DNA of 64,000 nucleotides. Source: Gammaproteobacteria bacterium. GTDB taxonomy: Bacteria > Pseudomonadota > Gammaproteobacteria > Pseudomonadales > Cellvibrionaceae. Of this stretch, positions 1-64,000 are shown piece by piece; the stretch's first letter is position 1; the number at the start of each line of letters is the position of its first letter. Made by a program: the position numbers and the translations under genes. The stretch spans positions 248,001 through 312,000 of the forward strand of contig SEBU01000001.1 of the NCBI GenBank assembly GCA_004173475.1, written 5' to 3'. The notes beneath the pieces were generated by a model that saw only the letters and a list, made by a program, of their open reading frames with translations, was not told the origin of the DNA and did not search any database.

Positions 1-889
1 CATTTTTATTGGGCTGCAAAACAAACACAAAATTATTACTGCCCATAGGAATCAGCGCAGATTCACTAACTACTAACGACTTACGAAGATCTGCATGTAT
101 AACAACGCTCATCAAAACGCCTTGCTGTAATTCGCGGTTGGGATTATCCAAAATCGCACGAACCTTAATTGAGCGTGTGGCCTCATCGACTTGATTGTCC
201 ATGCTAAAAATTTTTCCTTTAAATATTTTATCGCCAAGGACCTTACTCTGGGCTTCAATCGGTAAATCGGTGCGCAAACTTTGCAAATAAATAGATGGAA
301 CAGTAAAGTCCAATTTCATTTTGCTGTCGTCGTTAAGGGTTGTGATAGTTTGGCCAGGTGTGACAAGGCTGCCCAGACTTATATCGCGTAGTCCAACCAC
401 ACCGCTGAAAGGAGCGGTAATTAATAAATCCTTATAGCGAGCCTGTAAGGCCAGGAAGCGAGCGTTGGCTGTATCGTAGTCACGTTTGAGTTCATCCAAG
501 GTTGCAGGTGACACCGCGCCCGTTTTTGCGAGGGATTGAGTGCGTTGTAATTGCTTTTTGGCGTCTTCAGCAGTCAGGCGTGCTTCTTCCATTAAAGCTG
601 ATTCTTCTGCATTGGTCATTTCAACAAGCACTGCGCCTTTTTCAACACGCTGGGCATCATCAAAACGAATGTGAGTCACTGTCTTTGTTGTTTTTGCAGT
701 AATACGTGTTGATTCATAAGCACGAAGATTGCCCAATGCCTCGATATTATTTTGTAAATCACGAAGTGTTGCGGATTGAACAATTACACTGACAACTTGC
801 TCGCCCCGCTCCGGCTTTTGGGCATGGGCAGACGCAGCGAAAATAAATATCACAGAAAAGAACAGACGCACTGCAAAAAACAAAGGCAT
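1..889 (-). CDS. RND efflux periplasmic adaptor (membrane fusion protein), C-terminus cut by window edge
   Basis: About 296 residues are visible, open to base 1, so the C-terminus lies outside the window. The protein starts with a signal peptide (hydrophobic run, AHA/Q cleavage) and then shows the usual adaptor order: a first biotinyl-lipoyl strand (TRITAKTTKTVTHIRFDD), an alpha-hairpin (about 85-140), the second lipoyl half (ITAPFSGVVGLRDISLGSLV) and a beta-barrel segment with the family phrase DNPNRELQQGVLMSV. Such proteins link an inner-membrane RND pump to an outer-membrane channel in the periplasm. The pump gene would be expected to the left of the window, downstream on the same strand. 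Substrate cannot be told. The short plus-strand frames here are shadows. Confidence 0.85.
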   Translation of the reverse strand, partial: MPLFFAVRLFFSVIFIFAASAHAQKPERGEQVVSVIVQSATLRDLQNNIEALGNLRAYESTRITAKTTKTVTHIRFDDAQRVEKGAVLVEMTNAEESALMEEARLTAEDAKKQLQRTQSLAKTGAVSPATLDELKRDYDTANARFLALQARYKDLLITAPFSGVVGLRDISLGSLVTPGQTITTLNDDSKMKLDFTVPSIYLQSLRTDLPIEAQSKVLGDKIFKGKIFSMDNQVDEATRSIKVRAILDNPNRELQQGVLMSVVIHADLRKSLVVSESALIPMGSNNFVFVLQPNKN

Positions 890-1096
890 AGTAAATCTCA
901 AGGTTGAATATGATCTAAATGGGTGTCGGCAAAAAGCAATATACCTAACGAAAAATAAGATCGTCGAGAGCGTATCTTAGGGCCTGACTCAAAAATCGCC
1001 GCGATTTTAACACTTGTTTACGCGTGGAATATGACGACGACAGAATAAATTTGGCGGGTCGCTGCCTAGTTTTTCTACTGCATCATCAGTAATATT

Positions 1097-1600
1097 TTAA
1101 AAATCATCTTCGTCTTCATCGAAACGTTCATTGGTGCGTTTTAAAGCATATTGAATGTTAGTGGTTGAAAAACCCCTTGCGGTTAGAAACCGAATTCGCC
1201 GGGCTTTTTCCTTGAGATCACCGATGGGGGCTTTCCCGAATTTTTTTTCATAGGCTTTTAATGCTAATTGATTCCAATCCACATTGTCGTGATTGCCACC
1301 AATGTGCTTATCAATTAGATCAGCACTAATACCTTTTTCTTTTAATTCCATGCGAATGACCAAAGCACCTTTTCCTTGCCTTAAACGCATATTTACGAAG
1401 GCTTCCGAAAATCGATCATCGCTTTGCAAATTATCTTGCTGCAATTTATTAATAACACTTGTGATTAACTCTGGTGAGGCAAACTTTTTAGCCAGCTTTA
1501 CCTGCAACTCCTTCGCGGAGTGTTCGCGCAGGGACAATAAGTTCATAGCGGCCATGCGAATCTGTGCTGGCGTTACTGCAGGATTTTCCGCATCAATCAT
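1097..1600 (-). CDS. recX: RecX family regulator of RecA
   Basis: RecX binds RecA filaments and modulates recombination and the SOS response. The protein (167 residues from this start) shows the tandem three-helix RecX repeats: LREHSAKELQVKLAKKF, then SDDRFSEAFVNMRLRQGKG with the family phrase RLRQGKG, then a C-terminal repeat around KARRIRFLTARGFS. It ends in a very acidic tail (FDEDEDDF). The frame stays open up to 1690, but the ATG at 1598-1600 has a clear AGGAG ribosome site, and a longer start would fall inside a terminator hairpin (1665-1692). recX normally follows recA directly; here recA is about 55 kb upstream on the same strand. The terminator before it implies its own promoter within 1601-1664. 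Confidence 0.88.
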   Translation of the reverse strand: MIDAENPAVTPAQIRMAAMNLLSLREHSAKELQVKLAKKFASPELITSVINKLQQDNLQSDDRFSEAFVNMRLRQGKGALVIRMELKEKGISADLIDKHIGGNHDNVDWNQLALKAYEKKFGKAPIGDLKEKARRIRFLTARGFSTTNIQYALKRTNERFDEDEDDF

Positions 1601-1664
1601 AGATGCTCCTAAAATGGCTATTCCGTAAAAACAAATAGTTGATGCGCCGTAAATATCTCTCACC

Positions 1665-1692
1665 ATAAAAAATGGCCGCATCGCGGCCATTT
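1665..1692 (-). terminator. Rho-independent terminator of the DUF4136 lipoprotein gene
   Basis: A perfect 10-bp stem (arms 1670-1679 and 1683-1692, three-base loop) is followed on the minus strand by a run of T. It lies between the lipoprotein stop (1714) and recX (start 1600), so recX is probably transcribed separately. Confidence 0.75.
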
Positions 1693-1713
1693 AATAATTT
1701 TTAGAAGTGCTGA

Positions 1714-2286
1714 TTATTTCACGGGAGGAAATTGGGAAAGCACTTCGAGAACCGCGCTGGTTAAAATTTCACGTTGCTTTTGCGGGCTCAAACTTCTACT
1801 TAGACGTTTTTCTGAAACACCGCGCCAAATTGGTTGTTGGGTTTTAGCATCCACCATATCAATAATTAAACTACCTTGATTGTAGACTCTGACACTTGCA
1901 AGTGGAGGACGATAGAAAAAAGGTGATGGATAACGATAGCCCCTACCCCAATACCCATACCCGTACAATTCATCGTAAGTGTTAGGGTCCAGTTTTTCTT
2001 CCATGACAACGTGATAGGCAACCAGGAAATCAGGTGTAGCATTTTCGGTAACAGCTTGATACCGCTTTGACAATTCCGTATTTACTACATTGTGAATGTG
2101 GGAAAAAGTGAACGGCGATATAAGAATATTTTCTTTGGTGTCTTGCTTTTCACTTTTCAACGAAAAGGTTTTTAGTGCTGCAAAGTTGTAGCTTTCCTCG
2201 TAGTCGGTTTCGACGTACGGCTTGGTTGCACACGAGCTTAAGCAAAAAATAGCGAGCAGCAAACCTAACACTCTTAAATTACACAT
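1714..2286 (-). CDS. DUF4136 outer-membrane lipoprotein
   Basis: A 190-residue protein with a lipoprotein signal: a hydrophobic run ending in LSSC, with Cys19 as the likely lipidated residue. The body matches the DUF4136 pattern: a start with YVETDYEESYNFAALKTF, a middle with a TPDFLVAYHV strand, a Tyr/Gly-rich loop (YGYGYWGRGYRYPSP), and a C-terminal part with GSLIIDMVDAKTQQPIWRG. Members are small periplasm-facing lipoproteins of unknown function. The gene follows treS after 190 bp on the same strand and has its own terminator. The domain assignment is by pattern, not by search. Confidence 0.8.
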   Translation of the reverse strand: MCNLRVLGLLLAIFCLSSCATKPYVETDYEESYNFAALKTFSLKSEKQDTKENILISPFTFSHIHNVVNTELSKRYQAVTENATPDFLVAYHVVMEEKLDPNTYDELYGYGYWGRGYRYPSPFFYRPPLASVRVYNQGSLIIDMVDAKTQQPIWRGVSEKRLSRSLSPQKQREILTSAVLEVLSQFPPVK

Positions 2287-2475
2287 TTTTATCCTCGTGG
2301 TGGCGAACCACCTATTGAATAAAGCTAATTACATTCAGTTAGACGATTCCCCAACTGTTCACCAAAGCCAACAGCATACTCACACTCATTATTACGCGCA
2401 ACCGCGCCATGCCAGGTTGAACAATTGTTAACAAGTAACACCATTTACAGGGTCTCGTGTAAACAAAATTTCAAG

Positions 2476-5400
2476 CTACAAGGTTTTGACAATGTTGTTC
2501 AAACCTTGGATCACTACTTCTAGAGAGTCTGGATGATGCAAGTACCTTAAAATTTCGCCGAGTCGATTCTCAATGCGATACAACGTGAGTCTCGCATCGT
2601 CGCTACCTCGCTTACTCGCTACCGGCGACTTATTGGTTGCCGCGTAATAAGAATCGCAGAAGGCGGCATGAACCTGGCCCTTATAGGTTGCGGTAATGGC
2701 GCGGATCTGATCAGCCTCAGAGCCGCTGGTAACGGCCAAAGCACTACGTATGGCTACCGCACCTGCGTCGTCAAACGAACACAACATATCGGCTAAATCT
2801 TTCAAAGGGCTTTGACGAAGATCATCGTCCAGAGTTCCTTTTGAAAGGCGGTCTGCAAAATTAATAAAGTAGGCATCCCCGCGCACAACTAAAACTTGTG
2901 CAAGATTGAAATTTCCATGAATACGAATGCGGACATCTTTATTGACTTGGGTCGATAATTCCTTAATCGCGTTGGTGAGTTTTTTTGCATTGGCAAGCAA
3001 TGTCGCTGCCTCACTCGTAGGATTATCTCGCAACACATCCAACACTTGTTGCAACCGAACTTTAATAGATTTAACCCAGCGACTTGTCTCAGCAGTAGTG
3101 GTTTCGAGATAACCAAAATGGGAATTTTTGCCAGGTTTAGCGAGCAGAACGTGCATCTCTCCTAAACGGCGCCCAATCATTTGAGCAAAGCTCTGTAATT
3201 CCTCCAATGCGGGGAATTGCATATCCATTGACGACGTTCCCGCTGTCAAGCGATCACGCAGCGCACGCTCGAGCGTGTTCTGTGTCCATTGCCAGGCATC
3301 GCCCTGACTGATCACATGACCTTGCAAGATCATCAAGGTGAACTCACCGTCTGGACTCACACGTTTCACTTCACCCAGGAGCGGCACTATGTTGGAAAAG
3401 CCGTTCTCGCCGAGATAAGTATTCATTTCAATATCTGGATGAACACCCGGAAAAAGTTTTCGTATAGGCCGCAATACTAATTTTTCATCGATAACCACCG
3501 AGCCATATACTACGTTGGTTGCGACCACGTTCATTTCTTCGACATTTTTTTCTTCAAGCGATCTTTGGTCAGAATCTTTCCAATAATTTGCTGCACCCGG
3601 CAAGGCTACAAAATGCACCTCACCCCCTTCAATAGGAAGGATTGATTGACCGCGAATGAGGTTAATAATTTTACGATTGAATTCCTGCAGGGTAAATGCA
3701 TCGGTTAATAATCCCGCTGTACGTTTTTGTCGCAAGCGTGCAACTGCGAGCTGTTGCGATGCAGTCCCAGCAATGTGATCCTGAACGAAACCCATTGGCA
3801 AAAAGTAATGCTCGGTTACGCCGCGCACATCAACTTTTACTTCAGAGAAAATCAAAAATTCCGCAGCGTCGCCAATCGGATTGACATATAGCAGCTTCAC
3901 ATTTTCTACCGGCTCGCTTAAATGGCCGGTCCAGGGACATTTGGATAAATAGGCTGGCAGGGATTGGGTTTCCAATACATTACGTGCAGGAATCTCCATC
4001 AGATCTTCCATACCGTTTTTAATAATCACTGTCGTTAATTCTGGCGAGCGTTCTGCTGGTGCAACATACCAGCTTGGCATCTGTGACTCGTCCGATAAGA
4101 GAAACCAATAAAATCCGTAAGGCGGCAAGGTCAACAGATAATTAAGTTTGGTGATAACGGGAAATGAAGTCCCGCCGATCATTTCCACTGGAATTTTTCC
4201 GGCATAACCCGATAGATCCAACTCGCCTGCCTGGGCAGCGCGTGACACATTGGCCACGCATAAAATAATTTCAGTTACACCATCATCGCCCGTGTATTCA
4301 CGTAAATAAGCGAGGATGCGGCGATTTGCAGGTGCGAGGAGTTTTAAGCTGCCGCGACCAAACGCTTTCTGCTGCTTCCGCACGGCCAGCATGCGGCGCG
4401 TCCAGTTTAATAACGAATGCGTATCGTGCGCTTGGGCCTCAACATTAATCGCCTGGAAACCATATAGCGGGTCCATAATGGCGGGAGCAATTAAGCTCGC
4501 CGGATCAGCGCGCGAAAATCCGCCGTTACGATCATCGGTCCATTGCATAGGCGTGCGCACGCCGTGACGATCACCAAGAAAAATATTATCGCCCATGCCG
4601 ATTTCATCGCCGTAATAAAGGGTTGGCGTACCGGGCATGGAGAGCAACAAACTATTTAATAATTCAATACGGCGACGATCGCGCTCTACCAAAGGTGCAA
4701 GGCGTCGGCGAATGCCTAAGTTAATACGCGCGCGTTTATCAGCAGCATAATGATTCCATAAATAATCGCGCTCCTGATCAGTCACCATTTCAAGCGTAAG
4801 TTCATCATGATTACGCAGGAAAATTGCCCACTGACAATTCGCCGGAATATCCGGCATTTGCCGAAGTATATCGATGATTGGGAAACGATCTTCCTGCGCG
4901 ATTGCCATGTACATGCGTGGCATCAACGGGAAATGAAATGCCATATGACACTCATCGCCATTACCAAAATATTGCTGAATATCTTCGGGCCATAAATTCG
5001 CCTCGGCTAGCAACATGCGATCAGGGTAATTTGCTTCGAGGTCGGCACGAATTGCTTTTATGACGGCGTGAGTTTCCGGTAAATTTTCATTGGCCGTTCC
5101 TTCCCGTTCTACCAGATAAGGAATTGCATCTAGCCGCAATCCGTCTACACCTATGTCAAACCAATAATGCATGATGCTTAAAACTTCTTTGAGCACTTCT
5201 GGATTATCAAAATTCAAATCGGGTTGGTTACTGTAAAACCTGTGCCAAAAATACTGCCCCGCCACCGGGTCCCACGTCCAGTTTGAACTTTCTGTGTCGG
5301 AAAAAATGATCCGAGTACCTTCGTATTTTTGGTTGGTGTCTGACCAAACATAAAAATTTCTGGCTTTGGAATCTTTCTTCGCATGGCGCGCTTTTTGAAA

Positions 5401-5778
5401 CCACGAATGCTGATCTGAAGTGTGGTTAATCACCATTTCGGTAATTACACGTAAGCCGCGTTTGTGCGCTTCAGAAATAAACCGACGGGCATCAGCCATG
5501 GTTCCGTAAGCAGGATGAATAGCGCGATATTCGGCAATATCGTAACCATCGTCTCGCATGGGAGAGGGGTAAAAAGGAAGTAGCCAAATAGCATTTACAC
5601 CGAGGCTGGCAATGTAATCAAGTTTGTCTATTAGACCGAGGAAATCACCTACTCCATCGTCGTTGGCATCATAGTAGGATTTGACATGAACCTGATAAAT
5701 AACGGCGTCTTTATACCAGGTGGGGTTTTGCAAAAAATTGTCCTTGGGGACGGCGCTACTTTTGCTTTTTTTTGCCAT
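2476..5778 (-). CDS. treS: Trehalose synthase (TreS) fused to a maltokinase-like domain with degenerate active site
   Basis: The first ~550 residues are a GH13 trehalose synthase that interconverts maltose and trehalose. All three catalytic acids are present: Asp217 (GLRLDAIPY), Glu259 (LLAEANLWPED) and Asp325 (RNHDELT). The C-terminal ~450 residues follow the maltokinase fold, including the conserved SPLKDLADMLCSFD, but key residues differ. The catalytic HGD motif reads HGN (Asn956), the metal-binding DFEGEP motif reads NFADRL (Asn973), and the Lys expected in the ATP-binding strand appears as Arg770. The kinase half is therefore probably inactive. The chosen ATG at 5776-5778 precedes MAKKSKSS with an AAGG-type ribosome site; the frame extends 15 residues further. 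The gene lies downstream of ku-ligD. No glgE, the usual user of maltose 1-phosphate, is in the window. Confidence 0.9.
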   Translation of the reverse strand: MAKKSKSSAVPKDNFLQNPTWYKDAVIYQVHVKSYYDANDDGVGDFLGLIDKLDYIASLGVNAIWLLPFYPSPMRDDGYDIAEYRAIHPAYGTMADARRFISEAHKRGLRVITEMVINHTSDQHSWFQKARHAKKDSKARNFYVWSDTNQKYEGTRIIFSDTESSNWTWDPVAGQYFWHRFYSNQPDLNFDNPEVLKEVLSIMHYWFDIGVDGLRLDAIPYLVEREGTANENLPETHAVIKAIRADLEANYPDRMLLAEANLWPEDIQQYFGNGDECHMAFHFPLMPRMYMAIAQEDRFPIIDILRQMPDIPANCQWAIFLRNHDELTLEMVTDQERDYLWNHYAADKRARINLGIRRRLAPLVERDRRRIELLNSLLLSMPGTPTLYYGDEIGMGDNIFLGDRHGVRTPMQWTDDRNGGFSRADPASLIAPAIMDPLYGFQAINVEAQAHDTHSLLNWTRRMLAVRKQQKAFGRGSLKLLAPANRRILAYLREYTGDDGVTEIILCVANVSRAAQAGELDLSGYAGKIPVEMIGGTSFPVITKLNYLLTLPPYGFYWFLLSDESQMPSWYVAPAERSPELTTVIIKNGMEDLMEIPARNVLETQSLPAYLSKCPWTGHLSEPVENVKLLYVNPIGDAAEFLIFSEVKVDVRGVTEHYFLPMGFVQDHIAGTASQQLAVARLRQKRTAGLLTDAFTLQEFNRKIINLIRGQSILPIEGGEVHFVALPGAANYWKDSDQRSLEEKNVEEMNVVATNVVYGSVVIDEKLVLRPIRKLFPGVHPDIEMNTYLGENGFSNIVPLLGEVKRVSPDGEFTLMILQGHVISQGDAWQWTQNTLERALRDRLTAGTSSMDMQFPALEELQSFAQMIGRRLGEMHVLLAKPGKNSHFGYLETTTAETSRWVKSIKVRLQQVLDVLRDNPTSEAATLLANAKKLTNAIKELSTQVNKDVRIRIHGNFNLAQVLVVRGDAYFINFADRLSKGTLDDDLRQSPLKDLADMLCSFDDAGAVAIRSALAVTSGSEADQIRAITATYKGQVHAAFCDSYYAATNKSPVASKRGSDDARLTLYRIENRLGEILRYLHHPDSLEVVIQGLNNIVKTL

Positions 5779-5905
5779 AGTGATGCCTTTTAATTTAACG
5801 GAAAGCGCACATCCAGATTTCACAAATCAATAAGCTGAATGCGGATTACGGGGAGGTTTCTCAAACGCTTTATCATCAAGAAAAGGAGTCAAATCATCTG
5901 TGCGG

Positions 5906-5951
5906 CACTCAACATAGCGCCATTTACAAACGCTTAAAACTACGTTGAGTG
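5906..5951. repeat. Inverted repeat between ligD and treS
   Basis: Arms 5906-5913 (CACTCAAC) and 5944-5951 (GTTGAGTG) are perfect 8-bp complements 30 bp apart, with a smaller GCG/CGC pair inside. It could be an operator or a weak transcript hairpin between ligD and treS. There is no T-run, so a terminator is not supported. Confidence 0.35.
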
Positions 5952-5974
5952 ATGTTAAATGCGAATGCTAAAAG

Positions 5975-8776
5975 TTACTGCAATTTTTTCCACATAGCCT
6001 GGGTAATACCTTTACGGCACTTATAATCACTCCAGGGATCGGTTTTTAATTTTTCCAGCCGTTCGTGTAAATTTGCAATTGTCCATTGTGACGACGCGGT
6101 AATTTTCAATAATTCATCCCGTGTAATGGGCACAGATACAGGCAAACCGGGCCGGGCTCGTACCGAGAAAGCGGAAACAGTGCTTGCGCCACGTTGGTTA
6201 CGCAAATAATCGATAAAGATTTTACCAACTCTATTTTTAGGGCCCATCTTCGACACGAAGCGTTCAGGAATCTGCCGTTCCATAAAGGTAGAAATTGCTT
6301 TAGAAAACTCCTTTACCTGATCCCAATCCGCATCCGGCTTAATAGGTATAACAACATGCATACCTTTTCCGCCCGTTGTTTTCACAAACGCATCAAGTTT
6401 TAATTCGTCCAAAAGCGCCAGGATTAAACGTGTTGCTTCAACGACGCTACGCCACGGCAAAGCAGGATCCGGGTCGAGATCGAGAGTGATGCGATCAGGT
6501 ATTTCAATTTTTTCGACTTTGGAACCCCAGGTATGCAGTTCAATCGTGCCCATTTGAACTGCACCTACAAGCGCCTGTGTACTATCAATTTCCATCAATG
6601 CCGCATGACCAGGGTCAAGTGATTTATCGAGATGTTTAATGTTCGGAATTGCCAGGTGTTCAGTGTGCTTCTGAAAAAATTGCTCACCTCCAATGCCTTC
6701 CGGCAAACGCAAAATAGATACGGCGCGATTATCGAGATGCGGCAAAATCCAGTTAGAAATTTCACCATAAAATACTGCCAAATCTTTTTTAGTCGATTGC
6801 GAATCAGGATCAATAATACGGTCCGGGTGGGTGATGGTGATTTTGGAAACAGGCTCTTGTTCTGGAGCATCTTTTTTCGGTTTTACCGGTTTATTTTCTT
6901 CTGACAATTCACTATCCCCGCTCGCTGAATTTTTTGGCACTACAGATTTTTTTGATGCAGCAGTTTTGGATGGCGCTTTGCTCGTTTGCATAGGACTAAT
7001 TTCAGGCGGCGGCAAGTCCTGAGGCGAGCGGGCTTGCTCGCGAGTGATATCGCGCGCGGGCTTATCGGTTCGTAGCGATACAAAAACAGCCTGCCGTAAT
7101 ACGCCCTCACCTGTCCATTGCGCAAACTCCGCTTCGCACACTAGCGTTGGCTCTACCCAATGCACTCTTCGCATTTGCGAGCTATTTAACTTATGTGAAA
7201 GAGGTGAATCCTCACGCTCCAATTTTTTCAATTTTTTATAAATATCCTGCAGTTTTTTCTCATCGAACCCAGTACCAATGCGACCCGCGTACAACAATTT
7301 TGAACTGCCCATTTTTTCGTGGACGCCAATCAAAAGCGCGCCGAAACCCGAACGTGCGCCTTGTGGACTGGTATAGCCGACAATCACAAATTCTTGTCGC
7401 AATTTACATTTTAATTTAATCCAGTCACCGCTGCGTCTGCTTACATACGGGCTGCCTGCCCGCTTTCCGATTATTCCCTCTAATGACATAGCACACGCGC
7501 TTGCCAACACATTCGAATGATCAAGATCAAACGCAACCGAAAGCCGTATGGGTGTTTTAGCTTTGGAAGGAATAATTTTTTCCAGGAGCGCACGCCTGGT
7601 CTCGATTGGCTGGTTACGCAAATCAACGCCCTGTAAAAAAGGCGCGTCGAAAAGGTAATAAATAATGTGGTGACTCTTGCCTATATCAAACGCGTTTTGT
7701 AGACCCTGAAAATCCGGGAGCCCCGCGTCGTTCAGCACCACCACCTCACCATCCAACCAACAATCGTCCAGGCCGAGGTCCGCAATGGCTTTTGCTTGTA
7801 CGGGTAACTTATCTGTCCAATCATGCGCATTGCGAGTGAGCATACTGACCTCACCATTTTTAATGCGCGTGAGAATGCGATAACCGTCATATTTAATTTC
7901 ATACAACCAATCGCCAGATGGCGGTTCACTTACCAGAGTGGCTAGTTCGGGTGAAAGCTCCTGAGGTACGACAGATTTTTTGGCAGACGAAATATCAAAA
8001 GATGTTTTGCTATCCATAGCGTTTGATTTCTTTCCGAAGGCTTTTTTTTCTACTACTTCTTTTTGTAGCACTTTTTCTTCAAGTAATTTTTCTTCCGTTG
8101 CTTTGCCTTTTGGTGCTTTGCCTTTTGGTGGTTTGGCAGAAGCTTTTGAAATTTTTTGTGTTTTGGTTACATTTGCAGATTTAGTTTTCGTTGGCGATTT
8201 TAGCTTAAGCTCCGCGCCAGTCAAAACGCTTTGAGGTTGCTCGCTAACAATGTCGTATTCGGCAGAGGGTCGTGCAATTTCATCCCGCTCTTTAATGAGT
8301 AACCACTGCTCTTTATCTCCACTAGCTCGCAAGTGGGTGCGAACCAAAGCCCAAGCGCCGGTTAGCTTCTCTCCAATCAAATTAAATTTTAATTTGCCTG
8401 ACTTGTAAGCTTGTGCTGGATCGCCATGGGGCTCCCATACACCACGGTCCCATACGATAACGTCACCGCCACCATATTGGCCATGCGGAATGGAACCTTC
8501 AAATTCTGCATAACTTATGGGATGGTCTTCAACATGGACGGCAAGTCGTTTATCGTTTGGATCGAGACTTGGGCCCTTAGGAATCGCCCAACTTTTCAAG
8601 GTTCCATCCAGCTCAAGACGAAAATCATAATGAAGGCGACGAGCGTCGTGTTTCTGAATAACAAAGGTTAGGGCGTGCGCACTGTCTTTACCCCTTTTAC
8701 TTTTTGTATCACCAGAGGGTTCAGACGTTAGTTTAAAATTGCGTTTACGATTGTATTCACTCAATGCTTTGGTCAT
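5975..8776 (-). CDS. ligD: Multifunctional ATP-dependent DNA ligase D for non-homologous end joining
   Basis: A 933-residue protein with the Pseudomonas-type order. First comes a 3'-phosphoesterase domain (about 30-160; RRLHYDFRLEL, GSIPHGQYGGGDV). After a Lys-rich linker (~195-265) comes the ATP-dependent ligase domain with nucleophile Lys295 in YEIKYDGYRI and LDGEVVVL. A second Lys/Ser-rich linker (~590-640) leads to the primase-polymerase domain with the metal-binding pair Asp766/Asp768 (LDLDPDP). With Ku it repairs double-strand breaks: the polymerase fills ends, the phosphoesterase cleans them, the ligase seals. The start ATG lies 3 bp after the ku stop, so the two are co-transcribed. 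All key residues seen are intact. Confidence 0.97.
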   Translation of the reverse strand: MTKALSEYNRKRNFKLTSEPSGDTKSKRGKDSAHALTFVIQKHDARRLHYDFRLELDGTLKSWAIPKGPSLDPNDKRLAVHVEDHPISYAEFEGSIPHGQYGGGDVIVWDRGVWEPHGDPAQAYKSGKLKFNLIGEKLTGAWALVRTHLRASGDKEQWLLIKERDEIARPSAEYDIVSEQPQSVLTGAELKLKSPTKTKSANVTKTQKISKASAKPPKGKAPKGKATEEKLLEEKVLQKEVVEKKAFGKKSNAMDSKTSFDISSAKKSVVPQELSPELATLVSEPPSGDWLYEIKYDGYRILTRIKNGEVSMLTRNAHDWTDKLPVQAKAIADLGLDDCWLDGEVVVLNDAGLPDFQGLQNAFDIGKSHHIIYYLFDAPFLQGVDLRNQPIETRRALLEKIIPSKAKTPIRLSVAFDLDHSNVLASACAMSLEGIIGKRAGSPYVSRRSGDWIKLKCKLRQEFVIVGYTSPQGARSGFGALLIGVHEKMGSSKLLYAGRIGTGFDEKKLQDIYKKLKKLEREDSPLSHKLNSSQMRRVHWVEPTLVCEAEFAQWTGEGVLRQAVFVSLRTDKPARDITREQARSPQDLPPPEISPMQTSKAPSKTAASKKSVVPKNSASGDSELSEENKPVKPKKDAPEQEPVSKITITHPDRIIDPDSQSTKKDLAVFYGEISNWILPHLDNRAVSILRLPEGIGGEQFFQKHTEHLAIPNIKHLDKSLDPGHAALMEIDSTQALVGAVQMGTIELHTWGSKVEKIEIPDRITLDLDPDPALPWRSVVEATRLILALLDELKLDAFVKTTGGKGMHVVIPIKPDADWDQVKEFSKAISTFMERQIPERFVSKMGPKNRVGKIFIDYLRNQRGASTVSAFSVRARPGLPVSVPITRDELLKITASSQWTIANLHERLEKLKTDPWSDYKCRKGITQAMWKKLQ

Positions 8777-8779
8777 GGC

Positions 8780-9781
8780 TTACCTCGCCGACGACTTGGC
8801 TTTTCTGGTCGTAGATTCAGTTTTCGTATGTGATGTCGACTCTTTTTTCTTAGGTGCGGATGTCGTTTTCTTCGCGGTTGAAGCAGATTTAGTCGAGGTT
8901 GTTTTTCCAGTTTTGCTATTGGCAGTTTTAGTGCTCGATTTCTTATCCGAGCGATCAGTATCAGAAACCTTTGCACTTTTCTGAGCGTTGTCTTTTCCGC
9001 GCAAACTGCGTTTTAACAATTCCGTTAAATCAATAATATCAGCACTTTTGCGACCTTCACTGTCTGGATCTGTCTCAACATTTTCTATTTCACCATCACG
9101 CGCTTTTTTATCGACGAGCTCCATGATTTTTTCCTGGAAAGTGTCGCGATAATTTTCAGGTTCCCATTCGCCAACCATATCCTCAACTAAACGCTTCGCC
9201 ATCTCTTTTTCGCTCTTGCTTAAAGTGGCGTCGGTGGTTGTTTTGGTTAAAGCTAGTTCATCCAAGCTGCGAACTTCAGCCGGCCATCGTAACAATACTA
9301 AAACCAGTGCTGACTCCACCGGCATAAGCGCCGCAAGGTGTTGCCGCGTGTGCAGAATTACGTAGGCAAGTGCGACCTTTTTAGACTCTATGAGAGTTTC
9401 GCGTAATAACGCATAAACTTTTTCGCCACGTTTATCAGGAGACAGGTAATAAGGGGTGTCGATATTGGCTAGCGGAATTTGATCGCTATCAATAAAAGAA
9501 AATATATCGATAGTTTGTGTAGATGCTGGATGGGCAAGACGAATTTCTTCTTCTGAGAGAATTACATAGCGCCCTTTCTCGTAGGCAACACCTTTAACAA
9601 TATGTTCTTTAGTAACCTCCTTTCCAGTAACTTTATTAACGCGTTTATAACCGACTGGCTCCATACTCCTTTCGTCCAGCCAGTCAAAGTCGATTGATTG
9701 AGATGAGGTTGCTGAATGGAGTGCAACGGGAATATGCACCAAACCAAAACTAATTGCACCTTTCCAAATTGCCCGGGCCAT
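8780..9781 (-). CDS. ku: Ku, DNA end-binding protein of bacterial non-homologous end joining
   Basis: Ku forms a homodimeric ring on DNA ends and recruits LigD. The 333-residue protein starts with the signature MARAIWKGAISFGLVHIPVA, carries the core beta-barrel (~1-255; includes EEIRLAHPASTQTIDIFSFI and YYLSPDKRGEKVYALLRE), and ends in a long tail (~258-333) made mostly of Lys, Ser and Thr with little predicted fold. Such basic tails bind DNA in several bacterial Kus. The ATG has a GAGGGGG ribosome site. ligD follows after 3 bp. The Ku core is intact; only the tail length and composition are unusual. Confidence 0.97.
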   Translation of the reverse strand: MARAIWKGAISFGLVHIPVALHSATSSQSIDFDWLDERSMEPVGYKRVNKVTGKEVTKEHIVKGVAYEKGRYVILSEEEIRLAHPASTQTIDIFSFIDSDQIPLANIDTPYYLSPDKRGEKVYALLRETLIESKKVALAYVILHTRQHLAALMPVESALVLVLLRWPAEVRSLDELALTKTTTDATLSKSEKEMAKRLVEDMVGEWEPENYRDTFQEKIMELVDKKARDGEIENVETDPDSEGRKSADIIDLTELLKRSLRGKDNAQKSAKVSDTDRSDKKSSTKTANSKTGKTTSTKSASTAKKTTSAPKKKESTSHTKTESTTRKAKSSAR

Positions 9782-9889
9782 TCACAACACCCCCTCATTT
9801 AAGAATTAATAAAGCGAAACAATAAATACTTTCGCCACTATTAATTCTTTAGTAACACCTATCTGTTCGCTATTACACCTAAGGGTACA

Positions 9890-10132
9890 TCAAAGCGCCA
9901 CGCCGTCACTGTAGATTATGTTATCGGATTCAGTGATGTCTCGGATGCTCTCCAACATCGAGGCCGCTGCTATTTCCGCTTCATCTTCATCATTCAGATG
10001 GGGACCGACAACCCATAGTTCATGAACCATTGAACAGGGTGCCCTGCGTTGATATTCAATTAAACCGACAAACTTACAACCTTCCTTCACAACCTCAGTC
10101 CAGGCAATGTGGCGCGCGAATTCTTTTACCAT
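9890..10132 (-). CDS. Small protein of unknown function
   Basis: An 80-residue acidic protein with a plausible fold: an N-terminal strand-rich half (EFARHIAWTEVVKEGCKFVG) and an acidic helix around DEDEAEIAAASMLESIRDI. No family was recognised. It sits 108 bp upstream of ku on the same strand. The ribosome site is weak (GAG, about 10 bp upstream). The balanced composition and length suggest a real gene, but a spurious frame cannot be excluded. Confidence 0.6.
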   Translation of the reverse strand: MVKEFARHIAWTEVVKEGCKFVGLIEYQRRAPCSMVHELWVVGPHLNDEDEAEIAAASMLESIRDITESDNIIYSDGVAL

Positions 10133-10571
10133 AATAAAATCTCACATATTCTGTAGGAAAAACTAATGAATTCATTTCGTACTTTTAAGTGATTTGACTC
10201 GCAATTTATTTTTATATTTTCTGGTTTTATCTACTCCTATCATATTTAAAAAAACGATTAGGTCACGATCTTTATCAAAAATCGCCATATACGCACTTTT
10301 TATATAAGCAGCTGATTTTTATTATTTCAACAAATTTTTAGAGTATTTTGCGATTAACCTAGGTGGCCTTTATATTTTTATAGAGAAAACATTTTATTTT
10401 TGTTTAATATCTAATCAAAAAAAAATAAAAAAATATGTTTAAGTGCAAATGTAAAACTGAGTTAACTAGCGCACTGAGTGATTCGGGGTTTGTATTAAGA
10501 ATTAGCGCAAGGTAGTACTTAGGGTCTACCGGCAACCTGAATTCTTAGAAAAATTAACTGAGGTATCAAAC
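10133..10571. other. AT-rich intergenic region with structured leader
   Basis: This divergent region separates the minus-strand 80-residue gene from the plus-strand DUF4142 gene. It is strikingly AT-rich (10160-10450), with several A and T runs, and holds no credible ORF. Promoters for both directions should lie here. Its right end contains a nested inverted repeat (10496-10547). Confidence 0.6.
10496..10547 (+). promoter_or_regulatory. Nested inverted repeat in the DUF4142 leader
   Basis: Outer arms TAAGAATT (10496-10503) and AATTCTTA (10540-10547) enclose inner arms GGTAG (10511-10515) and CTACC (10526-10530). It ends about 25 bp before the ATG of the DUF4142 gene and just before its ribosome site. 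It may be a folded leader RNA or a protein-binding dyad. Confidence 0.4.
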
Positions 10572-11084
10572 ATGAAAACGACCAAATTACTTTTAACAGG
10601 CGCGTTCGTATTTGCATTTAATATGATTTGCGGATCTGCAATGGCAGCCGATACAGTTGATGCTGACGATTTTGTAGAAGAAGCCTCAGCAGCTGGCGTT
10701 GCTGAAATTGAAACTGCAAAATTGGCACTTCAAAAATCAACCGCTGGAGATGTGAAAACATTTGCTCAGTCAATTATTAATGACCACACCGCAGCTAACA
10801 GAGAACTTGCAAGCATCGCAAGCAAAAAGAAACTGAAAGTTTCTACCGAAGCTGAACTTTTAAATAAAGCGAAAGCTGCCGTGTTGAAACAACGCGAGGG
10901 TGAGTCCTTCAACGCAGCATACGCGAACAATCAGGTAAATGCGCACAAAGATGCCATTGAATTGTTTAAAAAGGCATCCGTTTCTGAAGATAAAGAATTA
11001 GCCGCTTTCGCGGTGGCGACATTACCTAAACTTGAGCATCACTTACACGCCGCACACGAGTTGGCGAAAGCTTATCCAAAATAA
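10572..11084 (+). CDS. DUF4142 ferritin-like periplasmic protein
   Basis: A 170-residue exported protein with a signal peptide ending in AMA/A (residues 1-25), followed by a helical DUF4142 domain. Family hallmarks are FVEEASAAGVAEIETAKLAL, the central FAQSIINDHTAANREL, and the C-terminal LPKLEHHLHAAHELAK. These form a four-helix, ferritin-like bundle. Function is unknown; members are often expressed under stress. The ribosome site is GAGG, and a strong terminator follows directly, so the gene is monocistronic. Confidence 0.88.
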   Translation: MKTTKLLLTGAFVFAFNMICGSAMAADTVDADDFVEEASAAGVAEIETAKLALQKSTAGDVKTFAQSIINDHTAANRELASIASKKKLKVSTEAELLNKAKAAVLKQREGESFNAAYANNQVNAHKDAIELFKKASVSEDKELAAFAVATLPKLEHHLHAAHELAKAYPK

Positions 11085-11098
11085 TTGTTGGACAGCAT

Positions 11099-11132
11099 AA
11101 AAGTGGCGCACATCAATGCGCCACTTTTTTTA
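11099..11132 (+). terminator. Rho-independent terminator after DUF4142 gene
   Basis: Perfect 12-bp stem (11099-11110 with 11117-11128), six-base loop, then a T run. It lies 14 bp after the stop codon. Confidence 0.9.
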
Positions 11133-11220
11133 TTTAACTTTTACCATTATTGTCCGAGGCGAAGCCCGAGGTGAGGTCTGCGACGAGGATGATATCGTAA
11201 ACGAGCAAGAGGATAAGATC

Positions 11221-11625
11221 GTGGAAAAAACTTATCATGGCAGCTGTCACTGTGGAAAAGTCAAAATTAGGGTGAAGCTGGATATAGCCAAAGGAACTGG
11301 TAAATGTAACTGCAGCTACTGCCGAAAATCCCGTTTTTGGGGTTTCAATATTAAGCCCGAAGCTTTCACGCTCATGAGCGGTGAAAATGATTTGAGCGAT
11401 TATCAATTTAATACACACTCCATACATAATTTATTTTGTAAACACTGCGGTATACGCACCTTTGGGCGCGGTCATTTAAAAGAATTGGGGGGCGATTTTT
11501 ATAGTGTTCACGTCGCCTGTTTGGATGACGTGGATATTGAAGAGCTCGTGAATGCGCCAATTTATTACTCAGACGGTCTTCACGATAATTGGCAAAACCC
11601 ACCTTCAGAAACTCGTCACCTTTAG
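11221..11625 (+). CDS. GFA / CENP-V family zinc protein
   Basis: A 134-residue protein of the glutathione-dependent formaldehyde-activating (GFA) family. Its zinc ligands are visible: CHC in HGSCHCGKV, then CNCSYC, and FCKHCG in the C-terminal half, followed by the typical RTFGRG. Members bind S-hydroxymethylglutathione or related thiols, but most have no proven substrate. A GTG at 11221 with an AAGAGG ribosome site is preferred. An ATG at 11116 in the same frame lies inside the preceding terminator and adds an unconserved leader. The gene is single and follows the DUF4142 terminator. Confidence 0.82.
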
Positions 11626-11689
11626 TTTCAAATTTGGTAGTCAGTTTGTAACGGCGCTAAGATCAAAATTAACCTAGAGGAGTCACATC

Positions 11690-12061
11690 ATGCCCAGAGG
11701 TAGCAAAGAAAAATATTCCCCAGCTCAAAAGAAAAAAGCAGAGCACATAGAAGCTGGGTATGAACATAAAGGCGTGCCTAAAAAGAAAGCCGAAGCTATA
11801 GCTTGGGCAACTGTAAATAAACAATCCGGTGGCGGTGAAAAGTCAGGCTCAGGTAAAACCACGAGCAGCACAAAAAAAGCTAAAGCGCGGGAAGACTCCG
11901 CCCATAATGCGGTGAAAACCAAACACGCTAAAGCAAGCAGTGACTCATTAGAATCACATACTAAAGCTGAGTTATTAGAGCAGGCTCGTAGTCATAATAT
12001 TAGTGGCCGATCTACTATGAATAAACAAGAATTAATTCTTGCTTTAAGAAAACCTAAGTAA
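11690..12061 (+). CDS. Lys-rich protein with C-terminal Rho_N/SAP-like domain
   Basis: A 123-residue basic protein in three parts. The N-terminus (about 1-45; SPAQKKKAEHIEAGYEHKG, AIAWATVNKQSGGG) matches a short conserved module often labelled plasmid stabilization protein in proteobacterial annotations. A Lys/Ser/Thr linker follows (~48-85). The C-terminal 35 residues (HTKAELLEQARSHNISGRS, then MNKQELILALRK) have the helix-turn-helix pattern of Rho N-terminal or SAP domains, which bind nucleic acid. A nucleic-acid-binding role is an inference. The ribosome site is AGAGGAG. Similar genes occur near ku/ligD in pseudomonads. No toxin-antitoxin partner is present. Confidence 0.75.
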   Translation: MPRGSKEKYSPAQKKKAEHIEAGYEHKGVPKKKAEAIAWATVNKQSGGGEKSGSGKTTSSTKKAKAREDSAHNAVKTKHAKASSDSLESHTKAELLEQARSHNISGRSTMNKQELILALRKPK

Positions 12062-12378
12062 AGAAAAAAGGCGGAAAGTAAAATTCCGCGACCGACAAAT
12101 CAGATCAGATTCAAGCCAAAAAGCAACGGACGGAGACAAGCACATTTACACGTCTTCATAATCTGCAAAATGGCGCGTTAAACATTTTCAAAGCGCTCCT
12201 ATCCTGATACTGCTCCCTGCCTTAAATCAAACTGAATAGCTCTATGTGCGCTTGCATACAGAGCTGTACATTTCCAACTGTTATAAATACGTGAATTGTT
12301 TAAAAATGTTTTTGTAAATACGATCACAAGCTGAAAGTTAATTCAGATTTTTTTGTGATTAATGTTTGAGGTGTAAAC
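12062..12378. other. Intergenic region before mscS-family gene
   Basis: No credible ORF is seen. A short hairpin (GCGGAA/TTCCGC around 12071-12089) follows the preceding stop but lacks a T-run, so it is at best a weak terminator. The right half is AT-rich and should hold the mscS-family promoter. Confidence 0.5.
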
Positions 12379-13488
12379 ATGACACTTAATTGGGAACCCT
12401 ACTTACCTGAACTTAAATTATTGCTCGGGGGACTGGGTATATTCCTCGTGCTGACTTTTATTGCACCTTTAGTAGCAAAATTGTTAGCCCGAGTTGCCAG
12501 CCCATTTAGTTTTGCGCGCACACTCCTTGAACGTATCAAACCACCTATTATATTCCTGGTTCCCTTACTAGGTTTGCGCGCGTATTTCGGCTCGGCGGAT
12601 GATGATTTTCGTTTTATAGATACAGCACGTCACATCAATTCGCTTTTCATCATAGGTACAGTGACCTGGTTAGGTTTACGAATTCTTGCTGTAGGGCAAG
12701 ATATTATTCTGCAGCGCAACCCTATGAATACTGCCGACAACTTGTCAGCGCGGCGAGTTCAAACACAAACAAAAGTACTAACGCAAACACTAGGTTTTTT
12801 CATCATTTTGTTTGGCATTTCAGCGATGCTCATGACGTTCCCCAACGCCCGTCAATTTGGCACCAGCTTGCTTGCTTCTGCTGGCTTAGCCGGGCTAGCT
12901 GTTGGTTTTGCTGCTAAGCCTGTATTGGGAAACCTTATTGCCGGTTTGCAACTTGCTATCACCCAACCGATTCGTCTCGACGATGTTGTAATAGTGGAAG
13001 GCGAATGGGGACGAGTCGAAGAAATCACCGGAACTTATGTTGTTATTAAAATATGGGACGATCGCCGCTTAATCGTTCCGCTGCAATATTTTATCGAACA
13101 TCCGTTCCAAAATTGGACACGTAAAACATCTGAGTTGATCGGATCAATATTTTTATGGGTCGACTATTCAATGCCGCTCGAACCTCTACGAAAAGAACTG
13201 GAAAATTTATGCAAACAATCTCCCAACTTATGGGATGGAAAAGTTTGCGTATTGCAGGTAACAGAAGCAACAGAAAAGGCAATGCAATTACGTGTGCTGG
13301 TAAGTTCAAAAGACTCTTCGAGCAATTGGGATTTGAGATGCTTTGTACGCGAAAAATTGATCAACTACATCAGCCTCCATAATCCGGAAAGTCTTCCTCA
13401 GCTGCGTGCAAATTTACATGAAGAAGCTCCACGAGCTCCATCAAAAGAGGAGCAAATTGCAACACCGGAACATCAACCTCCCGTGTAA
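12379..13488 (+). CDS. MscS-family small-conductance mechanosensitive channel
   Basis: A 369-residue inner-membrane protein that should release solutes when membrane tension rises. Membrane segments lie near residues 15-35, 55-70, 88-110 and 135-160. The pore helix is Gly/Ala-rich (LLASAGLAGLAVGFAAKPVL), followed by the MscS signature GNLIAGLQLAITQPIRLDD. The cytoplasmic beta-domain follows (VEEITGTYVVIKIWDDRRLI, VPLQYFIEHPFQNW). It has a short hydrophilic tail with no extra sensor domain. The position beside trehalose and glucan genes fits osmotic adaptation. Confidence 0.93.
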   Translation: MTLNWEPYLPELKLLLGGLGIFLVLTFIAPLVAKLLARVASPFSFARTLLERIKPPIIFLVPLLGLRAYFGSADDDFRFIDTARHINSLFIIGTVTWLGLRILAVGQDIILQRNPMNTADNLSARRVQTQTKVLTQTLGFFIILFGISAMLMTFPNARQFGTSLLASAGLAGLAVGFAAKPVLGNLIAGLQLAITQPIRLDDVVIVEGEWGRVEEITGTYVVIKIWDDRRLIVPLQYFIEHPFQNWTRKTSELIGSIFLWVDYSMPLEPLRKELENLCKQSPNLWDGKVCVLQVTEATEKAMQLRVLVSSKDSSSNWDLRCFVREKLINYISLHNPESLPQLRANLHEEAPRAPSKEEQIATPEHQPPV

Positions 13489-13647
13489 AAATTGCAGTGA
13501 AATATAAACTCAAAATGTCGAGCTTTATATAAACAAGAAATCATTATTCATTTAAAAGTAAGCTTAAAAATCGAAACTTCTGCATAAGGAATTGGTCACG
13601 TCTTTAGGACACAGATTTGAGACTTTTTTCACATTTTGGAGCCAATC

Positions 13648-15333
13648 ATGGGAACCGCTGCTAGTATTGCGAATCTCGCGCAAACGCACTTCACCACCCG
13701 CCTTTACCTTGGCAAGCAACACCTAAAAGATTTGAAGCAAGACGCTACAGTACACACTAAAAATATTTTATTTGTTACTTCAGAATATTCTGATTTGATT
13801 AAAGCCGGCGGCCTTGGCGATGTATCTTCCGCGCTACCCAAAGCCTTACTAAAACGGAATGATGTACGCATACTTATTCCCGGTTACAAACAAGTAGTCG
13901 AAAGCGGTCACGCGATTAGTGTGGTTGACGAACTCCCTGCCTACGCGCATTTACCGTCGTGCAAAATTGGCCGACTTCAAATTGATAAAGGTCCAATTAT
14001 ATATGTTGTTTTAGCGCCTGAATTGTATGAGCGGGAGGGTAACCCTTACGGTGATGAAAAAGGTAAAGATTGGGACGATAATCCAATTCGGTTTGCTCGC
14101 TTCTCATTAGCAGCAGCTGAAATTGCTCGCGGGAGAAACTCACTTAACTGGCAACCCGAACTTGTTCACACTCACGACTGGCCCGCTGCTTTGACCTCCG
14201 CCTATATGAAGTGGCAGGGTCAACACACGCCGAGCGTATTCACAATACACAACCTCGCGCATCAGGGTTTGTGTGCTCCTGAATATCTTGAAAAATTAGG
14301 ATTGCAGAGCGATGCATTGACGATAGATAGCATGGAATTTTATGGTCAACTTTCCTTTATGAAAGCGGGCATTAATTTTGCGAATCATATTACTACCGTC
14401 AGTGAAACTTACGCCCAAGAAATTACGCAACCTGAATTCGGTTGCGGGCTCCATGGATTGCTCAAGCAAAAATTCGATCAGCATTTATTAAGCGGTATAA
14501 CAAACGGAATTGACGATAGCTGGGAACCAGATTCAGATCCACATTTGGTGGAAAGTTTTAAGGCGCGCAAATGGCACGGTAAACACGCCAACACCCGTTA
14601 TCTGGAACATTTATTTAACCTGAAACCAAGTTCAGCTCCGTTGTTTGCCGTTGTCTCTCGTTTAGCGCATCAAAAGGGGCTGGATTTAACCTTGCGTATT
14701 GCTGAAGTTATTGTGAAAGCTGGCGGGCGTTTAATTGTTATGGGTACCGGGGAAAAGAAAATTGAAAAAGAATTGCTGCACCTAGCAGAACGTCATCCCA
14801 ATCACATAGGTGTTCATATTGGCTTTAACGAAGCAGAGGCGCGCAGAATTTTTGCCGGTAGTGACTTTCTCCTAATGCCTTCGCGTTTTGAACCTTGCGG
14901 TTTGAGCCAAATGTATGCGCAACGCTTTGGCTCCTTACCAATTGCACATAGAACAGGTGGGTTGGCAGATACCATTGACGATGGCTTGAACGGTTTTTTA
15001 TTTTCGGATCTCACTATAGAAAGTTATGCGCGTGCTGTGCATCGCGCATTGCACGTATTTAAACATCGCGAATTATTATGCGCGATGCGCTGTCATGCTA
15101 TGGCATCACCTATGTATTGGAAACAATCTGTGCTTCCTTACGATCAGCTATACAGTCGACTCATTAATGAAAATCAGACGAACGTGAAAAACTCTGAGCA
15201 GGTTGAAATAAATTCTGAGATGGAGAAATTTGAATTTAAAGATCGCCGCCATCGCGAGCGCCGCGATCCTATAAATCGTGCCTACACTTATAAAATTTAT
15301 TCGGATAACCGCGTCAATCGGAGGCAAGCTTGA
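13648..15333 (+). CDS. glgA: Glycogen synthase (GT5) with Arg-rich C-terminal tail
   Basis: GlgA adds glucose from a nucleotide sugar to alpha-1,4-glucan. Motifs are intact: KAGGLGDVSSALPKAL (substrate loop), VHTHDWPAALTSAYM, SRLAHQKGLDLTLRI and the C-terminal SRFEPCGLSQMYAQRFG with HRTGGLADTI. The body ends near residue 505; about 55 further residues form a charged tail with DRRHRERRDP, not typical of GlgA. The start is the ATG at 13648, with GGAG six bases upstream; a TTG at 13636 in the same frame overlaps that ribosome site. Its TGA overlaps the treZ ATG, so the genes are translationally coupled. glgB and glgC are not in the window. Confidence 0.95.
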   Translation: MGTAASIANLAQTHFTTRLYLGKQHLKDLKQDATVHTKNILFVTSEYSDLIKAGGLGDVSSALPKALLKRNDVRILIPGYKQVVESGHAISVVDELPAYAHLPSCKIGRLQIDKGPIIYVVLAPELYEREGNPYGDEKGKDWDDNPIRFARFSLAAAEIARGRNSLNWQPELVHTHDWPAALTSAYMKWQGQHTPSVFTIHNLAHQGLCAPEYLEKLGLQSDALTIDSMEFYGQLSFMKAGINFANHITTVSETYAQEITQPEFGCGLHGLLKQKFDQHLLSGITNGIDDSWEPDSDPHLVESFKARKWHGKHANTRYLEHLFNLKPSSAPLFAVVSRLAHQKGLDLTLRIAEVIVKAGGRLIVMGTGEKKIEKELLHLAERHPNHIGVHIGFNEAEARRIFAGSDFLLMPSRFEPCGLSQMYAQRFGSLPIAHRTGGLADTIDDGLNGFLFSDLTIESYARAVHRALHVFKHRELLCAMRCHAMASPMYWKQSVLPYDQLYSRLINENQTNVKNSEQVEINSEMEKFEFKDRRHRERRDPINRAYTYKIYSDNRVNRRQA

Positions 15334-17108
15334 TGTCATTACCCGAAGAACGTCACGGAGCATTTCCCAACAAAGATAACACCACTCGTTTCGCCATCTG
15401 GGCGCCGGATGCATTACGTGTAACGATTAAATTAGGCGACGGCCGACGATTTGATTTAATAAAAAGTTTAGATGGATGGCACTGGATTAATATCGAGTGT
15501 GGGCCAGGAACACAGTACACCTACATTATCGACAATGATCTCGAAGTTCCCGATCCAGCATCACGAGGGCAGGTCAGCGATGTACACAGCCCAAGCTATG
15601 TAGTCGATCAAAATTATCCCTGGAAATGCGTTACCTGGCACGGTCGCCCTTGGCATGAAACCGTTATCTACGAATTACATGTCGGGCTGTTCGGCGGATA
15701 TAAAAAGGTTGAGGAATATTTACCGCAGCTTGTGGAACTCGGAATTACCGCCATTGAGCTAATGCCATTGAGCGAATTCCCTGGCGCGCGCAACTGGGGC
15801 TATGACGGTGTATTACCTTTTGCTCCTGAAGCGTCTTACGGCACGCCCGATGAATTAAAAAGTTTAATTGATACCGCGCACGATTTAAATCTTATGGTTT
15901 TTATCGATGTGGTTTACAACCACTTCGGCCCCGATGGAAATTATCTGGGTCATTATGCCAAAGGTTTTTTCCGCGATGACATAAAAACTCCCTGGGGTTC
16001 CGCTATAGATTTTCGTCGCAGCCAAGTGCGCGATTATTTTTGCGAAAATGCACTTATGTGGGTGGTCGATTATCGAGCGGATGGTTTGCGTTTCGATGCG
16101 GTACATGCCATCAGCGAAAAAGATTTTCTAGTCGAACTCGCTGAAAGAGTTCGCGACGCTATTTTACCGAGTCGACACGTTCACTTAATGCTGGAGAACG
16201 AAGACAACAATGCAAACCTGCTGGAAAACGGATTTGATGCGCAGTGGAATGATGACGGTCATAACATATTGCATCACATCATCACCGGTGAGAAAGAAGG
16301 TTATTACGAAAACTTTTCCGACGTTCCTACGACCAAACTAGCTCGTTGTTTCAGTGAAGGATTTATCTACCAAGGCCAACTTACCCGTAAAGGCACTCCG
16401 CGCGGTACGCTAAGCGGACATTTGCCACCCACCTCTTTCATTTTGTTTTTGCAAAATCATGATCAGGTTGGTAATCGCGCCTTTGGCGAGCGGTTGCCGC
16501 TTCTTGCCGACAATGAAGACCTGAAAATTGCGGTTGCGCTTATGCTGCTTTGCCCAATGATTCCTCTGTTATTTATGGGTGAGGAATGGGGTTCGCAACA
16601 ACCTTTCTTATTTTTTACCGATCACAATGAAGAATTAAGCAAATTGGTTTGCGAAGGCCGTAGAAAAGAATTTGCGGATTTTGCGATATTTAGTGACGGA
16701 GAATCACTGGAAAAAATTCCAGATCCCAATGCGCTCACAACATTTACCAATTCTGCGTTAAACCATGAGCTTCATAACGCGCCCGAGCACCAGGATTGGT
16801 GGAACTTTTATAAATCGTTATTGCAGTTACGCACTACCGAACTAACACCTCAACTCCCAGGCTCATTTTCGTTGGGCACTCACGCACTTGCTGAAAAGGC
16901 AATTTGCGCCGCATGGACTTTAGGTTCTGGGGATGTTTGGCGAATATATATTAATTTTTCCGCTGAAGAAGTAACGGCAACGCCGACTTGGTCCGGCTCC
17001 AAATTAATTTTTGATTACGGCTTGGACAAATCCAAATATGAGGCAGGACAATTGCCGGGGAAAAGTATCTTGGTAAGCGTAACCACTGCCGAAAATCGAA
17101 ATTCATAA
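15333..17108 (+). CDS. treZ: Malto-oligosyltrehalose trehalohydrolase
   Basis: TreZ releases trehalose from maltooligosyl trehalose, the product of TreY. The 591-residue enzyme begins with an E-set/CBM48 domain (~15-95), followed by the GH13 barrel with YELHVGLFG and ELMPLSEFPGARNWGYDGV. The catalytic acids are Asp255 (GLRFDAVHAI), Glu288 (LMLENEDN) and Asp377 (LQNHDQVGNRAFGERL). The last of these motifs is specific for TreZ. The ATG overlaps the glgA stop (TGATG), with GGAGG eight bases upstream; a TTG one codon earlier is less likely. In pseudomonads malQ and treY follow; here a minus-strand YkvA gene intervenes. Confidence 0.95.
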   Translation: MSLPEERHGAFPNKDNTTRFAIWAPDALRVTIKLGDGRRFDLIKSLDGWHWINIECGPGTQYTYIIDNDLEVPDPASRGQVSDVHSPSYVVDQNYPWKCVTWHGRPWHETVIYELHVGLFGGYKKVEEYLPQLVELGITAIELMPLSEFPGARNWGYDGVLPFAPEASYGTPDELKSLIDTAHDLNLMVFIDVVYNHFGPDGNYLGHYAKGFFRDDIKTPWGSAIDFRRSQVRDYFCENALMWVVDYRADGLRFDAVHAISEKDFLVELAERVRDAILPSRHVHLMLENEDNNANLLENGFDAQWNDDGHNILHHIITGEKEGYYENFSDVPTTKLARCFSEGFIYQGQLTRKGTPRGTLSGHLPPTSFILFLQNHDQVGNRAFGERLPLLADNEDLKIAVALMLLCPMIPLLFMGEEWGSQQPFLFFTDHNEELSKLVCEGRRKEFADFAIFSDGESLEKIPDPNALTTFTNSALNHELHNAPEHQDWWNFYKSLLQLRTTELTPQLPGSFSLGTHALAEKAICAAWTLGSGDVWRIYINFSAEEVTATPTWSGSKLIFDYGLDKSKYEAGQLPGKSILVSVTTAENRNS

Positions 17109-17157
17109 CTTCATTTTAAAATTTCGAAAAACTAAAACTAAAAAAATGATAGGAAAA

Positions 17158-17538
17158 TTAAAATAAGGCAATGACCTGTTGAGTAAGGTAACAAAACGCC
17201 ACAAACCACACACCCACTATAAATGCTCCTGCAATATAACTAACAGGTTTAGTTGATACTTGCGCAGCTTTAGCTTTTGCGTCCGCAATAACATCCGGCG
17301 GGCTGAGTCTAATGATAAATTCCATACCAATAGGAATTAAAATCAGATCGTCCAAATAACCGATTATCGGGATAAAATCTGGAATAAGATCAATAGGACT
17401 CAATGCATAAGCTGCGACTAATAATGCAATCAATCTTACGTGGAGCGGCGTGCGTTTATCGCGTGCTGCGAAATACACAACTAGCGTATATTCTTTAAGA
17501 TCTTTCGCTCGCTCTTTCAAATCATAAAAACTAATCAT
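17158..17538 (-). CDS. YkvA family (DUF1232) membrane protein
   Basis: A 126-residue inner-membrane protein with the DUF1232 signature: RTPLHVRLIALLVAAYALSP followed by DLIPDFIPIIGYLDDLILIP, the conserved SPIDLIPDFIP-LDD block. A C-terminal membrane helix lies near 105-125. Function is unknown. ATG codons at 17550 and 17538 are both possible; the second is chosen because MISFYDLKERAKDLK looks like the natural start, but the ribosome site is weak for either. It is transcribed against treZ and treY and separates them. Confidence 0.82.
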   Translation of the reverse strand: MISFYDLKERAKDLKEYTLVVYFAARDKRTPLHVRLIALLVAAYALSPIDLIPDFIPIIGYLDDLILIPIGMEFIIRLSPPDVIADAKAKAAQVSTKPVSYIAGAFIVGVWFVAFCYLTQQVIALF

Positions 17539-17815
17539 TTCTACACACAACTATTTTATGGAATTTATTAACTGACAGCCCTTTGGGGTTTTAGTTTTAA
17601 TTTACGGGATGAAATATATTTTTAATAATTTAATGTTAGATCTAAGACGATTAGCATCTCGGTCCTTCCAAATCGCGACACGGTTGTCGTTAGTAATAAT
17701 TTATGCGCCGCGTTGTTGCGCGACACGACCTTAACGTTCGCTAGCCCACAGACGCGACACCGCCTATTTGAGAAAAAGGTTACTGGAGATTTAATTACCT
17801 AAAGAGCAAATCGCT

Positions 17816-20806
17816 ATGACTGCAGTTAATGCCACAGTGCGTTTGCAATTTCATCAAGGATTCACGCTTGATGACGCTGTAACACTGGTCCCTTATTTTA
17901 AACGTCTCGGTATAAGCCACATTTACGCATCACCTCTGTTGAAAGCCCGTGCAGGTTCAATGCACGGCTATGACGTGGTCGACCCTTCGTGTATTAATCC
18001 TGAGCTTGGTGGCGAGCCTGCACTTGAACGTTTGGTAACAGCGCTTCGTGAACACCAAATGGGGCTAATTGTGGATATCGTCTGCAATCACATGGCGGTT
18101 GGTAAGGATGACAACCCCTGGTGGCTAGATGTTTTACAGTGGGGCTTAAAAAGTCCTTATGCGCGCTACTTTGATATTCAGTGGAATTCACCCGACCCTT
18201 TATTGAAGGGACAACTGCTATTACCTTTTTTAAGTGGTAATTACGGCGAGGTATTGGCTGCCGGCGACATTACGCTACATTTTGATTCGCAATCGGGCGA
18301 ATTTTTCGCAAAACATTACGACCACAAATTTCCGATTTATCCGCCTAGCTACGGGCACATTTTGCGACATGCGAAGCATCCAGCGCTGCAACCTTTTATT
18401 CGTTTATTTGAAGCCTTGGAGACCGCCGAAAAAGATGAAGAGCGTTCGCAAGATGCAAAAGTATTGCACAAGCAATTAGGCACACTCGCGCAAAATGAGG
18501 CGGTGGCTGAGAGCATTGCAGAGGCTATAAAAGCCTACGATGTCTCAATTCACGAAACCGCGGTTCACGAAACAGCAGTCTCTGAAAAACAAGCTGCATT
18601 AGAAACCACGGCACATGATGACCATTTGGTGAGAGACGAACATTCAGGCGATTTGCATCCCGATTGGCAACACAATGAAAATTTGCAACGCTTACATGAG
18701 TTACTTGAGTTGCAACATTATCGGCTTGCGAGCTGGCGCACAGCGTCAGACGATATAAATTGGCGCCGCTTTTTTGATGTGAATGAGCTTGCAGGATTAC
18801 GTATAGAACGCTCAGAGGTTTTTGAAGCGAGCCACGGAAAAATTTTCGAATTAGTTGCTAAGGGCTGGATTGATGGCTTGCGAATCGATCATGTCGATGG
18901 CCTCGCAAATCCCCGCGCCTATTGCCGTAAATTGCGTCGTAGACTCGACAATCTCCATGCCCAACGTCCACCGGAATTGGCGCAAGACCACATGCCAATT
19001 TATGTTGAAAAAATTTTGGCTGATAAAGAAAAGCTCAACACCAGCTGGCGCACCGACGGTACGACCGGCTATGAATTTATGAACCAGGTTTCGCTGTTGC
19101 AACACGATCCGCGTGGTGAACTACAGTTATTTGATCTGTGGACGCGCATTAGCGGCAGACAAGGCACCTTTAAAGATGAAGCGCGTGAAGCCAGACGTTT
19201 GGTGCTTGCCAGTAGTTTGGCTGGAGACGTAGAAACAGTTGCGCAGGGGCTCCTACAAATTGCGAGAACCGACATAGCTACACGCGATTTACCGCTTGGC
19301 GCTATTCGCCGCGCTTTAATTGAAATCGTTGTTCACTTTCCTGTGTATCGCACTTATGCAAACGCGTGTGGACGAGCGGAACAAGACCAAATCTATTTTA
19401 ACGAAGCGCTTACCGGCGCGCGCCAATCCCTGGCGGAAAGTGACTGGCCTATTTTAGATTATTTGGAACCCTGGCTCGGCGGCTTGGCACTTCACGCATT
19501 ACCGCCTGGCCCTATCCGAAACTTGCGTAAAAAAACGATTGCGCGCTTTCAGCAGCTCACATCACCTGCTGCTGCAAAAGCGGTAGAAGACACAGCCTGT
19601 TATCGCTCCGCTGTTCTACTCTCGCGTAACGACGTCGGGTTTGACCCCCAGAATTTTAGTGCACCGCTCAGCCAGTTCCACGAACAAAACCGGGAACGCG
19701 CACTGTATTTCCCGGCCAACTTATTAGCTACAGCAACCCACGATCATAAGCGCGGGGAAGATACGCGTGCGCGCATCGCCGTTATCAGCGAGCGATCTGT
19801 TTGGTTCGCGGGCAAGCTTGAGCAGTGGCAGGCTCTATCCACACCGCTAAAGACCACTCTTGATGATGGTGTAGCACCCTCACCTGGCGACGAAATCATG
19901 TTGTACCAAGTTCTCTTGGGAACCTGGCCTTTATCCCTGATGGAAACGGACGCAGTTAACTCTGAAACAATCCAACATTACCTTGAGCGTATGTTGCGTT
20001 GGCAAGAAAAGGCGCTGCGTGAGGCCAAGCTACGCACCAGCTGGAGCGCACCCAACGGCGCGTATGAAACCGCCAATCAAGAATTTTTAACACACTTGCT
20101 CACGGCAGCGGATATGAAGCCATTGCGTGATGACATCATAAACTCAGCGGCTTCACTTGCTCCTGCGGGCGCGTTAAATGGCCTTACACAAACCCTGTTG
20201 CGCATGACGGCGCCAGGCATACCAGATCTCTACCAAGGCTGTGAGTTTTGGGATTTTAGTTTGGTTGACCCCGATAATCGCCAGCCTGTCGATTTTGGCG
20301 CGCGCGTTGCAGCTCTCTCATCAAACTTAGGAGCCGACTCAAGCTCGCAACCTGATCTGTCCGAGTTGATGTCGCTCTGGCGAGATGGCCGTATCAAACA
20401 ATGGCTGATTGCCGCAACTCTGCGTCTACGCCATCAATACCACACTCTGTTTTCAACGGGAGACTACCAACAGCTCGTCGTTGAAGGCGAGTGCGCAGAC
20501 CAGGTGGTTGCATTTGCTCGATTACACGAGGGCCGCTGTTTAGTGGTGATTGCACCCAGACTGTGCTCTAACTTGCTGGGTGATAGCACAATTCCTCTGG
20601 TTAATCCCACGGCGTGGGGCAATACGTGTGTCTTATTTCCTCCGGAAGTCGACGAGTCGAGCAAGTTGGTTGAGAGCCTGGCACCTGTTAATGAAAGTCT
20701 TGGAAGTTCTTGTTCGGTCAGCGAGTTACTGGCCAAATCACCGATCAACATTCTTATTTTCGAGGTTGGTTCTGACAACAAACCAGCCGCACCTTCATTC
20801 ACCTGA
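17816..20806 (+). CDS. treY: Malto-oligosyltrehalose synthase
   Basis: TreY converts the reducing end of alpha-1,4-glucan to a trehalose unit. The 996-residue length is slightly long for the family. N-terminal hallmarks are TVRLQFHQGFTLDDAVTLVP and HGYDVVDP. Catalytic residues are Asp358 (DGLRIDHVDGL) and Glu398 (IYVEKILADKEKL). The C-terminal APGIPDLYQGCEFWDFSLVDP is diagnostic. Relative to the family there is an acidic, His/Glu-rich insertion near 242-285 that contains a direct HETAV duplication. The ribosome site (AGAG) is modest. A 15-bp gap to the DUF2934 gene shows co-transcription. Confidence 0.95.
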   Translation: MTAVNATVRLQFHQGFTLDDAVTLVPYFKRLGISHIYASPLLKARAGSMHGYDVVDPSCINPELGGEPALERLVTALREHQMGLIVDIVCNHMAVGKDDNPWWLDVLQWGLKSPYARYFDIQWNSPDPLLKGQLLLPFLSGNYGEVLAAGDITLHFDSQSGEFFAKHYDHKFPIYPPSYGHILRHAKHPALQPFIRLFEALETAEKDEERSQDAKVLHKQLGTLAQNEAVAESIAEAIKAYDVSIHETAVHETAVSEKQAALETTAHDDHLVRDEHSGDLHPDWQHNENLQRLHELLELQHYRLASWRTASDDINWRRFFDVNELAGLRIERSEVFEASHGKIFELVAKGWIDGLRIDHVDGLANPRAYCRKLRRRLDNLHAQRPPELAQDHMPIYVEKILADKEKLNTSWRTDGTTGYEFMNQVSLLQHDPRGELQLFDLWTRISGRQGTFKDEAREARRLVLASSLAGDVETVAQGLLQIARTDIATRDLPLGAIRRALIEIVVHFPVYRTYANACGRAEQDQIYFNEALTGARQSLAESDWPILDYLEPWLGGLALHALPPGPIRNLRKKTIARFQQLTSPAAAKAVEDTACYRSAVLLSRNDVGFDPQNFSAPLSQFHEQNRERALYFPANLLATATHDHKRGEDTRARIAVISERSVWFAGKLEQWQALSTPLKTTLDDGVAPSPGDEIMLYQVLLGTWPLSLMETDAVNSETIQHYLERMLRWQEKALREAKLRTSWSAPNGAYETANQEFLTHLLTAADMKPLRDDIINSAASLAPAGALNGLTQTLLRMTAPGIPDLYQGCEFWDFSLVDPDNRQPVDFGARVAALSSNLGADSSSQPDLSELMSLWRDGRIKQWLIAATLRLRHQYHTLFSTGDYQQLVVEGECADQVVAFARLHEGRCLVVIAPRLCSNLLGDSTIPLVNPTAWGNTCVLFPPEVDESSKLVESLAPVNESLGSSCSVSELLAKSPINILIFEVGSDNKPAAPSFT
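18551..18580 (+). repeat. Tandem 15-bp duplication inside treY
   Basis: Two imperfect 15-bp copies (18551-18565 and 18566-18580; 3 differences) encode HETAV twice. They lie in the linker-like insertion of TreY, away from catalytic residues. Confidence 0.7.
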
Positions 20807-20821
20807 TAGGGGAGACATCAC

Positions 20822-21388
20822 ATGAATACCAACGAGCATCGTATACGCGAGTATGCCTACCAAATTTGGGAGTCCGAGGGGAAGCCGCACGGTCAGTGTG
20901 AACGTCACTGGAGCATGGCCTGTACGCTAGCGCAGACGCAAATGGAGAGTGAGCTTGCTGCGAATGATAGTGCCCAGCAGATGGCGTCTACCGAACCGAT
21001 TGAGCCGATTTCCCCTACTCAACCTGCGCAACCTGTAACACCAAGTGATCCTATTCAGCCGACAGATCCGGTACAACCAGCCCAACCCGTGCAGCCTGCC
21101 TCGCCCAGCGCGCAGTTTGCTGAAGGCCCGGCAGCTGAGGCGGCAGTGAAAAAACCGGGTACAAAAAAAGTGAACGTCGATGAAGTGATTGCGAGAGTCG
21201 CAACCAACGAAAAAGCAGCAGCAAGAAAAAAGTCTGCCGGAAAAGGCGAACTTAATACGGACGTAAAAATTAAAACGGATATGCGCAAAACTGATGCGGC
21301 ATCTACATCAAAGAAAACCGAGAACACCGAAACCAAAAAGACCGCTAAACCCAGAAAAACTAAAGCGGTTGAAAACGAATTGAGTTAA
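20822..21388 (+). CDS. DUF2934 protein with Pro/Gln repeats and Lys-rich tail
   Basis: A 188-residue protein. The first ~38 residues are a DUF2934 module (RIREYAYQIWESEGKPHG, then CERHWSMA). Next is a Pro-rich stretch (~55-100) of short repeats (PAQPVTPSDPIQPTDPVQP). The last ~75 residues are rich in Lys, Ala and Thr. Function is unknown. A short DUF2934 gene occupies the same place between treY and glgX in pseudomonads, so a role in the glucan-trehalose pathway is plausible. The Pro-rich and Lys-rich parts look like additions to that short form. The gene lies 15 bp after treY and 31 bp before glgX. Confidence 0.82.
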   Translation: MNTNEHRIREYAYQIWESEGKPHGQCERHWSMACTLAQTQMESELAANDSAQQMASTEPIEPISPTQPAQPVTPSDPIQPTDPVQPAQPVQPASPSAQFAEGPAAEAAVKKPGTKKVNVDEVIARVATNEKAAARKKSAGKGELNTDVKIKTDMRKTDAASTSKKTENTETKKTAKPRKTKAVENELS

Positions 21389-21419
21389 GCAGCCTAACTG
21401 CTTTTGCTAAGGAGTCGCT

Positions 21420-23585
21420 ATGACTAAACATGAGAGACCTGATCAACTAACCCTATCCTCCAGAACCTGCGAAGGCCAACCTTTTCCTTTAGGGGCCACT
21501 TGGGATGGACAGGGCGTAAACTTTGCAATCTTCTCAGCTCATGCGACCAAGGTTGAATTGTGCTTGTTCGACGCAGAAGGTAAAGCGGAACTTGAACGCA
21601 TCGAACTACCCGAATTTACCGACGAAATCTGGCACGGTTATTTGCCAGGCCTACAGCCCGGGCAAGTCTATGGCTACCGTGTTTACGGCCCTTACGAACC
21701 AACCGCGGGTCACCGCTTTAACCCGAACAAATTGTTGATGGACCCTTATGCCAAACAGTTGGTCGGCGAATTAATTTGGGACGATGCCTTGTTTGGCTAT
21801 ACCATTGGCCACCCGGATCTAGACCTCAGTTTTGATGAACGCGACAGCGCACCTTTTGTACCCAAAGCAATGGTCATCGACCCGGCCTTCGACTGGAATG
21901 GCAAGCAGGCCTACCGAGTGCCCTGGGACAAAACCATCATTTACGAAACCCATTTAAAGGGCATCAGCAAACTTCACCCGTCGGTGCCAGAGCGTTTGCG
22001 CGGCACCTGCGCTGGTTTGACCAATAAAGATTTACTCGAACACCTTAAATCCTTGGGTGTGACGAGCGTTGAATTGCTGCCGGTTCACGCCTTTCTGCAT
22101 GACAACCATCTTCTCGAAAAAGGGCTAACGAATTACTGGGGCTACAACACCATCGCGTTCCTAACGCCCCACGCTGAATACCTAGCGAGCGGCCACTTGC
22201 ACGAATTTAAGGAAATGGCTGCCTGCCTCCATGAAGCTGGTCTGGAACTCATTTTGGATGTGGTTTACAACCACACCGCTGAAGGCAGTGAATTAGGCCC
22301 AACCTTGTCTATGCGCGGCATAGATAACGCTACTTACTACCGCTTACTGCCCGATAACCCGCGTTATTACATCAACGATTCAGGCACAGGTAACACACTT
22401 GACCTTACTCACCCTTGCGTATTACGTCTGGTAACTGACTCACTTCGTTATTGGACAACCGAAATGGGCGTCGATGGATTCCGGTTCGATTTGGGCACAA
22501 TTTTGGCCCGCGAAACTACCGGCTTTAACGAGCGCCACGGATTCCACGTCGCCTGCCGGCAAGACCCGGTATTGAGCCAACTTAAGTTGATCGCCGAGCC
22601 TTGGGATTGCGGCCCTGGTGGTTATCAAGTTGGCGCATTTCCTCCCGGTTGGCTTGAGTGGAACGATCGCTTCCGCGATACGGTACGCGCATTCTGGCGC
22701 GGAGACGGCGGCAAGTTACCCGAGTTAGCCAGCCGCATAACCGCGTCTGGAGACCTATTTAACTGGGGCGGACGTAGACCTTTCGCATCAGTAAATTTCA
22801 TTACCGCGCATGACGGTTTCACCATGCGCGACCTCGTGAGTTACAACGAAAAACACAACGAAGCCAATGGCGATGAAAATCGTGATGGCAATGACAACAA
22901 TATTTCCTATAACCACGGCGCTGAGGGCGATACAGACGACGCTAATATTCGAGAGATTCGCTTACGTCAGATTCGCAATTTATTAAGCACACTCCTGCTG
23001 TCCCAAGGTACTCCAATGCTGGTTGCGGGGGATGAATATGGACGCAGCCAACACGGCAATAACAATGTTTATTGTCAGGACAACGAACTGAGTTGGTTAG
23101 ATTGGAATTGGGATGACGAAGCCAAAGGCTTGGTTGAGTTCACCAAAAAATTGACCAGCTTACGCCGCGAATATCCAATCCTTCGACGCGGGCGCTTTTT
23201 GGTGGGTGCTTATAACGAAGAGTTGGGCGTAAAAGATGTCACCTGGCTTGCGCCATCCGGCAATGAAATGAACGATGAATTGTGGAGCACAACACCGGTC
23301 TCCTGCCTCGGCATTATTCTGGATGGCCGGGCGCAAACCAGCGGTATTCATAGACGCGGATGCGACACGACATTGTTGATTATTTTTAACGCTCACCATG
23401 AAGGCATAAATTTTACCTTGCCCGAAGTTGTTCAGGGTTGCTGTTGGTTAAGGCTACTGGACACATCAAATCCTGATGGCGAATTAAACGATGTTCACAA
23501 TTTTGGAGAGGATTTTTGCGCTCATGATCGCTCAGTAATTCTTTTCAAACTTACCACCGAAGAATGCAAGGCGCATCATGAATAA
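21420..23585 (+). CDS. glgX: Glycogen debranching enzyme (isoamylase type)
   Basis: GlgX cuts alpha-1,6 branches from limit dextrin and supplies linear malto-oligosaccharides for TreY. The 721-residue enzyme has an N-terminal CBM48 domain (PFPLGATWDGQGVNFAIFSA), then the family block YGYRVYGPYEP with GHRFNPNKLLMDPYAK. Catalytic acids are Asp357 (DGFRFDLGTI), Glu393 (LIAEPWDCG) and Asp465 (TAHDGFTMRDLVSYN). The C-terminal DNELSWLDWNW is typical. The ATG has a AAGGAG ribosome site. The stop overlaps the next gene by 8 bp, which ties the glucan genes to the ybhP-clsB-ybhN trio. Confidence 0.96.
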   Translation: MTKHERPDQLTLSSRTCEGQPFPLGATWDGQGVNFAIFSAHATKVELCLFDAEGKAELERIELPEFTDEIWHGYLPGLQPGQVYGYRVYGPYEPTAGHRFNPNKLLMDPYAKQLVGELIWDDALFGYTIGHPDLDLSFDERDSAPFVPKAMVIDPAFDWNGKQAYRVPWDKTIIYETHLKGISKLHPSVPERLRGTCAGLTNKDLLEHLKSLGVTSVELLPVHAFLHDNHLLEKGLTNYWGYNTIAFLTPHAEYLASGHLHEFKEMAACLHEAGLELILDVVYNHTAEGSELGPTLSMRGIDNATYYRLLPDNPRYYINDSGTGNTLDLTHPCVLRLVTDSLRYWTTEMGVDGFRFDLGTILARETTGFNERHGFHVACRQDPVLSQLKLIAEPWDCGPGGYQVGAFPPGWLEWNDRFRDTVRAFWRGDGGKLPELASRITASGDLFNWGGRRPFASVNFITAHDGFTMRDLVSYNEKHNEANGDENRDGNDNNISYNHGAEGDTDDANIREIRLRQIRNLLSTLLLSQGTPMLVAGDEYGRSQHGNNNVYCQDNELSWLDWNWDDEAKGLVEFTKKLTSLRREYPILRRGRFLVGAYNEELGVKDVTWLAPSGNEMNDELWSTTPVSCLGIILDGRAQTSGIHRRGCDTTLLIIFNAHHEGINFTLPEVVQGCCWLRLLDTSNPDGELNDVHNFGEDFCAHDRSVILFKLTTEECKAHHE

Positions 23586-24399
23586 CGCGAGTAAAAATAT
23601 GTCTGAAATAATTTCCTCCGGCTCGGAGGAAATTACCCAGCAAAATTTTAATACGCCTGCGGTAAACAAAGTGCGCATTCTCACCCTGAATATGCACAAA
23701 GGTTTCACCTTCTTCAACAGGCGTTTTATTTTGCCGGAGCTTCGCGATGCCGTGCGAGCCTTATCAACGGATATTGTATTTTTGCAGGAGGTGCATGGCA
23801 CTCACCTCCAACACGCCGAGCGTTTTTCCGACTGGCCAAAAGTATCGCAATACGAATTTTTGGCGGACAGCATGTGGCCTGAATATTCGTACGGGCGCAA
23901 TGCAGTTTATCCTCACGGCGATCACGGTAACGCCCTACTCTCTAAATACCCTATCGCCCGTTACCAAAACCTTGATGTATCTATAGGTAAGATTGAGCAG
24001 CGGGGTTTGCTCCACTCAGTTTTAAAATTACCCGACAACAAACAGCTGCATGCAATCTGTGTGCACCTGGGTTTGCGAGAAAATCACCGCCAGCAACAAC
24101 TGAAATTATTATGCGACCTTGTGCAAAGTTTTCCCGCAGGCGAAGCAGTCATCGTTGCAGGCGACTTCAACGACTGGCGAGTGCGCGCGAATAAAATTCT
24201 CGCAACAGTTGGGTTTCATGAAGCATTTGTAGACGCGTTCGGAAAATCCGCGAAAAGTTTTCCAGCGCGCTGGCCCCTTTTATCATTGGACCGGGTTTAC
24301 GTCCGTAATGCCACCAGTAAAAATCCTGAGGTGTTACACGATTTACCTTGGTCGCACTTATCCGATCACGCCCCTTTAAGTGTGGAGGTTCATATATGA
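23578..24399 (+). CDS. YbhP-like endonuclease/exonuclease/phosphatase family protein
   Basis: A 273-residue member of the EEP metallo-phosphoesterase superfamily. Motifs are complete: LTLNMHKG, the metal Glu in VFLQEVHGTHLQHAE, GDFNDWR, LDRVYVRN and the terminal SDHAPLSVEV. No signal peptide is evident. Substrate is unknown; this superfamily includes nucleases, sphingomyelinases and phosphoinositide phosphatases, so a lipid or DNA substrate is equally possible. The next two genes are clsB-like and ybhN-like, the same trio as E. coli ybhPON. The start overlaps glgX by 8 bp and the stop overlaps clsB (ATGA). Confidence 0.85.
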   Translation: MNNASKNMSEIISSGSEEITQQNFNTPAVNKVRILTLNMHKGFTFFNRRFILPELRDAVRALSTDIVFLQEVHGTHLQHAERFSDWPKVSQYEFLADSMWPEYSYGRNAVYPHGDHGNALLSKYPIARYQNLDVSIGKIEQRGLLHSVLKLPDNKQLHAICVHLGLRENHRQQQLKLLCDLVQSFPAGEAVIVAGDFNDWRVRANKILATVGFHEAFVDAFGKSAKSFPARWPLLSLDRVYVRNATSKNPEVLHDLPWSHLSDHAPLSVEVHI

Positions 24400-25670
24400 A
24401 TAACGAATGGCGCGATGGCAATACCATTAATCTGTTGATTAACGGTGAAGATTTTTATCCCAGGGCAATGGAATGTATTCGCAACGCAAAAACCGAAGTA
24501 TTGCTGGAAACATTTATTTTCGCAGAAGATAAAATTGGCCATGAAATGCAGGAAGCATTGGTTGCGGCAGCAAGTCGCGGAGTTCGGGTTGATATTACCG
24601 TAGACGATTACGGCACTTTCGACCTTAGCAAAGAATTTGTGGATAAATTAATTAATGCGGGCGCGAAGCTACATATATTTGACCCACAACCTAATTTTCG
24701 CGGCGTGAGATTCAATTTTTTCCGCCGTTTACATCGCAAGCTGATCGTGGTGGACAACGAAATTGCATTTGTTGGAGGCATTAATATTTCTGACGACCAT
24801 CTACTCGATTTCGGGCCTAAAGCCAAACAGGATTATGCGGTGGAATTGCACGGCCCTGTAGTGGCGGACATTCGTCAAGCCTGCATGGAACTATTAATTC
24901 GTGCGTCCAGCAAACAGGACGCTCTTGAATATAAAAAGCACTACAACCAACCTGCTCCCGAAGCGTGCGGTAATTCAAAAGTTTTATTATCCGTTCGTGA
25001 CAACCAAAAACATTCAAAAGATATTCAACAACAATATCTGCTGGCGATGCGGCTCGCAAAAAAGCGAATCATTATTGCCAATGCATACTTCTTCCCAAGC
25101 TACAGAATTCTTCGCGAGCTACGCCGTGCAGCGCGCCGCGGAGTTGAAGTCCGCCTCATTTTACAAGGCCGCCCGGATATGGCTTGGGTAAGCATGTTGT
25201 CCAGCTTGCTCTACAGTTATTTAATGCGCTCGGGTGTCGTAATTCATGAATATTGCAAACGCCCATTGCATGGAAAAGTAGCCTTAATTGACGATGAGTG
25301 GTGCACAGTTGGCTCAAGTAACCTGGACCCATTAAGCCTTTCGTTGAATCTTGAAGCGAATGTCGTTGTGATGGATTCCGAGCTCAACCAAAAACTTTTC
25401 GAACATTTTGAAGACCTGTCTTCATCCTGCTGCAAACCAGTCAACATGAAAGTGGCGAAGAGAGGCTACTGGTGGCGGACACCTTTAATATTTTTGAGTT
25501 TCCATTTCCTGCGTCACTTCCCTGGTATTTTCGGATGGTTACCAGCTCACAGTCCCGAGCTTAAATTAATAAAATCAAAAAAACGCGCCTATGGTGAGCG
25601 AGCATTTAATTTCAAGAGCACGCCGCTGGAGGAAAAAAATCAGGATAATTTAAAGGTAGTGAGGGATTAG
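24396..25670 (+). CDS. clsB: Cardiolipin synthase B-type phospholipase D family enzyme
   Basis: A 424-residue enzyme with two HKD motifs: His113 in HRKLIVVDNE with GGINISDD, and His292 in HGKVALIDDE with GSSNLDPLS. ClsB makes cardiolipin by transphosphatidylation at the inner membrane. There are no N-terminal membrane helices, which fits ClsB rather than ClsA. The N-terminus (NLLINGEDFYPRAMECI) and ETFIFAEDKIG are typical. The ATG at 24396 overlaps the previous stop and has GGAGG upstream. The frame extends upstream to 24348, but that part overlaps the preceding gene. ybhN follows after 7 bp. Confidence 0.92.
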   Translation: MNNEWRDGNTINLLINGEDFYPRAMECIRNAKTEVLLETFIFAEDKIGHEMQEALVAAASRGVRVDITVDDYGTFDLSKEFVDKLINAGAKLHIFDPQPNFRGVRFNFFRRLHRKLIVVDNEIAFVGGINISDDHLLDFGPKAKQDYAVELHGPVVADIRQACMELLIRASSKQDALEYKKHYNQPAPEACGNSKVLLSVRDNQKHSKDIQQQYLLAMRLAKKRIIIANAYFFPSYRILRELRRAARRGVEVRLILQGRPDMAWVSMLSSLLYSYLMRSGVVIHEYCKRPLHGKVALIDDEWCTVGSSNLDPLSLSLNLEANVVVMDSELNQKLFEHFEDLSSSCCKPVNMKVAKRGYWWRTPLIFLSFHFLRHFPGIFGWLPAHSPELKLIKSKKRAYGERAFNFKSTPLEEKNQDNLKVVRD

Positions 25671-25677
25671 GGACATT

Positions 25678-26658
25678 ATGACCGCATCCGTGGCCGCAAA
25701 ATCAAATGAGCGAGATAAAGCTTCACCTAACAAGAAATGGGTATGGGCAAAACGAGCCCTAACAGCGTTTTTCTTTATTCTCATACCCGTACTTTTGTAT
25801 ATGGTGCTGAAAAACATTGAATGGCAGGAGGTAAAACAAGCCATCCATGCTTATCAATTAAAAACTTTGTTGCTGGGATGCTTAATCGCCATGGCAAGCT
25901 TTTTAGTCTTCAGTAGTTACGATTTAATCTCGCTGCACTATTTAAAAAACCCCATAAAAATTCGCGAGGTTTTACCTCTCGCATTTGTCGGTTGCGTATT
26001 CGCGCTAAACCTGGCTTGGATAGGCGGCGTTGCCTCGCGCTTCCGCCTTTATTCTCGTTTAGGGCTCGACCCCGTTACCATCACTAAAGTTATCAGCACA
26101 AATATCATTACCAACTGGTTGGGTTACACCATTGTTGGAGGAATAATTTTTACATCTGGCCTGCTGGATTTGCCCGACAATTGGAAGATGGGAAACACGG
26201 CATTGCAATTTATTGGAGTTGGTTTATTAATTGTTGCAAGCAGTTATTTTGCCGCTTGCCGATTTTCAAAAAAACGCACTTTTCGTTTCTTTAAACAGGA
26301 AATTAGCTTACCAAACTTTAAACTCGCTCTTTTTCAAGCCGCTTTTGCATCGCTAAACTGGTGTTTAATGGCGCTGCTAATTTACACGTTGTTAACTGGC
26401 AAAATATCCTATCCAACGGTGTTAGGAATTCTACTTATGTGCAGCATCGCCGGGGCAGTCACGCACGTACCCGCTGGTCTTGGTGTTATTGAAGCTATAT
26501 TCGTCGCAATGCTAAGTCATCAGCTATCCAAGGGCAGCATCATTGCCGCGCTGATCGGATATAGAGTCATTTATTTTCTGCTGCCGTTGTCGATCGCAGC
26601 GCTAGTATACTTGGTGCTTGAGATTCGCTATAAGAGAAAGGAAGGTAAAAGTACCTAG
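25678..26658 (+). CDS. ybhN: YbhN / lysylphosphatidylglycerol synthase-like membrane protein
   Basis: A 326-residue inner-membrane protein with about eight hydrophobic segments (near 22-40, 58-78, 98-118, 135-160, 175-195, 225-245, 248-272, 285-310). It shows family features ALNLAWIGGVASRFRLYSRL and HVPAGLGVIEAIFV. This is the transmembrane domain of the LPG synthase superfamily without a synthase part, as in E. coli YbhN. Its role is not settled; its constant pairing with clsB suggests phospholipid handling. A polar N-terminal tail (~1-18) precedes the first helix. It ends the long plus-strand run from treY. Confidence 0.88.
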   Translation: MTASVAAKSNERDKASPNKKWVWAKRALTAFFFILIPVLLYMVLKNIEWQEVKQAIHAYQLKTLLLGCLIAMASFLVFSSYDLISLHYLKNPIKIREVLPLAFVGCVFALNLAWIGGVASRFRLYSRLGLDPVTITKVISTNIITNWLGYTIVGGIIFTSGLLDLPDNWKMGNTALQFIGVGLLIVASSYFAACRFSKKRTFRFFKQEISLPNFKLALFQAAFASLNWCLMALLIYTLLTGKISYPTVLGILLMCSIAGAVTHVPAGLGVIEAIFVAMLSHQLSKGSIIAALIGYRVIYFLLPLSIAALVYLVLEIRYKRKEGKST

Positions 26659-26850
26659 TAAAATAAGAACAGTAGTTAACACGGAGAAAAACAACTTAAA
26701 ATGCATTTGTGGCAACCGAGACAAACTTTAATCGATACGTCAATGTAAGGGCGATAAATCTAATAAATTAAACAAACTAACCAAACTAAACAATAAATTT
26801 CCCAGTCCACCACTAAACACAGCGTTATAAAATTCTGTTAGATTTAAGAT
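26659..26850. other. Intergenic region after ybhN
   Basis: AT-rich convergent region between ybhN and the 47-residue minus-strand gene. No clear terminator hairpin or credible ORF was seen. Confidence 0.45.
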
Positions 26851-26994
26851 TTAATTAGGGGAATTGTCAGGTACGCTACAGTCGACGTAACCAGCGGTGT
26901 GATCACAGTCTGTGCGTAGACCGTAAATAACAAAGGCAAGGGTGGCCACACATATCAACGTAATAAGCACAACAATAGGTTTTGATAGCTTCAT
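26851..26994 (-). CDS. 47-residue single-span membrane protein
   Basis: A very small ORF (47 residues). It has a Lys-containing N-terminus, one hydrophobic helix (PIVVLITLICVATLAFVIYG) and a short tail with two cysteines (TDCDHTAGYVDC). The ribosome site is textbook: GGAG, six bases before the ATG. The tail should face the periplasm if the N-terminus is inside, where the two Cys could pair. No family was recognised. Its position among stress genes is suggestive only. Confidence 0.6.
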   Translation of the reverse strand: MKLSKPIVVLITLICVATLAFVIYGLRTDCDHTAGYVDCSVPDNSPN

Positions 26995-27121
26995 AAAATC
27001 TCCATAATCCAAAAATTATAATTATCATAAATTAACTATTTCCTAAACGGCCAATAGTAAATCCATTTCCTCACCGTCCTTGCATTACTTATACCCACTA
27101 TAAGTATTGTCACATAATTAA

Positions 27122-27346
27122 TCAAAAATTTATTTCGTTAGAATTTAACTGAATACGCGTTGAGAATTTTGCTGCTGCTCGCTTGTAATTCTGACGATGC
27201 CGATCAAACTCTATGTCGTCTGAATCATATTCAAATCGAGACATTTTTTTGCTTTTAGACGACATTAATTTTCTAGGTTGCTCACCTATAGCATGATTCA
27301 GTTTAGTACTAAAAGAATCGCTGCTACCACTGATATTTCTATTCAT
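27122..27346 (-). CDS. Small basic protein of unknown function
   Basis: A 74-residue hydrophilic protein, rich in Ser, Lys, Arg and Asn (for example KLMSSKSKKMSRFEYDSDD), probably largely unfolded. No family recognised. A TGGAG ribosome site lies about seven bases before the ATG, which is the main support. It may form a unit with the 47-residue gene downstream on the same strand, 127 bp away. Confidence 0.5.
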   Translation of the reverse strand: MNRNISGSSDSFSTKLNHAIGEQPRKLMSSKSKKMSRFEYDSDDIEFDRHRQNYKRAAAKFSTRIQLNSNEINF

Positions 27347-27600
27347 TCAAAAACTCCAGAGCTTAGTCACGGTACGACACAATATCGGCACCACCGCACA
27401 TAATACTATTCACATGACTCTGGTCACTCCGTACGCTACCTAGCTTAAAATTAACACGATAATTGGGTGAAAGTTTTGCTTCATGTGCGCTGACGAACAG
27501 ATTCATTCCCACCTAAGCTTTACTTTCTGATCCAGATCGAATTTGTTAAAAACATTCTTGATTCGAACTGTTTTACTAACCAGCATAGGGGTATTGTTAG

Positions 27601-27957
27601 ATGTCTACTCAAGCCGAAACACTTAAATCAACACTAATCAGCGCTGGCAATGAAATTAAAGATGCCTCCGTCGATATTTCAAAAGAATTTAAAACATTCA
27701 TAAGCGATATAGAGGTTCTGTTAAAAGAAACAGCATCGCTTTCAGGTGACGATCTCACCAAGGCTAAGGCGCGCATTTCCGACCGCATCGAATTGGCTAA
27801 AACAACGCTTGGTGAAGCTAACCGTTCGCTGATTCAACAAGCGCGTCAAACTGCCGAATACACCAACCAATACGTACATGAACAACCATGGACAGTGTTA
27901 GGTGCCGGTGTCGCGCTTAGCTTTTTATTTGGGTTATTGGTTGCACGTCGCGGCTAA
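27601..27957 (+). CDS. DUF883 / ElaB-YqjD family membrane-anchored protein
   Basis: A 118-residue protein with a long amphipathic helical region (10-90) rich in Lys, Glu, Ala and Thr, and one C-terminal membrane helix (WTVLGAGVALSFLFGLLVA) followed by RRG. This is the layout of ElaB/YqjD, tail-anchored inner-membrane proteins that bind ribosomes in stationary phase in E. coli. The conserved QPWTVLGAGVALGFLLG-type ending is clear. The ribosome site is weak. A strong terminator follows 8 bp after the stop. Confidence 0.88.
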   Translation: MSTQAETLKSTLISAGNEIKDASVDISKEFKTFISDIEVLLKETASLSGDDLTKAKARISDRIELAKTTLGEANRSLIQQARQTAEYTNQYVHEQPWTVLGAGVALSFLFGLLVARRG

Positions 27958-27965
27958 CTGATAAT

Positions 27966-28006
27966 AAAAAACCCCGCCTTAAAGTTTATTTAAGGCGGGG
28001 TTTTTT
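27966..28006 (+). terminator. Rho-independent terminator after DUF883 gene
   Basis: A GC-rich stem (ACCCCGCCTT/AAGGCGGGGT, extended by A/T pairs on both sides) with a small loop and a T-run. It may work in both directions. Confidence 0.92.
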
Positions 28007-28025
28007 ATTAACGGAAGAAAAGTAC

Positions 28026-28057
28026 AAAAAAAACGGTCTCATTAAGAGACCGTTTTT
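28026..28057 (-). terminator. Rho-independent terminator of the BON lipoprotein gene
   Basis: Stem AAAAACGGTCTC/GAGACCGTTTTT with loop ATTAA, T-rich at both ends. It lies five bases beyond the stop of the minus-strand BON gene and is distinct from the adjacent DUF883 terminator. Confidence 0.9.
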
Positions 28058-28061
28058 AAAA

Positions 28062-28376
28062 TCACTTCAAGCGCATATCGTTTTTCACTGACTTCACACC
28101 ACCCACACCTGACGCAACACGCACAGCGGTGTTTATATCAGCTTGAGAGTGAACGAAGCCGCTCAATTGCACAACACCTTTAAAGGTTTCCACATTTATC
28201 TCGCTAACTTTCAATGTATCCTCTTTCAAAATTGCCGCTTTAACACGAGTGGTGATTACTGTGTCATCCACGTACTCGCCGGCACTTTCTTTTTTGTTAG
28301 TCGATGAACAGGCTACTACCGCAACCAATGCGAAAATCATGAACAGCCCAGATAAAAATCTATTTACGTTTTTCAT
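28062..28376 (-). CDS. BON-domain lipoprotein
   Basis: A 104-residue protein with a lipoprotein signal ending in VVAC (Cys23) and one BON domain (~38-104; DTVITTRVKAAILKEDTLKV, VVQLSGFVHSQADINTAVRV, VKSVKNDM). It resembles an OsmY half. BON domains bind phospholipid and are found in osmotic-stress proteins. The ATG at 28376 has a GGAG site; the frame runs on to 28451 but without a signal-peptide start. It lies downstream of a GGDEF-EAL gene on the same strand, about 90 bp away. Confidence 0.88.
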   Translation of the reverse strand: MKNVNRFLSGLFMIFALVAVVACSSTNKKESAGEYVDDTVITTRVKAAILKEDTLKVSEINVETFKGVVQLSGFVHSQADINTAVRVASGVGGVKSVKNDMRLK

Positions 28377-28462
28377 ATATTTCTCCAAGATTATTAATTT
28401 TGTGGTGATCTCTGGTAAAAGTTGTAAGCTGCACAACTCTGCCACAGACATTAACGTTCCGC

Positions 28463-30613
28463 TTAGAGAGAATCAGTTCGTTGGCGCACAGAGAGCACTG
28501 GCAGCATATTACTCGTCATAATTTTTGCAAACTGGTCCGCAGGAAGTGGCATGCTTAAATAATTTCCCTGGGCCTCATTGCATCTATGAGTACGCAAAAA
28601 CGCGAGTTGCTCAGCAGTTTCAACTCCTTCTGCCAACACGCGTTGTTTCAGATTTCTGCCCATGGCGATAATGGCGCTGACAATCGTGGCATTATCCGAA
28701 TCATTGGTTAAATCGCGCATAAATGATTTATCGATTTTTAAAGTGTCGACAGGAAAACGTTGTAGATAACTTAAACTCGAATAACCTGTTCCAAAATCGT
28801 CGATAGATAATTGAACGCCTATATCTTTTAATGATTCAAGCACGCTAATGGATAACTCAGCATCGCGCATTAAAATTGTTTCGGTAAATTCCAATTCCAA
28901 ATAATAAGGTGGCAAGCCAGTTTCTTGTAAAACCTGGTTTATGCCACTTAAAAAATATTTGTGTTTTAATTCGGCGGCAGAAACATTTATTGAAACCGGA
29001 AAAATGGCGTAGCCTTCTTTTAACCAGGCTCGCAATTGACTGCATACTTCACGCAGTACCCAACCGCCTATGGCGACTATCAAGCCGCACTCTTCTGCAA
29101 TGCCTAGAAAATCTAGTGGTTGTATGACACCTTGCTGCGGATCATTCCAACGAATCAATGCCTCCGCACCAATAATCGTACCCGATGCTATATCCACCTT
29201 CGGCTGATAGTGAAGTTCAAATTCCTGACGTTTTATCGCTCGGCGCAAACTCGCTTCTATAAATGCACGTTGCACCGCACGGGTATTCATTTCTGTTTTA
29301 AAGAATTGGAAATTATTGCGTCCTAATAATTTTGCGTGGTACATGGCGGCATCAGCGTTCTGCATAAGTACATCGGCATTTTCGCCGTCCGCGGGGTAGA
29401 CGCTAATGCCCATACTGAGAGAAACGTGCAATTCATGCACGCCTATATAATGAGGCTCCGAAAATGCGTTAAACAATTTTTCAGCAGTGACGGCCGCATC
29501 TTGTGGCCGCTCAATTTCGGTTAAAAGAATAACGAATTCATCACCGCCTTGTCGGCACACCGTATCTGTCGCACGTACACAACTAACGAGTCGCGCAGCC
29601 ACAGACTTTAACAGCTCGTCACCTACTGCATGGCCCAGCGAATCATTAATATGTTTGAAATAATCAACATCTATAAACAGCAGCGCAACTTGCGAAATAT
29701 TACGATACGCCAAACCTATTGCTTGAGAGAGGCGCTCGGTTAACAGCATTCGATTTGGTAAACCTGTTAAAAAATCATGCTGCGCCAGATGGGTCATTTT
29801 TACCGCAAGCGTGCGGGATTCACTAACATCGTGGAAGACAACAATTGCGCCGGTCACAGCACCTTCGCTGTCATGAATTGGGGTAGCAGCTTTTTCAATG
29901 GACAGTTCACTGCCGTCTGCACGCACCAGGATAACGTCTGACTCTAATCCAACAGGGCTGTTTTTTTCTATTGCGTATAGGGCAGGATTTGTTGCAATAA
30001 CGCGAGTGTTGCGATTAATAATTTTAAATACGTCAGAAAGAGGTTGCCCTAAAGCATTTTCGCGTGCGCAACCTACTAAAATTTCGGCAGCGTGATTCAT
30101 ATAAATGATATTGCCAGCGAGATCCGTCGTCAGTATGGCATCGCCAATGGAATTTAATGCAACGTTAGCGCGAGCTTTTTCATCGTGCAGCGCTTTTTGT
30201 TGCGCCTGCATAATCAAATCGTGCTCTCTTTGCTGGGCGAGGTAACGTATTGCTCGAGGCAACCAATAGGTATGGATTTGTGATCTAGCTAAAAACTCAT
30301 GCGCGCCTTTCGAGATCGCTTCCGGCGCGTAACTTTCATCCTCACCTACCACTAAAACTCTTGCATGGGGTGATGCAGATATAATTTGGCCAATGGGGTC
30401 GGCACTGGCATCTTTAACCGATGCCAAATCAACCATGACAATATCTATAGCGTGATCCATCTGCCGCAGAAATGCTATGCCTTCATCCAACGAGTGCGTA
30501 CAGTCCAAGTGATAAGGGCTATCTTCCACACCGGTTAAAGCCGCCCAAATACGCTCTGCGTCACTAGCGTTGCTTTCGATAAGTAAAACACAGGTTCGAT
30601 TACGACTTTGCAT
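28463..30613 (-). CDS. Receiver-like - PAS - GGDEF - EAL cyclic-di-GMP protein
   Basis: A 716-residue cytoplasmic signalling protein. The N-terminal ~125 residues look like a response-regulator receiver; an Asp is present (DIVMVDLA), but the first acidic cluster reads IESNASD, so phosphorylation is uncertain. A PAS domain follows (~150-265; GDAILTTDLAGNIIYMNHA). Next is a GGDEF domain with intact GGDEF at 356-360, preceded by HDFLTGLPNR. The EAL domain has EAL at 484-486, ELEFTETILM, IDDFGTGYSSL and AEGVET, so both synthesis and hydrolysis of cyclic-di-GMP look possible. No membrane helices. Input signal is unknown. Confidence 0.93.
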   Translation of the reverse strand: MQSRNRTCVLLIESNASDAERIWAALTGVEDSPYHLDCTHSLDEGIAFLRQMDHAIDIVMVDLASVKDASADPIGQIISASPHARVLVVGEDESYAPEAISKGAHEFLARSQIHTYWLPRAIRYLAQQREHDLIMQAQQKALHDEKARANVALNSIGDAILTTDLAGNIIYMNHAAEILVGCARENALGQPLSDVFKIINRNTRVIATNPALYAIEKNSPVGLESDVILVRADGSELSIEKAATPIHDSEGAVTGAIVVFHDVSESRTLAVKMTHLAQHDFLTGLPNRMLLTERLSQAIGLAYRNISQVALLFIDVDYFKHINDSLGHAVGDELLKSVAARLVSCVRATDTVCRQGGDEFVILLTEIERPQDAAVTAEKLFNAFSEPHYIGVHELHVSLSMGISVYPADGENADVLMQNADAAMYHAKLLGRNNFQFFKTEMNTRAVQRAFIEASLRRAIKRQEFELHYQPKVDIASGTIIGAEALIRWNDPQQGVIQPLDFLGIAEECGLIVAIGGWVLREVCSQLRAWLKEGYAIFPVSINVSAAELKHKYFLSGINQVLQETGLPPYYLELEFTETILMRDAELSISVLESLKDIGVQLSIDDFGTGYSSLSYLQRFPVDTLKIDKSFMRDLTNDSDNATIVSAIIAMGRNLKQRVLAEGVETAEQLAFLRTHRCNEAQGNYLSMPLPADQFAKIMTSNMLPVLSVRQRTDSL

Positions 30614-31219
30614 TTAAGTTACCAAGTTTTATAAATACAAAACTTATAGTCTACATACTAACTTGGTTCAAGATGAATGCCCAAATTGTGGTTGTATGCA
30701 CATGAAAAAGGCCAAATTCTACAAAAGAAAATTCGTCATTCAGCTTATTGTTTAGCCTGAGTATTCTCGGTGCGTTGACGTACACAGGCTGCAAAAATGC
30801 GGCGCTATGCGCCATAACCCCGAATCAAACTTTTCATTTTAAAAAGGCAATATCTTCGCGACGGAAGTCGTTAAGTGCTGGAAAACGTAAAGAAAATTTT
30901 TTATGAATCCGCAATTATTTATTCTTAGCGAAGCTTGTGGTGATTCAAACGTGCTGTAATAACTAATTATAAATCGATACGGAGTGTCACAGTAAATGTA
31001 GTTTCGATTCCAGAAATTAAAATACTTGATAGCAAATGCCGGGAGACGGTTTTAAATTTTACTTGTCCAATTATCCAATTATTAAATCACAATAACGTTG
31101 GGTGTCGTACAGAGCTCAAGTCTGCCCAGACCTAGTATCCACCACGAGAGTGTGAAAACTTTCATTGAATGAAATTAATTTTCACCCGGCATAAGACCAC
31201 AACATTTTGGAGATCTAAA
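30614..31219. other. Intergenic region between GGDEF-EAL and PRC genes
   Basis: Divergent region of about 600 bp. It holds a GGCGC-TAT-GCGCC hairpin near 30803-30815, a possible decayed lipoprotein reading frame (30702-30906, frameshifted), and a nested dyad at 31152-31185 before the PRC gene. No intact gene of length was found. Confidence 0.5.
31152..31185. promoter_or_regulatory. Nested palindrome upstream of the PRC-barrel gene
   Basis: Outer arms GTGAAAA (31152-31158) and TTTTCAC (31179-31185) surround a perfect inner dyad TTTCATT-G-AATGAAA (31160-31174). The near-symmetry over 34 bp suggests an operator, 35 bp before the start codon. An RNA hairpin is also possible. Confidence 0.5.
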
Positions 31220-31636
31220 ATGAACTACGAAACTCGCGACACCTACGGCATTTATAAAACCAATTTTCATAACGGTCCTGGCCCACAATTGATGGGGGCA
31301 GATACGCTCATTGGAAATGATGTTTACAATCTTGAAGAAGAAGATATAGGTGACATCAAAGAAATTATGCTTGATATGTCCACAGGTGAAATTTCTTACG
31401 CCGTTTTATCTTTCGGTTCATTTCTCGGGCTCGGCGAAAAACTTTTTGCTGTACCTTGGAGTGCATTGAAACTGGACACCGAGAACAAACGTTTTGTGTT
31501 GAACGTAAGTAAAGAACGTCTGCAAAATGCTCCAGGTTTTGATAAAGATGATTGGCCAGATCTTGCAGATCCAACACTAGCTAGCGATATACATTCTTAT
31601 TACGGAACAACTAGTTACAGCAACACAGATATTTAA
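31220..31636 (+). CDS. PRC-barrel domain protein
   Basis: A 138-residue soluble protein with a PRC-barrel fold (~22-95): GADTLIGNDVYNLEEEDIGD, IKEIMLDMSTGEISYAVLS, and the family phrase GEKLFAVPWSALKLD. Then an acidic tail follows. PRC barrels occur in photosynthetic reaction-centre H subunits and RimM, and as single domains in many stress-linked proteins of unknown role. The ATG at 31220 has a GGAG site seven bases upstream; an earlier ATG at 31169 lies inside the dyad and gives a non-conserved leader. Confidence 0.88.
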   Translation: MNYETRDTYGIYKTNFHNGPGPQLMGADTLIGNDVYNLEEEDIGDIKEIMLDMSTGEISYAVLSFGSFLGLGEKLFAVPWSALKLDTENKRFVLNVSKERLQNAPGFDKDDWPDLADPTLASDIHSYYGTTSYSNTDI

Positions 31637-31682
31637 AAAATATATGTTTCGCAATTAGAAAAATTCGAAACATTTTTTAATT

Positions 31683-31717
31683 AAAGGCCCTCGCTTATGC
31701 GGGGGCTTTGTTTTTTA
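31683..31717 (+). terminator. Rho-independent terminator after PRC-barrel gene
   Basis: Stem AAAGGCCCTCGC / GCGGGGGCTTT with one imperfect pair and a TTAT loop, then a T-rich run. Confidence 0.75.
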
Positions 31718-31842
31718 TAGAAGTGGCTTACGCGAAATTTCCATTATCCGTGAGCTAACGAACCGAGCTAAAAGTTTAATATTCTTATTCTGTAATCTCA
31801 GAACACCCGCCTTTCAATCAATATAAATATTCCGGAGGTTTT

Positions 31843-32835
31843 ATGGAAACTCGAGTTTCACAGAGCATACCAAATGATTACAGCGGAGAGTCCGCTTTAG
31901 CATTACCTAATCGGATTAGCGCCGTGTCGTGGGGAGCTATTTTTGCTGGTGCGGCAGCGGCAGCGGCCTTGTCTTTAATTATGTTAGTACTCGGTACAGG
32001 GCTTGGTCTTTCAGTTGTATCCCCCTGGGCCCAAAAAGGTGTTAGTGCAACTACTTGGGGTGTGACAACTATTTTGTGGGTTACGCTCACTGCAGTGGTC
32101 GCGTCGGGTATCGGCGGTTACATCGCCGGTCGTCTTCGTTCGCGGTGGGTAGCCGTTCACTCTGATGAAGTATATTTCCGCGACACTGCACACGGGTTCC
32201 TCGCATGGGCCGTTGCAACTTTAACGACAGCTGCCCTCTTAACATCAGTTATTACCGGCATCTTGGGCACTGCAGCTGAAACAGGTGCAAAAGTAGCTCA
32301 AAGTGCAGCGGTTGGAACAGCAGTTGCTGCCTCTACTGCAGCGGTTGCCGCTAATAAAACCGATGAGCCCAAATTTGATACTGAAAAGTCCTTGTCGTAC
32401 TTTTTAGATTTTTTGTTTCGTAAAAATTCAACGGCGGCAGCCGTAGCGCCTGGAGCGACTTCTCCATTGACGCAGGGACCAACAACAGTTCCAAATGACC
32501 CTGAAGCAGACGCTGCCGCTAAGGCAGAAATCGCACGCATATTTTTGAACGCACTTGCCGAAGGAAAATTACCGCCGGCAGATCTTACCTACACAGGCGA
32601 ACTACTTTCACAACAGGTTGGCATTAGCCAACAAGATGCAGAAAACCGTATTACTGCGACATTCAACACCGTTCAAACCAAATTGCGTGAAGCTGAGGTG
32701 GCAGCGCGCGATGCGGCTGATAAAGCGCGTAAGGCTACGGCTTACGGTTCGCTATGGTTATTTATATCTCTACTCATAGGTGCATTTGTCGCGAGCTTCA
32801 CCGCTATTTACGGCGGTCGTCAACGCGATCTATAA
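31843..32835 (+). CDS. Ala-rich polytopic membrane protein (PhnA-like annotation in relatives)
   Basis: A 330-residue inner-membrane protein with four membrane segments: ~25-58, 75-98, 112-135 and 300-325. The first three are rich in Gly/Ala (for example SWGAIFAGAAAAAALSLIML, and GIGGYIAGRL). The 170-residue loop between helices 3 and 4 is Ala-rich and partly coiled-coil. It resembles proteins called PhnA-like or hypothetical in rhizobia and pseudomonads; their function is unknown and no phosphonate role is supported here. A CGGAGG site precedes the ATG. It is followed by a 23-residue gene and a hemerythrin gene, likely one transcript. Confidence 0.75.
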   Translation: METRVSQSIPNDYSGESALALPNRISAVSWGAIFAGAAAAAALSLIMLVLGTGLGLSVVSPWAQKGVSATTWGVTTILWVTLTAVVASGIGGYIAGRLRSRWVAVHSDEVYFRDTAHGFLAWAVATLTTAALLTSVITGILGTAAETGAKVAQSAAVGTAVAASTAAVAANKTDEPKFDTEKSLSYFLDFLFRKNSTAAAVAPGATSPLTQGPTTVPNDPEADAAAKAEIARIFLNALAEGKLPPADLTYTGELLSQQVGISQQDAENRITATFNTVQTKLREAEVAARDAADKARKATAYGSLWLFISLLIGAFVASFTAIYGGRQRDL

Positions 32836-32869
32836 ACGTAATTAAACTTTAACCAGCAGGAGACATATT

Positions 32870-32941
32870 ATGCGCTCAATACTTTTATATCTGCTCGGAA
32901 TTCCAATTCCAATCATCATTCTGATCGCCCTTTTTACATAA
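32870..32941 (+). CDS. 23-residue hydrophobic small protein
   Basis: A tiny ORF, one hydrophobic helix (MRSILLYLLGIPIPIIILI, then ALFT), with a strong AGGAG site seven bases before its ATG. It lies 34 bp after the 330-residue membrane protein and 23 bp before the hemerythrin gene. The two prolines in a Gly-Ile-Pro-Ile-Pro kink are notable. It could be a regulatory subunit of a membrane protein. No name is offered. Confidence 0.65.
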   Translation: MRSILLYLLGIPIPIIILIALFT

Positions 32942-32964
32942 CCCAGTAACGTGAGGAAAAGATT

Positions 32965-33450
32965 ATGGCAACTGCAAAGAAAGTTACCCGTGAATCTGCA
33001 GCACCCAAACCAAAGGAAGCTACCAGCTTGCTTCGTGCAGATCACAAACTCGTCAACGATTTATTCGCTGAATACGAGAAGAGTCGCTCTAATGTTAGAA
33101 AAAAACAAATCGTTAGTATGATTTGCAAAGAGCTTACGATTCACGCGCAAATTGAGGAAGAAATTTTTTATCCAGCAGTGAAAGCTGCACTGAAGGATAA
33201 AGAATTAATCCCCGAGGCGACTGTAGAACACGCGACCCTAAAAGATTTAATTGCTCAGGTAAAAGACGTTGATCCTGACGGTGAAATTTTTGATGCAAAA
33301 ATCAAAGTTCTTTCTGAATACGTGAAACATCACGTTAAGGAAGAGCAAAACGAAATCTTTCCTAAAGCTAAAGAGTCCTCTTTAGATCTTCTGGAGATTG
33401 GTGCTCAGTTGACCGAAAGGAAAGCTGAATTATCCGAGAAATACAAGTAA
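32965..33450 (+). CDS. Hemerythrin HHE-domain protein
   Basis: A 161-residue cytoplasmic four-helix protein of the HHE cation-binding family. Likely di-iron ligands are in LLRADHKLVNDLF, TIHAQIEEEIFYPAV, ATVEHATLKDL and VKHHVKEEQNEIFPKA. Members bind O2, NO or iron, and are linked to stress in many proteobacteria. The N-terminal ~20 residues are a basic leader. A GAGGA site precedes the ATG; a terminator follows. Confidence 0.92.
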   Translation: MATAKKVTRESAAPKPKEATSLLRADHKLVNDLFAEYEKSRSNVRKKQIVSMICKELTIHAQIEEEIFYPAVKAALKDKELIPEATVEHATLKDLIAQVKDVDPDGEIFDAKIKVLSEYVKHHVKEEQNEIFPKAKESSLDLLEIGAQLTERKAELSEKYK

Positions 33451-33467
33451 CAAGCAGTTAGCTAAAC

Positions 33468-33494
33468 AAAAGCCCTTCCCTGAAGGGCTTTTCT
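33468..33494 (+). terminator. Rho-independent terminator after hemerythrin gene
   Basis: Perfect 11-bp stem AAAAGCCCTTC/GAAGGGCTTTT with a three-base loop (33479-33481). Confidence 0.85.
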
Positions 33495-33528
33495 GACTGT
33501 GCCAACAATAATTATCCGAGGAAAAATC

Positions 33529-33750
33529 ATGATGATCTCAAGGCAACACCAGGAGTATTCTGCTCGTTTTGGATTGAAAAAAGCGCTTAACGATGTTGAA
33601 ACAGCGCAGCAAATTGCTGAAGCAAAATATCGTTCATTGGTAGGTCGCGATATTATTTACAGTGAAATGGTAGGGATTCATGCATTAATCATGGAACTAC
33701 GCAACTGGGTTGCGCCGGAAAACACGTCGCAAAGTGTTTGTGCACATTAG
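33529..33750 (+). CDS. Small protein of unknown function
   Basis: A 73-residue protein predicted to be helical (LKKALNDVETAQQIAEAKYR and EMVGIHALIMELRNWV). No family recognised. The ATG at 33529 has a CGAGGA site; the frame is open to 33499 but without a better start. It follows the hemerythrin terminator and precedes another small gene by 50 bp, so both are likely one unit. Confidence 0.62.
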   Translation: MMISRQHQEYSARFGLKKALNDVETAQQIAEAKYRSLVGRDIIYSEMVGIHALIMELRNWVAPENTSQSVCAH

Positions 33751-33800
33751 ATTTTGATTTTTAAATTTTAGATCGCTGGCATTAACAATTGGAGCTGGTT

Positions 33801-34046
33801 ATGAGTGGAACCGACAAAGAGTTAAGCTACGCTCAGCAACTTGAACAACAGCTGGATGCACTAATCGAATGGGCAATTGCCAACCAACCGCATAAACTGA
33901 GCAAGTTATCGCGCGACGATTTTAATGAAGCGCGTGGTCTTTTTTGCACGATTGCAAAAGGTGGTGGCAGCTTACTGGAACAAGAACCCGAACCTTCTGA
34001 GGGCGGCGCGCAATACATTAACGACAATCCTGCCCCTTGGCCCTAA
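33801..34046 (+). CDS. Small acidic protein of unknown function
   Basis: An 81-residue protein: a helical N-terminal part (LSYAQQLEQQLDALIEWAIA), then ARGLFCTIAKGGG, and an acidic Pro/Glu tail. No family recognised. The ATG at 33801 has GGAG six bases upstream; the TTG at 33789 overlaps that site and is rejected. It ends the stress-gene block on this strand. Confidence 0.62.
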   Translation: MSGTDKELSYAQQLEQQLDALIEWAIANQPHKLSKLSRDDFNEARGLFCTIAKGGGSLLEQEPEPSEGGAQYINDNPAPWP

Positions 34047-34524
34047 TACAGTTGGGATTATTTTTTATTCTTTCTTTTTTATCCCCTCACATCATTTCCA
34101 GTGCTCATTAATGACGGGCACTGGAAATAACCCAAGTATTCAGACGGAATGCACTTTTAAAACACCAACTAGCAGAATTTATAGCTATCAAATTCGCGAT
34201 TTATTAATTACATCACTCAAAAATGCCATGCGTTCGTTAAGATGCAGCTTAATGTTGGGGTAATAATTAGCGATCAAGTAAACTCCGACAATCTGATAAG
34301 CTATTTTCAACGCACTATAAAAAAATAAAAGCTCCTAATTATGAGCGCTTCACTTCGGCAACTGGCGCGTAAACTTAAATCCCCCCGCACTTTACTGCGG
34401 TATTTTTAGTTTTCAGCTCCAACCATCCCTTCGTTATTTTGTTCCCGTGGATGTGGTATTTGGTTAGTTCCCCGCACGACTATTTGAGTTGATTACATTC
34501 CAAAACCTATTCCGGAGAATTTAA
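34047..34524. other. Intergenic region before the pectinesterase gene
   Basis: No credible gene in 478 bp. A long inverted repeat lies at 34094-34128 and may act as a terminator without a clear T-run. The rest should contain the pectinesterase promoter. Confidence 0.5.
34094..34128. repeat. Inverted repeat, possible terminator
   Basis: Perfect 11-bp arms ATTTCCAGTGC (34094-34104) and GCACTGGAAAT (34118-34128) with a 13-base loop. No T-run follows, so termination is uncertain. Confidence 0.5.
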
Positions 34525-36462
34525 ATGAAAAAAATAACGTTCAACTATCAACGACACTATTTTTGTAAAAGCTCACTTTTCGCAACACTTGTGTTGCTAG
34601 CATCCCAAAGCTGGGCTAGCTGCAGCTACACAATAACCAGCAATTGGGGTTCAGGGTTTACCAGCGAGATTAAGGTAACGAACAACACGGCACAAAGTGT
34701 CAAGAATTGGGCCGTATCCTGGAAAGAATCCGGCGCGAATATCACAGCTGCTTGGAATGCCTCGTTGAGCGGAAGTAATCCCTATTCCGCTACTGCTTTA
34801 AGTTGGAACGGCACCCTCGCCCCCAATGCGTCGGCGAGTTTCGGATTCCAAGGCGAAGGTAGCGCTGCGGTACAACAAGTTTCTGGTAGCTTGTGCGGCG
34901 ATTCAACTGCATCGTCAAGCGTCACAACTAGCCTAAACGTTTCAAGCTCAAGCTCTGTTAGGTCCAGCTCAATTAGTTTCAGTTCCAATTCAGTCAGTTC
35001 TAATTCAATTACGGTAAGCAGTCTTAACAGCTCAAGTAAACGTTCATCGTCAATTGCATCCTCCATTAAATCATCTGCAATATCATCATCAGCCTCTTCA
35101 GTTACCGCAGAAAACAGTTGGACATTCGAAGAAAGTTCGATTGGGTTTTGTAATGATTCAAGCAGAGTACTCACCAACCATACAGGATATACAGGCGTCG
35201 GATTTTTCGACAGCGAGAACACACTAAACGCAACTTTCAGTGTAAGTGTATCGGCGGCAAGTTCCAAAACTTACGCGGCTAAAATTCGTTTTGCAAACGG
35301 CAGCTCCGCAACCCGACAAGCTGCAATTTTTGTAAATGATAATAAAATTCAAAGCGTAGATTTTCCCAGTAACAGCAATTGGGATCAATGGCAAACACTG
35401 ACGGTGGATGTGCCACTCAATGCAGGAAGTAACAATGTAAAAATTATTTCCGAAACCAAAGACGGTTTGCCAAATATTGACAACCTAATTGTTGTAGGTA
35501 ATGGAATCGCACCAGCTGCCTGCCCTACCACTCCCACAACATCAGACTGTAACAACATTACGAACCAGCCAGTTTTGAAAGTCGCCAGTGATGGGTCGGC
35601 ACAATTCAAAACAGTCACGGCAGCCTTAAACACGTTATCCACATCAAATTCAACCCCAACCCAAATTCGCATTAAACCCGGCACCTACCGTGAAAAAATA
35701 ACCGTTAACAAACCCTACGTTACTTTTTGCGGCGAAACCGGAAAGCAAGCCTCAACCATTCTCACGTACAACGATAGTGCAAGCGGAATAAAATCTGATG
35801 GCACCACCATTGGCACCTACGGCAGCGCAAGCGTTGCGATTAAAACCAATGACATATCCATAGAAAATATCACTATCGAAAATTCATTCGGTGTTGGCTC
35901 CCAAGCGGTAGCACTCTTAGCACAAGGTCAGCGTTTGCAATTTCGCAATTGCCGGTTGTTAGGAAATCAGGACACAGTCTACGTGCACAGCGGTACGCAG
36001 TATTATCGCAACTGTTACATTGAAGGCACCGTGGATTATATTTTTGGTGCAGCTACAGCTGTGTTTGATAACAATACCATTCACAGCGTTGGCTACGGCA
36101 CCGCGGTAACCGCACCAAGCACCGAACAAAGCGTGCCCTTTGGATTAGTGTTTTTAGGTGGAAAATTAACGGCGAGCTCGAATGTTGATGCAGGTAAGGT
36201 AGCACTTGGTCGGAACTGGAGGCCTTATGGTGCTGCTGCCTATATACGCACCGAACTCGGTTCGCATGTCTCTGCTGTAGGCTGGGTAAAAATGAGTGAA
36301 AATATTTTGGATACCGCGCGCTTCTCCGAATATCAAACTACCGGTGCTGGTGCAAATCCTTCCGCGCGCGCTTATCAATCGACCCAATTAACAGCATCGC
36401 AAGCTGCAACCTACACCATCGCAAATATTTTTGGATCCTGGACGCCAAGTTTCAGTAAATAA
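34525..36462 (+). CDS. Secreted pectinesterase, CBM2 - Ser linker - CBM35 - CE8
   Basis: A 645-residue exported enzyme that removes methyl esters from pectin. The signal peptide ends near SWA/SC (~30). A family 2 carbohydrate-binding module follows (~31-128; YTITSNWGSGFTSEIKVTNN, Cys pair at its ends), then a Ser-rich linker (~130-190) and a CBM35-like domain (~195-328; ESSIGFCNDSSR, HTGYTGVGFF). The C-terminal pectinesterase domain (~340-640) has catalytic Asp483 (GNQDTVYV) and Asp504 (GTVDYIFGA), with Arg563 in LGRNWRPYG. CBM2 points to cellulose targeting of the pectin enzyme. No other carbohydrate-degradation genes flank it. The ATG has a CCGGAG site. Confidence 0.93.
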   Translation: MKKITFNYQRHYFCKSSLFATLVLLASQSWASCSYTITSNWGSGFTSEIKVTNNTAQSVKNWAVSWKESGANITAAWNASLSGSNPYSATALSWNGTLAPNASASFGFQGEGSAAVQQVSGSLCGDSTASSSVTTSLNVSSSSSVRSSSISFSSNSVSSNSITVSSLNSSSKRSSSIASSIKSSAISSSASSVTAENSWTFEESSIGFCNDSSRVLTNHTGYTGVGFFDSENTLNATFSVSVSAASSKTYAAKIRFANGSSATRQAAIFVNDNKIQSVDFPSNSNWDQWQTLTVDVPLNAGSNNVKIISETKDGLPNIDNLIVVGNGIAPAACPTTPTTSDCNNITNQPVLKVASDGSAQFKTVTAALNTLSTSNSTPTQIRIKPGTYREKITVNKPYVTFCGETGKQASTILTYNDSASGIKSDGTTIGTYGSASVAIKTNDISIENITIENSFGVGSQAVALLAQGQRLQFRNCRLLGNQDTVYVHSGTQYYRNCYIEGTVDYIFGAATAVFDNNTIHSVGYGTAVTAPSTEQSVPFGLVFLGGKLTASSNVDAGKVALGRNWRPYGAAAYIRTELGSHVSAVGWVKMSENILDTARFSEYQTTGAGANPSARAYQSTQLTASQAATYTIANIFGSWTPSFSK

Positions 36463-36496
36463 TTTATTTGGCAAAACTAAAGTTGACACGTTAACT

Positions 36497-36539
36497 TATC
36501 CGCTGCGTTTTTATACCTACTTTAAAAACGCAGCGGATA
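36497..36539. terminator. Long hairpin between converging genes
   Basis: A perfect 17-bp stem (36497-36513 with 36523-36539) and nine-base loop sits between the pectinesterase stop and the stop of the minus-strand 100-residue gene. It is placed as a two-way terminator, though it lacks a long outer T-run (the T-run is inside the stem). Confidence 0.65.
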
Positions 36540-36542
36540 GAT

Positions 36543-36845
36543 TTATTCTTCATACTTGTAAGACTCTTGCTCATACAAACTAACATCAAAGTCATACCTT
36601 CTTACATTTCGGTTGTCATATTCAGACATCCAAATAATATCTCTAAAATCTACCATGGCCTTACTAACATAAACGTCGAGAGAATCATAATCACTTTCGG
36701 CGAGAACCAAAACACATCTAACAATTCGGCTTTTACTAACAGCAGTATCAAGCCTTAGCAATGGCTCCAGCAACAATTTAGCCCTTTGAGGATTTTTGTA
36801 TTTTTCTAAAATCCATTTCTCGATATCTGCTTCAAATTCACTCAT
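36543..36845 (-). CDS. Protein of unknown function, likely partner of adjacent membrane protein
   Basis: A 100-residue acidic soluble protein (FEADIEKWILEKYKNPQRAK at the start; RIVRCVLVLAESDYDSLDVY; a Tyr/Asp-rich end). No family recognised. The ATG at 36845 has GGGAG upstream; a GTG at 36857 overlaps the upstream stop region and the ribosome site. It lies 14 bp after the 180-residue membrane gene, so the two are co-transcribed. An accessory or immunity-type role is possible but unproven. Confidence 0.68.
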   Translation of the reverse strand: MSEFEADIEKWILEKYKNPQRAKLLLEPLLRLDTAVSKSRIVRCVLVLAESDYDSLDVYVSKAMVDFRDIIWMSEYDNRNVRRYDFDVSLYEQESYKYEE

Positions 36846-36859
36846 AGGCTCCCTCACAT

Positions 36860-37402
36860 TTAATGATTAGCGTTCTTTTTTGGAAACAAGGTGTACCACA
36901 GCGGCCAACAGACAAGCCATGTAACAAGAATCCAAAAAATAGAATAAAACCAATCGTGAAGTGCTTTAGTCCTCTCCGGTTCATTCACATAGTAGATTGC
37001 CAAAAGCAGTAAAACGGCAGCGATTGCACAAGCACCAACACCTTTCAACCATTGCTTCCACTCATAAATTGTATAATCCCAACCGAATATGGGCGACTCA
37101 ACAACTTTGTCTACCGTTGAAAACTTATTCGCAACGTACTGATCGGCCCACTTTATCAACCCACTCGCATATACAAGGGTAAATCCGAGGTACACGGCAG
37201 CGAGCCCATGCGCAAATTCAGCAGTAGCTCCGTTGTGCAAATCGATTGTCGTTGCGCATAAAAGTATTAAGTCTAACAGCGGAACAAAAAGTAGTACGGC
37301 TTTACCAAACCGTGGCGATTTTAAAACGTACCGGGTAAATAAACCTAAAAACAATAATATCCAAAACCCTATTTCACAGCCCACAATTAACCAAAATAAC
37401 AT
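36860..37402 (-). CDS. Polytopic membrane protein, YmcC-like
   Basis: A 180-residue inner-membrane protein with about five hydrophobic segments (5-24, 34-54, 65-85, 118-138, 150-170). The first part (FWILLFLGLFTRYVLKSPRF) and the later WADQYVANKF recall Bacillus YmcC-type proteins of unknown function; this is by eye and tentative. It heads a two-gene unit with the 100-residue gene downstream. Confidence 0.68.
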   Translation of the reverse strand: MLFWLIVGCEIGFWILLFLGLFTRYVLKSPRFGKAVLLFVPLLDLILLCATTIDLHNGATAEFAHGLAAVYLGFTLVYASGLIKWADQYVANKFSTVDKVVESPIFGWDYTIYEWKQWLKGVGACAIAAVLLLLAIYYVNEPERTKALHDWFYSIFWILVTWLVCWPLWYTLFPKKNANH

Positions 37403-37506
37403 TTTTTCGTCCTGACTATTTTATTGAAAGCTTCTATTATCTTTGCTTCCTTACATTCTTGATTCGTTTTTGCAAATGGCTTAAACATTTATTCCGCAAG
37501 CAATGT

Positions 37507-38169
37507 CTAACTATTTTTTATTCGTAAATAGAACCAATAACCCACCGCAATCGCTAGAGACAAAATGCATGGAAGCAAAATTGCCTCAAATGCAAAAACT
37601 TTGAATGAAAGTGCGCCGACAATGCCGCCGAAAATAAATCCGAGGATTAGAATTATATATAAAATAATCTTACGTTTGTCGGTAGCTTGGCCGCGAAATC
37701 TAAGACCAATCATTATACCTATATCTGTGAACAGGCCTGATACGTGTGTTGTTCTAATCACGGCACCGCTATAGGTGCTCGTTAGCGCATTTTGTAATCC
37801 ACACGCTGCCGACGCGAAATAGTAACCGTGCAAGGAATTGTTATTCAGGAGCAAAAAAGCGATGAAAAGAAATAGAGATTCGATAAATAGCGCAAAACTG
37901 TAACGCCTTCCGAGCTTCAATGCTGTGTTGCCTACTATAAAACCGCTAAGCACAGCGCCCATTAAAAAGCTCAATGCGAGTGACAGTAAATGCGTCACCT
38001 CAGTTACATTAAGACTTGCTATTTCCAAAGACAGAAACGTAGAAGTTCCGGTTAAATGCGATACGGCTTGATGTTTAAATCCCAATAACCCGACAGAGTT
38101 AATGGAGCCTGCAATAAACGCAAGGCAGAACCCGCCAAACTCAACCCATCGTGGTAATTTATTGATCAT
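37507..38169 (-). CDS. DUF1275 (YoaK) family membrane protein
   Basis: A 220-residue inner-membrane protein with about six hydrophobic segments. Family features include FIAGSINSVGLLGFKHQAVS, HLTGTSTFLS and GLQNALTSTYSGAVIRTTHV followed by SGLFTDIGIMIG. E. coli YoaK is of unknown function; a transport role is often guessed. It starts at ATG 38169 and stands alone, with about 100 bp on each side. Confidence 0.88.
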   Translation of the reverse strand: MINKLPRWVEFGGFCLAFIAGSINSVGLLGFKHQAVSHLTGTSTFLSLEIASLNVTEVTHLLSLALSFLMGAVLSGFIVGNTALKLGRRYSFALFIESLFLFIAFLLLNNNSLHGYYFASAACGLQNALTSTYSGAVIRTTHVSGLFTDIGIMIGLRFRGQATDKRKIILYIILILGFIFGGIVGALSFKVFAFEAILLPCILSLAIAVGYWFYLRIKNS

Positions 38170-38276
38170 TCCTGGCTATTGACCTGCTTGACATCGATTG
38201 CGGTTAACGAATTTCTAGCGAGTATCTATAGCGATTAAATAACAGCTCTGACCCTAGTGTCGAATACATTAATTCA

Positions 38277-38705
38277 TCAAGCGATAGCGTCTTGAGGTGG
38301 ATATTTTGCAAACCATTCAACAATGGATGGCATATGACCTTCGAAATTTCCAGGAACCGATATATTCAATACACCGGCCCGGCTTGAGCTGCGATTTTGA
38401 AAGTCATGGGTCGTGCCTCCTGCCGCCAATACAAACGAGCCTTTCGCTGCATCCATCCACTTATCACCGAGTAAAAAACTCATGGTTCCTTCTATCACAT
38501 AAAAAATATCATCTTCGTCATGCGAGTGAGCACCTGGTCCCTGCGTGTTAGGTTCAAGCCACCATTCGGAAATGGAATATTTTCCTGCCGTCTCACGCTC
38601 ATCAGCTTTAAATACCGCACTTATACGCCCCATTGCATATGGCCGCCCTTCGCCCGGAGCCAGGAAAATATTTTCACTTTGCTTAAGATTTTTATCAACA
38701 CTCAT
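38277..38705 (-). CDS. Cupin-domain protein
   Basis: A 142-residue single-cupin protein. Metal-binding motif 1 is visible in GAHSHDEDDIFYVIEGTMSF (His-X-His and Glu), and motif 2 lies in GGTTHDFQNRSSSRAG (His). Substrate unknown; similar proteins bind small organic acids or are ring dioxygenases. The start has a AAGGAA site. It lies 28 bp after the GNAT gene on the same strand, so the two are likely co-transcribed. Confidence 0.85.
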   Translation of the reverse strand: MSVDKNLKQSENIFLAPGEGRPYAMGRISAVFKADERETAGKYSISEWWLEPNTQGPGAHSHDEDDIFYVIEGTMSFLLGDKWMDAAKGSFVLAAGGTTHDFQNRSSSRAGVLNISVPGNFEGHMPSIVEWFAKYPPQDAIA

Positions 38706-38733
38706 AGAATTTCCTTGGAATTTTTAATACGCC

Positions 38734-39204
38734 TCACGCCGAAGACCAACAACCATCAATTCTTTTTTCCATAAAAACGCTTAACGGATGTTCGGGGTAA
38801 TCTCCGAAAGCGTTACAAATTTCGAACCCGTGCTTTTTATAAAATGCGAGCGCTTCGGGTTGATAAGGTCCGGTTTCGAGTTTTATGAGTGGGCAATCGC
38901 GTTTTGCGGCTTCATATTCTAATTTGGCTAACACTTTAGCTGCGATACCTTGCCCACGATGCCCGGGCCGAACAAACATGCGTTTAAGTTCGGCGGATTC
39001 ATCATCCAAAACCAAAGCACCGCAACCAATCGCGGCTCCAGAATCATTTCTGGCAACTGCGAATAAGACATTTGATTGTTCAAGAGTAGTTAAATCGAGT
39101 GCGTAACGCGCTTCTGCAGGATACAAAGTGTCCTGATATACATCTAAATCCCGGATGAGAGAAATAATGTCAGGTTGGTTTGGAGATTCCAGTTGTACGC
39201 GCAT
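38734..39204 (-). CDS. GNAT family N-acetyltransferase
   Basis: A 156-residue acetyltransferase. The acetyl-CoA loop reads RPGHRGQGIAAKVLAKLEYE (R/Q-x-x-G-x-G/A), preceded by LKRMFV. The C-terminal part YQPEALAFYKKHGFEIC is typical. The acceptor is unknown. It is upstream of the cupin gene. Confidence 0.88.
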   Translation of the reverse strand: MRVQLESPNQPDIISLIRDLDVYQDTLYPAEARYALDLTTLEQSNVLFAVARNDSGAAIGCGALVLDDESAELKRMFVRPGHRGQGIAAKVLAKLEYEAAKRDCPLIKLETGPYQPEALAFYKKHGFEICNAFGDYPEHPLSVFMEKRIDGCWSSA

Positions 39205-39511
39205 GATGGTCTCAAATCTATATTAATTCTGGTCACGGTTGTAATTCATGAGCGACTAATAAAAGTGAGCGCCAAGCGTTACGCGTGCCGGTATTTTCCT
39301 GATAACTGTAGCAAAAGAATTTGTACAGTAAGTCGTTTTACTGGAAGCGTCAATCGCAGGGATTTGAGAAAAGTGAGCTGAAGATATTTCGACGAGGGAT
39401 GTGGCGCTGGAACCAACACTTTGACACGGAGACAGATTAATGGATGTGTGTCAGCGCCAGCAATTATTGCTGGCGGAGGGAAGCAGAAAAATAGGCGATG
39501 TATTTCTACGC
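39205..39511. other. Intergenic region with a strong hairpin
   Basis: Holds a perfect 9-bp stem (CGCCAGCAA, 39455-39463, with 39467-39475; loop TTA). No T-run follows on either strand, and no ORF is supported. The hairpin ends 36 bp past the stop of the next minus-strand gene and may mark its transcript end. Confidence 0.5.
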
Positions 39512-40018
39512 TTAGGTTAAATCCGTAATATCGCCAATCGCATCTTTAATTACTTTTGATGCAGCTACTTTTTCTTCGTTGTTAGTTGTTTCTACCACCA
39601 CCACATATTGACCATTGGTGATGGCGTCATGAACTAATTCGGAGAGCGGTTTTATTTTTTCTGAGGCACCTGCAGTAGCTCCGATTAAACCACCAAGAGT
39701 TGCGCCCCAACCTAATAATACGAGCGGCGCGATTAGCGGGCTTGCAACAAAAAGCGTTACGTTTGCGGCAATTAAACCGACTTCGATCAATGCGCCTACT
39801 CCCGTTCCCACGGCAGCACCGATTCCGCTGTCTATCAAGATATCTTTTAACACTTTGTCATCGCTATCGTTAGCGATGTGATCCGGCATTAAAGAATTTT
39901 TATCGTAAATATGAATGCGATCTCTTGGAATCCCATGATCAGCAATTTGCACGACGATGTTTTCCGCATCTGTGCGATTTACAAAAAAACCTGAAACGTA
40001 ATGACGTTTAGTGTCCAT
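39512..40018 (-). CDS. Stress-type protein with Gly-zipper segment
   Basis: A 168-residue protein. The N-terminal part (~1-45; YVSGFFVNRTDAENIVVQIA, then GIPRDRIHIYDKN) resembles the YflT/GS17M stress domain, which pairs a strand-helix with GI..D.I.V. The middle (~65-125) is rich in Gly/Ala with two hydrophobic stretches (GIGAAVGTGVGALIEVGLIA and LLGWGATLGGLIGATAGASE). The C-terminus is charged. Function unknown. The ATG at 40018 has AGAGG upstream; the frame is open to 40111. It follows the cyclic glucan synthase gene by 150 bp on the same strand. Confidence 0.72.
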   Translation of the reverse strand: MDTKRHYVSGFFVNRTDAENIVVQIADHGIPRDRIHIYDKNSLMPDHIANDSDDKVLKDILIDSGIGAAVGTGVGALIEVGLIAANVTLFVASPLIAPLVLLGWGATLGGLIGATAGASEKIKPLSELVHDAITNGQYVVVVETTNNEEKVAASKVIKDAIGDITDLT

Positions 40019-40167
40019 ATTAAATACCTCTTTTTTCATGGCGAGCATCTGGTAGTAGATATTCGCGAACCAATTTGTGTGGTCGATGGGTTTAATCGCT
40101 GAAGTTGCCAAATCGTCTCCCCCTAAAATAAAGCGCTAGCTAATTTAAAAATTTTTCAATTTTTTAT

Positions 40168-43100
40168 TCATGGATAACTTTTAGAATTTACGCTGACTTC
40201 TACCCAATGCTCTTTACCATCATCAACCAAATTAATGCATTGATCTTTTTGATTGATGCCGTCCAACGCAACATGGCCAAGAGTTCCGCTCGCGTCGTTT
40301 GCGGGAATTTGCATAACCTTGATGCGATAAATCGCAGAACCAAAACGGTAGTTAATTGAGTAGTGATCCCACTCGGTTGGCATACACGGAAGCACGCGCA
40401 AACAATTACCCTCACGTTTTAATCCAAGAAGGGATTCCATTATCAACCGGTAAGTAAGACCCGCCGAACCTGTGTACCAGCTCCAACCACCGCGACCGGT
40501 GTGCGGCGGAATCGCGTAAACGTCGGCCGCGACTACATAAGGCTCGGCTTTGTATACATTTATCTCGGCATCTGAACGAGTGTGGTTGAGCGGATTAATC
40601 AGTTGCATTAAATCCCACGCGCGGCGGCTATCGCCAAGCGCGGCAAATGCCATGGCTGCCCAGACTGCGGCATGAGTATATTGCCCACCGTTTTCGCGCA
40701 CGCCGGGTACATAACCTTTGATATAACCAGGGTTCATGGGTGCTTTATCGAACGGCGGATCGAGTAGCTGAATGATTCCGCTGTCACGACGGACGAGATG
40801 CTGATCCAGCGCACTCATCGCTAATTTGGTTCGTTCTGGATTACCCGCTTTGGAAAGCACGGACCAACTTTGAGAGATAGAATCAATCGCACATTCGGTA
40901 TTGCTGGATGACCCGAGGGGTGTGCCGTCATCGAAGTAAGCACGACGATACCAACCGCCATCCCACGCATTTTTCTCGATGTTGTCGCGCAGGGTGTCAG
41001 CTTCAGATTCACAACGATTAGCGAACTCCAAATCCTTTTTCATGTGCGCGACTTTGGCAAATGAACGAAGTACGTCGTAGAGCAAGAAGCCCAGCCACAC
41101 GCTTTCGCCTTTGCCGTGGATGCCGACCAGATTCATACCATCGTTCCAGTCACCTGAACCCATAAGCGGTATGCCGTGCACGCCGAATCGCAACCCATTT
41201 TTGACGGCGCGAACACAGTGTTCATAGAGACTGGCGGTCTCGCTGCTGGGCGCTGGCAAGTCGTAATAAGACTCCTCGTCTGGCGCAAGGTCGCGGCCTT
41301 GTAAGAATGGAAGTATCTCATTCAGTACGCTGGCATCGCCCGTGCTCTCAAGGTAACGACAGGTCACGAGCGGTAACCATAGGTAGTCGTCAGAACAACG
41401 AGTACGTACGCCTCTGCCTTGGGGCGGATGCCACCAATGCTGAACATCGCCCTCTGGATATTGACGTTGGGCACAGCGAAGCAAGTGCTCGCGCACAAGG
41501 TTCGGCTGGGTGTGTAATAAGGCCATTGAGTCTTGCAGCTGGTCACGGAAGCCATAAGCGCCCCCGGACTGATAGAACCCGCTGCGACCCCAAATACGGC
41601 ACACAAGGGTTTGGTAAAGGAGCCAGCCGTTAGCGAGAAGATCGAGGCCGGTGTCAGGCGTGTGTACCTGCACACGGCTCAAAGTGTCTTGCCAGTAATC
41701 ACGTACTTTTTCTAAAGCAGCACGAGCTGTGCCCATGGTGCGTAAGCGTTGCGCAAGATTGCGTGCATGCTCGATATCGTGACCGGCACCGAGACGGAAA
41801 ATAATTTCGCGACCTTCACCGTGCGCCAACTTGAACGGAACCTGGATGGCACCGCATGGATCAAGCCCTGCCCCTAAGCGGCCAGATAGACGAGCACGCA
41901 GCATGGCGTCCGGGTTGCTGATAGAACCGTTTCTACCCAGGAATTCAGTGCGGTCACCACTCAAGGTACGCGACGCATCGTCCACGTCGAAGAATGCAAT
42001 TCGGCCCGCGAATTCCGTGTTGTAAGCATTGCGAGCGAAAAGAGCGCCGCTGCGCGGATCTATCTCGGTTACCAGATGCATGGATGATTTGGAGCGAAGA
42101 TCGCCAAGCACCCACTCGACATAACCGGTCGCTGACAAACGGCGCATGCGGCCCGACTCGTTGCGAACCTTAAGCACGGAATATTTCACCGTGTCCTGCA
42201 GGTCTACATACACCCACAACTCGCAATGTATGCCGCCATGGGTGTGCTCAAACACGCTATACCCAAAGCCATGGCGTGTTAAGTAATTAGCAACCTGACC
42301 GCTGTCTACCTTTTTAGGTAGTGGAGTTGGTGTCCAGTAATAGCCGGATTCCTCATCGCGAAGATATATCGCTTCACCCCCAGTGGCGCCGACCGGGTCG
42401 TCACTCCAGGGTGTTAGCCGGAACTCATGGGCATTCTCGGCCCATGTGTAGGAAAGCCCACTCTCAGTTACGACCGTACCAAAATTTGGGTTCGCCAAAA
42501 CGTTTACCCAAGGCACCGGGGTTGTTCGCGTATTGCTGGTGTGGATGATGTATTCACGACCGTCGCTACTAAACCCGCCCAACTCATTGCCCAACAATAA
42601 TTTCTCGCGGGGTTCTTCCGCTTGCTCCACAGGCTGTTCAGGTCTGTAGCTTCGAACTACCGGCAGACGGGCCACACGGCTATCAGTCATGCTGCGCTTG
42701 TTGACCTGCTCTACCAGGCTGCCTTCTGTATCCACAATCACTATGCGCGCTACGGTTTGCAACAAGATGCGGTCTTCATGGGAAATCTGGTCGGCTGAGC
42801 GCACGAATATGCCGCCGGGACGATCAATAAACTGTGCTTCAGCGCCAGAGGCGATCAATCCGATAATTTGGTCTTGAAGATTTTGACGATAGCCGGCGTG
42901 ATCCTCGTTCCAAATGACGAGATCCACTTTCAAGCCTTTCAATCGCCAGTAGGTATGGCATTGAACGAGTATGCGAGCCGTATCGAGATAATCCGCGCTG
43001 GCCATTTTCAATAGCACAATCGGCAGATCACCGGAAATGGCGTAACCCCATAAGCCTGACTGACCGCGACGATTCTGGATCAGCACATGGGGATCGGCGC

Positions 43101-46100
43101 GCAAGCTTGAGTTAGCGAACAAGACGGAGCGCGCTAACTTGCGGAACAACAAAGCGTCGGTCTCGGAGGCGTTAATCTGACGCAGGCGCACACCACTGTG
43201 AGTATTGGCGATATCAAAAATACGATCTGCGAAGTGTCGGTCTTGATATTTTTCTACCAGACTCATGCTCGCTGGGCGGCTCTCCGCAGCACCTGACACA
43301 AAATCCAGCGTTACAGATTGCTCTGCTTTTAAGGTTATAACGGTGCGTATGGAGACTATCGGATCAAGCACTGAGCCTTGGCTGCCAGACAGCTTGTCGG
43401 TGCCAAGTAACGCCTGGGGACGTGCGAGATTGTGGCCGCGTCCGATAAATTTCATCCGGTCGGTCTCGTAAGACACGTCGTCAAGTTCAACACCCTGGGC
43501 GGCCAATAAGTGGAACATCCACGGCGTATGTTCATCCTCTGAACGCGGCCTGCGAGTGCACAAAATCGCGCGCTGCTCGGGTACGAGTTCACTTTGAACG
43601 AACAAATTACCAAAGGTGGTCTGGCCTATATCTGCCGCTTGGGTCGCCAATACCACTTCACTAAACGTGGTCACCTCAATGGTGCGGGTGCGACGCGAAC
43701 GGTTAGTCAGGCGAACACGGCGCAGCTCCACATTATCTTCAGGCGATACAACGATTTCGGTGTAGGTTTCTATGTCATGGTCGCGACGGCGGAATTCAGC
43801 GCGCCATTCAGAGAATATGGCTTCATAGGCTTCCGCACGCTTGGTCGTGGGTTGATGAGAGGTCGACCAAAAATCCTTACTAGCGAGGTCGCGCACATAT
43901 ATAAAACTGCCCCAGTTATCGCAGGTTGTATCTTCCCGCCAGCGGGACACGGCGAGATCTTTCCAACGCGTGTAACCGCCACCGGAGTTGGTGACCATTA
44001 CATGATAAGTGCCGTTCGATAGCAGCTGCACCTCAGGATAAGGCGTGTGTGCGCCCATTGGTGCATGGACGGGATGTTCGTCCGCCTCAAAGAAGGCGGC
44101 ACCCTCAGCATGTTCTGCTACATAGTTATGGAATACCGAGGTTTTCGGAATTCGCTCTTGCAGTAACAACAGCGTTGCCTGGAATTGAGGGTCGGACTCG
44201 AAGCGTTTTTGCATCGGCTGATCCAATAGCAAATACGATAACGACAGCAAGCTCATACCTTGATGGTGCGCCATAAACGACCGAATAATCGCCTTGGTTT
44301 GGCCGCGCGCAAGACGCGCTGGCGTGTAGTCCAATGCCTCGTAGAAACCGAACCGCCCTTCTGCTCCCATATCGGAAAGTTTTTGAAGATTAATACATGC
44401 TTCTTCTGGAGCAAACATGAGCGCCAGCGCAGAAGCATAGGGAGCAATAACCAAATCTTCAGCAAGACCGCGTTTAAGGCCTAGGCCGGGTGCACCGAAA
44501 GCGTGATATTGATAGTTTTGAGCAGCATCCGTAGCGTAATAACCGGATTCGGAAATACCCCAAGGTACGGAGACTTGCTTACCGTAGGCGATCTGCCGAG
44601 CAACCGCCCCATGGCAAGTTTGATCCAGCAAAGTACCCTCGTAACTCGGCATTACCAGGTTAGGCATGAGGTACTCGAACATGGAGCCGCTCCAGGAAAC
44701 CAGGGTTGGTTCCCCACCTGACGAGGTACGTAAACGGCCAAGGTTGAACCAGCTCTCCTGCGATAACTGGCCTTGCGCTATCCCCACAAAAGTCGCAAGG
44801 CGCGCTTCAGACGCGAGCAAGTCATAGAAACTGGCATCGCGACGGAAGTCATCCACGTTGTAGCCAATAGCCAGCAAATGACGATTCTCGTCATATAAAA
44901 AGTCGTATTCAATCGTCGAGAAGTCATTAATGACAGTAATCAATTGATTGATCTTACTGATACGGTCGTTAGCGTTTTCACAACCTACTGCCACCATGTG
45001 CAGCAATTTGCTGTAGTGAAGACGATCCTCCATTGAGCTTTGGGCGACCGATCCACCCAAGTCTTTAAGAAGCTGGTTTTTCGCATTGGCGAGATGACCC
45101 AGCGTGGGGATGCGATCCAACTCCGCATACTTGCTATTTGGATCTAGCGATCCAGTAACTTCAACCCAGGGAGCGAGGTACAGCAAGTCGGCTTCGATGG
45201 CTTGCACTTGTGTCGCCAGGGCATCCGCCCAAACGGCCGCCTCAATTCTTTGTTCTGAAGCTTCAGTATTGTTCGATAACTCCGCGGCAAGCGCGACTGA
45301 ACTAAAAGACAGTGGCTGGATGTATTTGTATATCGCATTTAAGGACGTGAGTCTGGAACTCGTAGCCGCCGCTAGTTGTGTGTGTAAGCTTTGAATAGAC
45401 GCGTTCACAACCTCTGATCGCAAGCCCGCAGCCGCATCTGTCAGCAAACGCAGCGTATCCAGCAAACCTTCGAACAGGTTAGGAGAAACAATGGGTTGGT
45501 TTTGCAGTTGGAACAGCGCTGCGCGCAGAACTATTAAATGGCCAACCAGATTTCCGCTATCGACTGACGAAATATAGCGAGGTGGCAAAGGTCTTAAGGT
45601 CGTAGTTTCATACCAGTTGAGGAAATGACCCGCATAACGTTCGAGCCTACCCATGGTATTCAAGGTGTTTTGAGAGCGATCGAGCAGAACGCTTGATGGG
45701 ATATAGCCGAAGTCATAAGCCGTAACATTTGCTAACAACGCGAGACCCATGTTGGTCGGTGACGTGCGGTGGGCGACAACGGGGCCAGGTGACTCCTGGA
45801 AGTTATCAGGCGGTAGCCAGTTATCCTCAACTCCTACAAAGCGTTCAAAGAAGGCCCAGGTTTTGCGCGAAATTTTGCGCAGGAAAACAACTTGGTCGCT
45901 GTTTAGTTTGGGTTGTGGGCGTTGCAATGGTTGGCTTATCCACCATGCCACGGCGGGCGCGAGGGCCCAAATCAGCAATACAGGCGACGCGTCTAACAAT
46001 ACACCTTCGTACATTCTGGCTAGAGCTATGCCAGTGACAATAGCGATTACGGGCCCTACCCACATACTGGTGTAAGTTGCCCATAATGTCGCTGGCCCCT

Positions 46101-49100
46101 TACTGGTTTGCTCGGCGTAGGGGTTCCATTCCAACAGCAGGCGACGGGTAAACAACATGCGATTCAGGGCGCGCAAAATAGCCGTTAAGCTGTAAGTCGC
46201 CTCGTGGGGCAAGCAGCTAATACGAAATACCGATTGCGCCAGGTTGCGCTCAACCGACTGGATGACTGCCATACAGTGCTGCCAGAAACTAACTTCATCT
46301 GCACGACGGAAAAGATCCACAACTCCGATGAGTAGCGCCGGAATAAAAACAATGAAAAATATGGCCGAGGTCCAGTACCAGACTTCTCCGGTCACCAACC
46401 AGCCTAGAATCAATAAGGTCAACAGGCAAACAGGCGCAAGGCTACGTACCAGGTTGTCGAGGATTTTCCAGCGCGATAAGGCCGATAAGGGATTGCGTGT
46501 GGGCTTACCGTCAAACCCTGGGACACGCTTGAATAGCCAGCTGGCAATTTGCCAATCCCCGCGAATCCAACGTTCACGACGGCTTACGTCAGCAGCATAA
46601 GATGTAGGGTTTTCTTCATAGAGTTGTACGTCGCTCAATAAACCGGAGCGTGTGTAGCAACCTTCCAAAAGATCATGGGAAAGAATTCGATTTTCAGGGA
46701 AACGACCACGTAATGTTTGCTCGAAAGCATCAACGTCGTAGATACCTTTCCCGATAAATGAACCCTCGTCGAATAGATCCTGATAAACATCCGACACCGA
46801 ACGGGTATAAGGGTCGATACCTGGCTCCAAACCATACAGTAATGCATAACGAGAGCGTTTATTTGCCGAAAGACTAGCAGCCATCCTCGGTTGTAAAATG
46901 CCATAGCCACCGATTACCCGCGTGCCGGTTTCGTCGAAGCGTGGATGGTTAAGGGGATGCGCCATGGTGCCAATAAATTCGCGCGCAGAATCTCTCGGTA
47001 ACTGGGTATCTGTATCCAACGTAATGACGTACTTAACGTTCACGAGCTTGGTCAGATCGCCCACGATCATTGAAAAATTAGTGGTAGGTGGATTCCCAGC
47101 TTGTTCGCTCCGAAGTAAAGCATTCAACTCAGCCAATTTGCCGCGCTTGCGCTCATAACCCATCCAAACCTTTTCAGATGCGTTCCAGGTGCGACGCCGA
47201 TGAATCAGATAAAAGCGGTCATTTTGGCCTTCAGAATATTTTTCATTAAGGGCGATAATGCCGTTGCGAGCTTGCTCTAATAACAGATCATCAGTTTCCA
47301 GGGTTTCGGTGGGCGCATCGGCCAAGTCGGTCAACAAGGCAAAATGTAGGTATGGATCTCCATTACCTAGAAAACGAACTTCCAGTGCTTCGAGTAAATC
47401 CTCAATGCCCTTCGGGCTGGTCAGCATGGTAGGAATAACTACCAGCGTCCGCATAGTTTCTGGCAGCCCCTGCGAGAAATCCATGCGCGGCAATAACTTG
47501 GGCGTTACCAATAAGAGCGCAAGCCAGTTGACCAATGCAGAAGCAAGTTGGCTGGTACAGAAAGCTGCCAGAACGCCAAGCACGGCCAAAGGCCAGCCCT
47601 CAATTCCAGCCCTATAACCATGGCCAACCAAAATAGAAGTAAACACCGCCGTTAGTACAAGAATGCTGCCTACATGCAGCAGCAATGGAAAACGCCCCGC
47701 CACGCGACGCAATCTGGTCAAGAGCGGCAAACGCGGTTCAACCATTTTTTCAAGCTTTGCTAAACCGCGATCGACGAGGTAATAGCCCACATGATGTTTA
47801 TGGGGTTCCTTTTCATTGACGGTAGAAATATTGATGCCAGCTAAGGTAACGGCAGCGCGAGCAACATCGGCTTCGCTCAGGCGAATACGTTTTGCAAGCC
47901 TGTCGATGACTTGGCGATAACTGTCGCGGGTAGCGAAATCCATTGCGCAATAGATCTCGTCTTTACGCAAGATCGAATCTACCACGCTCAGGTTTTCAAC
48001 AAATACTCGCCAATCATGGGAACCTAAAAACCGTAGGCTGCCGATACTATTACTAATAGAAACCTGATCTGCGGCCTGCTGTTGGGTTTCTGCCAAAATC
48101 ATTTGTTCGATAGTCTGGCTAGACTCCGCCAAACGCTCTTTCAACCAACCCATAGGCAATGCGAGCGCCGCACCATGGCCCTGTAAACGGCGAGTAAGTT
48201 CTGCCACAAATGGGCTAACCATCTTAGGTTCAGAACGCGCCATGTCGGCTAAGATTAAAATTAAATTTTTGGGATTATTTTCGGCCGTTTCAATTAATTT
48301 ATTGGCCCAATCTTGCGCCTGATTTACATGCAAACGCGCAGCGGTAACGTGTGCAGCAACACGACGCAAGTTTTCAATCAGCGCGAGCCGTAGCATAATC
48401 GGGATCGCCCAAAGTTCACCGAGCGTTAGCGGTACTACCGTCTGATACGCCGAAATAAAACGGCTCAACAATACCGAATCTATGCGGCCATCGCCGTGCG
48501 CAATCACTTGCACCGCCAAATCATAAACCCTAGGCAAACCACGTGAATTACCGTTCGCTAAACGGGGTAATTCGCGGCTGTAATTTTTAGGTAAATGCTG
48601 ACGCGCGATGCGGATTTGGTCTTCAACCAAATAAAAATTATCAAGTAGCCATTCGCCGGCGGGTGCAATACGGGATTTTTCTTTTACCGCATTCATAAGT
48701 AAGGTGCAGCTGTCTACCAACACCTTTTCATTTTCATCTAATCGTTGTAGTAAACGATTGTGTCTACCGTAGCGGCTTAATCTGTGGCTTACAGCAAGGG
48801 CTTTACCGTGCTGCTCCATTTGATCGACACTAAATAACTCCGCACGAAAAGGTCGTAAAACGTGCACTTCATCGTCTTCGAAGGGATCGGTACTCCACCC
48901 GTCAAAATAATTTATTAAATTTAAAAACCAATTTTTAGTTTTAGGTGTACCCCCCTTAACGGGCGCTGCATTTTCTTGCAGTTCAATATTTGGTGTTGCT
49001 TCAATAGCTTCTGCATCCGTATCATTTGCTGCAGAGCCAAACGTGTCATCCAATCTGGATATTTCGCGGGGTAATTTTTCGGGAAGTTGAAACCTGCTTG

Positions 49101-49110
49101 TAAGTTTCAT
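40168..49110 (-). CDS. ndvB: Cyclic beta-1,2-glucan synthase-like protein (GT84 - glycoamylase - GH94)
   Basis: A 2980-residue inner-membrane protein, close to the ~2800-2870 of rhizobial NdvB/Cgs. Domains in order: an N-terminal cytoplasmic part (~1-470); membrane segments (~480-535); a GT84 glycosyltransferase with D699xD701 in VITLDTDTQLPRDSAREFIG; more membrane segments (~900-1120); a glycoamylase-like domain (~1130-1680; AHHQGMSLLSLSYLLLDQP); and a GH94 phosphorylase-like part (~1700-2960) with GSGDWNDGMNLVG (Asp2654, Asp2657). Cgs starts, elongates, trims and cyclises beta-1,2-glucan, which acts in the periplasm in osmotic adaptation. The AGGA site fits the ATG at 49110. Whether this bacterium makes the glucan is unproven. 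Confidence 0.9.
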   Translation of the reverse strand: MKLTSRFQLPEKLPREISRLDDTFGSAANDTDAEAIEATPNIELQENAAPVKGGTPKTKNWFLNLINYFDGWSTDPFEDDEVHVLRPFRAELFSVDQMEQHGKALAVSHRLSRYGRHNRLLQRLDENEKVLVDSCTLLMNAVKEKSRIAPAGEWLLDNFYLVEDQIRIARQHLPKNYSRELPRLANGNSRGLPRVYDLAVQVIAHGDGRIDSVLLSRFISAYQTVVPLTLGELWAIPIMLRLALIENLRRVAAHVTAARLHVNQAQDWANKLIETAENNPKNLILILADMARSEPKMVSPFVAELTRRLQGHGAALALPMGWLKERLAESSQTIEQMILAETQQQAADQVSISNSIGSLRFLGSHDWRVFVENLSVVDSILRKDEIYCAMDFATRDSYRQVIDRLAKRIRLSEADVARAAVTLAGINISTVNEKEPHKHHVGYYLVDRGLAKLEKMVEPRLPLLTRLRRVAGRFPLLLHVGSILVLTAVFTSILVGHGYRAGIEGWPLAVLGVLAAFCTSQLASALVNWLALLLVTPKLLPRMDFSQGLPETMRTLVVIPTMLTSPKGIEDLLEALEVRFLGNGDPYLHFALLTDLADAPTETLETDDLLLEQARNGIIALNEKYSEGQNDRFYLIHRRRTWNASEKVWMGYERKRGKLAELNALLRSEQAGNPPTTNFSMIVGDLTKLVNVKYVITLDTDTQLPRDSAREFIGTMAHPLNHPRFDETGTRVIGGYGILQPRMAASLSANKRSRYALLYGLEPGIDPYTRSVSDVYQDLFDEGSFIGKGIYDVDAFEQTLRGRFPENRILSHDLLEGCYTRSGLLSDVQLYEENPTSYAADVSRRERWIRGDWQIASWLFKRVPGFDGKPTRNPLSALSRWKILDNLVRSLAPVCLLTLLILGWLVTGEVWYWTSAIFFIVFIPALLIGVVDLFRRADEVSFWQHCMAVIQSVERNLAQSVFRISCLPHEATYSLTAILRALNRMLFTRRLLLEWNPYAEQTSKGPATLWATYTSMWVGPVIAIVTGIALARMYEGVLLDASPVLLIWALAPAVAWWISQPLQRPQPKLNSDQVVFLRKISRKTWAFFERFVGVEDNWLPPDNFQESPGPVVAHRTSPTNMGLALLANVTAYDFGYIPSSVLLDRSQNTLNTMGRLERYAGHFLNWYETTTLRPLPPRYISSVDSGNLVGHLIVLRAALFQLQNQPIVSPNLFEGLLDTLRLLTDAAAGLRSEVVNASIQSLHTQLAAATSSRLTSLNAIYKYIQPLSFSSVALAAELSNNTEASEQRIEAAVWADALATQVQAIEADLLYLAPWVEVTGSLDPNSKYAELDRIPTLGHLANAKNQLLKDLGGSVAQSSMEDRLHYSKLLHMVAVGCENANDRISKINQLITVINDFSTIEYDFLYDENRHLLAIGYNVDDFRRDASFYDLLASEARLATFVGIAQGQLSQESWFNLGRLRTSSGGEPTLVSWSGSMFEYLMPNLVMPSYEGTLLDQTCHGAVARQIAYGKQVSVPWGISESGYYATDAAQNYQYHAFGAPGLGLKRGLAEDLVIAPYASALALMFAPEEACINLQKLSDMGAEGRFGFYEALDYTPARLARGQTKAIIRSFMAHHQGMSLLSLSYLLLDQPMQKRFESDPQFQATLLLLQERIPKTSVFHNYVAEHAEGAAFFEADEHPVHAPMGAHTPYPEVQLLSNGTYHVMVTNSGGGYTRWKDLAVSRWREDTTCDNWGSFIYVRDLASKDFWSTSHQPTTKRAEAYEAIFSEWRAEFRRRDHDIETYTEIVVSPEDNVELRRVRLTNRSRRTRTIEVTTFSEVVLATQAADIGQTTFGNLFVQSELVPEQRAILCTRRPRSEDEHTPWMFHLLAAQGVELDDVSYETDRMKFIGRGHNLARPQALLGTDKLSGSQGSVLDPIVSIRTVITLKAEQSVTLDFVSGAAESRPASMSLVEKYQDRHFADRIFDIANTHSGVRLRQINASETDALLFRKLARSVLFANSSLRADPHVLIQNRRGQSGLWGYAISGDLPIVLLKMASADYLDTARILVQCHTYWRLKGLKVDLVIWNEDHAGYRQNLQDQIIGLIASGAEAQFIDRPGGIFVRSADQISHEDRILLQTVARIVIVDTEGSLVEQVNKRSMTDSRVARLPVVRSYRPEQPVEQAEEPREKLLLGNELGGFSSDGREYIIHTSNTRTTPVPWVNVLANPNFGTVVTESGLSYTWAENAHEFRLTPWSDDPVGATGGEAIYLRDEESGYYWTPTPLPKKVDSGQVANYLTRHGFGYSVFEHTHGGIHCELWVYVDLQDTVKYSVLKVRNESGRMRRLSATGYVEWVLGDLRSKSSMHLVTEIDPRSGALFARNAYNTEFAGRIAFFDVDDASRTLSGDRTEFLGRNGSISNPDAMLRARLSGRLGAGLDPCGAIQVPFKLAHGEGREIIFRLGAGHDIEHARNLAQRLRTMGTARAALEKVRDYWQDTLSRVQVHTPDTGLDLLANGWLLYQTLVCRIWGRSGFYQSGGAYGFRDQLQDSMALLHTQPNLVREHLLRCAQRQYPEGDVQHWWHPPQGRGVRTRCSDDYLWLPLVTCRYLESTGDASVLNEILPFLQGRDLAPDEESYYDLPAPSSETASLYEHCVRAVKNGLRFGVHGIPLMGSGDWNDGMNLVGIHGKGESVWLGFLLYDVLRSFAKVAHMKKDLEFANRCESEADTLRDNIEKNAWDGGWYRRAYFDDGTPLGSSSNTECAIDSISQSWSVLSKAGNPERTKLAMSALDQHLVRRDSGIIQLLDPPFDKAPMNPGYIKGYVPGVRENGGQYTHAAVWAAMAFAALGDSRRAWDLMQLINPLNHTRSDAEINVYKAEPYVVAADVYAIPPHTGRGGWSWYTGSAGLTYRLIMESLLGLKREGNCLRVLPCMPTEWDHYSINYRFGSAIYRIKVMQIPANDASGTLGHVALDGINQKDQCINLVDDGKEHWVEVSVNSKSYP

Positions 49111-49861
49111 TTTGCATCCTAGTTGTTAGAAGAAAAGATAAAAATCGCAGACTCCGTTAATTGTTCACTTCATAGCTAGTAATTAATTAACACTACACTG
49201 ACGGATTAGCGTCTAATTCAAATTGTTTTTCTAAGCCAACGCTAATCATTGGTAGGTTTTTTTGAGACGAAAATAGCGGAACATATGTTCATCCTAGGCC
49301 TGCCACCTAATGTGATCGGTACGCAACCGCACACAGATGTAGAACTGCCTGCAATGAGCCGGAGATAAGTATTTGCTGCACGTGATGTTTTTTCGAACAA
49401 CTTTGAGAGCGTAGTGTGCAAGCGAATTGGCTGAACCAAGGATTGGGGTTTGTAAATTAATGTCTTAAGTGGGGTAGCACACAGAAGCGGACCTTCGCCT
49501 ACAACATTATTAGGTTTTGCTAGGGTAATTACGTAAGCGACAATTGAAATTATTGTTGGGCCGTCTTTGGTAGTCATTCAAGTTCGGGCATTTCAGGAGG
49601 TTTTTCCGTTTTCTGGGCGTCCTGGCTCGCTGCTAGTAGGTGAAATCAAACACGGACTGTTAGAGAACAAACGTGTCAGAGTACAAAGCAGATTCGGATT
49701 AATGAGGTTCGAGTAAAATGCTGGGCTATTGAAGTGAAAAAACAGGTCACTTGCCAAGCTAAAAAATACCCAACACCGAAACTTCGACACGCTCAACGCT
49801 TGCTTTTACCGACGAGCCGGCTTCCTCACGCTAGACGCTAGCCCAAATTGATATTGGACTT
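49111..49861. other. Divergent intergenic region, no gene supported
   Basis: About 750 bp between the cyclic glucan synthase gene (minus) and the hybrid kinase operon (plus). Two minus-strand frames (49242-49577 and 49593-49796) lack ribosome sites and protein-like composition. Promoters for both directions must lie here. Confidence 0.5.
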
Positions 49862-52800
49862 ATGATTAAACGATCTGCTACCCGCAAGAATATATTTTTG
49901 CTTTCAGTACCAACTATATTCGTGCTTATCATAATCGCAACGCTATTCTGGTTCTTTGATCGGATGAAAAGCGCGAGCGAAGACCGAAACTATATTTTCC
50001 TTACCATAAATACTGCACAAGATTTATTGACTCATATGGTCGACGCCGAAACCGGCGCGCGTGGTTTTATTATTGTCGGTCAAGAGCACATGCTTGAACC
50101 CTACAAGAACGCGCTGACAGTCATTCCCGACACGCTAAAAAAATTAGACGAAATTTCTAATTCCAGCGCTACCAAGGCTCAAGTAACCGCAATAAAACCG
50201 TTAGTTGAACGTAAGCTGCAAATTCTTGGTAACGCGATTGATATCGTAAAGGCAAATGGTTCAGCCAAAGATTTAGGGCCAATGATCAGCACCAATGAAG
50301 GGCCAACGGTGATGGATCAGCTGCGCGTAGAAATCGCTAAATATATTCAAATTCAAAACGGTGTGCTCGCCTACTACGATCAACAATATCGCTCCAATAT
50401 GAATTTCTTATTCATATTTATAGTGTGTGCCAGCGTATTTATGTTGATGTTCGCCCAAATTTTTGCATACGGAATTTATCGCAATATTCATCAGCGCATG
50501 ATGGATTTGGTGCATCAGGAAACCAAGCGCTCACTCGATACGCAAGAAGCCATGAATCATCAACTCAACTTGGCTTACGTCACACTGCAGGATAGTGAGA
50601 AAAAGCTTGAAGTTACCTTGAATTCAATTGCGGATGCGGTAATAGCTACTGACCCGCAATCAAAAGTGACTTTGATGAATCATGTAGCAGAACAGCTGAC
50701 GGGCTGGTCTCTGGATGAAGCTGTTGGTCGCCCTATCACCGATATTTTCAACATGGTTAACAAGGATACCCGCGAGCCAATGACCGCTCAGATAATGGCG
50801 CGTCTGTTGAGTGGTTCCGCACAAAGTTCGCGCGATTCGCTGTTGATTACTCGCGATGGAAATCAATGCAATATTGCAGATAGTTGCGCAACTATGCGCG
50901 ATCCGGAAGGAGAATTAATAGGCGCAGTGTTGGTATTCCGCGATATCACCGCAGAAAATGTTGCGCAACAAGCGTTAATTGACAGTACTGAGTTGGTACA
51001 AACTATTTTGGCAACGGTCGTTGATGCCATCATTACGTTTGACGTGCGCACTAATCTAATTGAAACCGTAAACGCTGCTGCAGAAAAAATGTTTGGTTAC
51101 TCTGCGGACGAAATGATTGGCAAACGTTTCAGTGAAATTGTCCCTGAGCTGTCTGATGATAAAGGCTCAATTGATTACTACAGATCAAAAGCCGAAGACG
51201 CCGCCAACGGACTTATCCGCGAAGTACCCGGCCTGCACAAAGACGGCTATTTTTTTCCAATGGAAATTAGCGTAAGTGAAATGCGTTTGGGTGGGCAACG
51301 CTATTTCACCGGCGTATTACGTAATATTTCTGCACGTAAACAAGCCGAAGCAAATGTGCGCGCATCTGAAGATCGCTATCGTAATTTGTTTAATAGTATC
51401 GACGAAGGTTTTTGCACCATCGAAATGATTTACGACAACGGCAAACCGGTTGATTATTTATTTGTAGAAGTTAACCCTTCTTTTGAAAAGCAAACTGGCC
51501 TACACAACGTGGAAGGTAAAACCATGTTGGAGTTAGTGCCCGATCACAACCATGAATGGTTTGAAATCTATGGGCGGGTTGCAGCAACAGGCGAAGCAGT
51601 TCGATTCGTGCAAGAAGCAGTAGCCATGAATCGCTGGTTCGATGTTTACGCATGCCCCGATCTCAGCATGGACAGTAAAAAAGTGATTGTGTTGTTTACA
51701 GACATCACCGAACGCAAACGGTCAGAAGAAGCCTTGCGTGAAAGTGATGAGCGTATGCGTCTCGCTACCGAAGCTACTGGTGTAGGTATTTGGGAATGGA
51801 ACCTCGTAAAAAACACTGTGCATTGGGATGCACAAATGTTCCGCATTTATGGTGTGGGCCATATCGAGAGCGGATTGATTGATCAGGAAACCTGGGCGAA
51901 CTACATACTCCCTGAAGATATTCATGTTCAACAGGATGTACTGCAAGAGGCGATTAGTTCAGGCACACAGCGCGTTCGGGAATTTAGAGTTACTCCGTTA
52001 AATGGCGAGGGTGTACGTCATATTCGCTCGGTAGAAACAGTTAGATTTGATGATGACGGAAAAGTGGTATCCATAGTGGGGACCAATCTGGACATCACGG
52101 ATCGTAAACGTACCGAAGATACCTTGCGTGAAAGTGAGCGTCATTTACGTGCCGTTATCGACGCCTTACCAGTGGCAATTATCACCACCGACGCCGACGG
52201 CGTTCTCACCCATTTCAATCAAGCTGCTGTGGAATTTTGTGGCCGTGCGCCGCAACTCGGTCATGACAAATGGTGCGTGAGCCAGAAATTGCTGCGCCCT
52301 GATGGTGCTCCCCTATCCCATGAAGCTTGCCCCATGGCAATTGCATTGCGGGAAGATCGGCAAATTTTAGGCGCTGAAGCGGTCGCTGAACGTCCAGACG
52401 GATCACGGGTTTGGTTTACTGCACACCCAACACCATTGCATGACGCCAGCGGAAAATTAATTGGCGGCATCAACATGATGATTGACGTCACCGAACGCAA
52501 ACGTCTCGATAAAGTTTTGCTTGAAAATAATATCGAACTTAAGAAAGCAAAAAATCAAGCTGATAAAGCCAACCTGGCGAAGTCCGATTTCTTATCAAAT
52601 ATGAGCCACGAGTTGCGCACACCGCTCAGTGCGATTTTAGGTTTCGCGCAATTGCTTGCGAGCAGTAAAACACCGCCAACGCCGGCGCAAAAACGTAGTA
52701 TCGATCAGATATTACAAGCGGGCTGGTATTTGCTGGAATTAATTAATGAAATTCTGGATCTGACTTTAATTGAATCCGGAAAATTATCTTTCTCTATAGA

Positions 52801-53737
52801 GCAGGTATCTCTTTCGTCGCTTTTAACGGAATGTCATGCGATCATCGAGCCGCAGGCAATCAAGCGCAACATTACGCTATCATTCCCCACACCGGAAAAA
52901 TCCGTTTGGGTTAAGGCCGACCACACTCGTCTGAAGCAAGTGCTTATTAACCTGCTTTCAAATGCGGTGAAATACAATCGTGTTTCCGGAAATGTTAATG
53001 TCACCTTCAATGAAGAAAAACCAGGGCGCATTAAATTATACGTTCAAGATACCGGCGAGGGTTTAACAGAGGAAAAAATTGCACAACTTTTCCAACCCTT
53101 CAATCGCCTCGGTAAAGAGAACAGTGCCGTGGAAGGCACCGGCATTGGCTTGGTAATGACCAAGCGATTAGTGGAATTGATGGGCGGTGAAATCGAAGTG
53201 CAAAGTAAGGTCGGTGAAGGCACAGTGTTTAGCATTGAGCTCGATTTATATTTACACACTCCCGTGATTGAACATGACAGTAACCACATGGATTCTGAAT
53301 TAAAGCACGCGAGAAATATTACGGATCATCACACGATTTTATACATTGAAGATAACCGCGCGAATCTAATGCTCGTGGAAGATATTATCGAATCACGAAC
53401 GGACCTAACGCTATTTTCCGCACGCGATGGCTACACCGGTATCGAAATTGCACGCAGTAAATTGCCGGATTTAATTTTAATGGATATTAATTTGCCAGGT
53501 ATTAACGGAACCGATGCGCTAAAAATTCTTGCTAAAGATCCGCTGACGTCGCACATACCTGTCATCGCATTGAGTGCGAACGCAATACCACGCGATATCG
53601 AAAAAGGTTTGGCTGCCGGGTTTTTCCGGTATTTAACCAAGCCGATTAAGATCCACGAGTTTATTGACACTTTAGATCAAGCGCTCCACCTTGATACCGA
53701 GCAACCCGTTGAAATAAGTAAAGAGAAAATTGTATGA
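49862..53737 (+). CDS. CHASE3 - multi-PAS hybrid histidine kinase
   Basis: A 1291-residue membrane-bound sensor. TM1 is at ~12-32, followed by a periplasmic CHASE3 domain (~35-180; DAETGARGFIIVG), then TM2 (~184-207). About five PAS domains follow (~250-885), one of them with WEWNLVKNTVHWD. The HisKA box has His916 (MSHELRTPLSAILGF). The HATPase (~1010-1135) shows NLLSNAVKYN, DTGEGL and GTGIGL. A C-terminal receiver (~1158-1275) has Asp1208 (LILMDINLPG). It starts a three-gene unit; its TGA overlaps the next ATG (ATGA). The signal is unknown. It is divergent from the glucan synthase gene. Confidence 0.94.
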   Translation: MIKRSATRKNIFLLSVPTIFVLIIIATLFWFFDRMKSASEDRNYIFLTINTAQDLLTHMVDAETGARGFIIVGQEHMLEPYKNALTVIPDTLKKLDEISNSSATKAQVTAIKPLVERKLQILGNAIDIVKANGSAKDLGPMISTNEGPTVMDQLRVEIAKYIQIQNGVLAYYDQQYRSNMNFLFIFIVCASVFMLMFAQIFAYGIYRNIHQRMMDLVHQETKRSLDTQEAMNHQLNLAYVTLQDSEKKLEVTLNSIADAVIATDPQSKVTLMNHVAEQLTGWSLDEAVGRPITDIFNMVNKDTREPMTAQIMARLLSGSAQSSRDSLLITRDGNQCNIADSCATMRDPEGELIGAVLVFRDITAENVAQQALIDSTELVQTILATVVDAIITFDVRTNLIETVNAAAEKMFGYSADEMIGKRFSEIVPELSDDKGSIDYYRSKAEDAANGLIREVPGLHKDGYFFPMEISVSEMRLGGQRYFTGVLRNISARKQAEANVRASEDRYRNLFNSIDEGFCTIEMIYDNGKPVDYLFVEVNPSFEKQTGLHNVEGKTMLELVPDHNHEWFEIYGRVAATGEAVRFVQEAVAMNRWFDVYACPDLSMDSKKVIVLFTDITERKRSEEALRESDERMRLATEATGVGIWEWNLVKNTVHWDAQMFRIYGVGHIESGLIDQETWANYILPEDIHVQQDVLQEAISSGTQRVREFRVTPLNGEGVRHIRSVETVRFDDDGKVVSIVGTNLDITDRKRTEDTLRESERHLRAVIDALPVAIITTDADGVLTHFNQAAVEFCGRAPQLGHDKWCVSQKLLRPDGAPLSHEACPMAIALREDRQILGAEAVAERPDGSRVWFTAHPTPLHDASGKLIGGINMMIDVTERKRLDKVLLENNIELKKAKNQADKANLAKSDFLSNMSHELRTPLSAILGFAQLLASSKTPPTPAQKRSIDQILQAGWYLLELINEILDLTLIESGKLSFSIEQVSLSSLLTECHAIIEPQAIKRNITLSFPTPEKSVWVKADHTRLKQVLINLLSNAVKYNRVSGNVNVTFNEEKPGRIKLYVQDTGEGLTEEKIAQLFQPFNRLGKENSAVEGTGIGLVMTKRLVELMGGEIEVQSKVGEGTVFSIELDLYLHTPVIEHDSNHMDSELKHARNITDHHTILYIEDNRANLMLVEDIIESRTDLTLFSARDGYTGIEIARSKLPDLILMDINLPGINGTDALKILAKDPLTSHIPVIALSANAIPRDIEKGLAAGFFRYLTKPIKIHEFIDTLDQALHLDTEQPVEISKEKIV

Positions 53738-54588
53738 AAATCACCGCTGAGGATGTGCTTAACGCACGAATTTTGATCGTAGACGATCAGCAGCCCAACA
53801 TAATGGTGCTGGAGGAACTTTTGAGCGAAGAAGGTTATACCAACGTAAGCTCAACAACGAATCCGGTGGAAGTACCTGGCCTGCATCGTAAAAATAATTA
53901 CGATTTAATTTTGTTAGATTTACAAATGCCGGAGATGGATGGCTTCCAGGTAATGGAATGCCTAAAGGCAAACGATCAGGAAGCTTACATTCCGGTTATT
54001 GTTCTCACTGCGCAACCTGGTCACAAACTGCGTGCGCTGCAAGGGGGAGCAAAAGATTTTATCAGCAAACCCTTTGACATCATCGAAGTTAAAACGCGTA
54101 TTCACAATATGCTTGAAGTTCGTTTGCTCTATAAAAAACTCGAAGACTACAGCAAGATCCTGGAAGAAACTGTACAGGAGCGCACCGCTGAATTGCGTGA
54201 AAGCGAAGCGCGTTTTCGCAGCTTGACTGAGCTCGCCTCCGATTGGTATTGGGAACAGGATGAGACCGGAAAATTTACCAAAGTTTCTGGGCCTGTTCTG
54301 GAAATGTTGGGCATTCAGGTTGATTCATTTGTGGAAAATGCACCGAAAGGAACTGCGGTTATTGCAGATCCAAATGGGTGGAATGAACATGAGCGCAAAG
54401 CACTACAAGATATTATTGCTGCGCGCGAACCCTTCATTGATTTTTCTTTCAGCCGAAAATTGCCTGACGGAAACGTTCATTACTATCGTGTAAGCGGCGA
54501 ACCCATGTTCGATCAAGCGAGCCGTTTTATCGGCTATCGCGGTATCGGAATTCAATGTCAAGAAATGCCAGTCGCGCATAAAGGATAA
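53734..54588 (+). CDS. Response regulator, receiver - PAS
   Basis: A 284-residue protein. The receiver (~12-130) is complete: VDDQQPN acidic pocket, Asp62 (LILLDLQMPEMDG), Thr in VLTAQ, Lys in ISKPFD. A coiled-coil (~140-165; EETVQERTAELRESEARFRS) leads to a PAS domain (~165-275; SDWYWEQDETGKFTKVSG). There is no DNA-binding or enzymatic output, so it probably passes the signal to another protein. It overlaps the kinase gene upstream and the Crp-like gene downstream (TAATG). Confidence 0.92.
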   Translation: MKITAEDVLNARILIVDDQQPNIMVLEELLSEEGYTNVSSTTNPVEVPGLHRKNNYDLILLDLQMPEMDGFQVMECLKANDQEAYIPVIVLTAQPGHKLRALQGGAKDFISKPFDIIEVKTRIHNMLEVRLLYKKLEDYSKILEETVQERTAELRESEARFRSLTELASDWYWEQDETGKFTKVSGPVLEMLGIQVDSFVENAPKGTAVIADPNGWNEHERKALQDIIAAREPFIDFSFSRKLPDGNVHYYRVSGEPMFDQASRFIGYRGIGIQCQEMPVAHKG

Positions 54589-55310
54589 TGATGCAGCTAC
54601 CTACTAATAGCCTTATACAAAATCGTCTTCTCGCCGCACTTAGTGAGCAGGAACTCGCTCGCATTGCAACACGAATGGATTTGGTAACGCTACGCCTTGG
54701 TGAGATGCTCTACGAACCTAACCAACAATTACAGTTCGCCTATTTTCCAACGACCAGCATTATTTCATTACATTATGTAACTGAAACGGGTGCTTCTGCA
54801 GAAGCTGCGGGTGTAGGTAATGAAGGTATGGTTGGTGTTCCACTTATTTTGGGCGGTAACACCACACCAAGTTCTGCGGTTGTACAAACTGCGGGCCAAG
54901 CTTATCGACTTGATCGTCATATTTTAAAAGCCGAGTTTACCAGTGGCTCTGGTTTAATGAATCGCTTGCTGTTGCGATACATTCAAGCACTTATGACACA
55001 AATGTTCCAAACCGCTGCCTGTAATCGCCATCATTCAGTCGAACAACAATTGTGTCGCTGGTTGTTATTAACGGTTGATCGCATTCCTAGCGGTGAATTA
55101 AAAATGACGCAGGAATTAGTTGCCAACATGTTAGGTGTGCGTCGTGAAAGCGTTACGGAAGCCGCCGGTGCATTGCAAAACTCCGGTTGTATTCGCTACC
55201 GACGTGGCCACATCGCCGTGCTTGATAGAAAAAAGTTAGAAGTTCGCTCTTGCGAATGTTACGGCGTTGTGAAGAAAGAATTGGATCGTCTTATAGGTAA
55301 TGTAAGTTAA
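54588..55310 (+). CDS. Crp/Fnr-family transcription regulator
   Basis: A 240-residue regulator. The N-terminal cyclic nucleotide-like barrel (~20-145) has the NEGMVGVPLILGG variant rather than the Arg/Glu phosphate-binding cassette of Crp, so cAMP binding is unlikely. The helix-turn-helix (~165-215) reads MTQELVANMLGVRRESVTEA and GALQNSGCIRYRRG. A Cys pair (SCECYG) lies near the C-terminus. The ATG overlaps the previous stop (TAATG), tying it to the two-component genes. Targets are unknown. Confidence 0.9.
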   Translation: MMQLPTNSLIQNRLLAALSEQELARIATRMDLVTLRLGEMLYEPNQQLQFAYFPTTSIISLHYVTETGASAEAAGVGNEGMVGVPLILGGNTTPSSAVVQTAGQAYRLDRHILKAEFTSGSGLMNRLLLRYIQALMTQMFQTAACNRHHSVEQQLCRWLLLTVDRIPSGELKMTQELVANMLGVRRESVTEAAGALQNSGCIRYRRGHIAVLDRKKLEVRSCECYGVVKKELDRLIGNVS

Positions 55311-55623
55311 TATTTGAAGTAATGATTAAACCATCGCTGACATAAGCTCGAAAAAATATCTATTGAAACAGGTATTTTTTCGAGCTTAATATTTTTTAAA
55401 AATTATCGTAAAACTTTCTCCATATCCTTCCCTCAAAATATTTCCAGACATCTATTCATTGATGTTCCCATGTTTGTTCGTCATCAAATTTTACAAAATA
55501 ACTGAGTTAGTCACCACACAGATGAAAGCTTCGCTTAAGCCTAACATAGACTTGCAAATTTCCGCGACAAATAAAATTTAGTAGTTTTTATAGGCGCACC
55601 GAATTTACCTTCAGTGGAGAATA
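55311..55623. other. Intergenic region with terminator and BON-gene leader
   Basis: Starts with a strong terminator (55344-55400). The rest is AT-rich with no supported ORF and should carry the promoter of the triple-BON gene. Confidence 0.5.
55344..55400 (+). terminator. Rho-independent terminator after Crp-family gene
   Basis: A perfect 15-bp stem (55344-55358 and 55373-55387), 14-base loop, then a T-rich tract at 55391-55396. Confidence 0.82.
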
Positions 55624-55626
55624 ATG

Positions 55627-56454
55627 ATGAAAACTTCCGTTATCGGATTATTTAAAAAACCTCTTTTAGTTTTAACCTTATTAACCACTTCGTGCTTCTC
55701 CTATGCTGACGCAAAACAGGAAATTCTTGACGCACGTCAGGAAACCCAAATATGGACAACTTATGCATTAAGCCCTTACCTTCGCGCTAACGATCTGAAA
55801 GTTAGCGTACATAACGGTAAAGCAACAATTTCAGGCAATGTAGATGAAGAAGTCAGTAAGGATTTAGCAAAAGAAATTGCCTTGGGTGTTAACGGTATTA
55901 AAGAAGTAGACAACCAGATTAAAGTTCAAGCAGATGCTAATCCAAAGCGTTCAACCAATTACGGGGAGACGGTTGATGACATTACTATAACATCGGCTGT
56001 TAAATCGAAATTGTTCTGGAGCAAATATTCCTACCTCGCTACCAAAGTTGAAACTAAAAATGGAAGCGTATCTTTAAGTGGAACCGTAGATTCGAAAGAA
56101 GCGCGCGATCTGGCAGGCCGTTTGGCATCAAACACGCGTGGTGTTACTAACGTAAAAAATCAAATTGCTATCGAAGATAAGAGTGGCGATAAATCCAGCG
56201 CAGGCGCCAAAGTGAAAAACGTTGCAACCGAGACAGGTAAAGTTGTTGAAGATGCGTGGATTACCGCAAAAGTGAAATCTAACTTCCTTTATTCCAGCAA
56301 CGTAAGCGGCTCTGCTATTGATGTTTCAACTAATGCGGGTGTGGTCACTTTGAAAGGCGGTGTTAGCAGCGGTACTGAACGCGCGCTAGCCATTGAGCTT
56401 GCCGAGAATGTACGCGGAGTTAAAAGCGTTGACGCAAAAGGCTTAACTTTTTAA
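55627..56454 (+). CDS. Periplasmic protein with three BON domains
   Basis: A 275-residue exported protein with a signal peptide (cleavage near SYA/D, ~28), then three BON domains: ~40-100 (LKVSVHNGKATISGNVDEEV), ~115-180 (ITSAVKSKLFWSKYSYLATK) and ~205-275 (GVVTLKGGVSSGTERALAIE). It resembles OsmY with one extra copy. BON proteins are thought to bind membranes and help under osmotic stress. Two ATGs lie in tandem (55624, 55627); the second has better spacing to GGAG. Confidence 0.9.
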   Translation: MKTSVIGLFKKPLLVLTLLTTSCFSYADAKQEILDARQETQIWTTYALSPYLRANDLKVSVHNGKATISGNVDEEVSKDLAKEIALGVNGIKEVDNQIKVQADANPKRSTNYGETVDDITITSAVKSKLFWSKYSYLATKVETKNGSVSLSGTVDSKEARDLAGRLASNTRGVTNVKNQIAIEDKSGDKSSAGAKVKNVATETGKVVEDAWITAKVKSNFLYSSNVSGSAIDVSTNAGVVTLKGGVSSGTERALAIELAENVRGVKSVDAKGLTF

Positions 56455-56835
56455 TACAGAAATTAGCACTGAAAATGATATTGAAAAATCGATCTTGAGT
56501 TTAAATCAGATTAACAAATAAGGGATTATATAAAAAATACCAATTAGATATGACTAAAAAGGAAAGGAGTTGAACAACAACGACATAGCGAAAAGTCTTA
56601 CGCGTTGTTTAAACTCAATCTCAGTAAGAAACAAAAATGGGCCTTCACATATTCAGGGCCCATTTTTTCATTTTATCCATTATCTCTTGTCCGTCATTTT
56701 CTCATTATTATTTATTTTTTTTATGACAGTTGCTTTAGCTCTACAAAGTGGCTCACGCGACAAGCCACTCGTTTCGCTTTCACTTACTGGATATTTTTCT
56801 CAGATGATTAAGGGGCATAAACCATCCAAGAAAAA
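56455..56835. other. Convergent intergenic region after BON and recA genes
   Basis: Contains a strong two-way hairpin (56633-56669). A frame at 56570-56839 begins with TTG directly on the ribosome-site-like sequence and runs through the hairpin, so it is not taken as a gene. Confidence 0.55.
56633..56669. terminator. Bidirectional terminator of the triple-BON gene and recA
   Basis: Perfect 11-bp stem AAAAATGGGCC/GGCCCATTTTT with a 13-base loop and T-runs in both directions. It lies about 170 bp beyond the recA stop, so recA is monocistronic. Confidence 0.85.
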
Positions 56836-57885
56836 TTAGTCTTCCGAAGCTTCCATATCATCGGAATCTGGACCAACAGCACTTAATGATAAGGCTGGAG
56901 ACTCCAACAACTCGGCGCGAACTCTTTTCTCAAGTTCACTAGCAACAGCAGCATTCTCTTGTAAAAACTTCATCACATTGTTTTTACCTTGACCGATTTT
57001 GTTGCCTTGGTAGCTGTACCATGCACCAGCTTTATCAATCATGCCCAGCTTCACGCCGTAATCAATCACTTCACCCAAACGGTTAATACCGCTGCCGTAA
57101 AGAATCTGGAATTCGGCTTGTTTAAAAGGTGGCGCAACTTTGTTTTTAACAACTTTCACACGGGTTTCGGAACCAATAACTTCTTCACCTTCTTTTACCG
57201 CACCGGTACGGCGAATATCCAAACGTACAGAAGCGTAAAATTTAAGTGCGTTACCACCAGTTGTGGTTTCAGGGTTACCGAACATAACACCAATTTTCAT
57301 ACGAATCTGGTTAATAAAAATCACTAGGCAGTTCGCATTTTTAATATTGCCGGTAATTTTACGCAACGCTTGCGACATCAAACGTGCCTGCAAACCTACG
57401 TGGTGATCACCCATTTCACCTTCAATTTCGGCGCGCGGCGTCAGCGCAGCAACCGAGTCAACAATGAGTACATCCACAGCACCAGAGCGCACCAGCATGT
57501 CTGTCACTTCCAGCGCCTGCTCACCGGTATCCGGCTGAGAAATAATAAGATCCTCAACATTCACGCCTAATTTGGCCGCGTAAAGCGGATCAAGGGCATG
57601 CTCGGCATCAATAAACGCACAAGTACCACCGGCGCGTTGCGCTTCAGCAATAACCTGCAAGGTTAATGTGGTTTTACCGGATGACTCTGGGCCGTAAATC
57701 TCAACAATACGACCTTTCGGTAAACCGCCAATCCCCAAGGCTACGTCCAAGCCTATGGAACCGGTAGAAATAGAAGGAATAGCGACCTGCTCTTTGTCGC
57801 CCATACGCATCACAGTCCCTTTGCCAAACTGACGTTCAATTTGGGTTAACGCGGCCAATAAGGCCTTTTCTTTGTTCGCATCCAT
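56836..57885 (-). CDS. recA: RecA recombinase
   Basis: RecA forms filaments on single-stranded DNA, drives strand exchange and triggers LexA self-cleavage. The 349-residue protein is full length and complete: Walker [10 protein letters not shown] (~67-75), Glu in [10 protein letters not shown], Walker [15 protein letters not shown], loop L1 [19 protein letters not shown]2 with [20 protein letters not shown], and an acidic C-terminal tail ([10 protein letters not shown]). LexA-box-like sites lie ~110-140 bp upstream. recX does not follow; instead a terminator closes the transcript. Confidence 0.99.
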
Positions 57886-58385
57886 TTAACACCTCAACGT
57901 AATTAAAAAGTAATTTTAAAAGTCACTGGGTGTGTGGTCTCTTGCCACTCTTAGGTCTACCCCAGCTATGAGGATAGCCTACACCAAAAAAACTGTATGC
58001 GCAAACAGTACTGTTGTTATATGCAGTATTTTATCAATGGATAATACGTGGCTTATGAATTGCGCGACAGCCAACCTGAACAACCTTAAACTCATGTAAA
58101 AATGGCACATGCCGGGGACGGATTACAGCTCAACTCCCTTAATAGCAAGGAGTAGCAAGGAGTACCTAGGATTCAAAGTGCTCGTGTTCAGATCTTTCTG
58201 ATTTTAATTAGTTTAAGAAGTTGTGCCCGGAACAGGATACCCGGTACGCCTACACTTCCCTGACGAGATGCTATAAAGTATCGCGCCTGCCGAACACTCA
58301 ATAGAATCCGCTTATGACCCTCAGCTAAACCTAAAAAAATCACCATGTTAGTTTGCGTTTCTCTTTGTGCCTTAACGGAATATCC
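57886..58385. other. Divergent region between recA and the CPA2 antiporter
   Basis: Contains two LexA-type boxes (57993-58026), a possible recA promoter, and a small direct repeat (AGCAAGGAGT twice, near 58144-58163). A minus-strand frame at 58188-58403 overlaps the antiporter start and has no ribosome site. Confidence 0.55.
57993..58026 (-). promoter_or_regulatory. Two tandem LexA (SOS) boxes upstream of recA
   Basis: Both match CTG-N10-CAG: CTGTATGCGCAAACAG (57993-58008) and CTGTTGTTATATGCAG (58011-58026). They are offset by 18 bp. On the minus strand a weak promoter, TTGCGC - 17 bp - TAGGCT, overlaps the proximal box. The spacing to the recA start (~110 bp) is usual. Confidence 0.75.
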
Positions 58386-59825
58386 ATGACCAAAACCAAG
58401 CAAAGCTTTTCCTATCTATTTATTACCGGAGGCCTTATTGGCCTTATTTACTGGATTATCGTGTTTGGTGAAAAATTACATCCGAAATTGGCAGCAGCTG
58501 CACCGAATGCCGATACTGCGAACAGCCAATGGACAAACTTTCTCAACGGACTCGCCAATAATCTTCATCACCCGCTCGCAATTTTGCTTGCTCAAATTGC
58601 GACAATTATTCTGGTAGCACGTGTATTCGGTTGGGTGTGTACAAAAATAAAACAACCTGTCGTTGTAGGTGAAATGATTGCAGGTATATTGTTGGGGCCA
58701 TCTCTTGTAGGTATGCATTTTCCGGAACTTTCCGCCAATTTATTTCCGAAATCCTCATTGGGAAATTTGCAGTTTGTCAGCCAGATTGGGCTGATTTTAT
58801 TTATGTATATTGTTGGAATGGAAATCAGTTTAAAAACATTGCGCGATAAAGCTTACGACGCAGTGATAATTAGTCACGCAAGTATTTTTATTCCCTTCAC
58901 GCTCGGCGTCGGTCTATCCTATTTCCTTTACACACAGTTTGCGCCACCCGGAGTTTCCTTTTCTGTTTTTGCATTGTTTAGCGGTATCGCTATGAGCATT
59001 ACGGCGTTTCCGGTGCTCGCGAGAATTGTTCAGGAACGCGGCATTAATAAAACCAAACTTGGAACAATTTCACTCACCTGCGCTGCTGCTGACGATGTAA
59101 GTGCGTGGTGTATTCTCGCGGCACTCATTGCTTTTGTTAAAGCGGGTACTTTTATTAATGGTTTGTTTACGGTCGTGATGGCGATTGGCTACGTGACAAT
59201 AATGATCAAAGTCGTGCGGCCATTTTTACAGCGTGTTAGCGAAAAACACTCAACAGCCGAAGGAATGACTCGTCCTGTTATTGCGATTTTCTTTTTGGTA
59301 TTAATTCTATCGGCTTACACCGCAGAGATCATTGGCATACACGCATTGTTCGGCGCATTTATGGCCGGCGCGATCATGCCCGACTCTGAAAGTTTCAGAA
59401 AAATATTTATTGATAAGGTGCAAGATGTTGCTTTAGTACTGTTGTTGCCGCTGTTCTTCGTATTCACCGGCCTGCGCACTCAAATTGGATTACTGAACGA
59501 TCCTTACCTGTGGCAAATCACCGCGCTAATTGTGTTCACTGCCGTGTTAGGAAAATTTGTTGGCAGCGCGCTAGCCGCAAAATATGTTGGCCAGAGCTGG
59601 AAAGATAGTTTATCCATAGGTGCCTTGATGAATACGCGTGGGCTCATGGAATTAGTGGTGTTAAATATTGGTTACGATCTGGGCGTATTATCCGCAGAAA
59701 TTTTTGCGATGATGGTATTAATGGCGATAATCACTACTTGTATGACGGGGCCAGCGCTGGATTTGATTAACAAAACGTTCAAAAATAAAACACAAGAAAA
59801 TTCTGCGGTTGCTAAATCTCTCTAA
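58386..59825 (+). CDS. CPA2-family cation/proton antiporter
   Basis: A 479-residue inner-membrane protein with ~12-13 hydrophobic segments. Family signatures are GEMIAGILLGPSLVG, FVSQIGLILFMYIVGMEISL and the ion-binding Asp pair in CAAADDVSAWCILAAL. Unlike KefB/KefC it has no C-terminal TrkA-N/RCK domain; it ends ~20 residues after the last helix. So it is more like plain Na+/H+ or K+/H+ antiporters. The ATG at 58386 has a GGA site; the frame is open to 58353. A terminator follows. Confidence 0.9.
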   Translation: MTKTKQSFSYLFITGGLIGLIYWIIVFGEKLHPKLAAAAPNADTANSQWTNFLNGLANNLHHPLAILLAQIATIILVARVFGWVCTKIKQPVVVGEMIAGILLGPSLVGMHFPELSANLFPKSSLGNLQFVSQIGLILFMYIVGMEISLKTLRDKAYDAVIISHASIFIPFTLGVGLSYFLYTQFAPPGVSFSVFALFSGIAMSITAFPVLARIVQERGINKTKLGTISLTCAAADDVSAWCILAALIAFVKAGTFINGLFTVVMAIGYVTIMIKVVRPFLQRVSEKHSTAEGMTRPVIAIFFLVLILSAYTAEIIGIHALFGAFMAGAIMPDSESFRKIFIDKVQDVALVLLLPLFFVFTGLRTQIGLLNDPYLWQITALIVFTAVLGKFVGSALAAKYVGQSWKDSLSIGALMNTRGLMELVVLNIGYDLGVLSAEIFAMMVLMAIITTCMTGPALDLINKTFKNKTQENSAVAKSL

Positions 59826-59836
59826 TAAATATGTAC

Positions 59837-59874
59837 AAAAAAACTGCCCGTCACTTTTAATGGCGGGCAGTTTT
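59837..59874. terminator. Bidirectional terminator between antiporter and hybrid kinase
   Basis: Stem AAAACTGCCCG/CGGGCAGTTTT (59840-59850 and 59864-59874) with A/T tracts on both sides. It serves the converging genes. Confidence 0.85.
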
Positions 59875-59919
59875 GCAATAAACGTAAAATACAAAAAATT
59901 TTTCGTTAAACCAATTCAG

Positions 59920-62900
59920 CTAAGACGCTTCCAAAGTCGATAACAAATTTTGCAATGATCCCATACTCACAGGTTTGGTCATATGCACACTAAAGCCCGC
60001 AGCTTTACTTTCATCACGATCACTCTTGTTGCCATAACCCGTCATTGCAATTAAAAATAAATCCTCATCTACTACTTTTTTCAGCTCGACGGCCAGTTGA
60101 TGTCCACTCATTCCTGGTAAACCTATATCGAGTAGTGCTACGTCTGGCTTAAACGTACGGGCGATTTCCAAACCAGAAAATCCGTCGTAGGCGAAGGTAA
60201 CTTCATGGCCCCACATCTCAATTAGTTCAGAAATACTGTTTGCAGAATCGACATTATCATCGACTACGAGCACGCGCCTGGCTTTAAAACTTGCAGGAAG
60301 ATCAGCATCGGAATCTTCTTGTTCGTCGATTTGTGTTGCTTGATTCATCAATGGTAGATGCACAGTAAATTCGCTACCTTGCCCAGCACCATTGCTGGCA
60401 GCAAACACTGAACCGCCGTGACCTTGCACGATTTGTCGCACCAGAGTCAAGCCTATGCCCAAACCACCCTCCGCACGAGTTCGGGTTGCGTCGGATTGAA
60501 CAAATAAATCAAATACGTGTGGCAAAATATTAGAGGTAATACCAGCACCGTTATCAATGACTTTAATAATGGCATCAGTCTCACTTGCCGATACGGTCAG
60601 CGAAATACGCCCTCCACGATCAGTATATTTTCCGGCGTTATTGAGCAAGTTGTTAAAGACTTGCTCCAAACGAGTTCCATCGCCATTAACCGTTAACGGC
60701 AAATCCTCTGGAATAACTACCGTGAGTTGGTGTCCTCGCTGTTCCATGTAAGGTGTTACTGAACTCGCTACATGTTTTAAAAGATCGCCGAGTAATACAG
60801 GTTTGCGTTCCAGTAAAAGTTGCCCGCGAGTTATGCGGGAAATATCCATCAAATCGTTTACCAAACGCGTCAGAGTCGTTACCTGCCGATCAATCATGTC
60901 CAATGGCGTTTGCAAATTTTTATCGTGACTGCGTTTATTTATTAACTCGACCGCATTGCGAATAGGTGCGAGCGGATTGCGCAACTCATGAGCGAGCATG
61001 GCAATATATTCATCTTTACGTTGATGATCGGCTTGCAAGTTATGGAATTTTTCCTCGTTGAGGGTTACATCATCAAAGGCTAATAACAAACGTGCAGATC
61101 GGTGATCCAACGCGGGAACTTTACGCGCATTCACCATCACCGTTCTCTCACCTACATTCGGGAAATGATTTTGTGTTTTGAACGCACCGAAGGGCATTTG
61201 TCCGGTAACTACTTTTTCAAGTAATTGGCGAAGCTCTGCGATATCCCACTCACCATCACCCAACTCGAACAACCGACGATTCAAAGTTGTACCGGGGTTC
61301 GTCAGGAACGTATCGTAAAATGCATGGTTCGCACGATGAATCGTTAAGGTCTGATCCAATACTAATAACGGATGGAATACAGTGTCGATTACCGACTCCG
61401 CATAAATCGCATGGAAATCCGCTTCCTTACGCGCACGTGCTAACTCGTTGTTGAGCAGATGAAGTTCTCTGGTTCGGCTAAGCAATTCTTCATTGGCTGT
61501 CGTTAACTCTTCGTTAGACGCCTGTAATTCTTCACGCGCCGTAATGAGTTCCTCGTTGCCACTCAGAAACTCCTCATTAGCGGATTGCAACTCTTCTTGC
61601 GCCGAGCGAGATTCTTCAAGCGCAGCTTCATAAGCTTCATTGGTCGCGTGCAAATAATCGCGCAAACTTTCAAGCTCTTCTTCGAGCTGACGTATACGAA
61701 TATCTTTGTCTGACTCAGGAATATCCGGGCGCCCTTCCGGTTTTGACGGGCGAGAATTCGCATCAAATAAAATCAAACAAAAACTGGTTTTGGTAGCGGG
61801 TTCGCGCAAAGGAATAACTTCTAATGTTCCTTCTCGTGTACCAGCAGGTGTTTCAATTCGTAAATCACTTTTAAAGACCGTAGCACCGGTTTGCTGAGCT
61901 TCTTTAATAACCGGCATCAACTGAAGCAAAATTCCCGGGTGTGCGACCTTATGCAAATTCAAGCTGGCAGTACCGCTAGCGTGTTCAAGATAAGGGCTGG
62001 TTTGTCCCCGAAATTGAACGATGTTCAACCTGTCATCCACCAAAATACTGGCCGGCGCAAAACGGGAAAGTAATAAGCCATCTGCCTTGCGCTGAACCTG
62101 ACTATTGTCCAGAAAAACACTGTGTAAGGGTTCAGGCGCCTTCGAGGTTTTCTTTTTGGGGTCCGCACTCATTACAGGCTCGATGGAGCCGCGTGCCGGC
62201 ATGGCGCGTTTGTAGAGCATGCGCTGACTGTTTTCAATGCGCTTAAAAAATTGGGTATCTTCGTCCGCATTTTCTGCAGGCCCCAGAATCAAAAAACCGT
62301 CTGGTTTCAGCGCGTAATGGAAGTGCCGCAGAACACGGCGCTGCAATCCCGAGTCGAGATAAATTAATAAATTACAACAGCTGATCAAATCCATTTTTGA
62401 AAATGGTGGATCGAGCGCTACGTTCTGCCTTGCGAACACGCAAAGTTCACGCACTTGTTTGGCGATACGATAGCGACGATTCTCGTGAACGAAATAGCGC
62501 TGTAAACGCGCCGACGAAACACGCTCGGCGATACTTTCCGCGTAGGAACCTTGACGCGCCTGTTCAATGGCAGCCTCATTAAGATCGGTACCAAAAATTT
62601 GAATCGTAATATCCTGTGCGCGCTCGCCGAGATGCTCCAGCAAACAGATTGCCAGGGAATAAACCTCTTCGCCTGTAGCGCAGGCGGGTACCCAGATTCG
62701 CAAGGGGTTTTCATGACTGCGATTCTTTAAAAGCGCAGGAAAAACGGTTTGCTTCAACGCGGTATAAATTGCTTCTTCGCGGAAAAAAGAGGTTACGCGA
62801 ATAAGCAAATCATCGTAGAGAGCCGCGAGTTCAACCGGATTATCGTGCAACACCTCAAGATAAGATTGCACATCCGTTTCATTGACTAAGGCCATGCGGC

Positions 62901-63639
62901 GCTGAAGCCGACGTTGAATAGTGTTGGATTTATATTGCTTAAAATCAGCTTGATAAACAGTGCTGAGCAATTCAAAAATTTTCTCCATGGCGGCATCAGC
63001 CGTCATGGGCGCTGGCAATTCATCGTCATTATCGACAACGAAATAAGGGTGAGTTGCAATCTTTGCCAATTCATTGGCAATTTCGAAAGGTCGCAGTACT
63101 AAATCCACACTACCTGTTTGTATCGCCGAGCTGGGCATACCATCAAACGCCGCGCTGGTGGGTTCCTGCGCGATAGTGATGCCCCCCGCTTCCTTAATTT
63201 CTTTGACGCCCTGGGTACCATCGCTACCTGTTCCAGAAAGAACTACACCCATGGCTTTGGTGGGACGCTGTTCCGAAAGCGAAGTAAACAATGCGTCGAC
63301 CGGCAAATGTTTTGTGCCCGACTGACCACGCGGTGTTAGCTGTAACGCGTTTCCGCACACCGTCATTAAAAAATCGGGCGGAATGACATAAATATGATCG
63401 GGTTGGATTTGCTGATTATTATCGGCAAAGCACACCGGCATTACCGTATGCTTGGCAAGAATTTCTGCCATATGGCTCTCTTGTCGAGGGTCCATATGGG
63501 AGATAACGATATAGGCAAGCCCAAGCTCAGGAGACAATGCATCCACCAGCTGGGTGATAGCTTCCAAGCCGCCAGCAGAAGCACCGATTCCTACAACGGG
63601 AACCAGAGTAGTTGGAGCTTTAACATCTACCTTTTGCAT
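59920..63639 (-). CDS. CheB - CheR - PAS - histidine kinase - receiver fusion
   Basis: A 1239-residue soluble protein. The CheB methylesterase (~12-190) has the triad Ser21 (GIGASAGG), His48 (SHMD) and Asp140 (SGTGSDGT). A CheR methyltransferase follows (~205-480; VTSFFREE, CATGEEVYSLA, GTDLNEAAI), but its usual DLISCRN motif reads SCCN (Cys422 for Arg). A long Glu-rich coiled-coil (~640-745) precedes a PAS domain. The HisKA has His884 (LAHELRNPLAPI); the HATPase has NNLLNNAGKYT and GLGIGL. The receiver (~1115-1237) has Asp1171 (LLDIGLPG). No chemoreceptor or other che gene is nearby, so it likely signals outside classical chemotaxis. Confidence 0.94.
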   Translation of the reverse strand: MQKVDVKAPTTLVPVVGIGASAGGLEAITQLVDALSPELGLAYIVISHMDPRQESHMAEILAKHTVMPVCFADNNQQIQPDHIYVIPPDFLMTVCGNALQLTPRGQSGTKHLPVDALFTSLSEQRPTKAMGVVLSGTGSDGTQGVKEIKEAGGITIAQEPTSAAFDGMPSSAIQTGSVDLVLRPFEIANELAKIATHPYFVVDNDDELPAPMTADAAMEKIFELLSTVYQADFKQYKSNTIQRRLQRRMALVNETDVQSYLEVLHDNPVELAALYDDLLIRVTSFFREEAIYTALKQTVFPALLKNRSHENPLRIWVPACATGEEVYSLAICLLEHLGERAQDITIQIFGTDLNEAAIEQARQGSYAESIAERVSSARLQRYFVHENRRYRIAKQVRELCVFARQNVALDPPFSKMDLISCCNLLIYLDSGLQRRVLRHFHYALKPDGFLILGPAENADEDTQFFKRIENSQRMLYKRAMPARGSIEPVMSADPKKKTSKAPEPLHSVFLDNSQVQRKADGLLLSRFAPASILVDDRLNIVQFRGQTSPYLEHASGTASLNLHKVAHPGILLQLMPVIKEAQQTGATVFKSDLRIETPAGTREGTLEVIPLREPATKTSFCLILFDANSRPSKPEGRPDIPESDKDIRIRQLEEELESLRDYLHATNEAYEAALEESRSAQEELQSANEEFLSGNEELITAREELQASNEELTTANEELLSRTRELHLLNNELARARKEADFHAIYAESVIDTVFHPLLVLDQTLTIHRANHAFYDTFLTNPGTTLNRRLFELGDGEWDIAELRQLLEKVVTGQMPFGAFKTQNHFPNVGERTVMVNARKVPALDHRSARLLLAFDDVTLNEEKFHNLQADHQRKDEYIAMLAHELRNPLAPIRNAVELINKRSHDKNLQTPLDMIDRQVTTLTRLVNDLMDISRITRGQLLLERKPVLLGDLLKHVASSVTPYMEQRGHQLTVVIPEDLPLTVNGDGTRLEQVFNNLLNNAGKYTDRGGRISLTVSASETDAIIKVIDNGAGITSNILPHVFDLFVQSDATRTRAEGGLGIGLTLVRQIVQGHGGSVFAASNGAGQGSEFTVHLPLMNQATQIDEQEDSDADLPASFKARRVLVVDDNVDSANSISELIEMWGHEVTFAYDGFSGLEIARTFKPDVALLDIGLPGMSGHQLAVELKKVVDEDLFLIAMTGYGNKSDRDESKAAGFSVHMTKPVSMGSLQNLLSTLEAS

Positions 63640-64000
63640 TTTTTAAATCCTTACTGGGGCGGAACACTGGATGTGCGCCGAAAGTAATAAATCGCCATGT
63701 TTTTGCGAATCTGATTTACCAACAATCAACTGACTTTTCGCTGGGAAAAACATCACTACATTATCAATCGGAAACTTCGTTTTGGACGATCACTATCAAT
63801 CAAATAACTGGCGTGAAAACTTAAAAAACTCAGGGTAAGGAAAGCGCCTATTTTTTTCATTTCAGCTTGTATAATTTGACGACATTATAATGTTTCGCTG
63901 TAATTCCTGTTCAGTGCGTTGCCGCACGCAGTATTTTAAATAAAAGGCGAAACTAAATCATCCAAATAGCGTTGAGATTACTTAAGAATTTTCTACGGAA
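63640..64000. other. Right-end intergenic region
   Basis: Upstream region of the CheB-CheR fusion; AT-rich, including palindromic CATTATAATG near 63883. No ORF of protein-like quality was seen up to the window end. Confidence 0.5.

Follow-up and report, generated by a model that had tools for sequence, protein, structure and literature searches.

The window, the whole 64,000-nucleotide stretch of DNA analysed here, carries a gene in which trehalose synthase (TreS) is fused to a maltokinase-like half with replaced catalytic residues. The locus raises the question of why a cell should keep a kinase half that probably does not phosphorylate maltose. According to the translation of the window, the gene is a single open frame (Table 1).

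Catalytic residues of the kinase half

The N-terminal half matches the trehalose synthase profile TIGR02456 with 914.7 bits, above the curated cut-off of 678.35. The first-pass annotation had stated that its three catalytic acids are kept; these correspond to D217, E259 and D325, which are present in the window protein and in all 11 Cellvibrio fusions. The 'putative maltokinase' profile TIGR02457 is matched over its full length by residues 578–1097, and the score of 335.8 bits lies under the curated cut-off of 375.05. No second maltokinase was found in the same genome: a search with the whole protein gave no further match to the kinase half at E 0.001.

Table 1. Positions in the window of the fusion gene, its altered sites and the neighbouring genes (MvMak, M. 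vanbaalenii Mak)
Feature	Position	Strand	Remark
TreS–pseudomaltokinase fusion gene (putative), 1100 aa	2476..5778	-	one open frame
TreS half (GH13 trehalose synthase), residues 1–560, catalytic acids intact	4099..5778	-	TIGR02456, PF00128/PF16657
Maltokinase-fold half (predicted), residues 561–1100, degenerate catalytic residues	2479..4098	-	TIGR02457 below cut-off; AlphaFold model
Former P-loop EQSN, now N755 V756 V757 Y758	3505..3516	-	aligned to MvMak E134/Q135/S136/N137
R770 replacing the ATP-binding Lys	3469..3471	-	aligned to MvMak K149
Hinge QGDAW and next helix, residues 825–846	3241..3306	-	includes the best-conserved ten-residue segments of the pseudokinase
N956, HGD to HGN, catalytic base	2911..2913	-	codon AAT on coding strand; aligned to MvMak D305
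N973 replacing the Mg-binding Asp of DFE	2860..2862	-	codon AAT on coding strand; aligned to MvMak D322
Former maltose site KxxYxxxY, now N1071, G1074, gap	2545..2568	-	aligned to MvMak K413/Y416/Y420
LigD, directly upstream of the fusion gene	5975..8776	-	
Ku	8780..9781	-	
GlgA	13636..15333	+	
TreZ	15330..17108	+	
TreY	17816..20806	+	
GlgX	21420..23585	+	

The window protein was aligned to solved maltokinases, and the sites are numbered as in MvMak. The HGN motif with N956, and the replacements N973 and R770, had been reported by the first-pass annotation; all three are correct to the codon and align to D305, D322 and K149. The losses exceed these three. The P-loop and the maltose site are replaced, and H307, E324, E326 and R334 are likewise altered. 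The residue roles are taken from PMC4306142. According to this paper, the Asp-to-Asn change of the Mg ligand (D339N) abolishes the activity of M. tuberculosis Mak, the Ser-to-Ala change in the P-loop removes 97% of the MvMak activity, and mutation of the Lys and two Tyr proposed to bind maltose nearly abolishes activity.

The fusion is present in 11 of 21 Cellvibrio genomes. HGN is found in ten of the 11 proteins, the window protein included, and the kinase-half frames are open in all 11; a sequencing or frame error is ruled out. The Mg ligand is replaced by N, H or C depending on the clade. K149 is kept in 10/11 proteins, so that Arg is specific to the window genome and the Lys-to-Arg change is the least informative of the three. 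The exception to HGN is the G011 protein, which keeps both HGD and DFE, and a maltokinase still active through other residues could be considered on this ground. However, all 11 proteins, G011 included, have lost the P-loop Ser and the maltose-site Lys/Tyr/Tyr, the ten HGN proteins have neither Asp nor Glu in the catalytic and metal columns, and the D339N result speaks against Asn as the metal ligand. An active maltokinase is extremely unlikely. The C-terminal half is strongly supported by sequence as a pseudokinase, a kinase fold with the catalytic residues lost, in agreement with the first-pass annotation, and this reading now covers the genus as well as one lineage outside it. That lineage is another gammaproteobacterium (G557), whose similarly wrecked kinase half reads HGH; it would represent an independent origin, as suggested by its different family (G557 is outside the trees).

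Among 38 genomes of the phylum, 37 retain D305 and all 38 retain D322; they belong to the 41 newly found genomes with a full-length fusion (G725, G752 and G769 were left out). The alignment has 114 rows after removal of the truncated L047 and of L029, which is identical to L111, and trees were calculated from 35 of them. Among its 103 non-Cellvibrio rows, 78 come from a DNA-pattern search with the hinge motif or HG[ND] (best 80 of 513), and HGD conservation in these 78 is partly due to selection by the search. Profile or protein searches, which are free of the pattern bias, gave the 25 genomes of the order and relatives and the 38 of the phylum.

Selection and fold of the degenerate half

A degenerate half could be a functionless remnant heading for loss. 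The TreS half of the window protein is 85–95% identical to those of its ten Cellvibrio relatives and the kinase half 38–67%, and the ten Cellvibrio genomes with no kinase-half match also have no strong TreS match; both features would fit decay. However, TreS is the more slowly evolving half in active fusions as well. Synonymous divergence between the closest Cellvibrio pairs is already about one change per site and their frames are still open, whereas in a neutral simulation (one active kinase half, random substitution, no indels) 0/500 frames were open at 0.2 changes per site. The dN/dS ratio (omega; Nei–Gojobori, codon bias not included) of the kinase half is 0.04–0.09 in the six closest Cellvibrio pairs, as compared with 0.07–0.18 in 22 close active pairs. 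The values are 0.043 for G009/G012 (bootstrap 0.028–0.061) and 0.063 for G001/G002 (bootstrap 0.040–0.086); wider Cellvibrio pairs reach 0.33 near saturation. As judged from these sequences, the degenerate half is under purifying selection and is not decaying. The remnant reading is disfavoured and very improbable.

Strong purifying selection would also be expected if the fold had acquired new chemistry, that is, if it phosphorylated another substrate or transferred another group. Group transfer other than phosphorylation is carried out by pseudokinases such as SelO. Seventeen columns are invariant in the ten HGN proteins and rare in the 103 others, and the branch that leads to G009/G012/G014 has a length of 1.35 changes per site and is followed by omega of 0.04–0.08 among these three, as after a change of role. 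On the other hand, erosion has reached the P-loop, the base, the metal ligand and the substrate pocket alike and differs between clades, as in the N, H or C at the Mg ligand; a shared new active site would predict otherwise. New chemistry is quite improbable.

The AlphaFold model of the kinase half matches the mycobacterial Mak structure 5jy7_L with a TMt of 0.86 and an rmsd of 3.8 by Foldseek, and 4u94 was matched too; the identity to mycobacterial Mak structures is 17–20% over the structural alignment. The Mak fold is predicted to be retained. Only the kinase half was used, as the full-length model has a mean pLDDT of 62.6 and a pTM of 0.51, and 423 residues, almost all of them from the TreS half, score under 50.

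The excess divergence is concentrated in the active site. Measured against active pairs that are about as similar in TreS, the divergence ratio is 2.7-fold for HGD–DFE, 1.7–1.8-fold for the P-loop and KxxYxxxY, and 1.5-fold for the DVA helix; other segments lie at 1.04–1.22-fold. The hinge and helix alpha-5 are more conserved than in active proteins (0.55-fold). These ratios are from seven pseudokinases (mean TreS identity 0.92) and 973 active pairs (0.91), with segment bounds set by us and some loops left out. According to PMC6509496, the hinge loop and alpha-5 of M. smegmatis Pep2 contact TreS, and residues 825–846 are taken, by homology, as this beta-12/alpha-5 contact. Among the contacts given there, TreS R534 is aligned to R513, kept in 11/11 Cellvibrio proteins and 89/103 others, and Pep2 228 is aligned to E860, which is found in 11/11 and is Glu in 95/103 others. 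Active fusions, too, have other residues at TreS R312 and P503, and Pep2 218 is aligned to a Gly; the residue numbering of this mapping is unsure, and the case for docking is indirect. Helix alpha-6, another TreS contact, has a ratio of 1.09, and this lack of extra conservation counts against docking. The pattern nevertheless best fits the scaffold role that the first-pass annotation had suggested, whereas its substrate-binding module is not supported, as the maltose-site Lys and two Tyr are lost in 11/11 proteins. A maltose sensor was also considered and is disfavoured by the same loss.

In MvMak, the segment aligned to the hinge QGDAW forms part of the wall of the adenine pocket. The main rival to docking is a nucleotide sensor, in which the hinge would bind an adenine nucleotide without metal and set TreS activity allosterically. 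The conserved hinge fits this rival and docking equally. H245 and D343 are retained in 11/11 proteins, and most keep K149. TreS activity of the Estrella TreS–Mak is reported to drop at high ATP (PMC7935935), and the ATP site lies next to the TreS interface (PMC6509496). However, 11/11 proteins have lost S136, the gamma-phosphate contact, and 10/11 have lost D322, the Mg contact; the window protein has Arg for Lys, and in the G557 pseudokinase the hinge Asp and Trp appear to be replaced by His and Gln. The Estrella effect needs 3–20 mM ATP and may be metal chelation. Read as a nucleotide sensor, the sensor role that the first-pass annotation had also named is possible and rather unlikely.

Absence of GlgE and the proposed retirement of the kinase

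The first-pass annotation had noted that GlgE is absent from the window; the genome search extends this absence to the genome and to 21/21 genomes of the genus. No GlgE was found in the 21 Cellvibrio genomes by PF11896. The whole GlgE query gave no match in the own genome and no full-length match in the 21 genomes, so that a divergent GlgE, or one outside the window, was detected by neither search. Weak matches to this query are present in 15 of the 21 genomes (28–35% over about 85–114 aa), and G005 has one match of 33% over 279 query positions. Sixteen of the 21 genomes pass quality, and five are <90% complete or >5% contaminated. The order Ku–LigD–treS/mak, with no glgE between, is shared by the window, G003, G008 and G011. 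In P. argentinensis the order is LigD–glgE–treS/mak–glgB, where GlgE lies between LigD and TreS–Mak. The Cellvibrio locus is a Pseudomonas-type trehalose/alpha-glucan cluster minus glgE.

The same association is observed more widely. Among 390 genomes of the order, the 24 with a TreS_Cterm match above the cut-off are the same 24 with GlgE; the two full-length TreS_Cterm matches below the cut-off are both from Cellvibrio and lack GlgE. Nine key sites, which were selected with the data already known and for which R counted as unchanged at K413 and T at S136, are unchanged in 53 of 59 fusions from GlgE-positive genomes and in 0/15 from GlgE-negative ones. The Fisher value of 3e-5 for this test (Cellvibrio counted once) is indicative only, as clade members are not independent. 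Five of the 59 GlgE-positive fusions are exceptions with at least two sites changed, and 3/5 GlgE-negative lineages keep both Asp.

We presume that the pseudomaltokinase was probably kept as a docking or assembly domain of TreS after GlgE loss had made maltose 1-phosphate a dead end. Such a dead end would drain trehalose and ATP and could be harmful; thus, loss of the kinase would be tolerated or favoured. The P-loop Ser and maltose-site residues, altered in all 11 proteins, would have been lost first, and HGD and the Mg ligand later, in the ancestor of ten. Dependence of TreS on the fold, most likely as a docking or assembly partner joined to it covalently, would explain why the fold was retained, and TreS would now interconvert maltose and trehalose without a phosphorylation sink. 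In vitro inactivity and the need of TreS for the kinase half are inferred, as are the order of the losses and their cause. Stand-alone TreS proteins exist, with solved examples, and this counts against such dependence. In P. aeruginosa without glgE, maltose 1-phosphate rises almost 8-fold (PMC8084333), and poisoning need not be the driver because the strain could still be studied. There is perhaps an even chance that retirement of the kinase half is a recurrent response to GlgE loss, which occurred at least once (Cellvibrio) and possibly in G557, G666, G747 and G682, and that the inactive or eroded kinase half persists as a domain that TreS needs for its regulation or assembly.

Relation to known systems

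The bifunctional Pseudomonas TreS–Mak/TreS–Pep2 fusions (PA2152) and that of Estrella lausannensis have the same domain order and a similar length and fold, the Estrella likeness being by description and not by sequence. Over the matched protein, identity is 57% for the fusion of P. aeruginosa PA7 and 60% for that of P. argentinensis, and Ku or LigD is found next to the operon in these genomes. Unlike the Pseudomonas and Estrella fusions, the window protein is changed at the kinase base, Mg ligand, P-loop and maltose site, and no GlgE was found in its genome. The mycobacterial Mak/Pep2 and TreS:Pep2 complex (5jy7, 4u94, 4o7o) share the predicted fold and, by homology, the hinge/alpha-5 contact with TreS; however, mycobacterial Mak/Pep2 is a separate, active chain, whereas the Cellvibrio half is fused and degenerate.

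The GlgE pathway is a drug target in tuberculosis. The prediction that fusion-type TreS depends on its Mak domain bears on TreS–Mak cooperation in this pathway. The locus may provide a stepwise case in which a domain loses catalysis and stays under strong selection, with the likely cause, loss of the next enzyme, readable from genomes. If retirement is indeed recurrent, one enzyme family would span, in natural steps, the range between an active kinase and a pseudokinase. The annotation 'TreS/maltokinase' could wrongly credit genomes of Cellvibrio and similar ones with maltose 1-phosphate synthesis. A literature search pairing maltokinase with pseudokinase gave no match, and 'pseudoenzyme' is absent among the related matches listed. 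The long-tailed TreS of Thermus thermophilus, compared by description only, has an extra C-terminal domain thought to help TreS; this domain is reported to affect thermostability and trehalose yield.

Kinase half of the TreS-maltokinase fusion

The fusion gene of the window and the other located features are listed in the table below. An alternative GTG start of the fusion gene is possible at 5823, 45 bases upstream. According to the profile searches, residues 1–560 score 914.7 bits against TIGR02456 (cut-off 678) and, judged by this match, are a good TreS, and residues 561–1100 match TIGR02457 along the length of the model at 335.8 bits, below the cut-off of 375. The AlphaFold model is good for the kinase half only, which matches the maltokinase (Mak) 5jy7_L with a TMt of 0.86 and 3.8 Å.

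Located features (window positions unless stated)
Feature	Position	Strand	Remark
TreS-pseudomaltokinase fusion gene	2476–5778	minus	single open frame, 1100 residues
Fusion L138 of genome G557	2514–7421 (G557 stretch)	minus	HGH-type kinase half fused to TreS
Small DUF4142 and Rho_N-domain genes	10572–12061 and 1714–2286	plus and minus	recurring in 9/10 and 8/10 relatives
Long open frame	40168–49110	minus	one open frame, 2980 aa

According to the alignment with solved maltokinases, Arg770, Asn956 and Asn973 correspond to K149, D305 and D322 of the M. vanbaalenii enzyme (MvMak). In the published description of MvMak, K149 binds phosphate, D305 is the putative base and D322 binds Mg (PMC4306142). 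The first-pass annotation had reported these three residues, and re-reading of the codons gave the same residues and positions. In the M. tuberculosis enzyme, the activity was abolished by D339N, a mutation identical to the change at Asn973, and the P-loop Ser-to-Ala mutation of MvMak removed 97% of the activity (PMC4306142).

The kinase half lost more residues than first reported. An alignment of 114 rows contains 11 Cellvibrio proteins (the window protein among them) and 103 others, of which 78 came from a pattern search favouring HGD or HGN (best 80 of 513), and the HGD count is therefore partly by selection. In Cellvibrio, S136, K413, Y416 and Y420 are each gone in all 11 proteins, D305 in ten (always Asn) and D322 in ten (six Asn, three Cys, one His); K149 is lost in the window protein only. 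All 11 retain W14, R152, H245, H303, G304, F323 and D343. Among the other rows, D305, D322, K149, N137 and Q310 are present in 103/103, and S136, K413, Y416 and Y420 in 101–102. In the 38 genomes of the phylum found by profile, D305 is retained in 37 and D322 in all. The three catalytic acids of TreS, noted earlier for the window protein, are present in all 114 rows. The proposal of a probable maltose pseudokinase is thus generalised beyond the window, and the sequences support well that the degenerate kinase half of the Cellvibrio fusion is a pseudokinase. The literature searched, mostly without subscription journals, yielded no account of a maltokinase pseudokinase.

Selection and the conserved putative contact segment

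The kinase-half frames are intact in 11/11 Cellvibrio, and under random substitution at 0.2 per site 0/500 simulated frames stay open. The Nei-Gojobori omega of the kinase half is 0.04–0.09 for the six closest Cellvibrio pairs, some of them near saturation: 0.043 for the genomes G009/G012 (bootstrap 0.028–0.061) and 0.063 for G001/G002 (0.040–0.086), with 207/500 replicates saturated for G012/G014. More distant pairs give values of up to 0.33 unless they are saturated. Active kinases show 0.07–0.18 in 22 close pairs. These values indicate that the dead kinase half is under selection. As the kinase half outpaces TreS in active fusions as well, divergence alone is no evidence of relaxation, but at a TreS identity of 0.85–0.90, the mean kinase identity is 0.43 in Cellvibrio pairs and 0.58 in others.

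Seven clade-A pseudokinases were compared by segment with 973 active-fusion pairs of similar TreS identity. The divergence relative to the active pairs is 2.69 for HGD-DFE, 1.78 for the KxxYxxxY helix, 1.73 for the P-loop and 1.52 for the DVA helix, and 1.04–1.22 for six other segments (alpha-6, 1.09). The hinge and the following helix (residues 825–846), taken by homology as the TreS:Pep2 contact of M. smegmatis (PMC6509496), show 0.55. The catalytic and maltose parts are lost and the contact part is kept, as a docking domain predicts. The kinase half most likely acts as a scaffold or docking domain for TreS, and the scaffold suggestion of the first-pass annotation is favoured. The hinge also lines the adenine pocket, and nucleotide sensing by the degenerate half is therefore the main rival of the docking domain.

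Absence of GlgE

The first-pass annotation had noted no GlgE in the window, and the absence extends to the genus: its N-terminal domain PF11896 was found by profile search in 0/21 Cellvibrio genomes, and a whole GlgE query gave weak, partial matches only. Among 57 genomes searched, PF11896 occurs in exactly the three non-Cellvibrio genomes with a fusion, whose kinase residues are all intact. In a 390-genome sample of the order, 24 genomes have a kinase half above the cut-off and 24 have GlgE, and the two sets coincide exactly; the two full-length fusions under the cut-off are both from Cellvibrio without GlgE. In a 398-genome sample of the phylum, G557 has the only other full-length match under the cut-off. 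GlgE is missing in four of the 38 phylum genomes searched (G557, G666, G747 and G682), and all four carry changed sites. Among nine key sites, chosen after the data were seen, only the two maltose-site Tyr are changed in G666 and G747, and the P-loop and Lys in G682; HGD and DFE are kept in these three.

In the combined samples, the nine sites are unchanged in 53/59 GlgE-positive versus 0/15 GlgE-negative fusions, and D305 or D322 is lost in 0/59 versus 11/15. The exceptions to the strict rule are all GlgE-positive: G471 with one change, and G452, G519, G561, G598 and G615 with two or more. In G598 and G615, the P-loop and the maltose site of the fused Mak (L165, L166) are changed, and a separate 574-aa frame (L168, L167) encodes a maltokinase with all nine residues; a division of labour between the two copies is possible. 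The base and the metal ligand are intact in the fusions of G452, G519 and G561 (L154, L158, L163), but the Lys and the first Tyr of the maltose site are altered. The TIGR02457 scores of these fusions rank among the highest; their substrate may have changed.

In S. venezuelae, maltose 1-phosphate builds up in the glgE mutant, which is delayed; the pep2 mutant is not delayed (PMC5042117). A plasmid with the Estrella TreS-Mak gave zero colonies in one E. coli strain, for which the authors presume toxic maltose 1-phosphate (PMC7935935). In P. aeruginosa, maltose 1-phosphate rises almost 8-fold without glgE, and trehalose about 7-fold without treS/pep2 (PMC8084333). Because of these results, an active kinase would be at best wasteful in Cellvibrio, which lacks GlgE.

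Gene neighbourhood and origin

Near the fusion gene of the window are Ku, LigD, GlgA, TreZ, TreY, GlgX and ClsB. Ten Cellvibrio relatives were compared over stretches of at most 20 kb. DUF4142 and MscS-like genes lie beside the fusion in nine of them, GlgA in seven, TreZ in seven, and Ku with LigD in three (G003, G008 and G011); neither GlgE nor GlgB is in any of these stretches. A DUF4136 gene lies beside TreS-Mak in one relative. The gene order is LigD, GlgE, TreS-Mak, GlgB in P. argentinensis and Ku, GlgE, TreS-Mak, GlgB in P. aeruginosa PA7. Dropping GlgE and GlgB from the Pseudomonas cluster would leave the Ku-LigD-TreS-Mak order of the window, G003, G008 and G011. Of the 21 Cellvibrio genomes, 20 have a single full or partial GlgB copy, including the ones that lack TreS, and GlgB therefore probably serves the classical glycogen route.

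The fusion is present in 11/21 Cellvibrio genomes. The relatives are 85–95% identical to the window protein in the TreS half and 38–67% in the kinase half. In trees of both halves, built on 35 of the 114 rows, the ten HGN proteins join with full support. The G011 protein, which retains HGD and DFE, is their sister in the TreS tree, where all 11 form one clade (100/99); the 11-member clade has 75/91 in the kinase tree. In the simplest reading, the P-loop Ser and the maltose site would have been lost early and the two Asp afterwards. The Cellvibrio TreS clusters with the Pseudomonas type (96/92), not with the family member G024, whose TreS sits on a long branch. This grouping, together with ten of 21 Cellvibrio genomes without the fusion, suggests lateral acquisition.

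The G557 fusion, from the same class as Cellvibrio and a different family, lies between Ku and a frame read from its sequence as OtsA-like. Its kinase half has HGH, has lost K149, S136, N137, Q310 and the maltose site, and keeps D322; PF11896 gave no match in this genome by profile search. This pseudomaltokinase probably arose independently of the Cellvibrio one.
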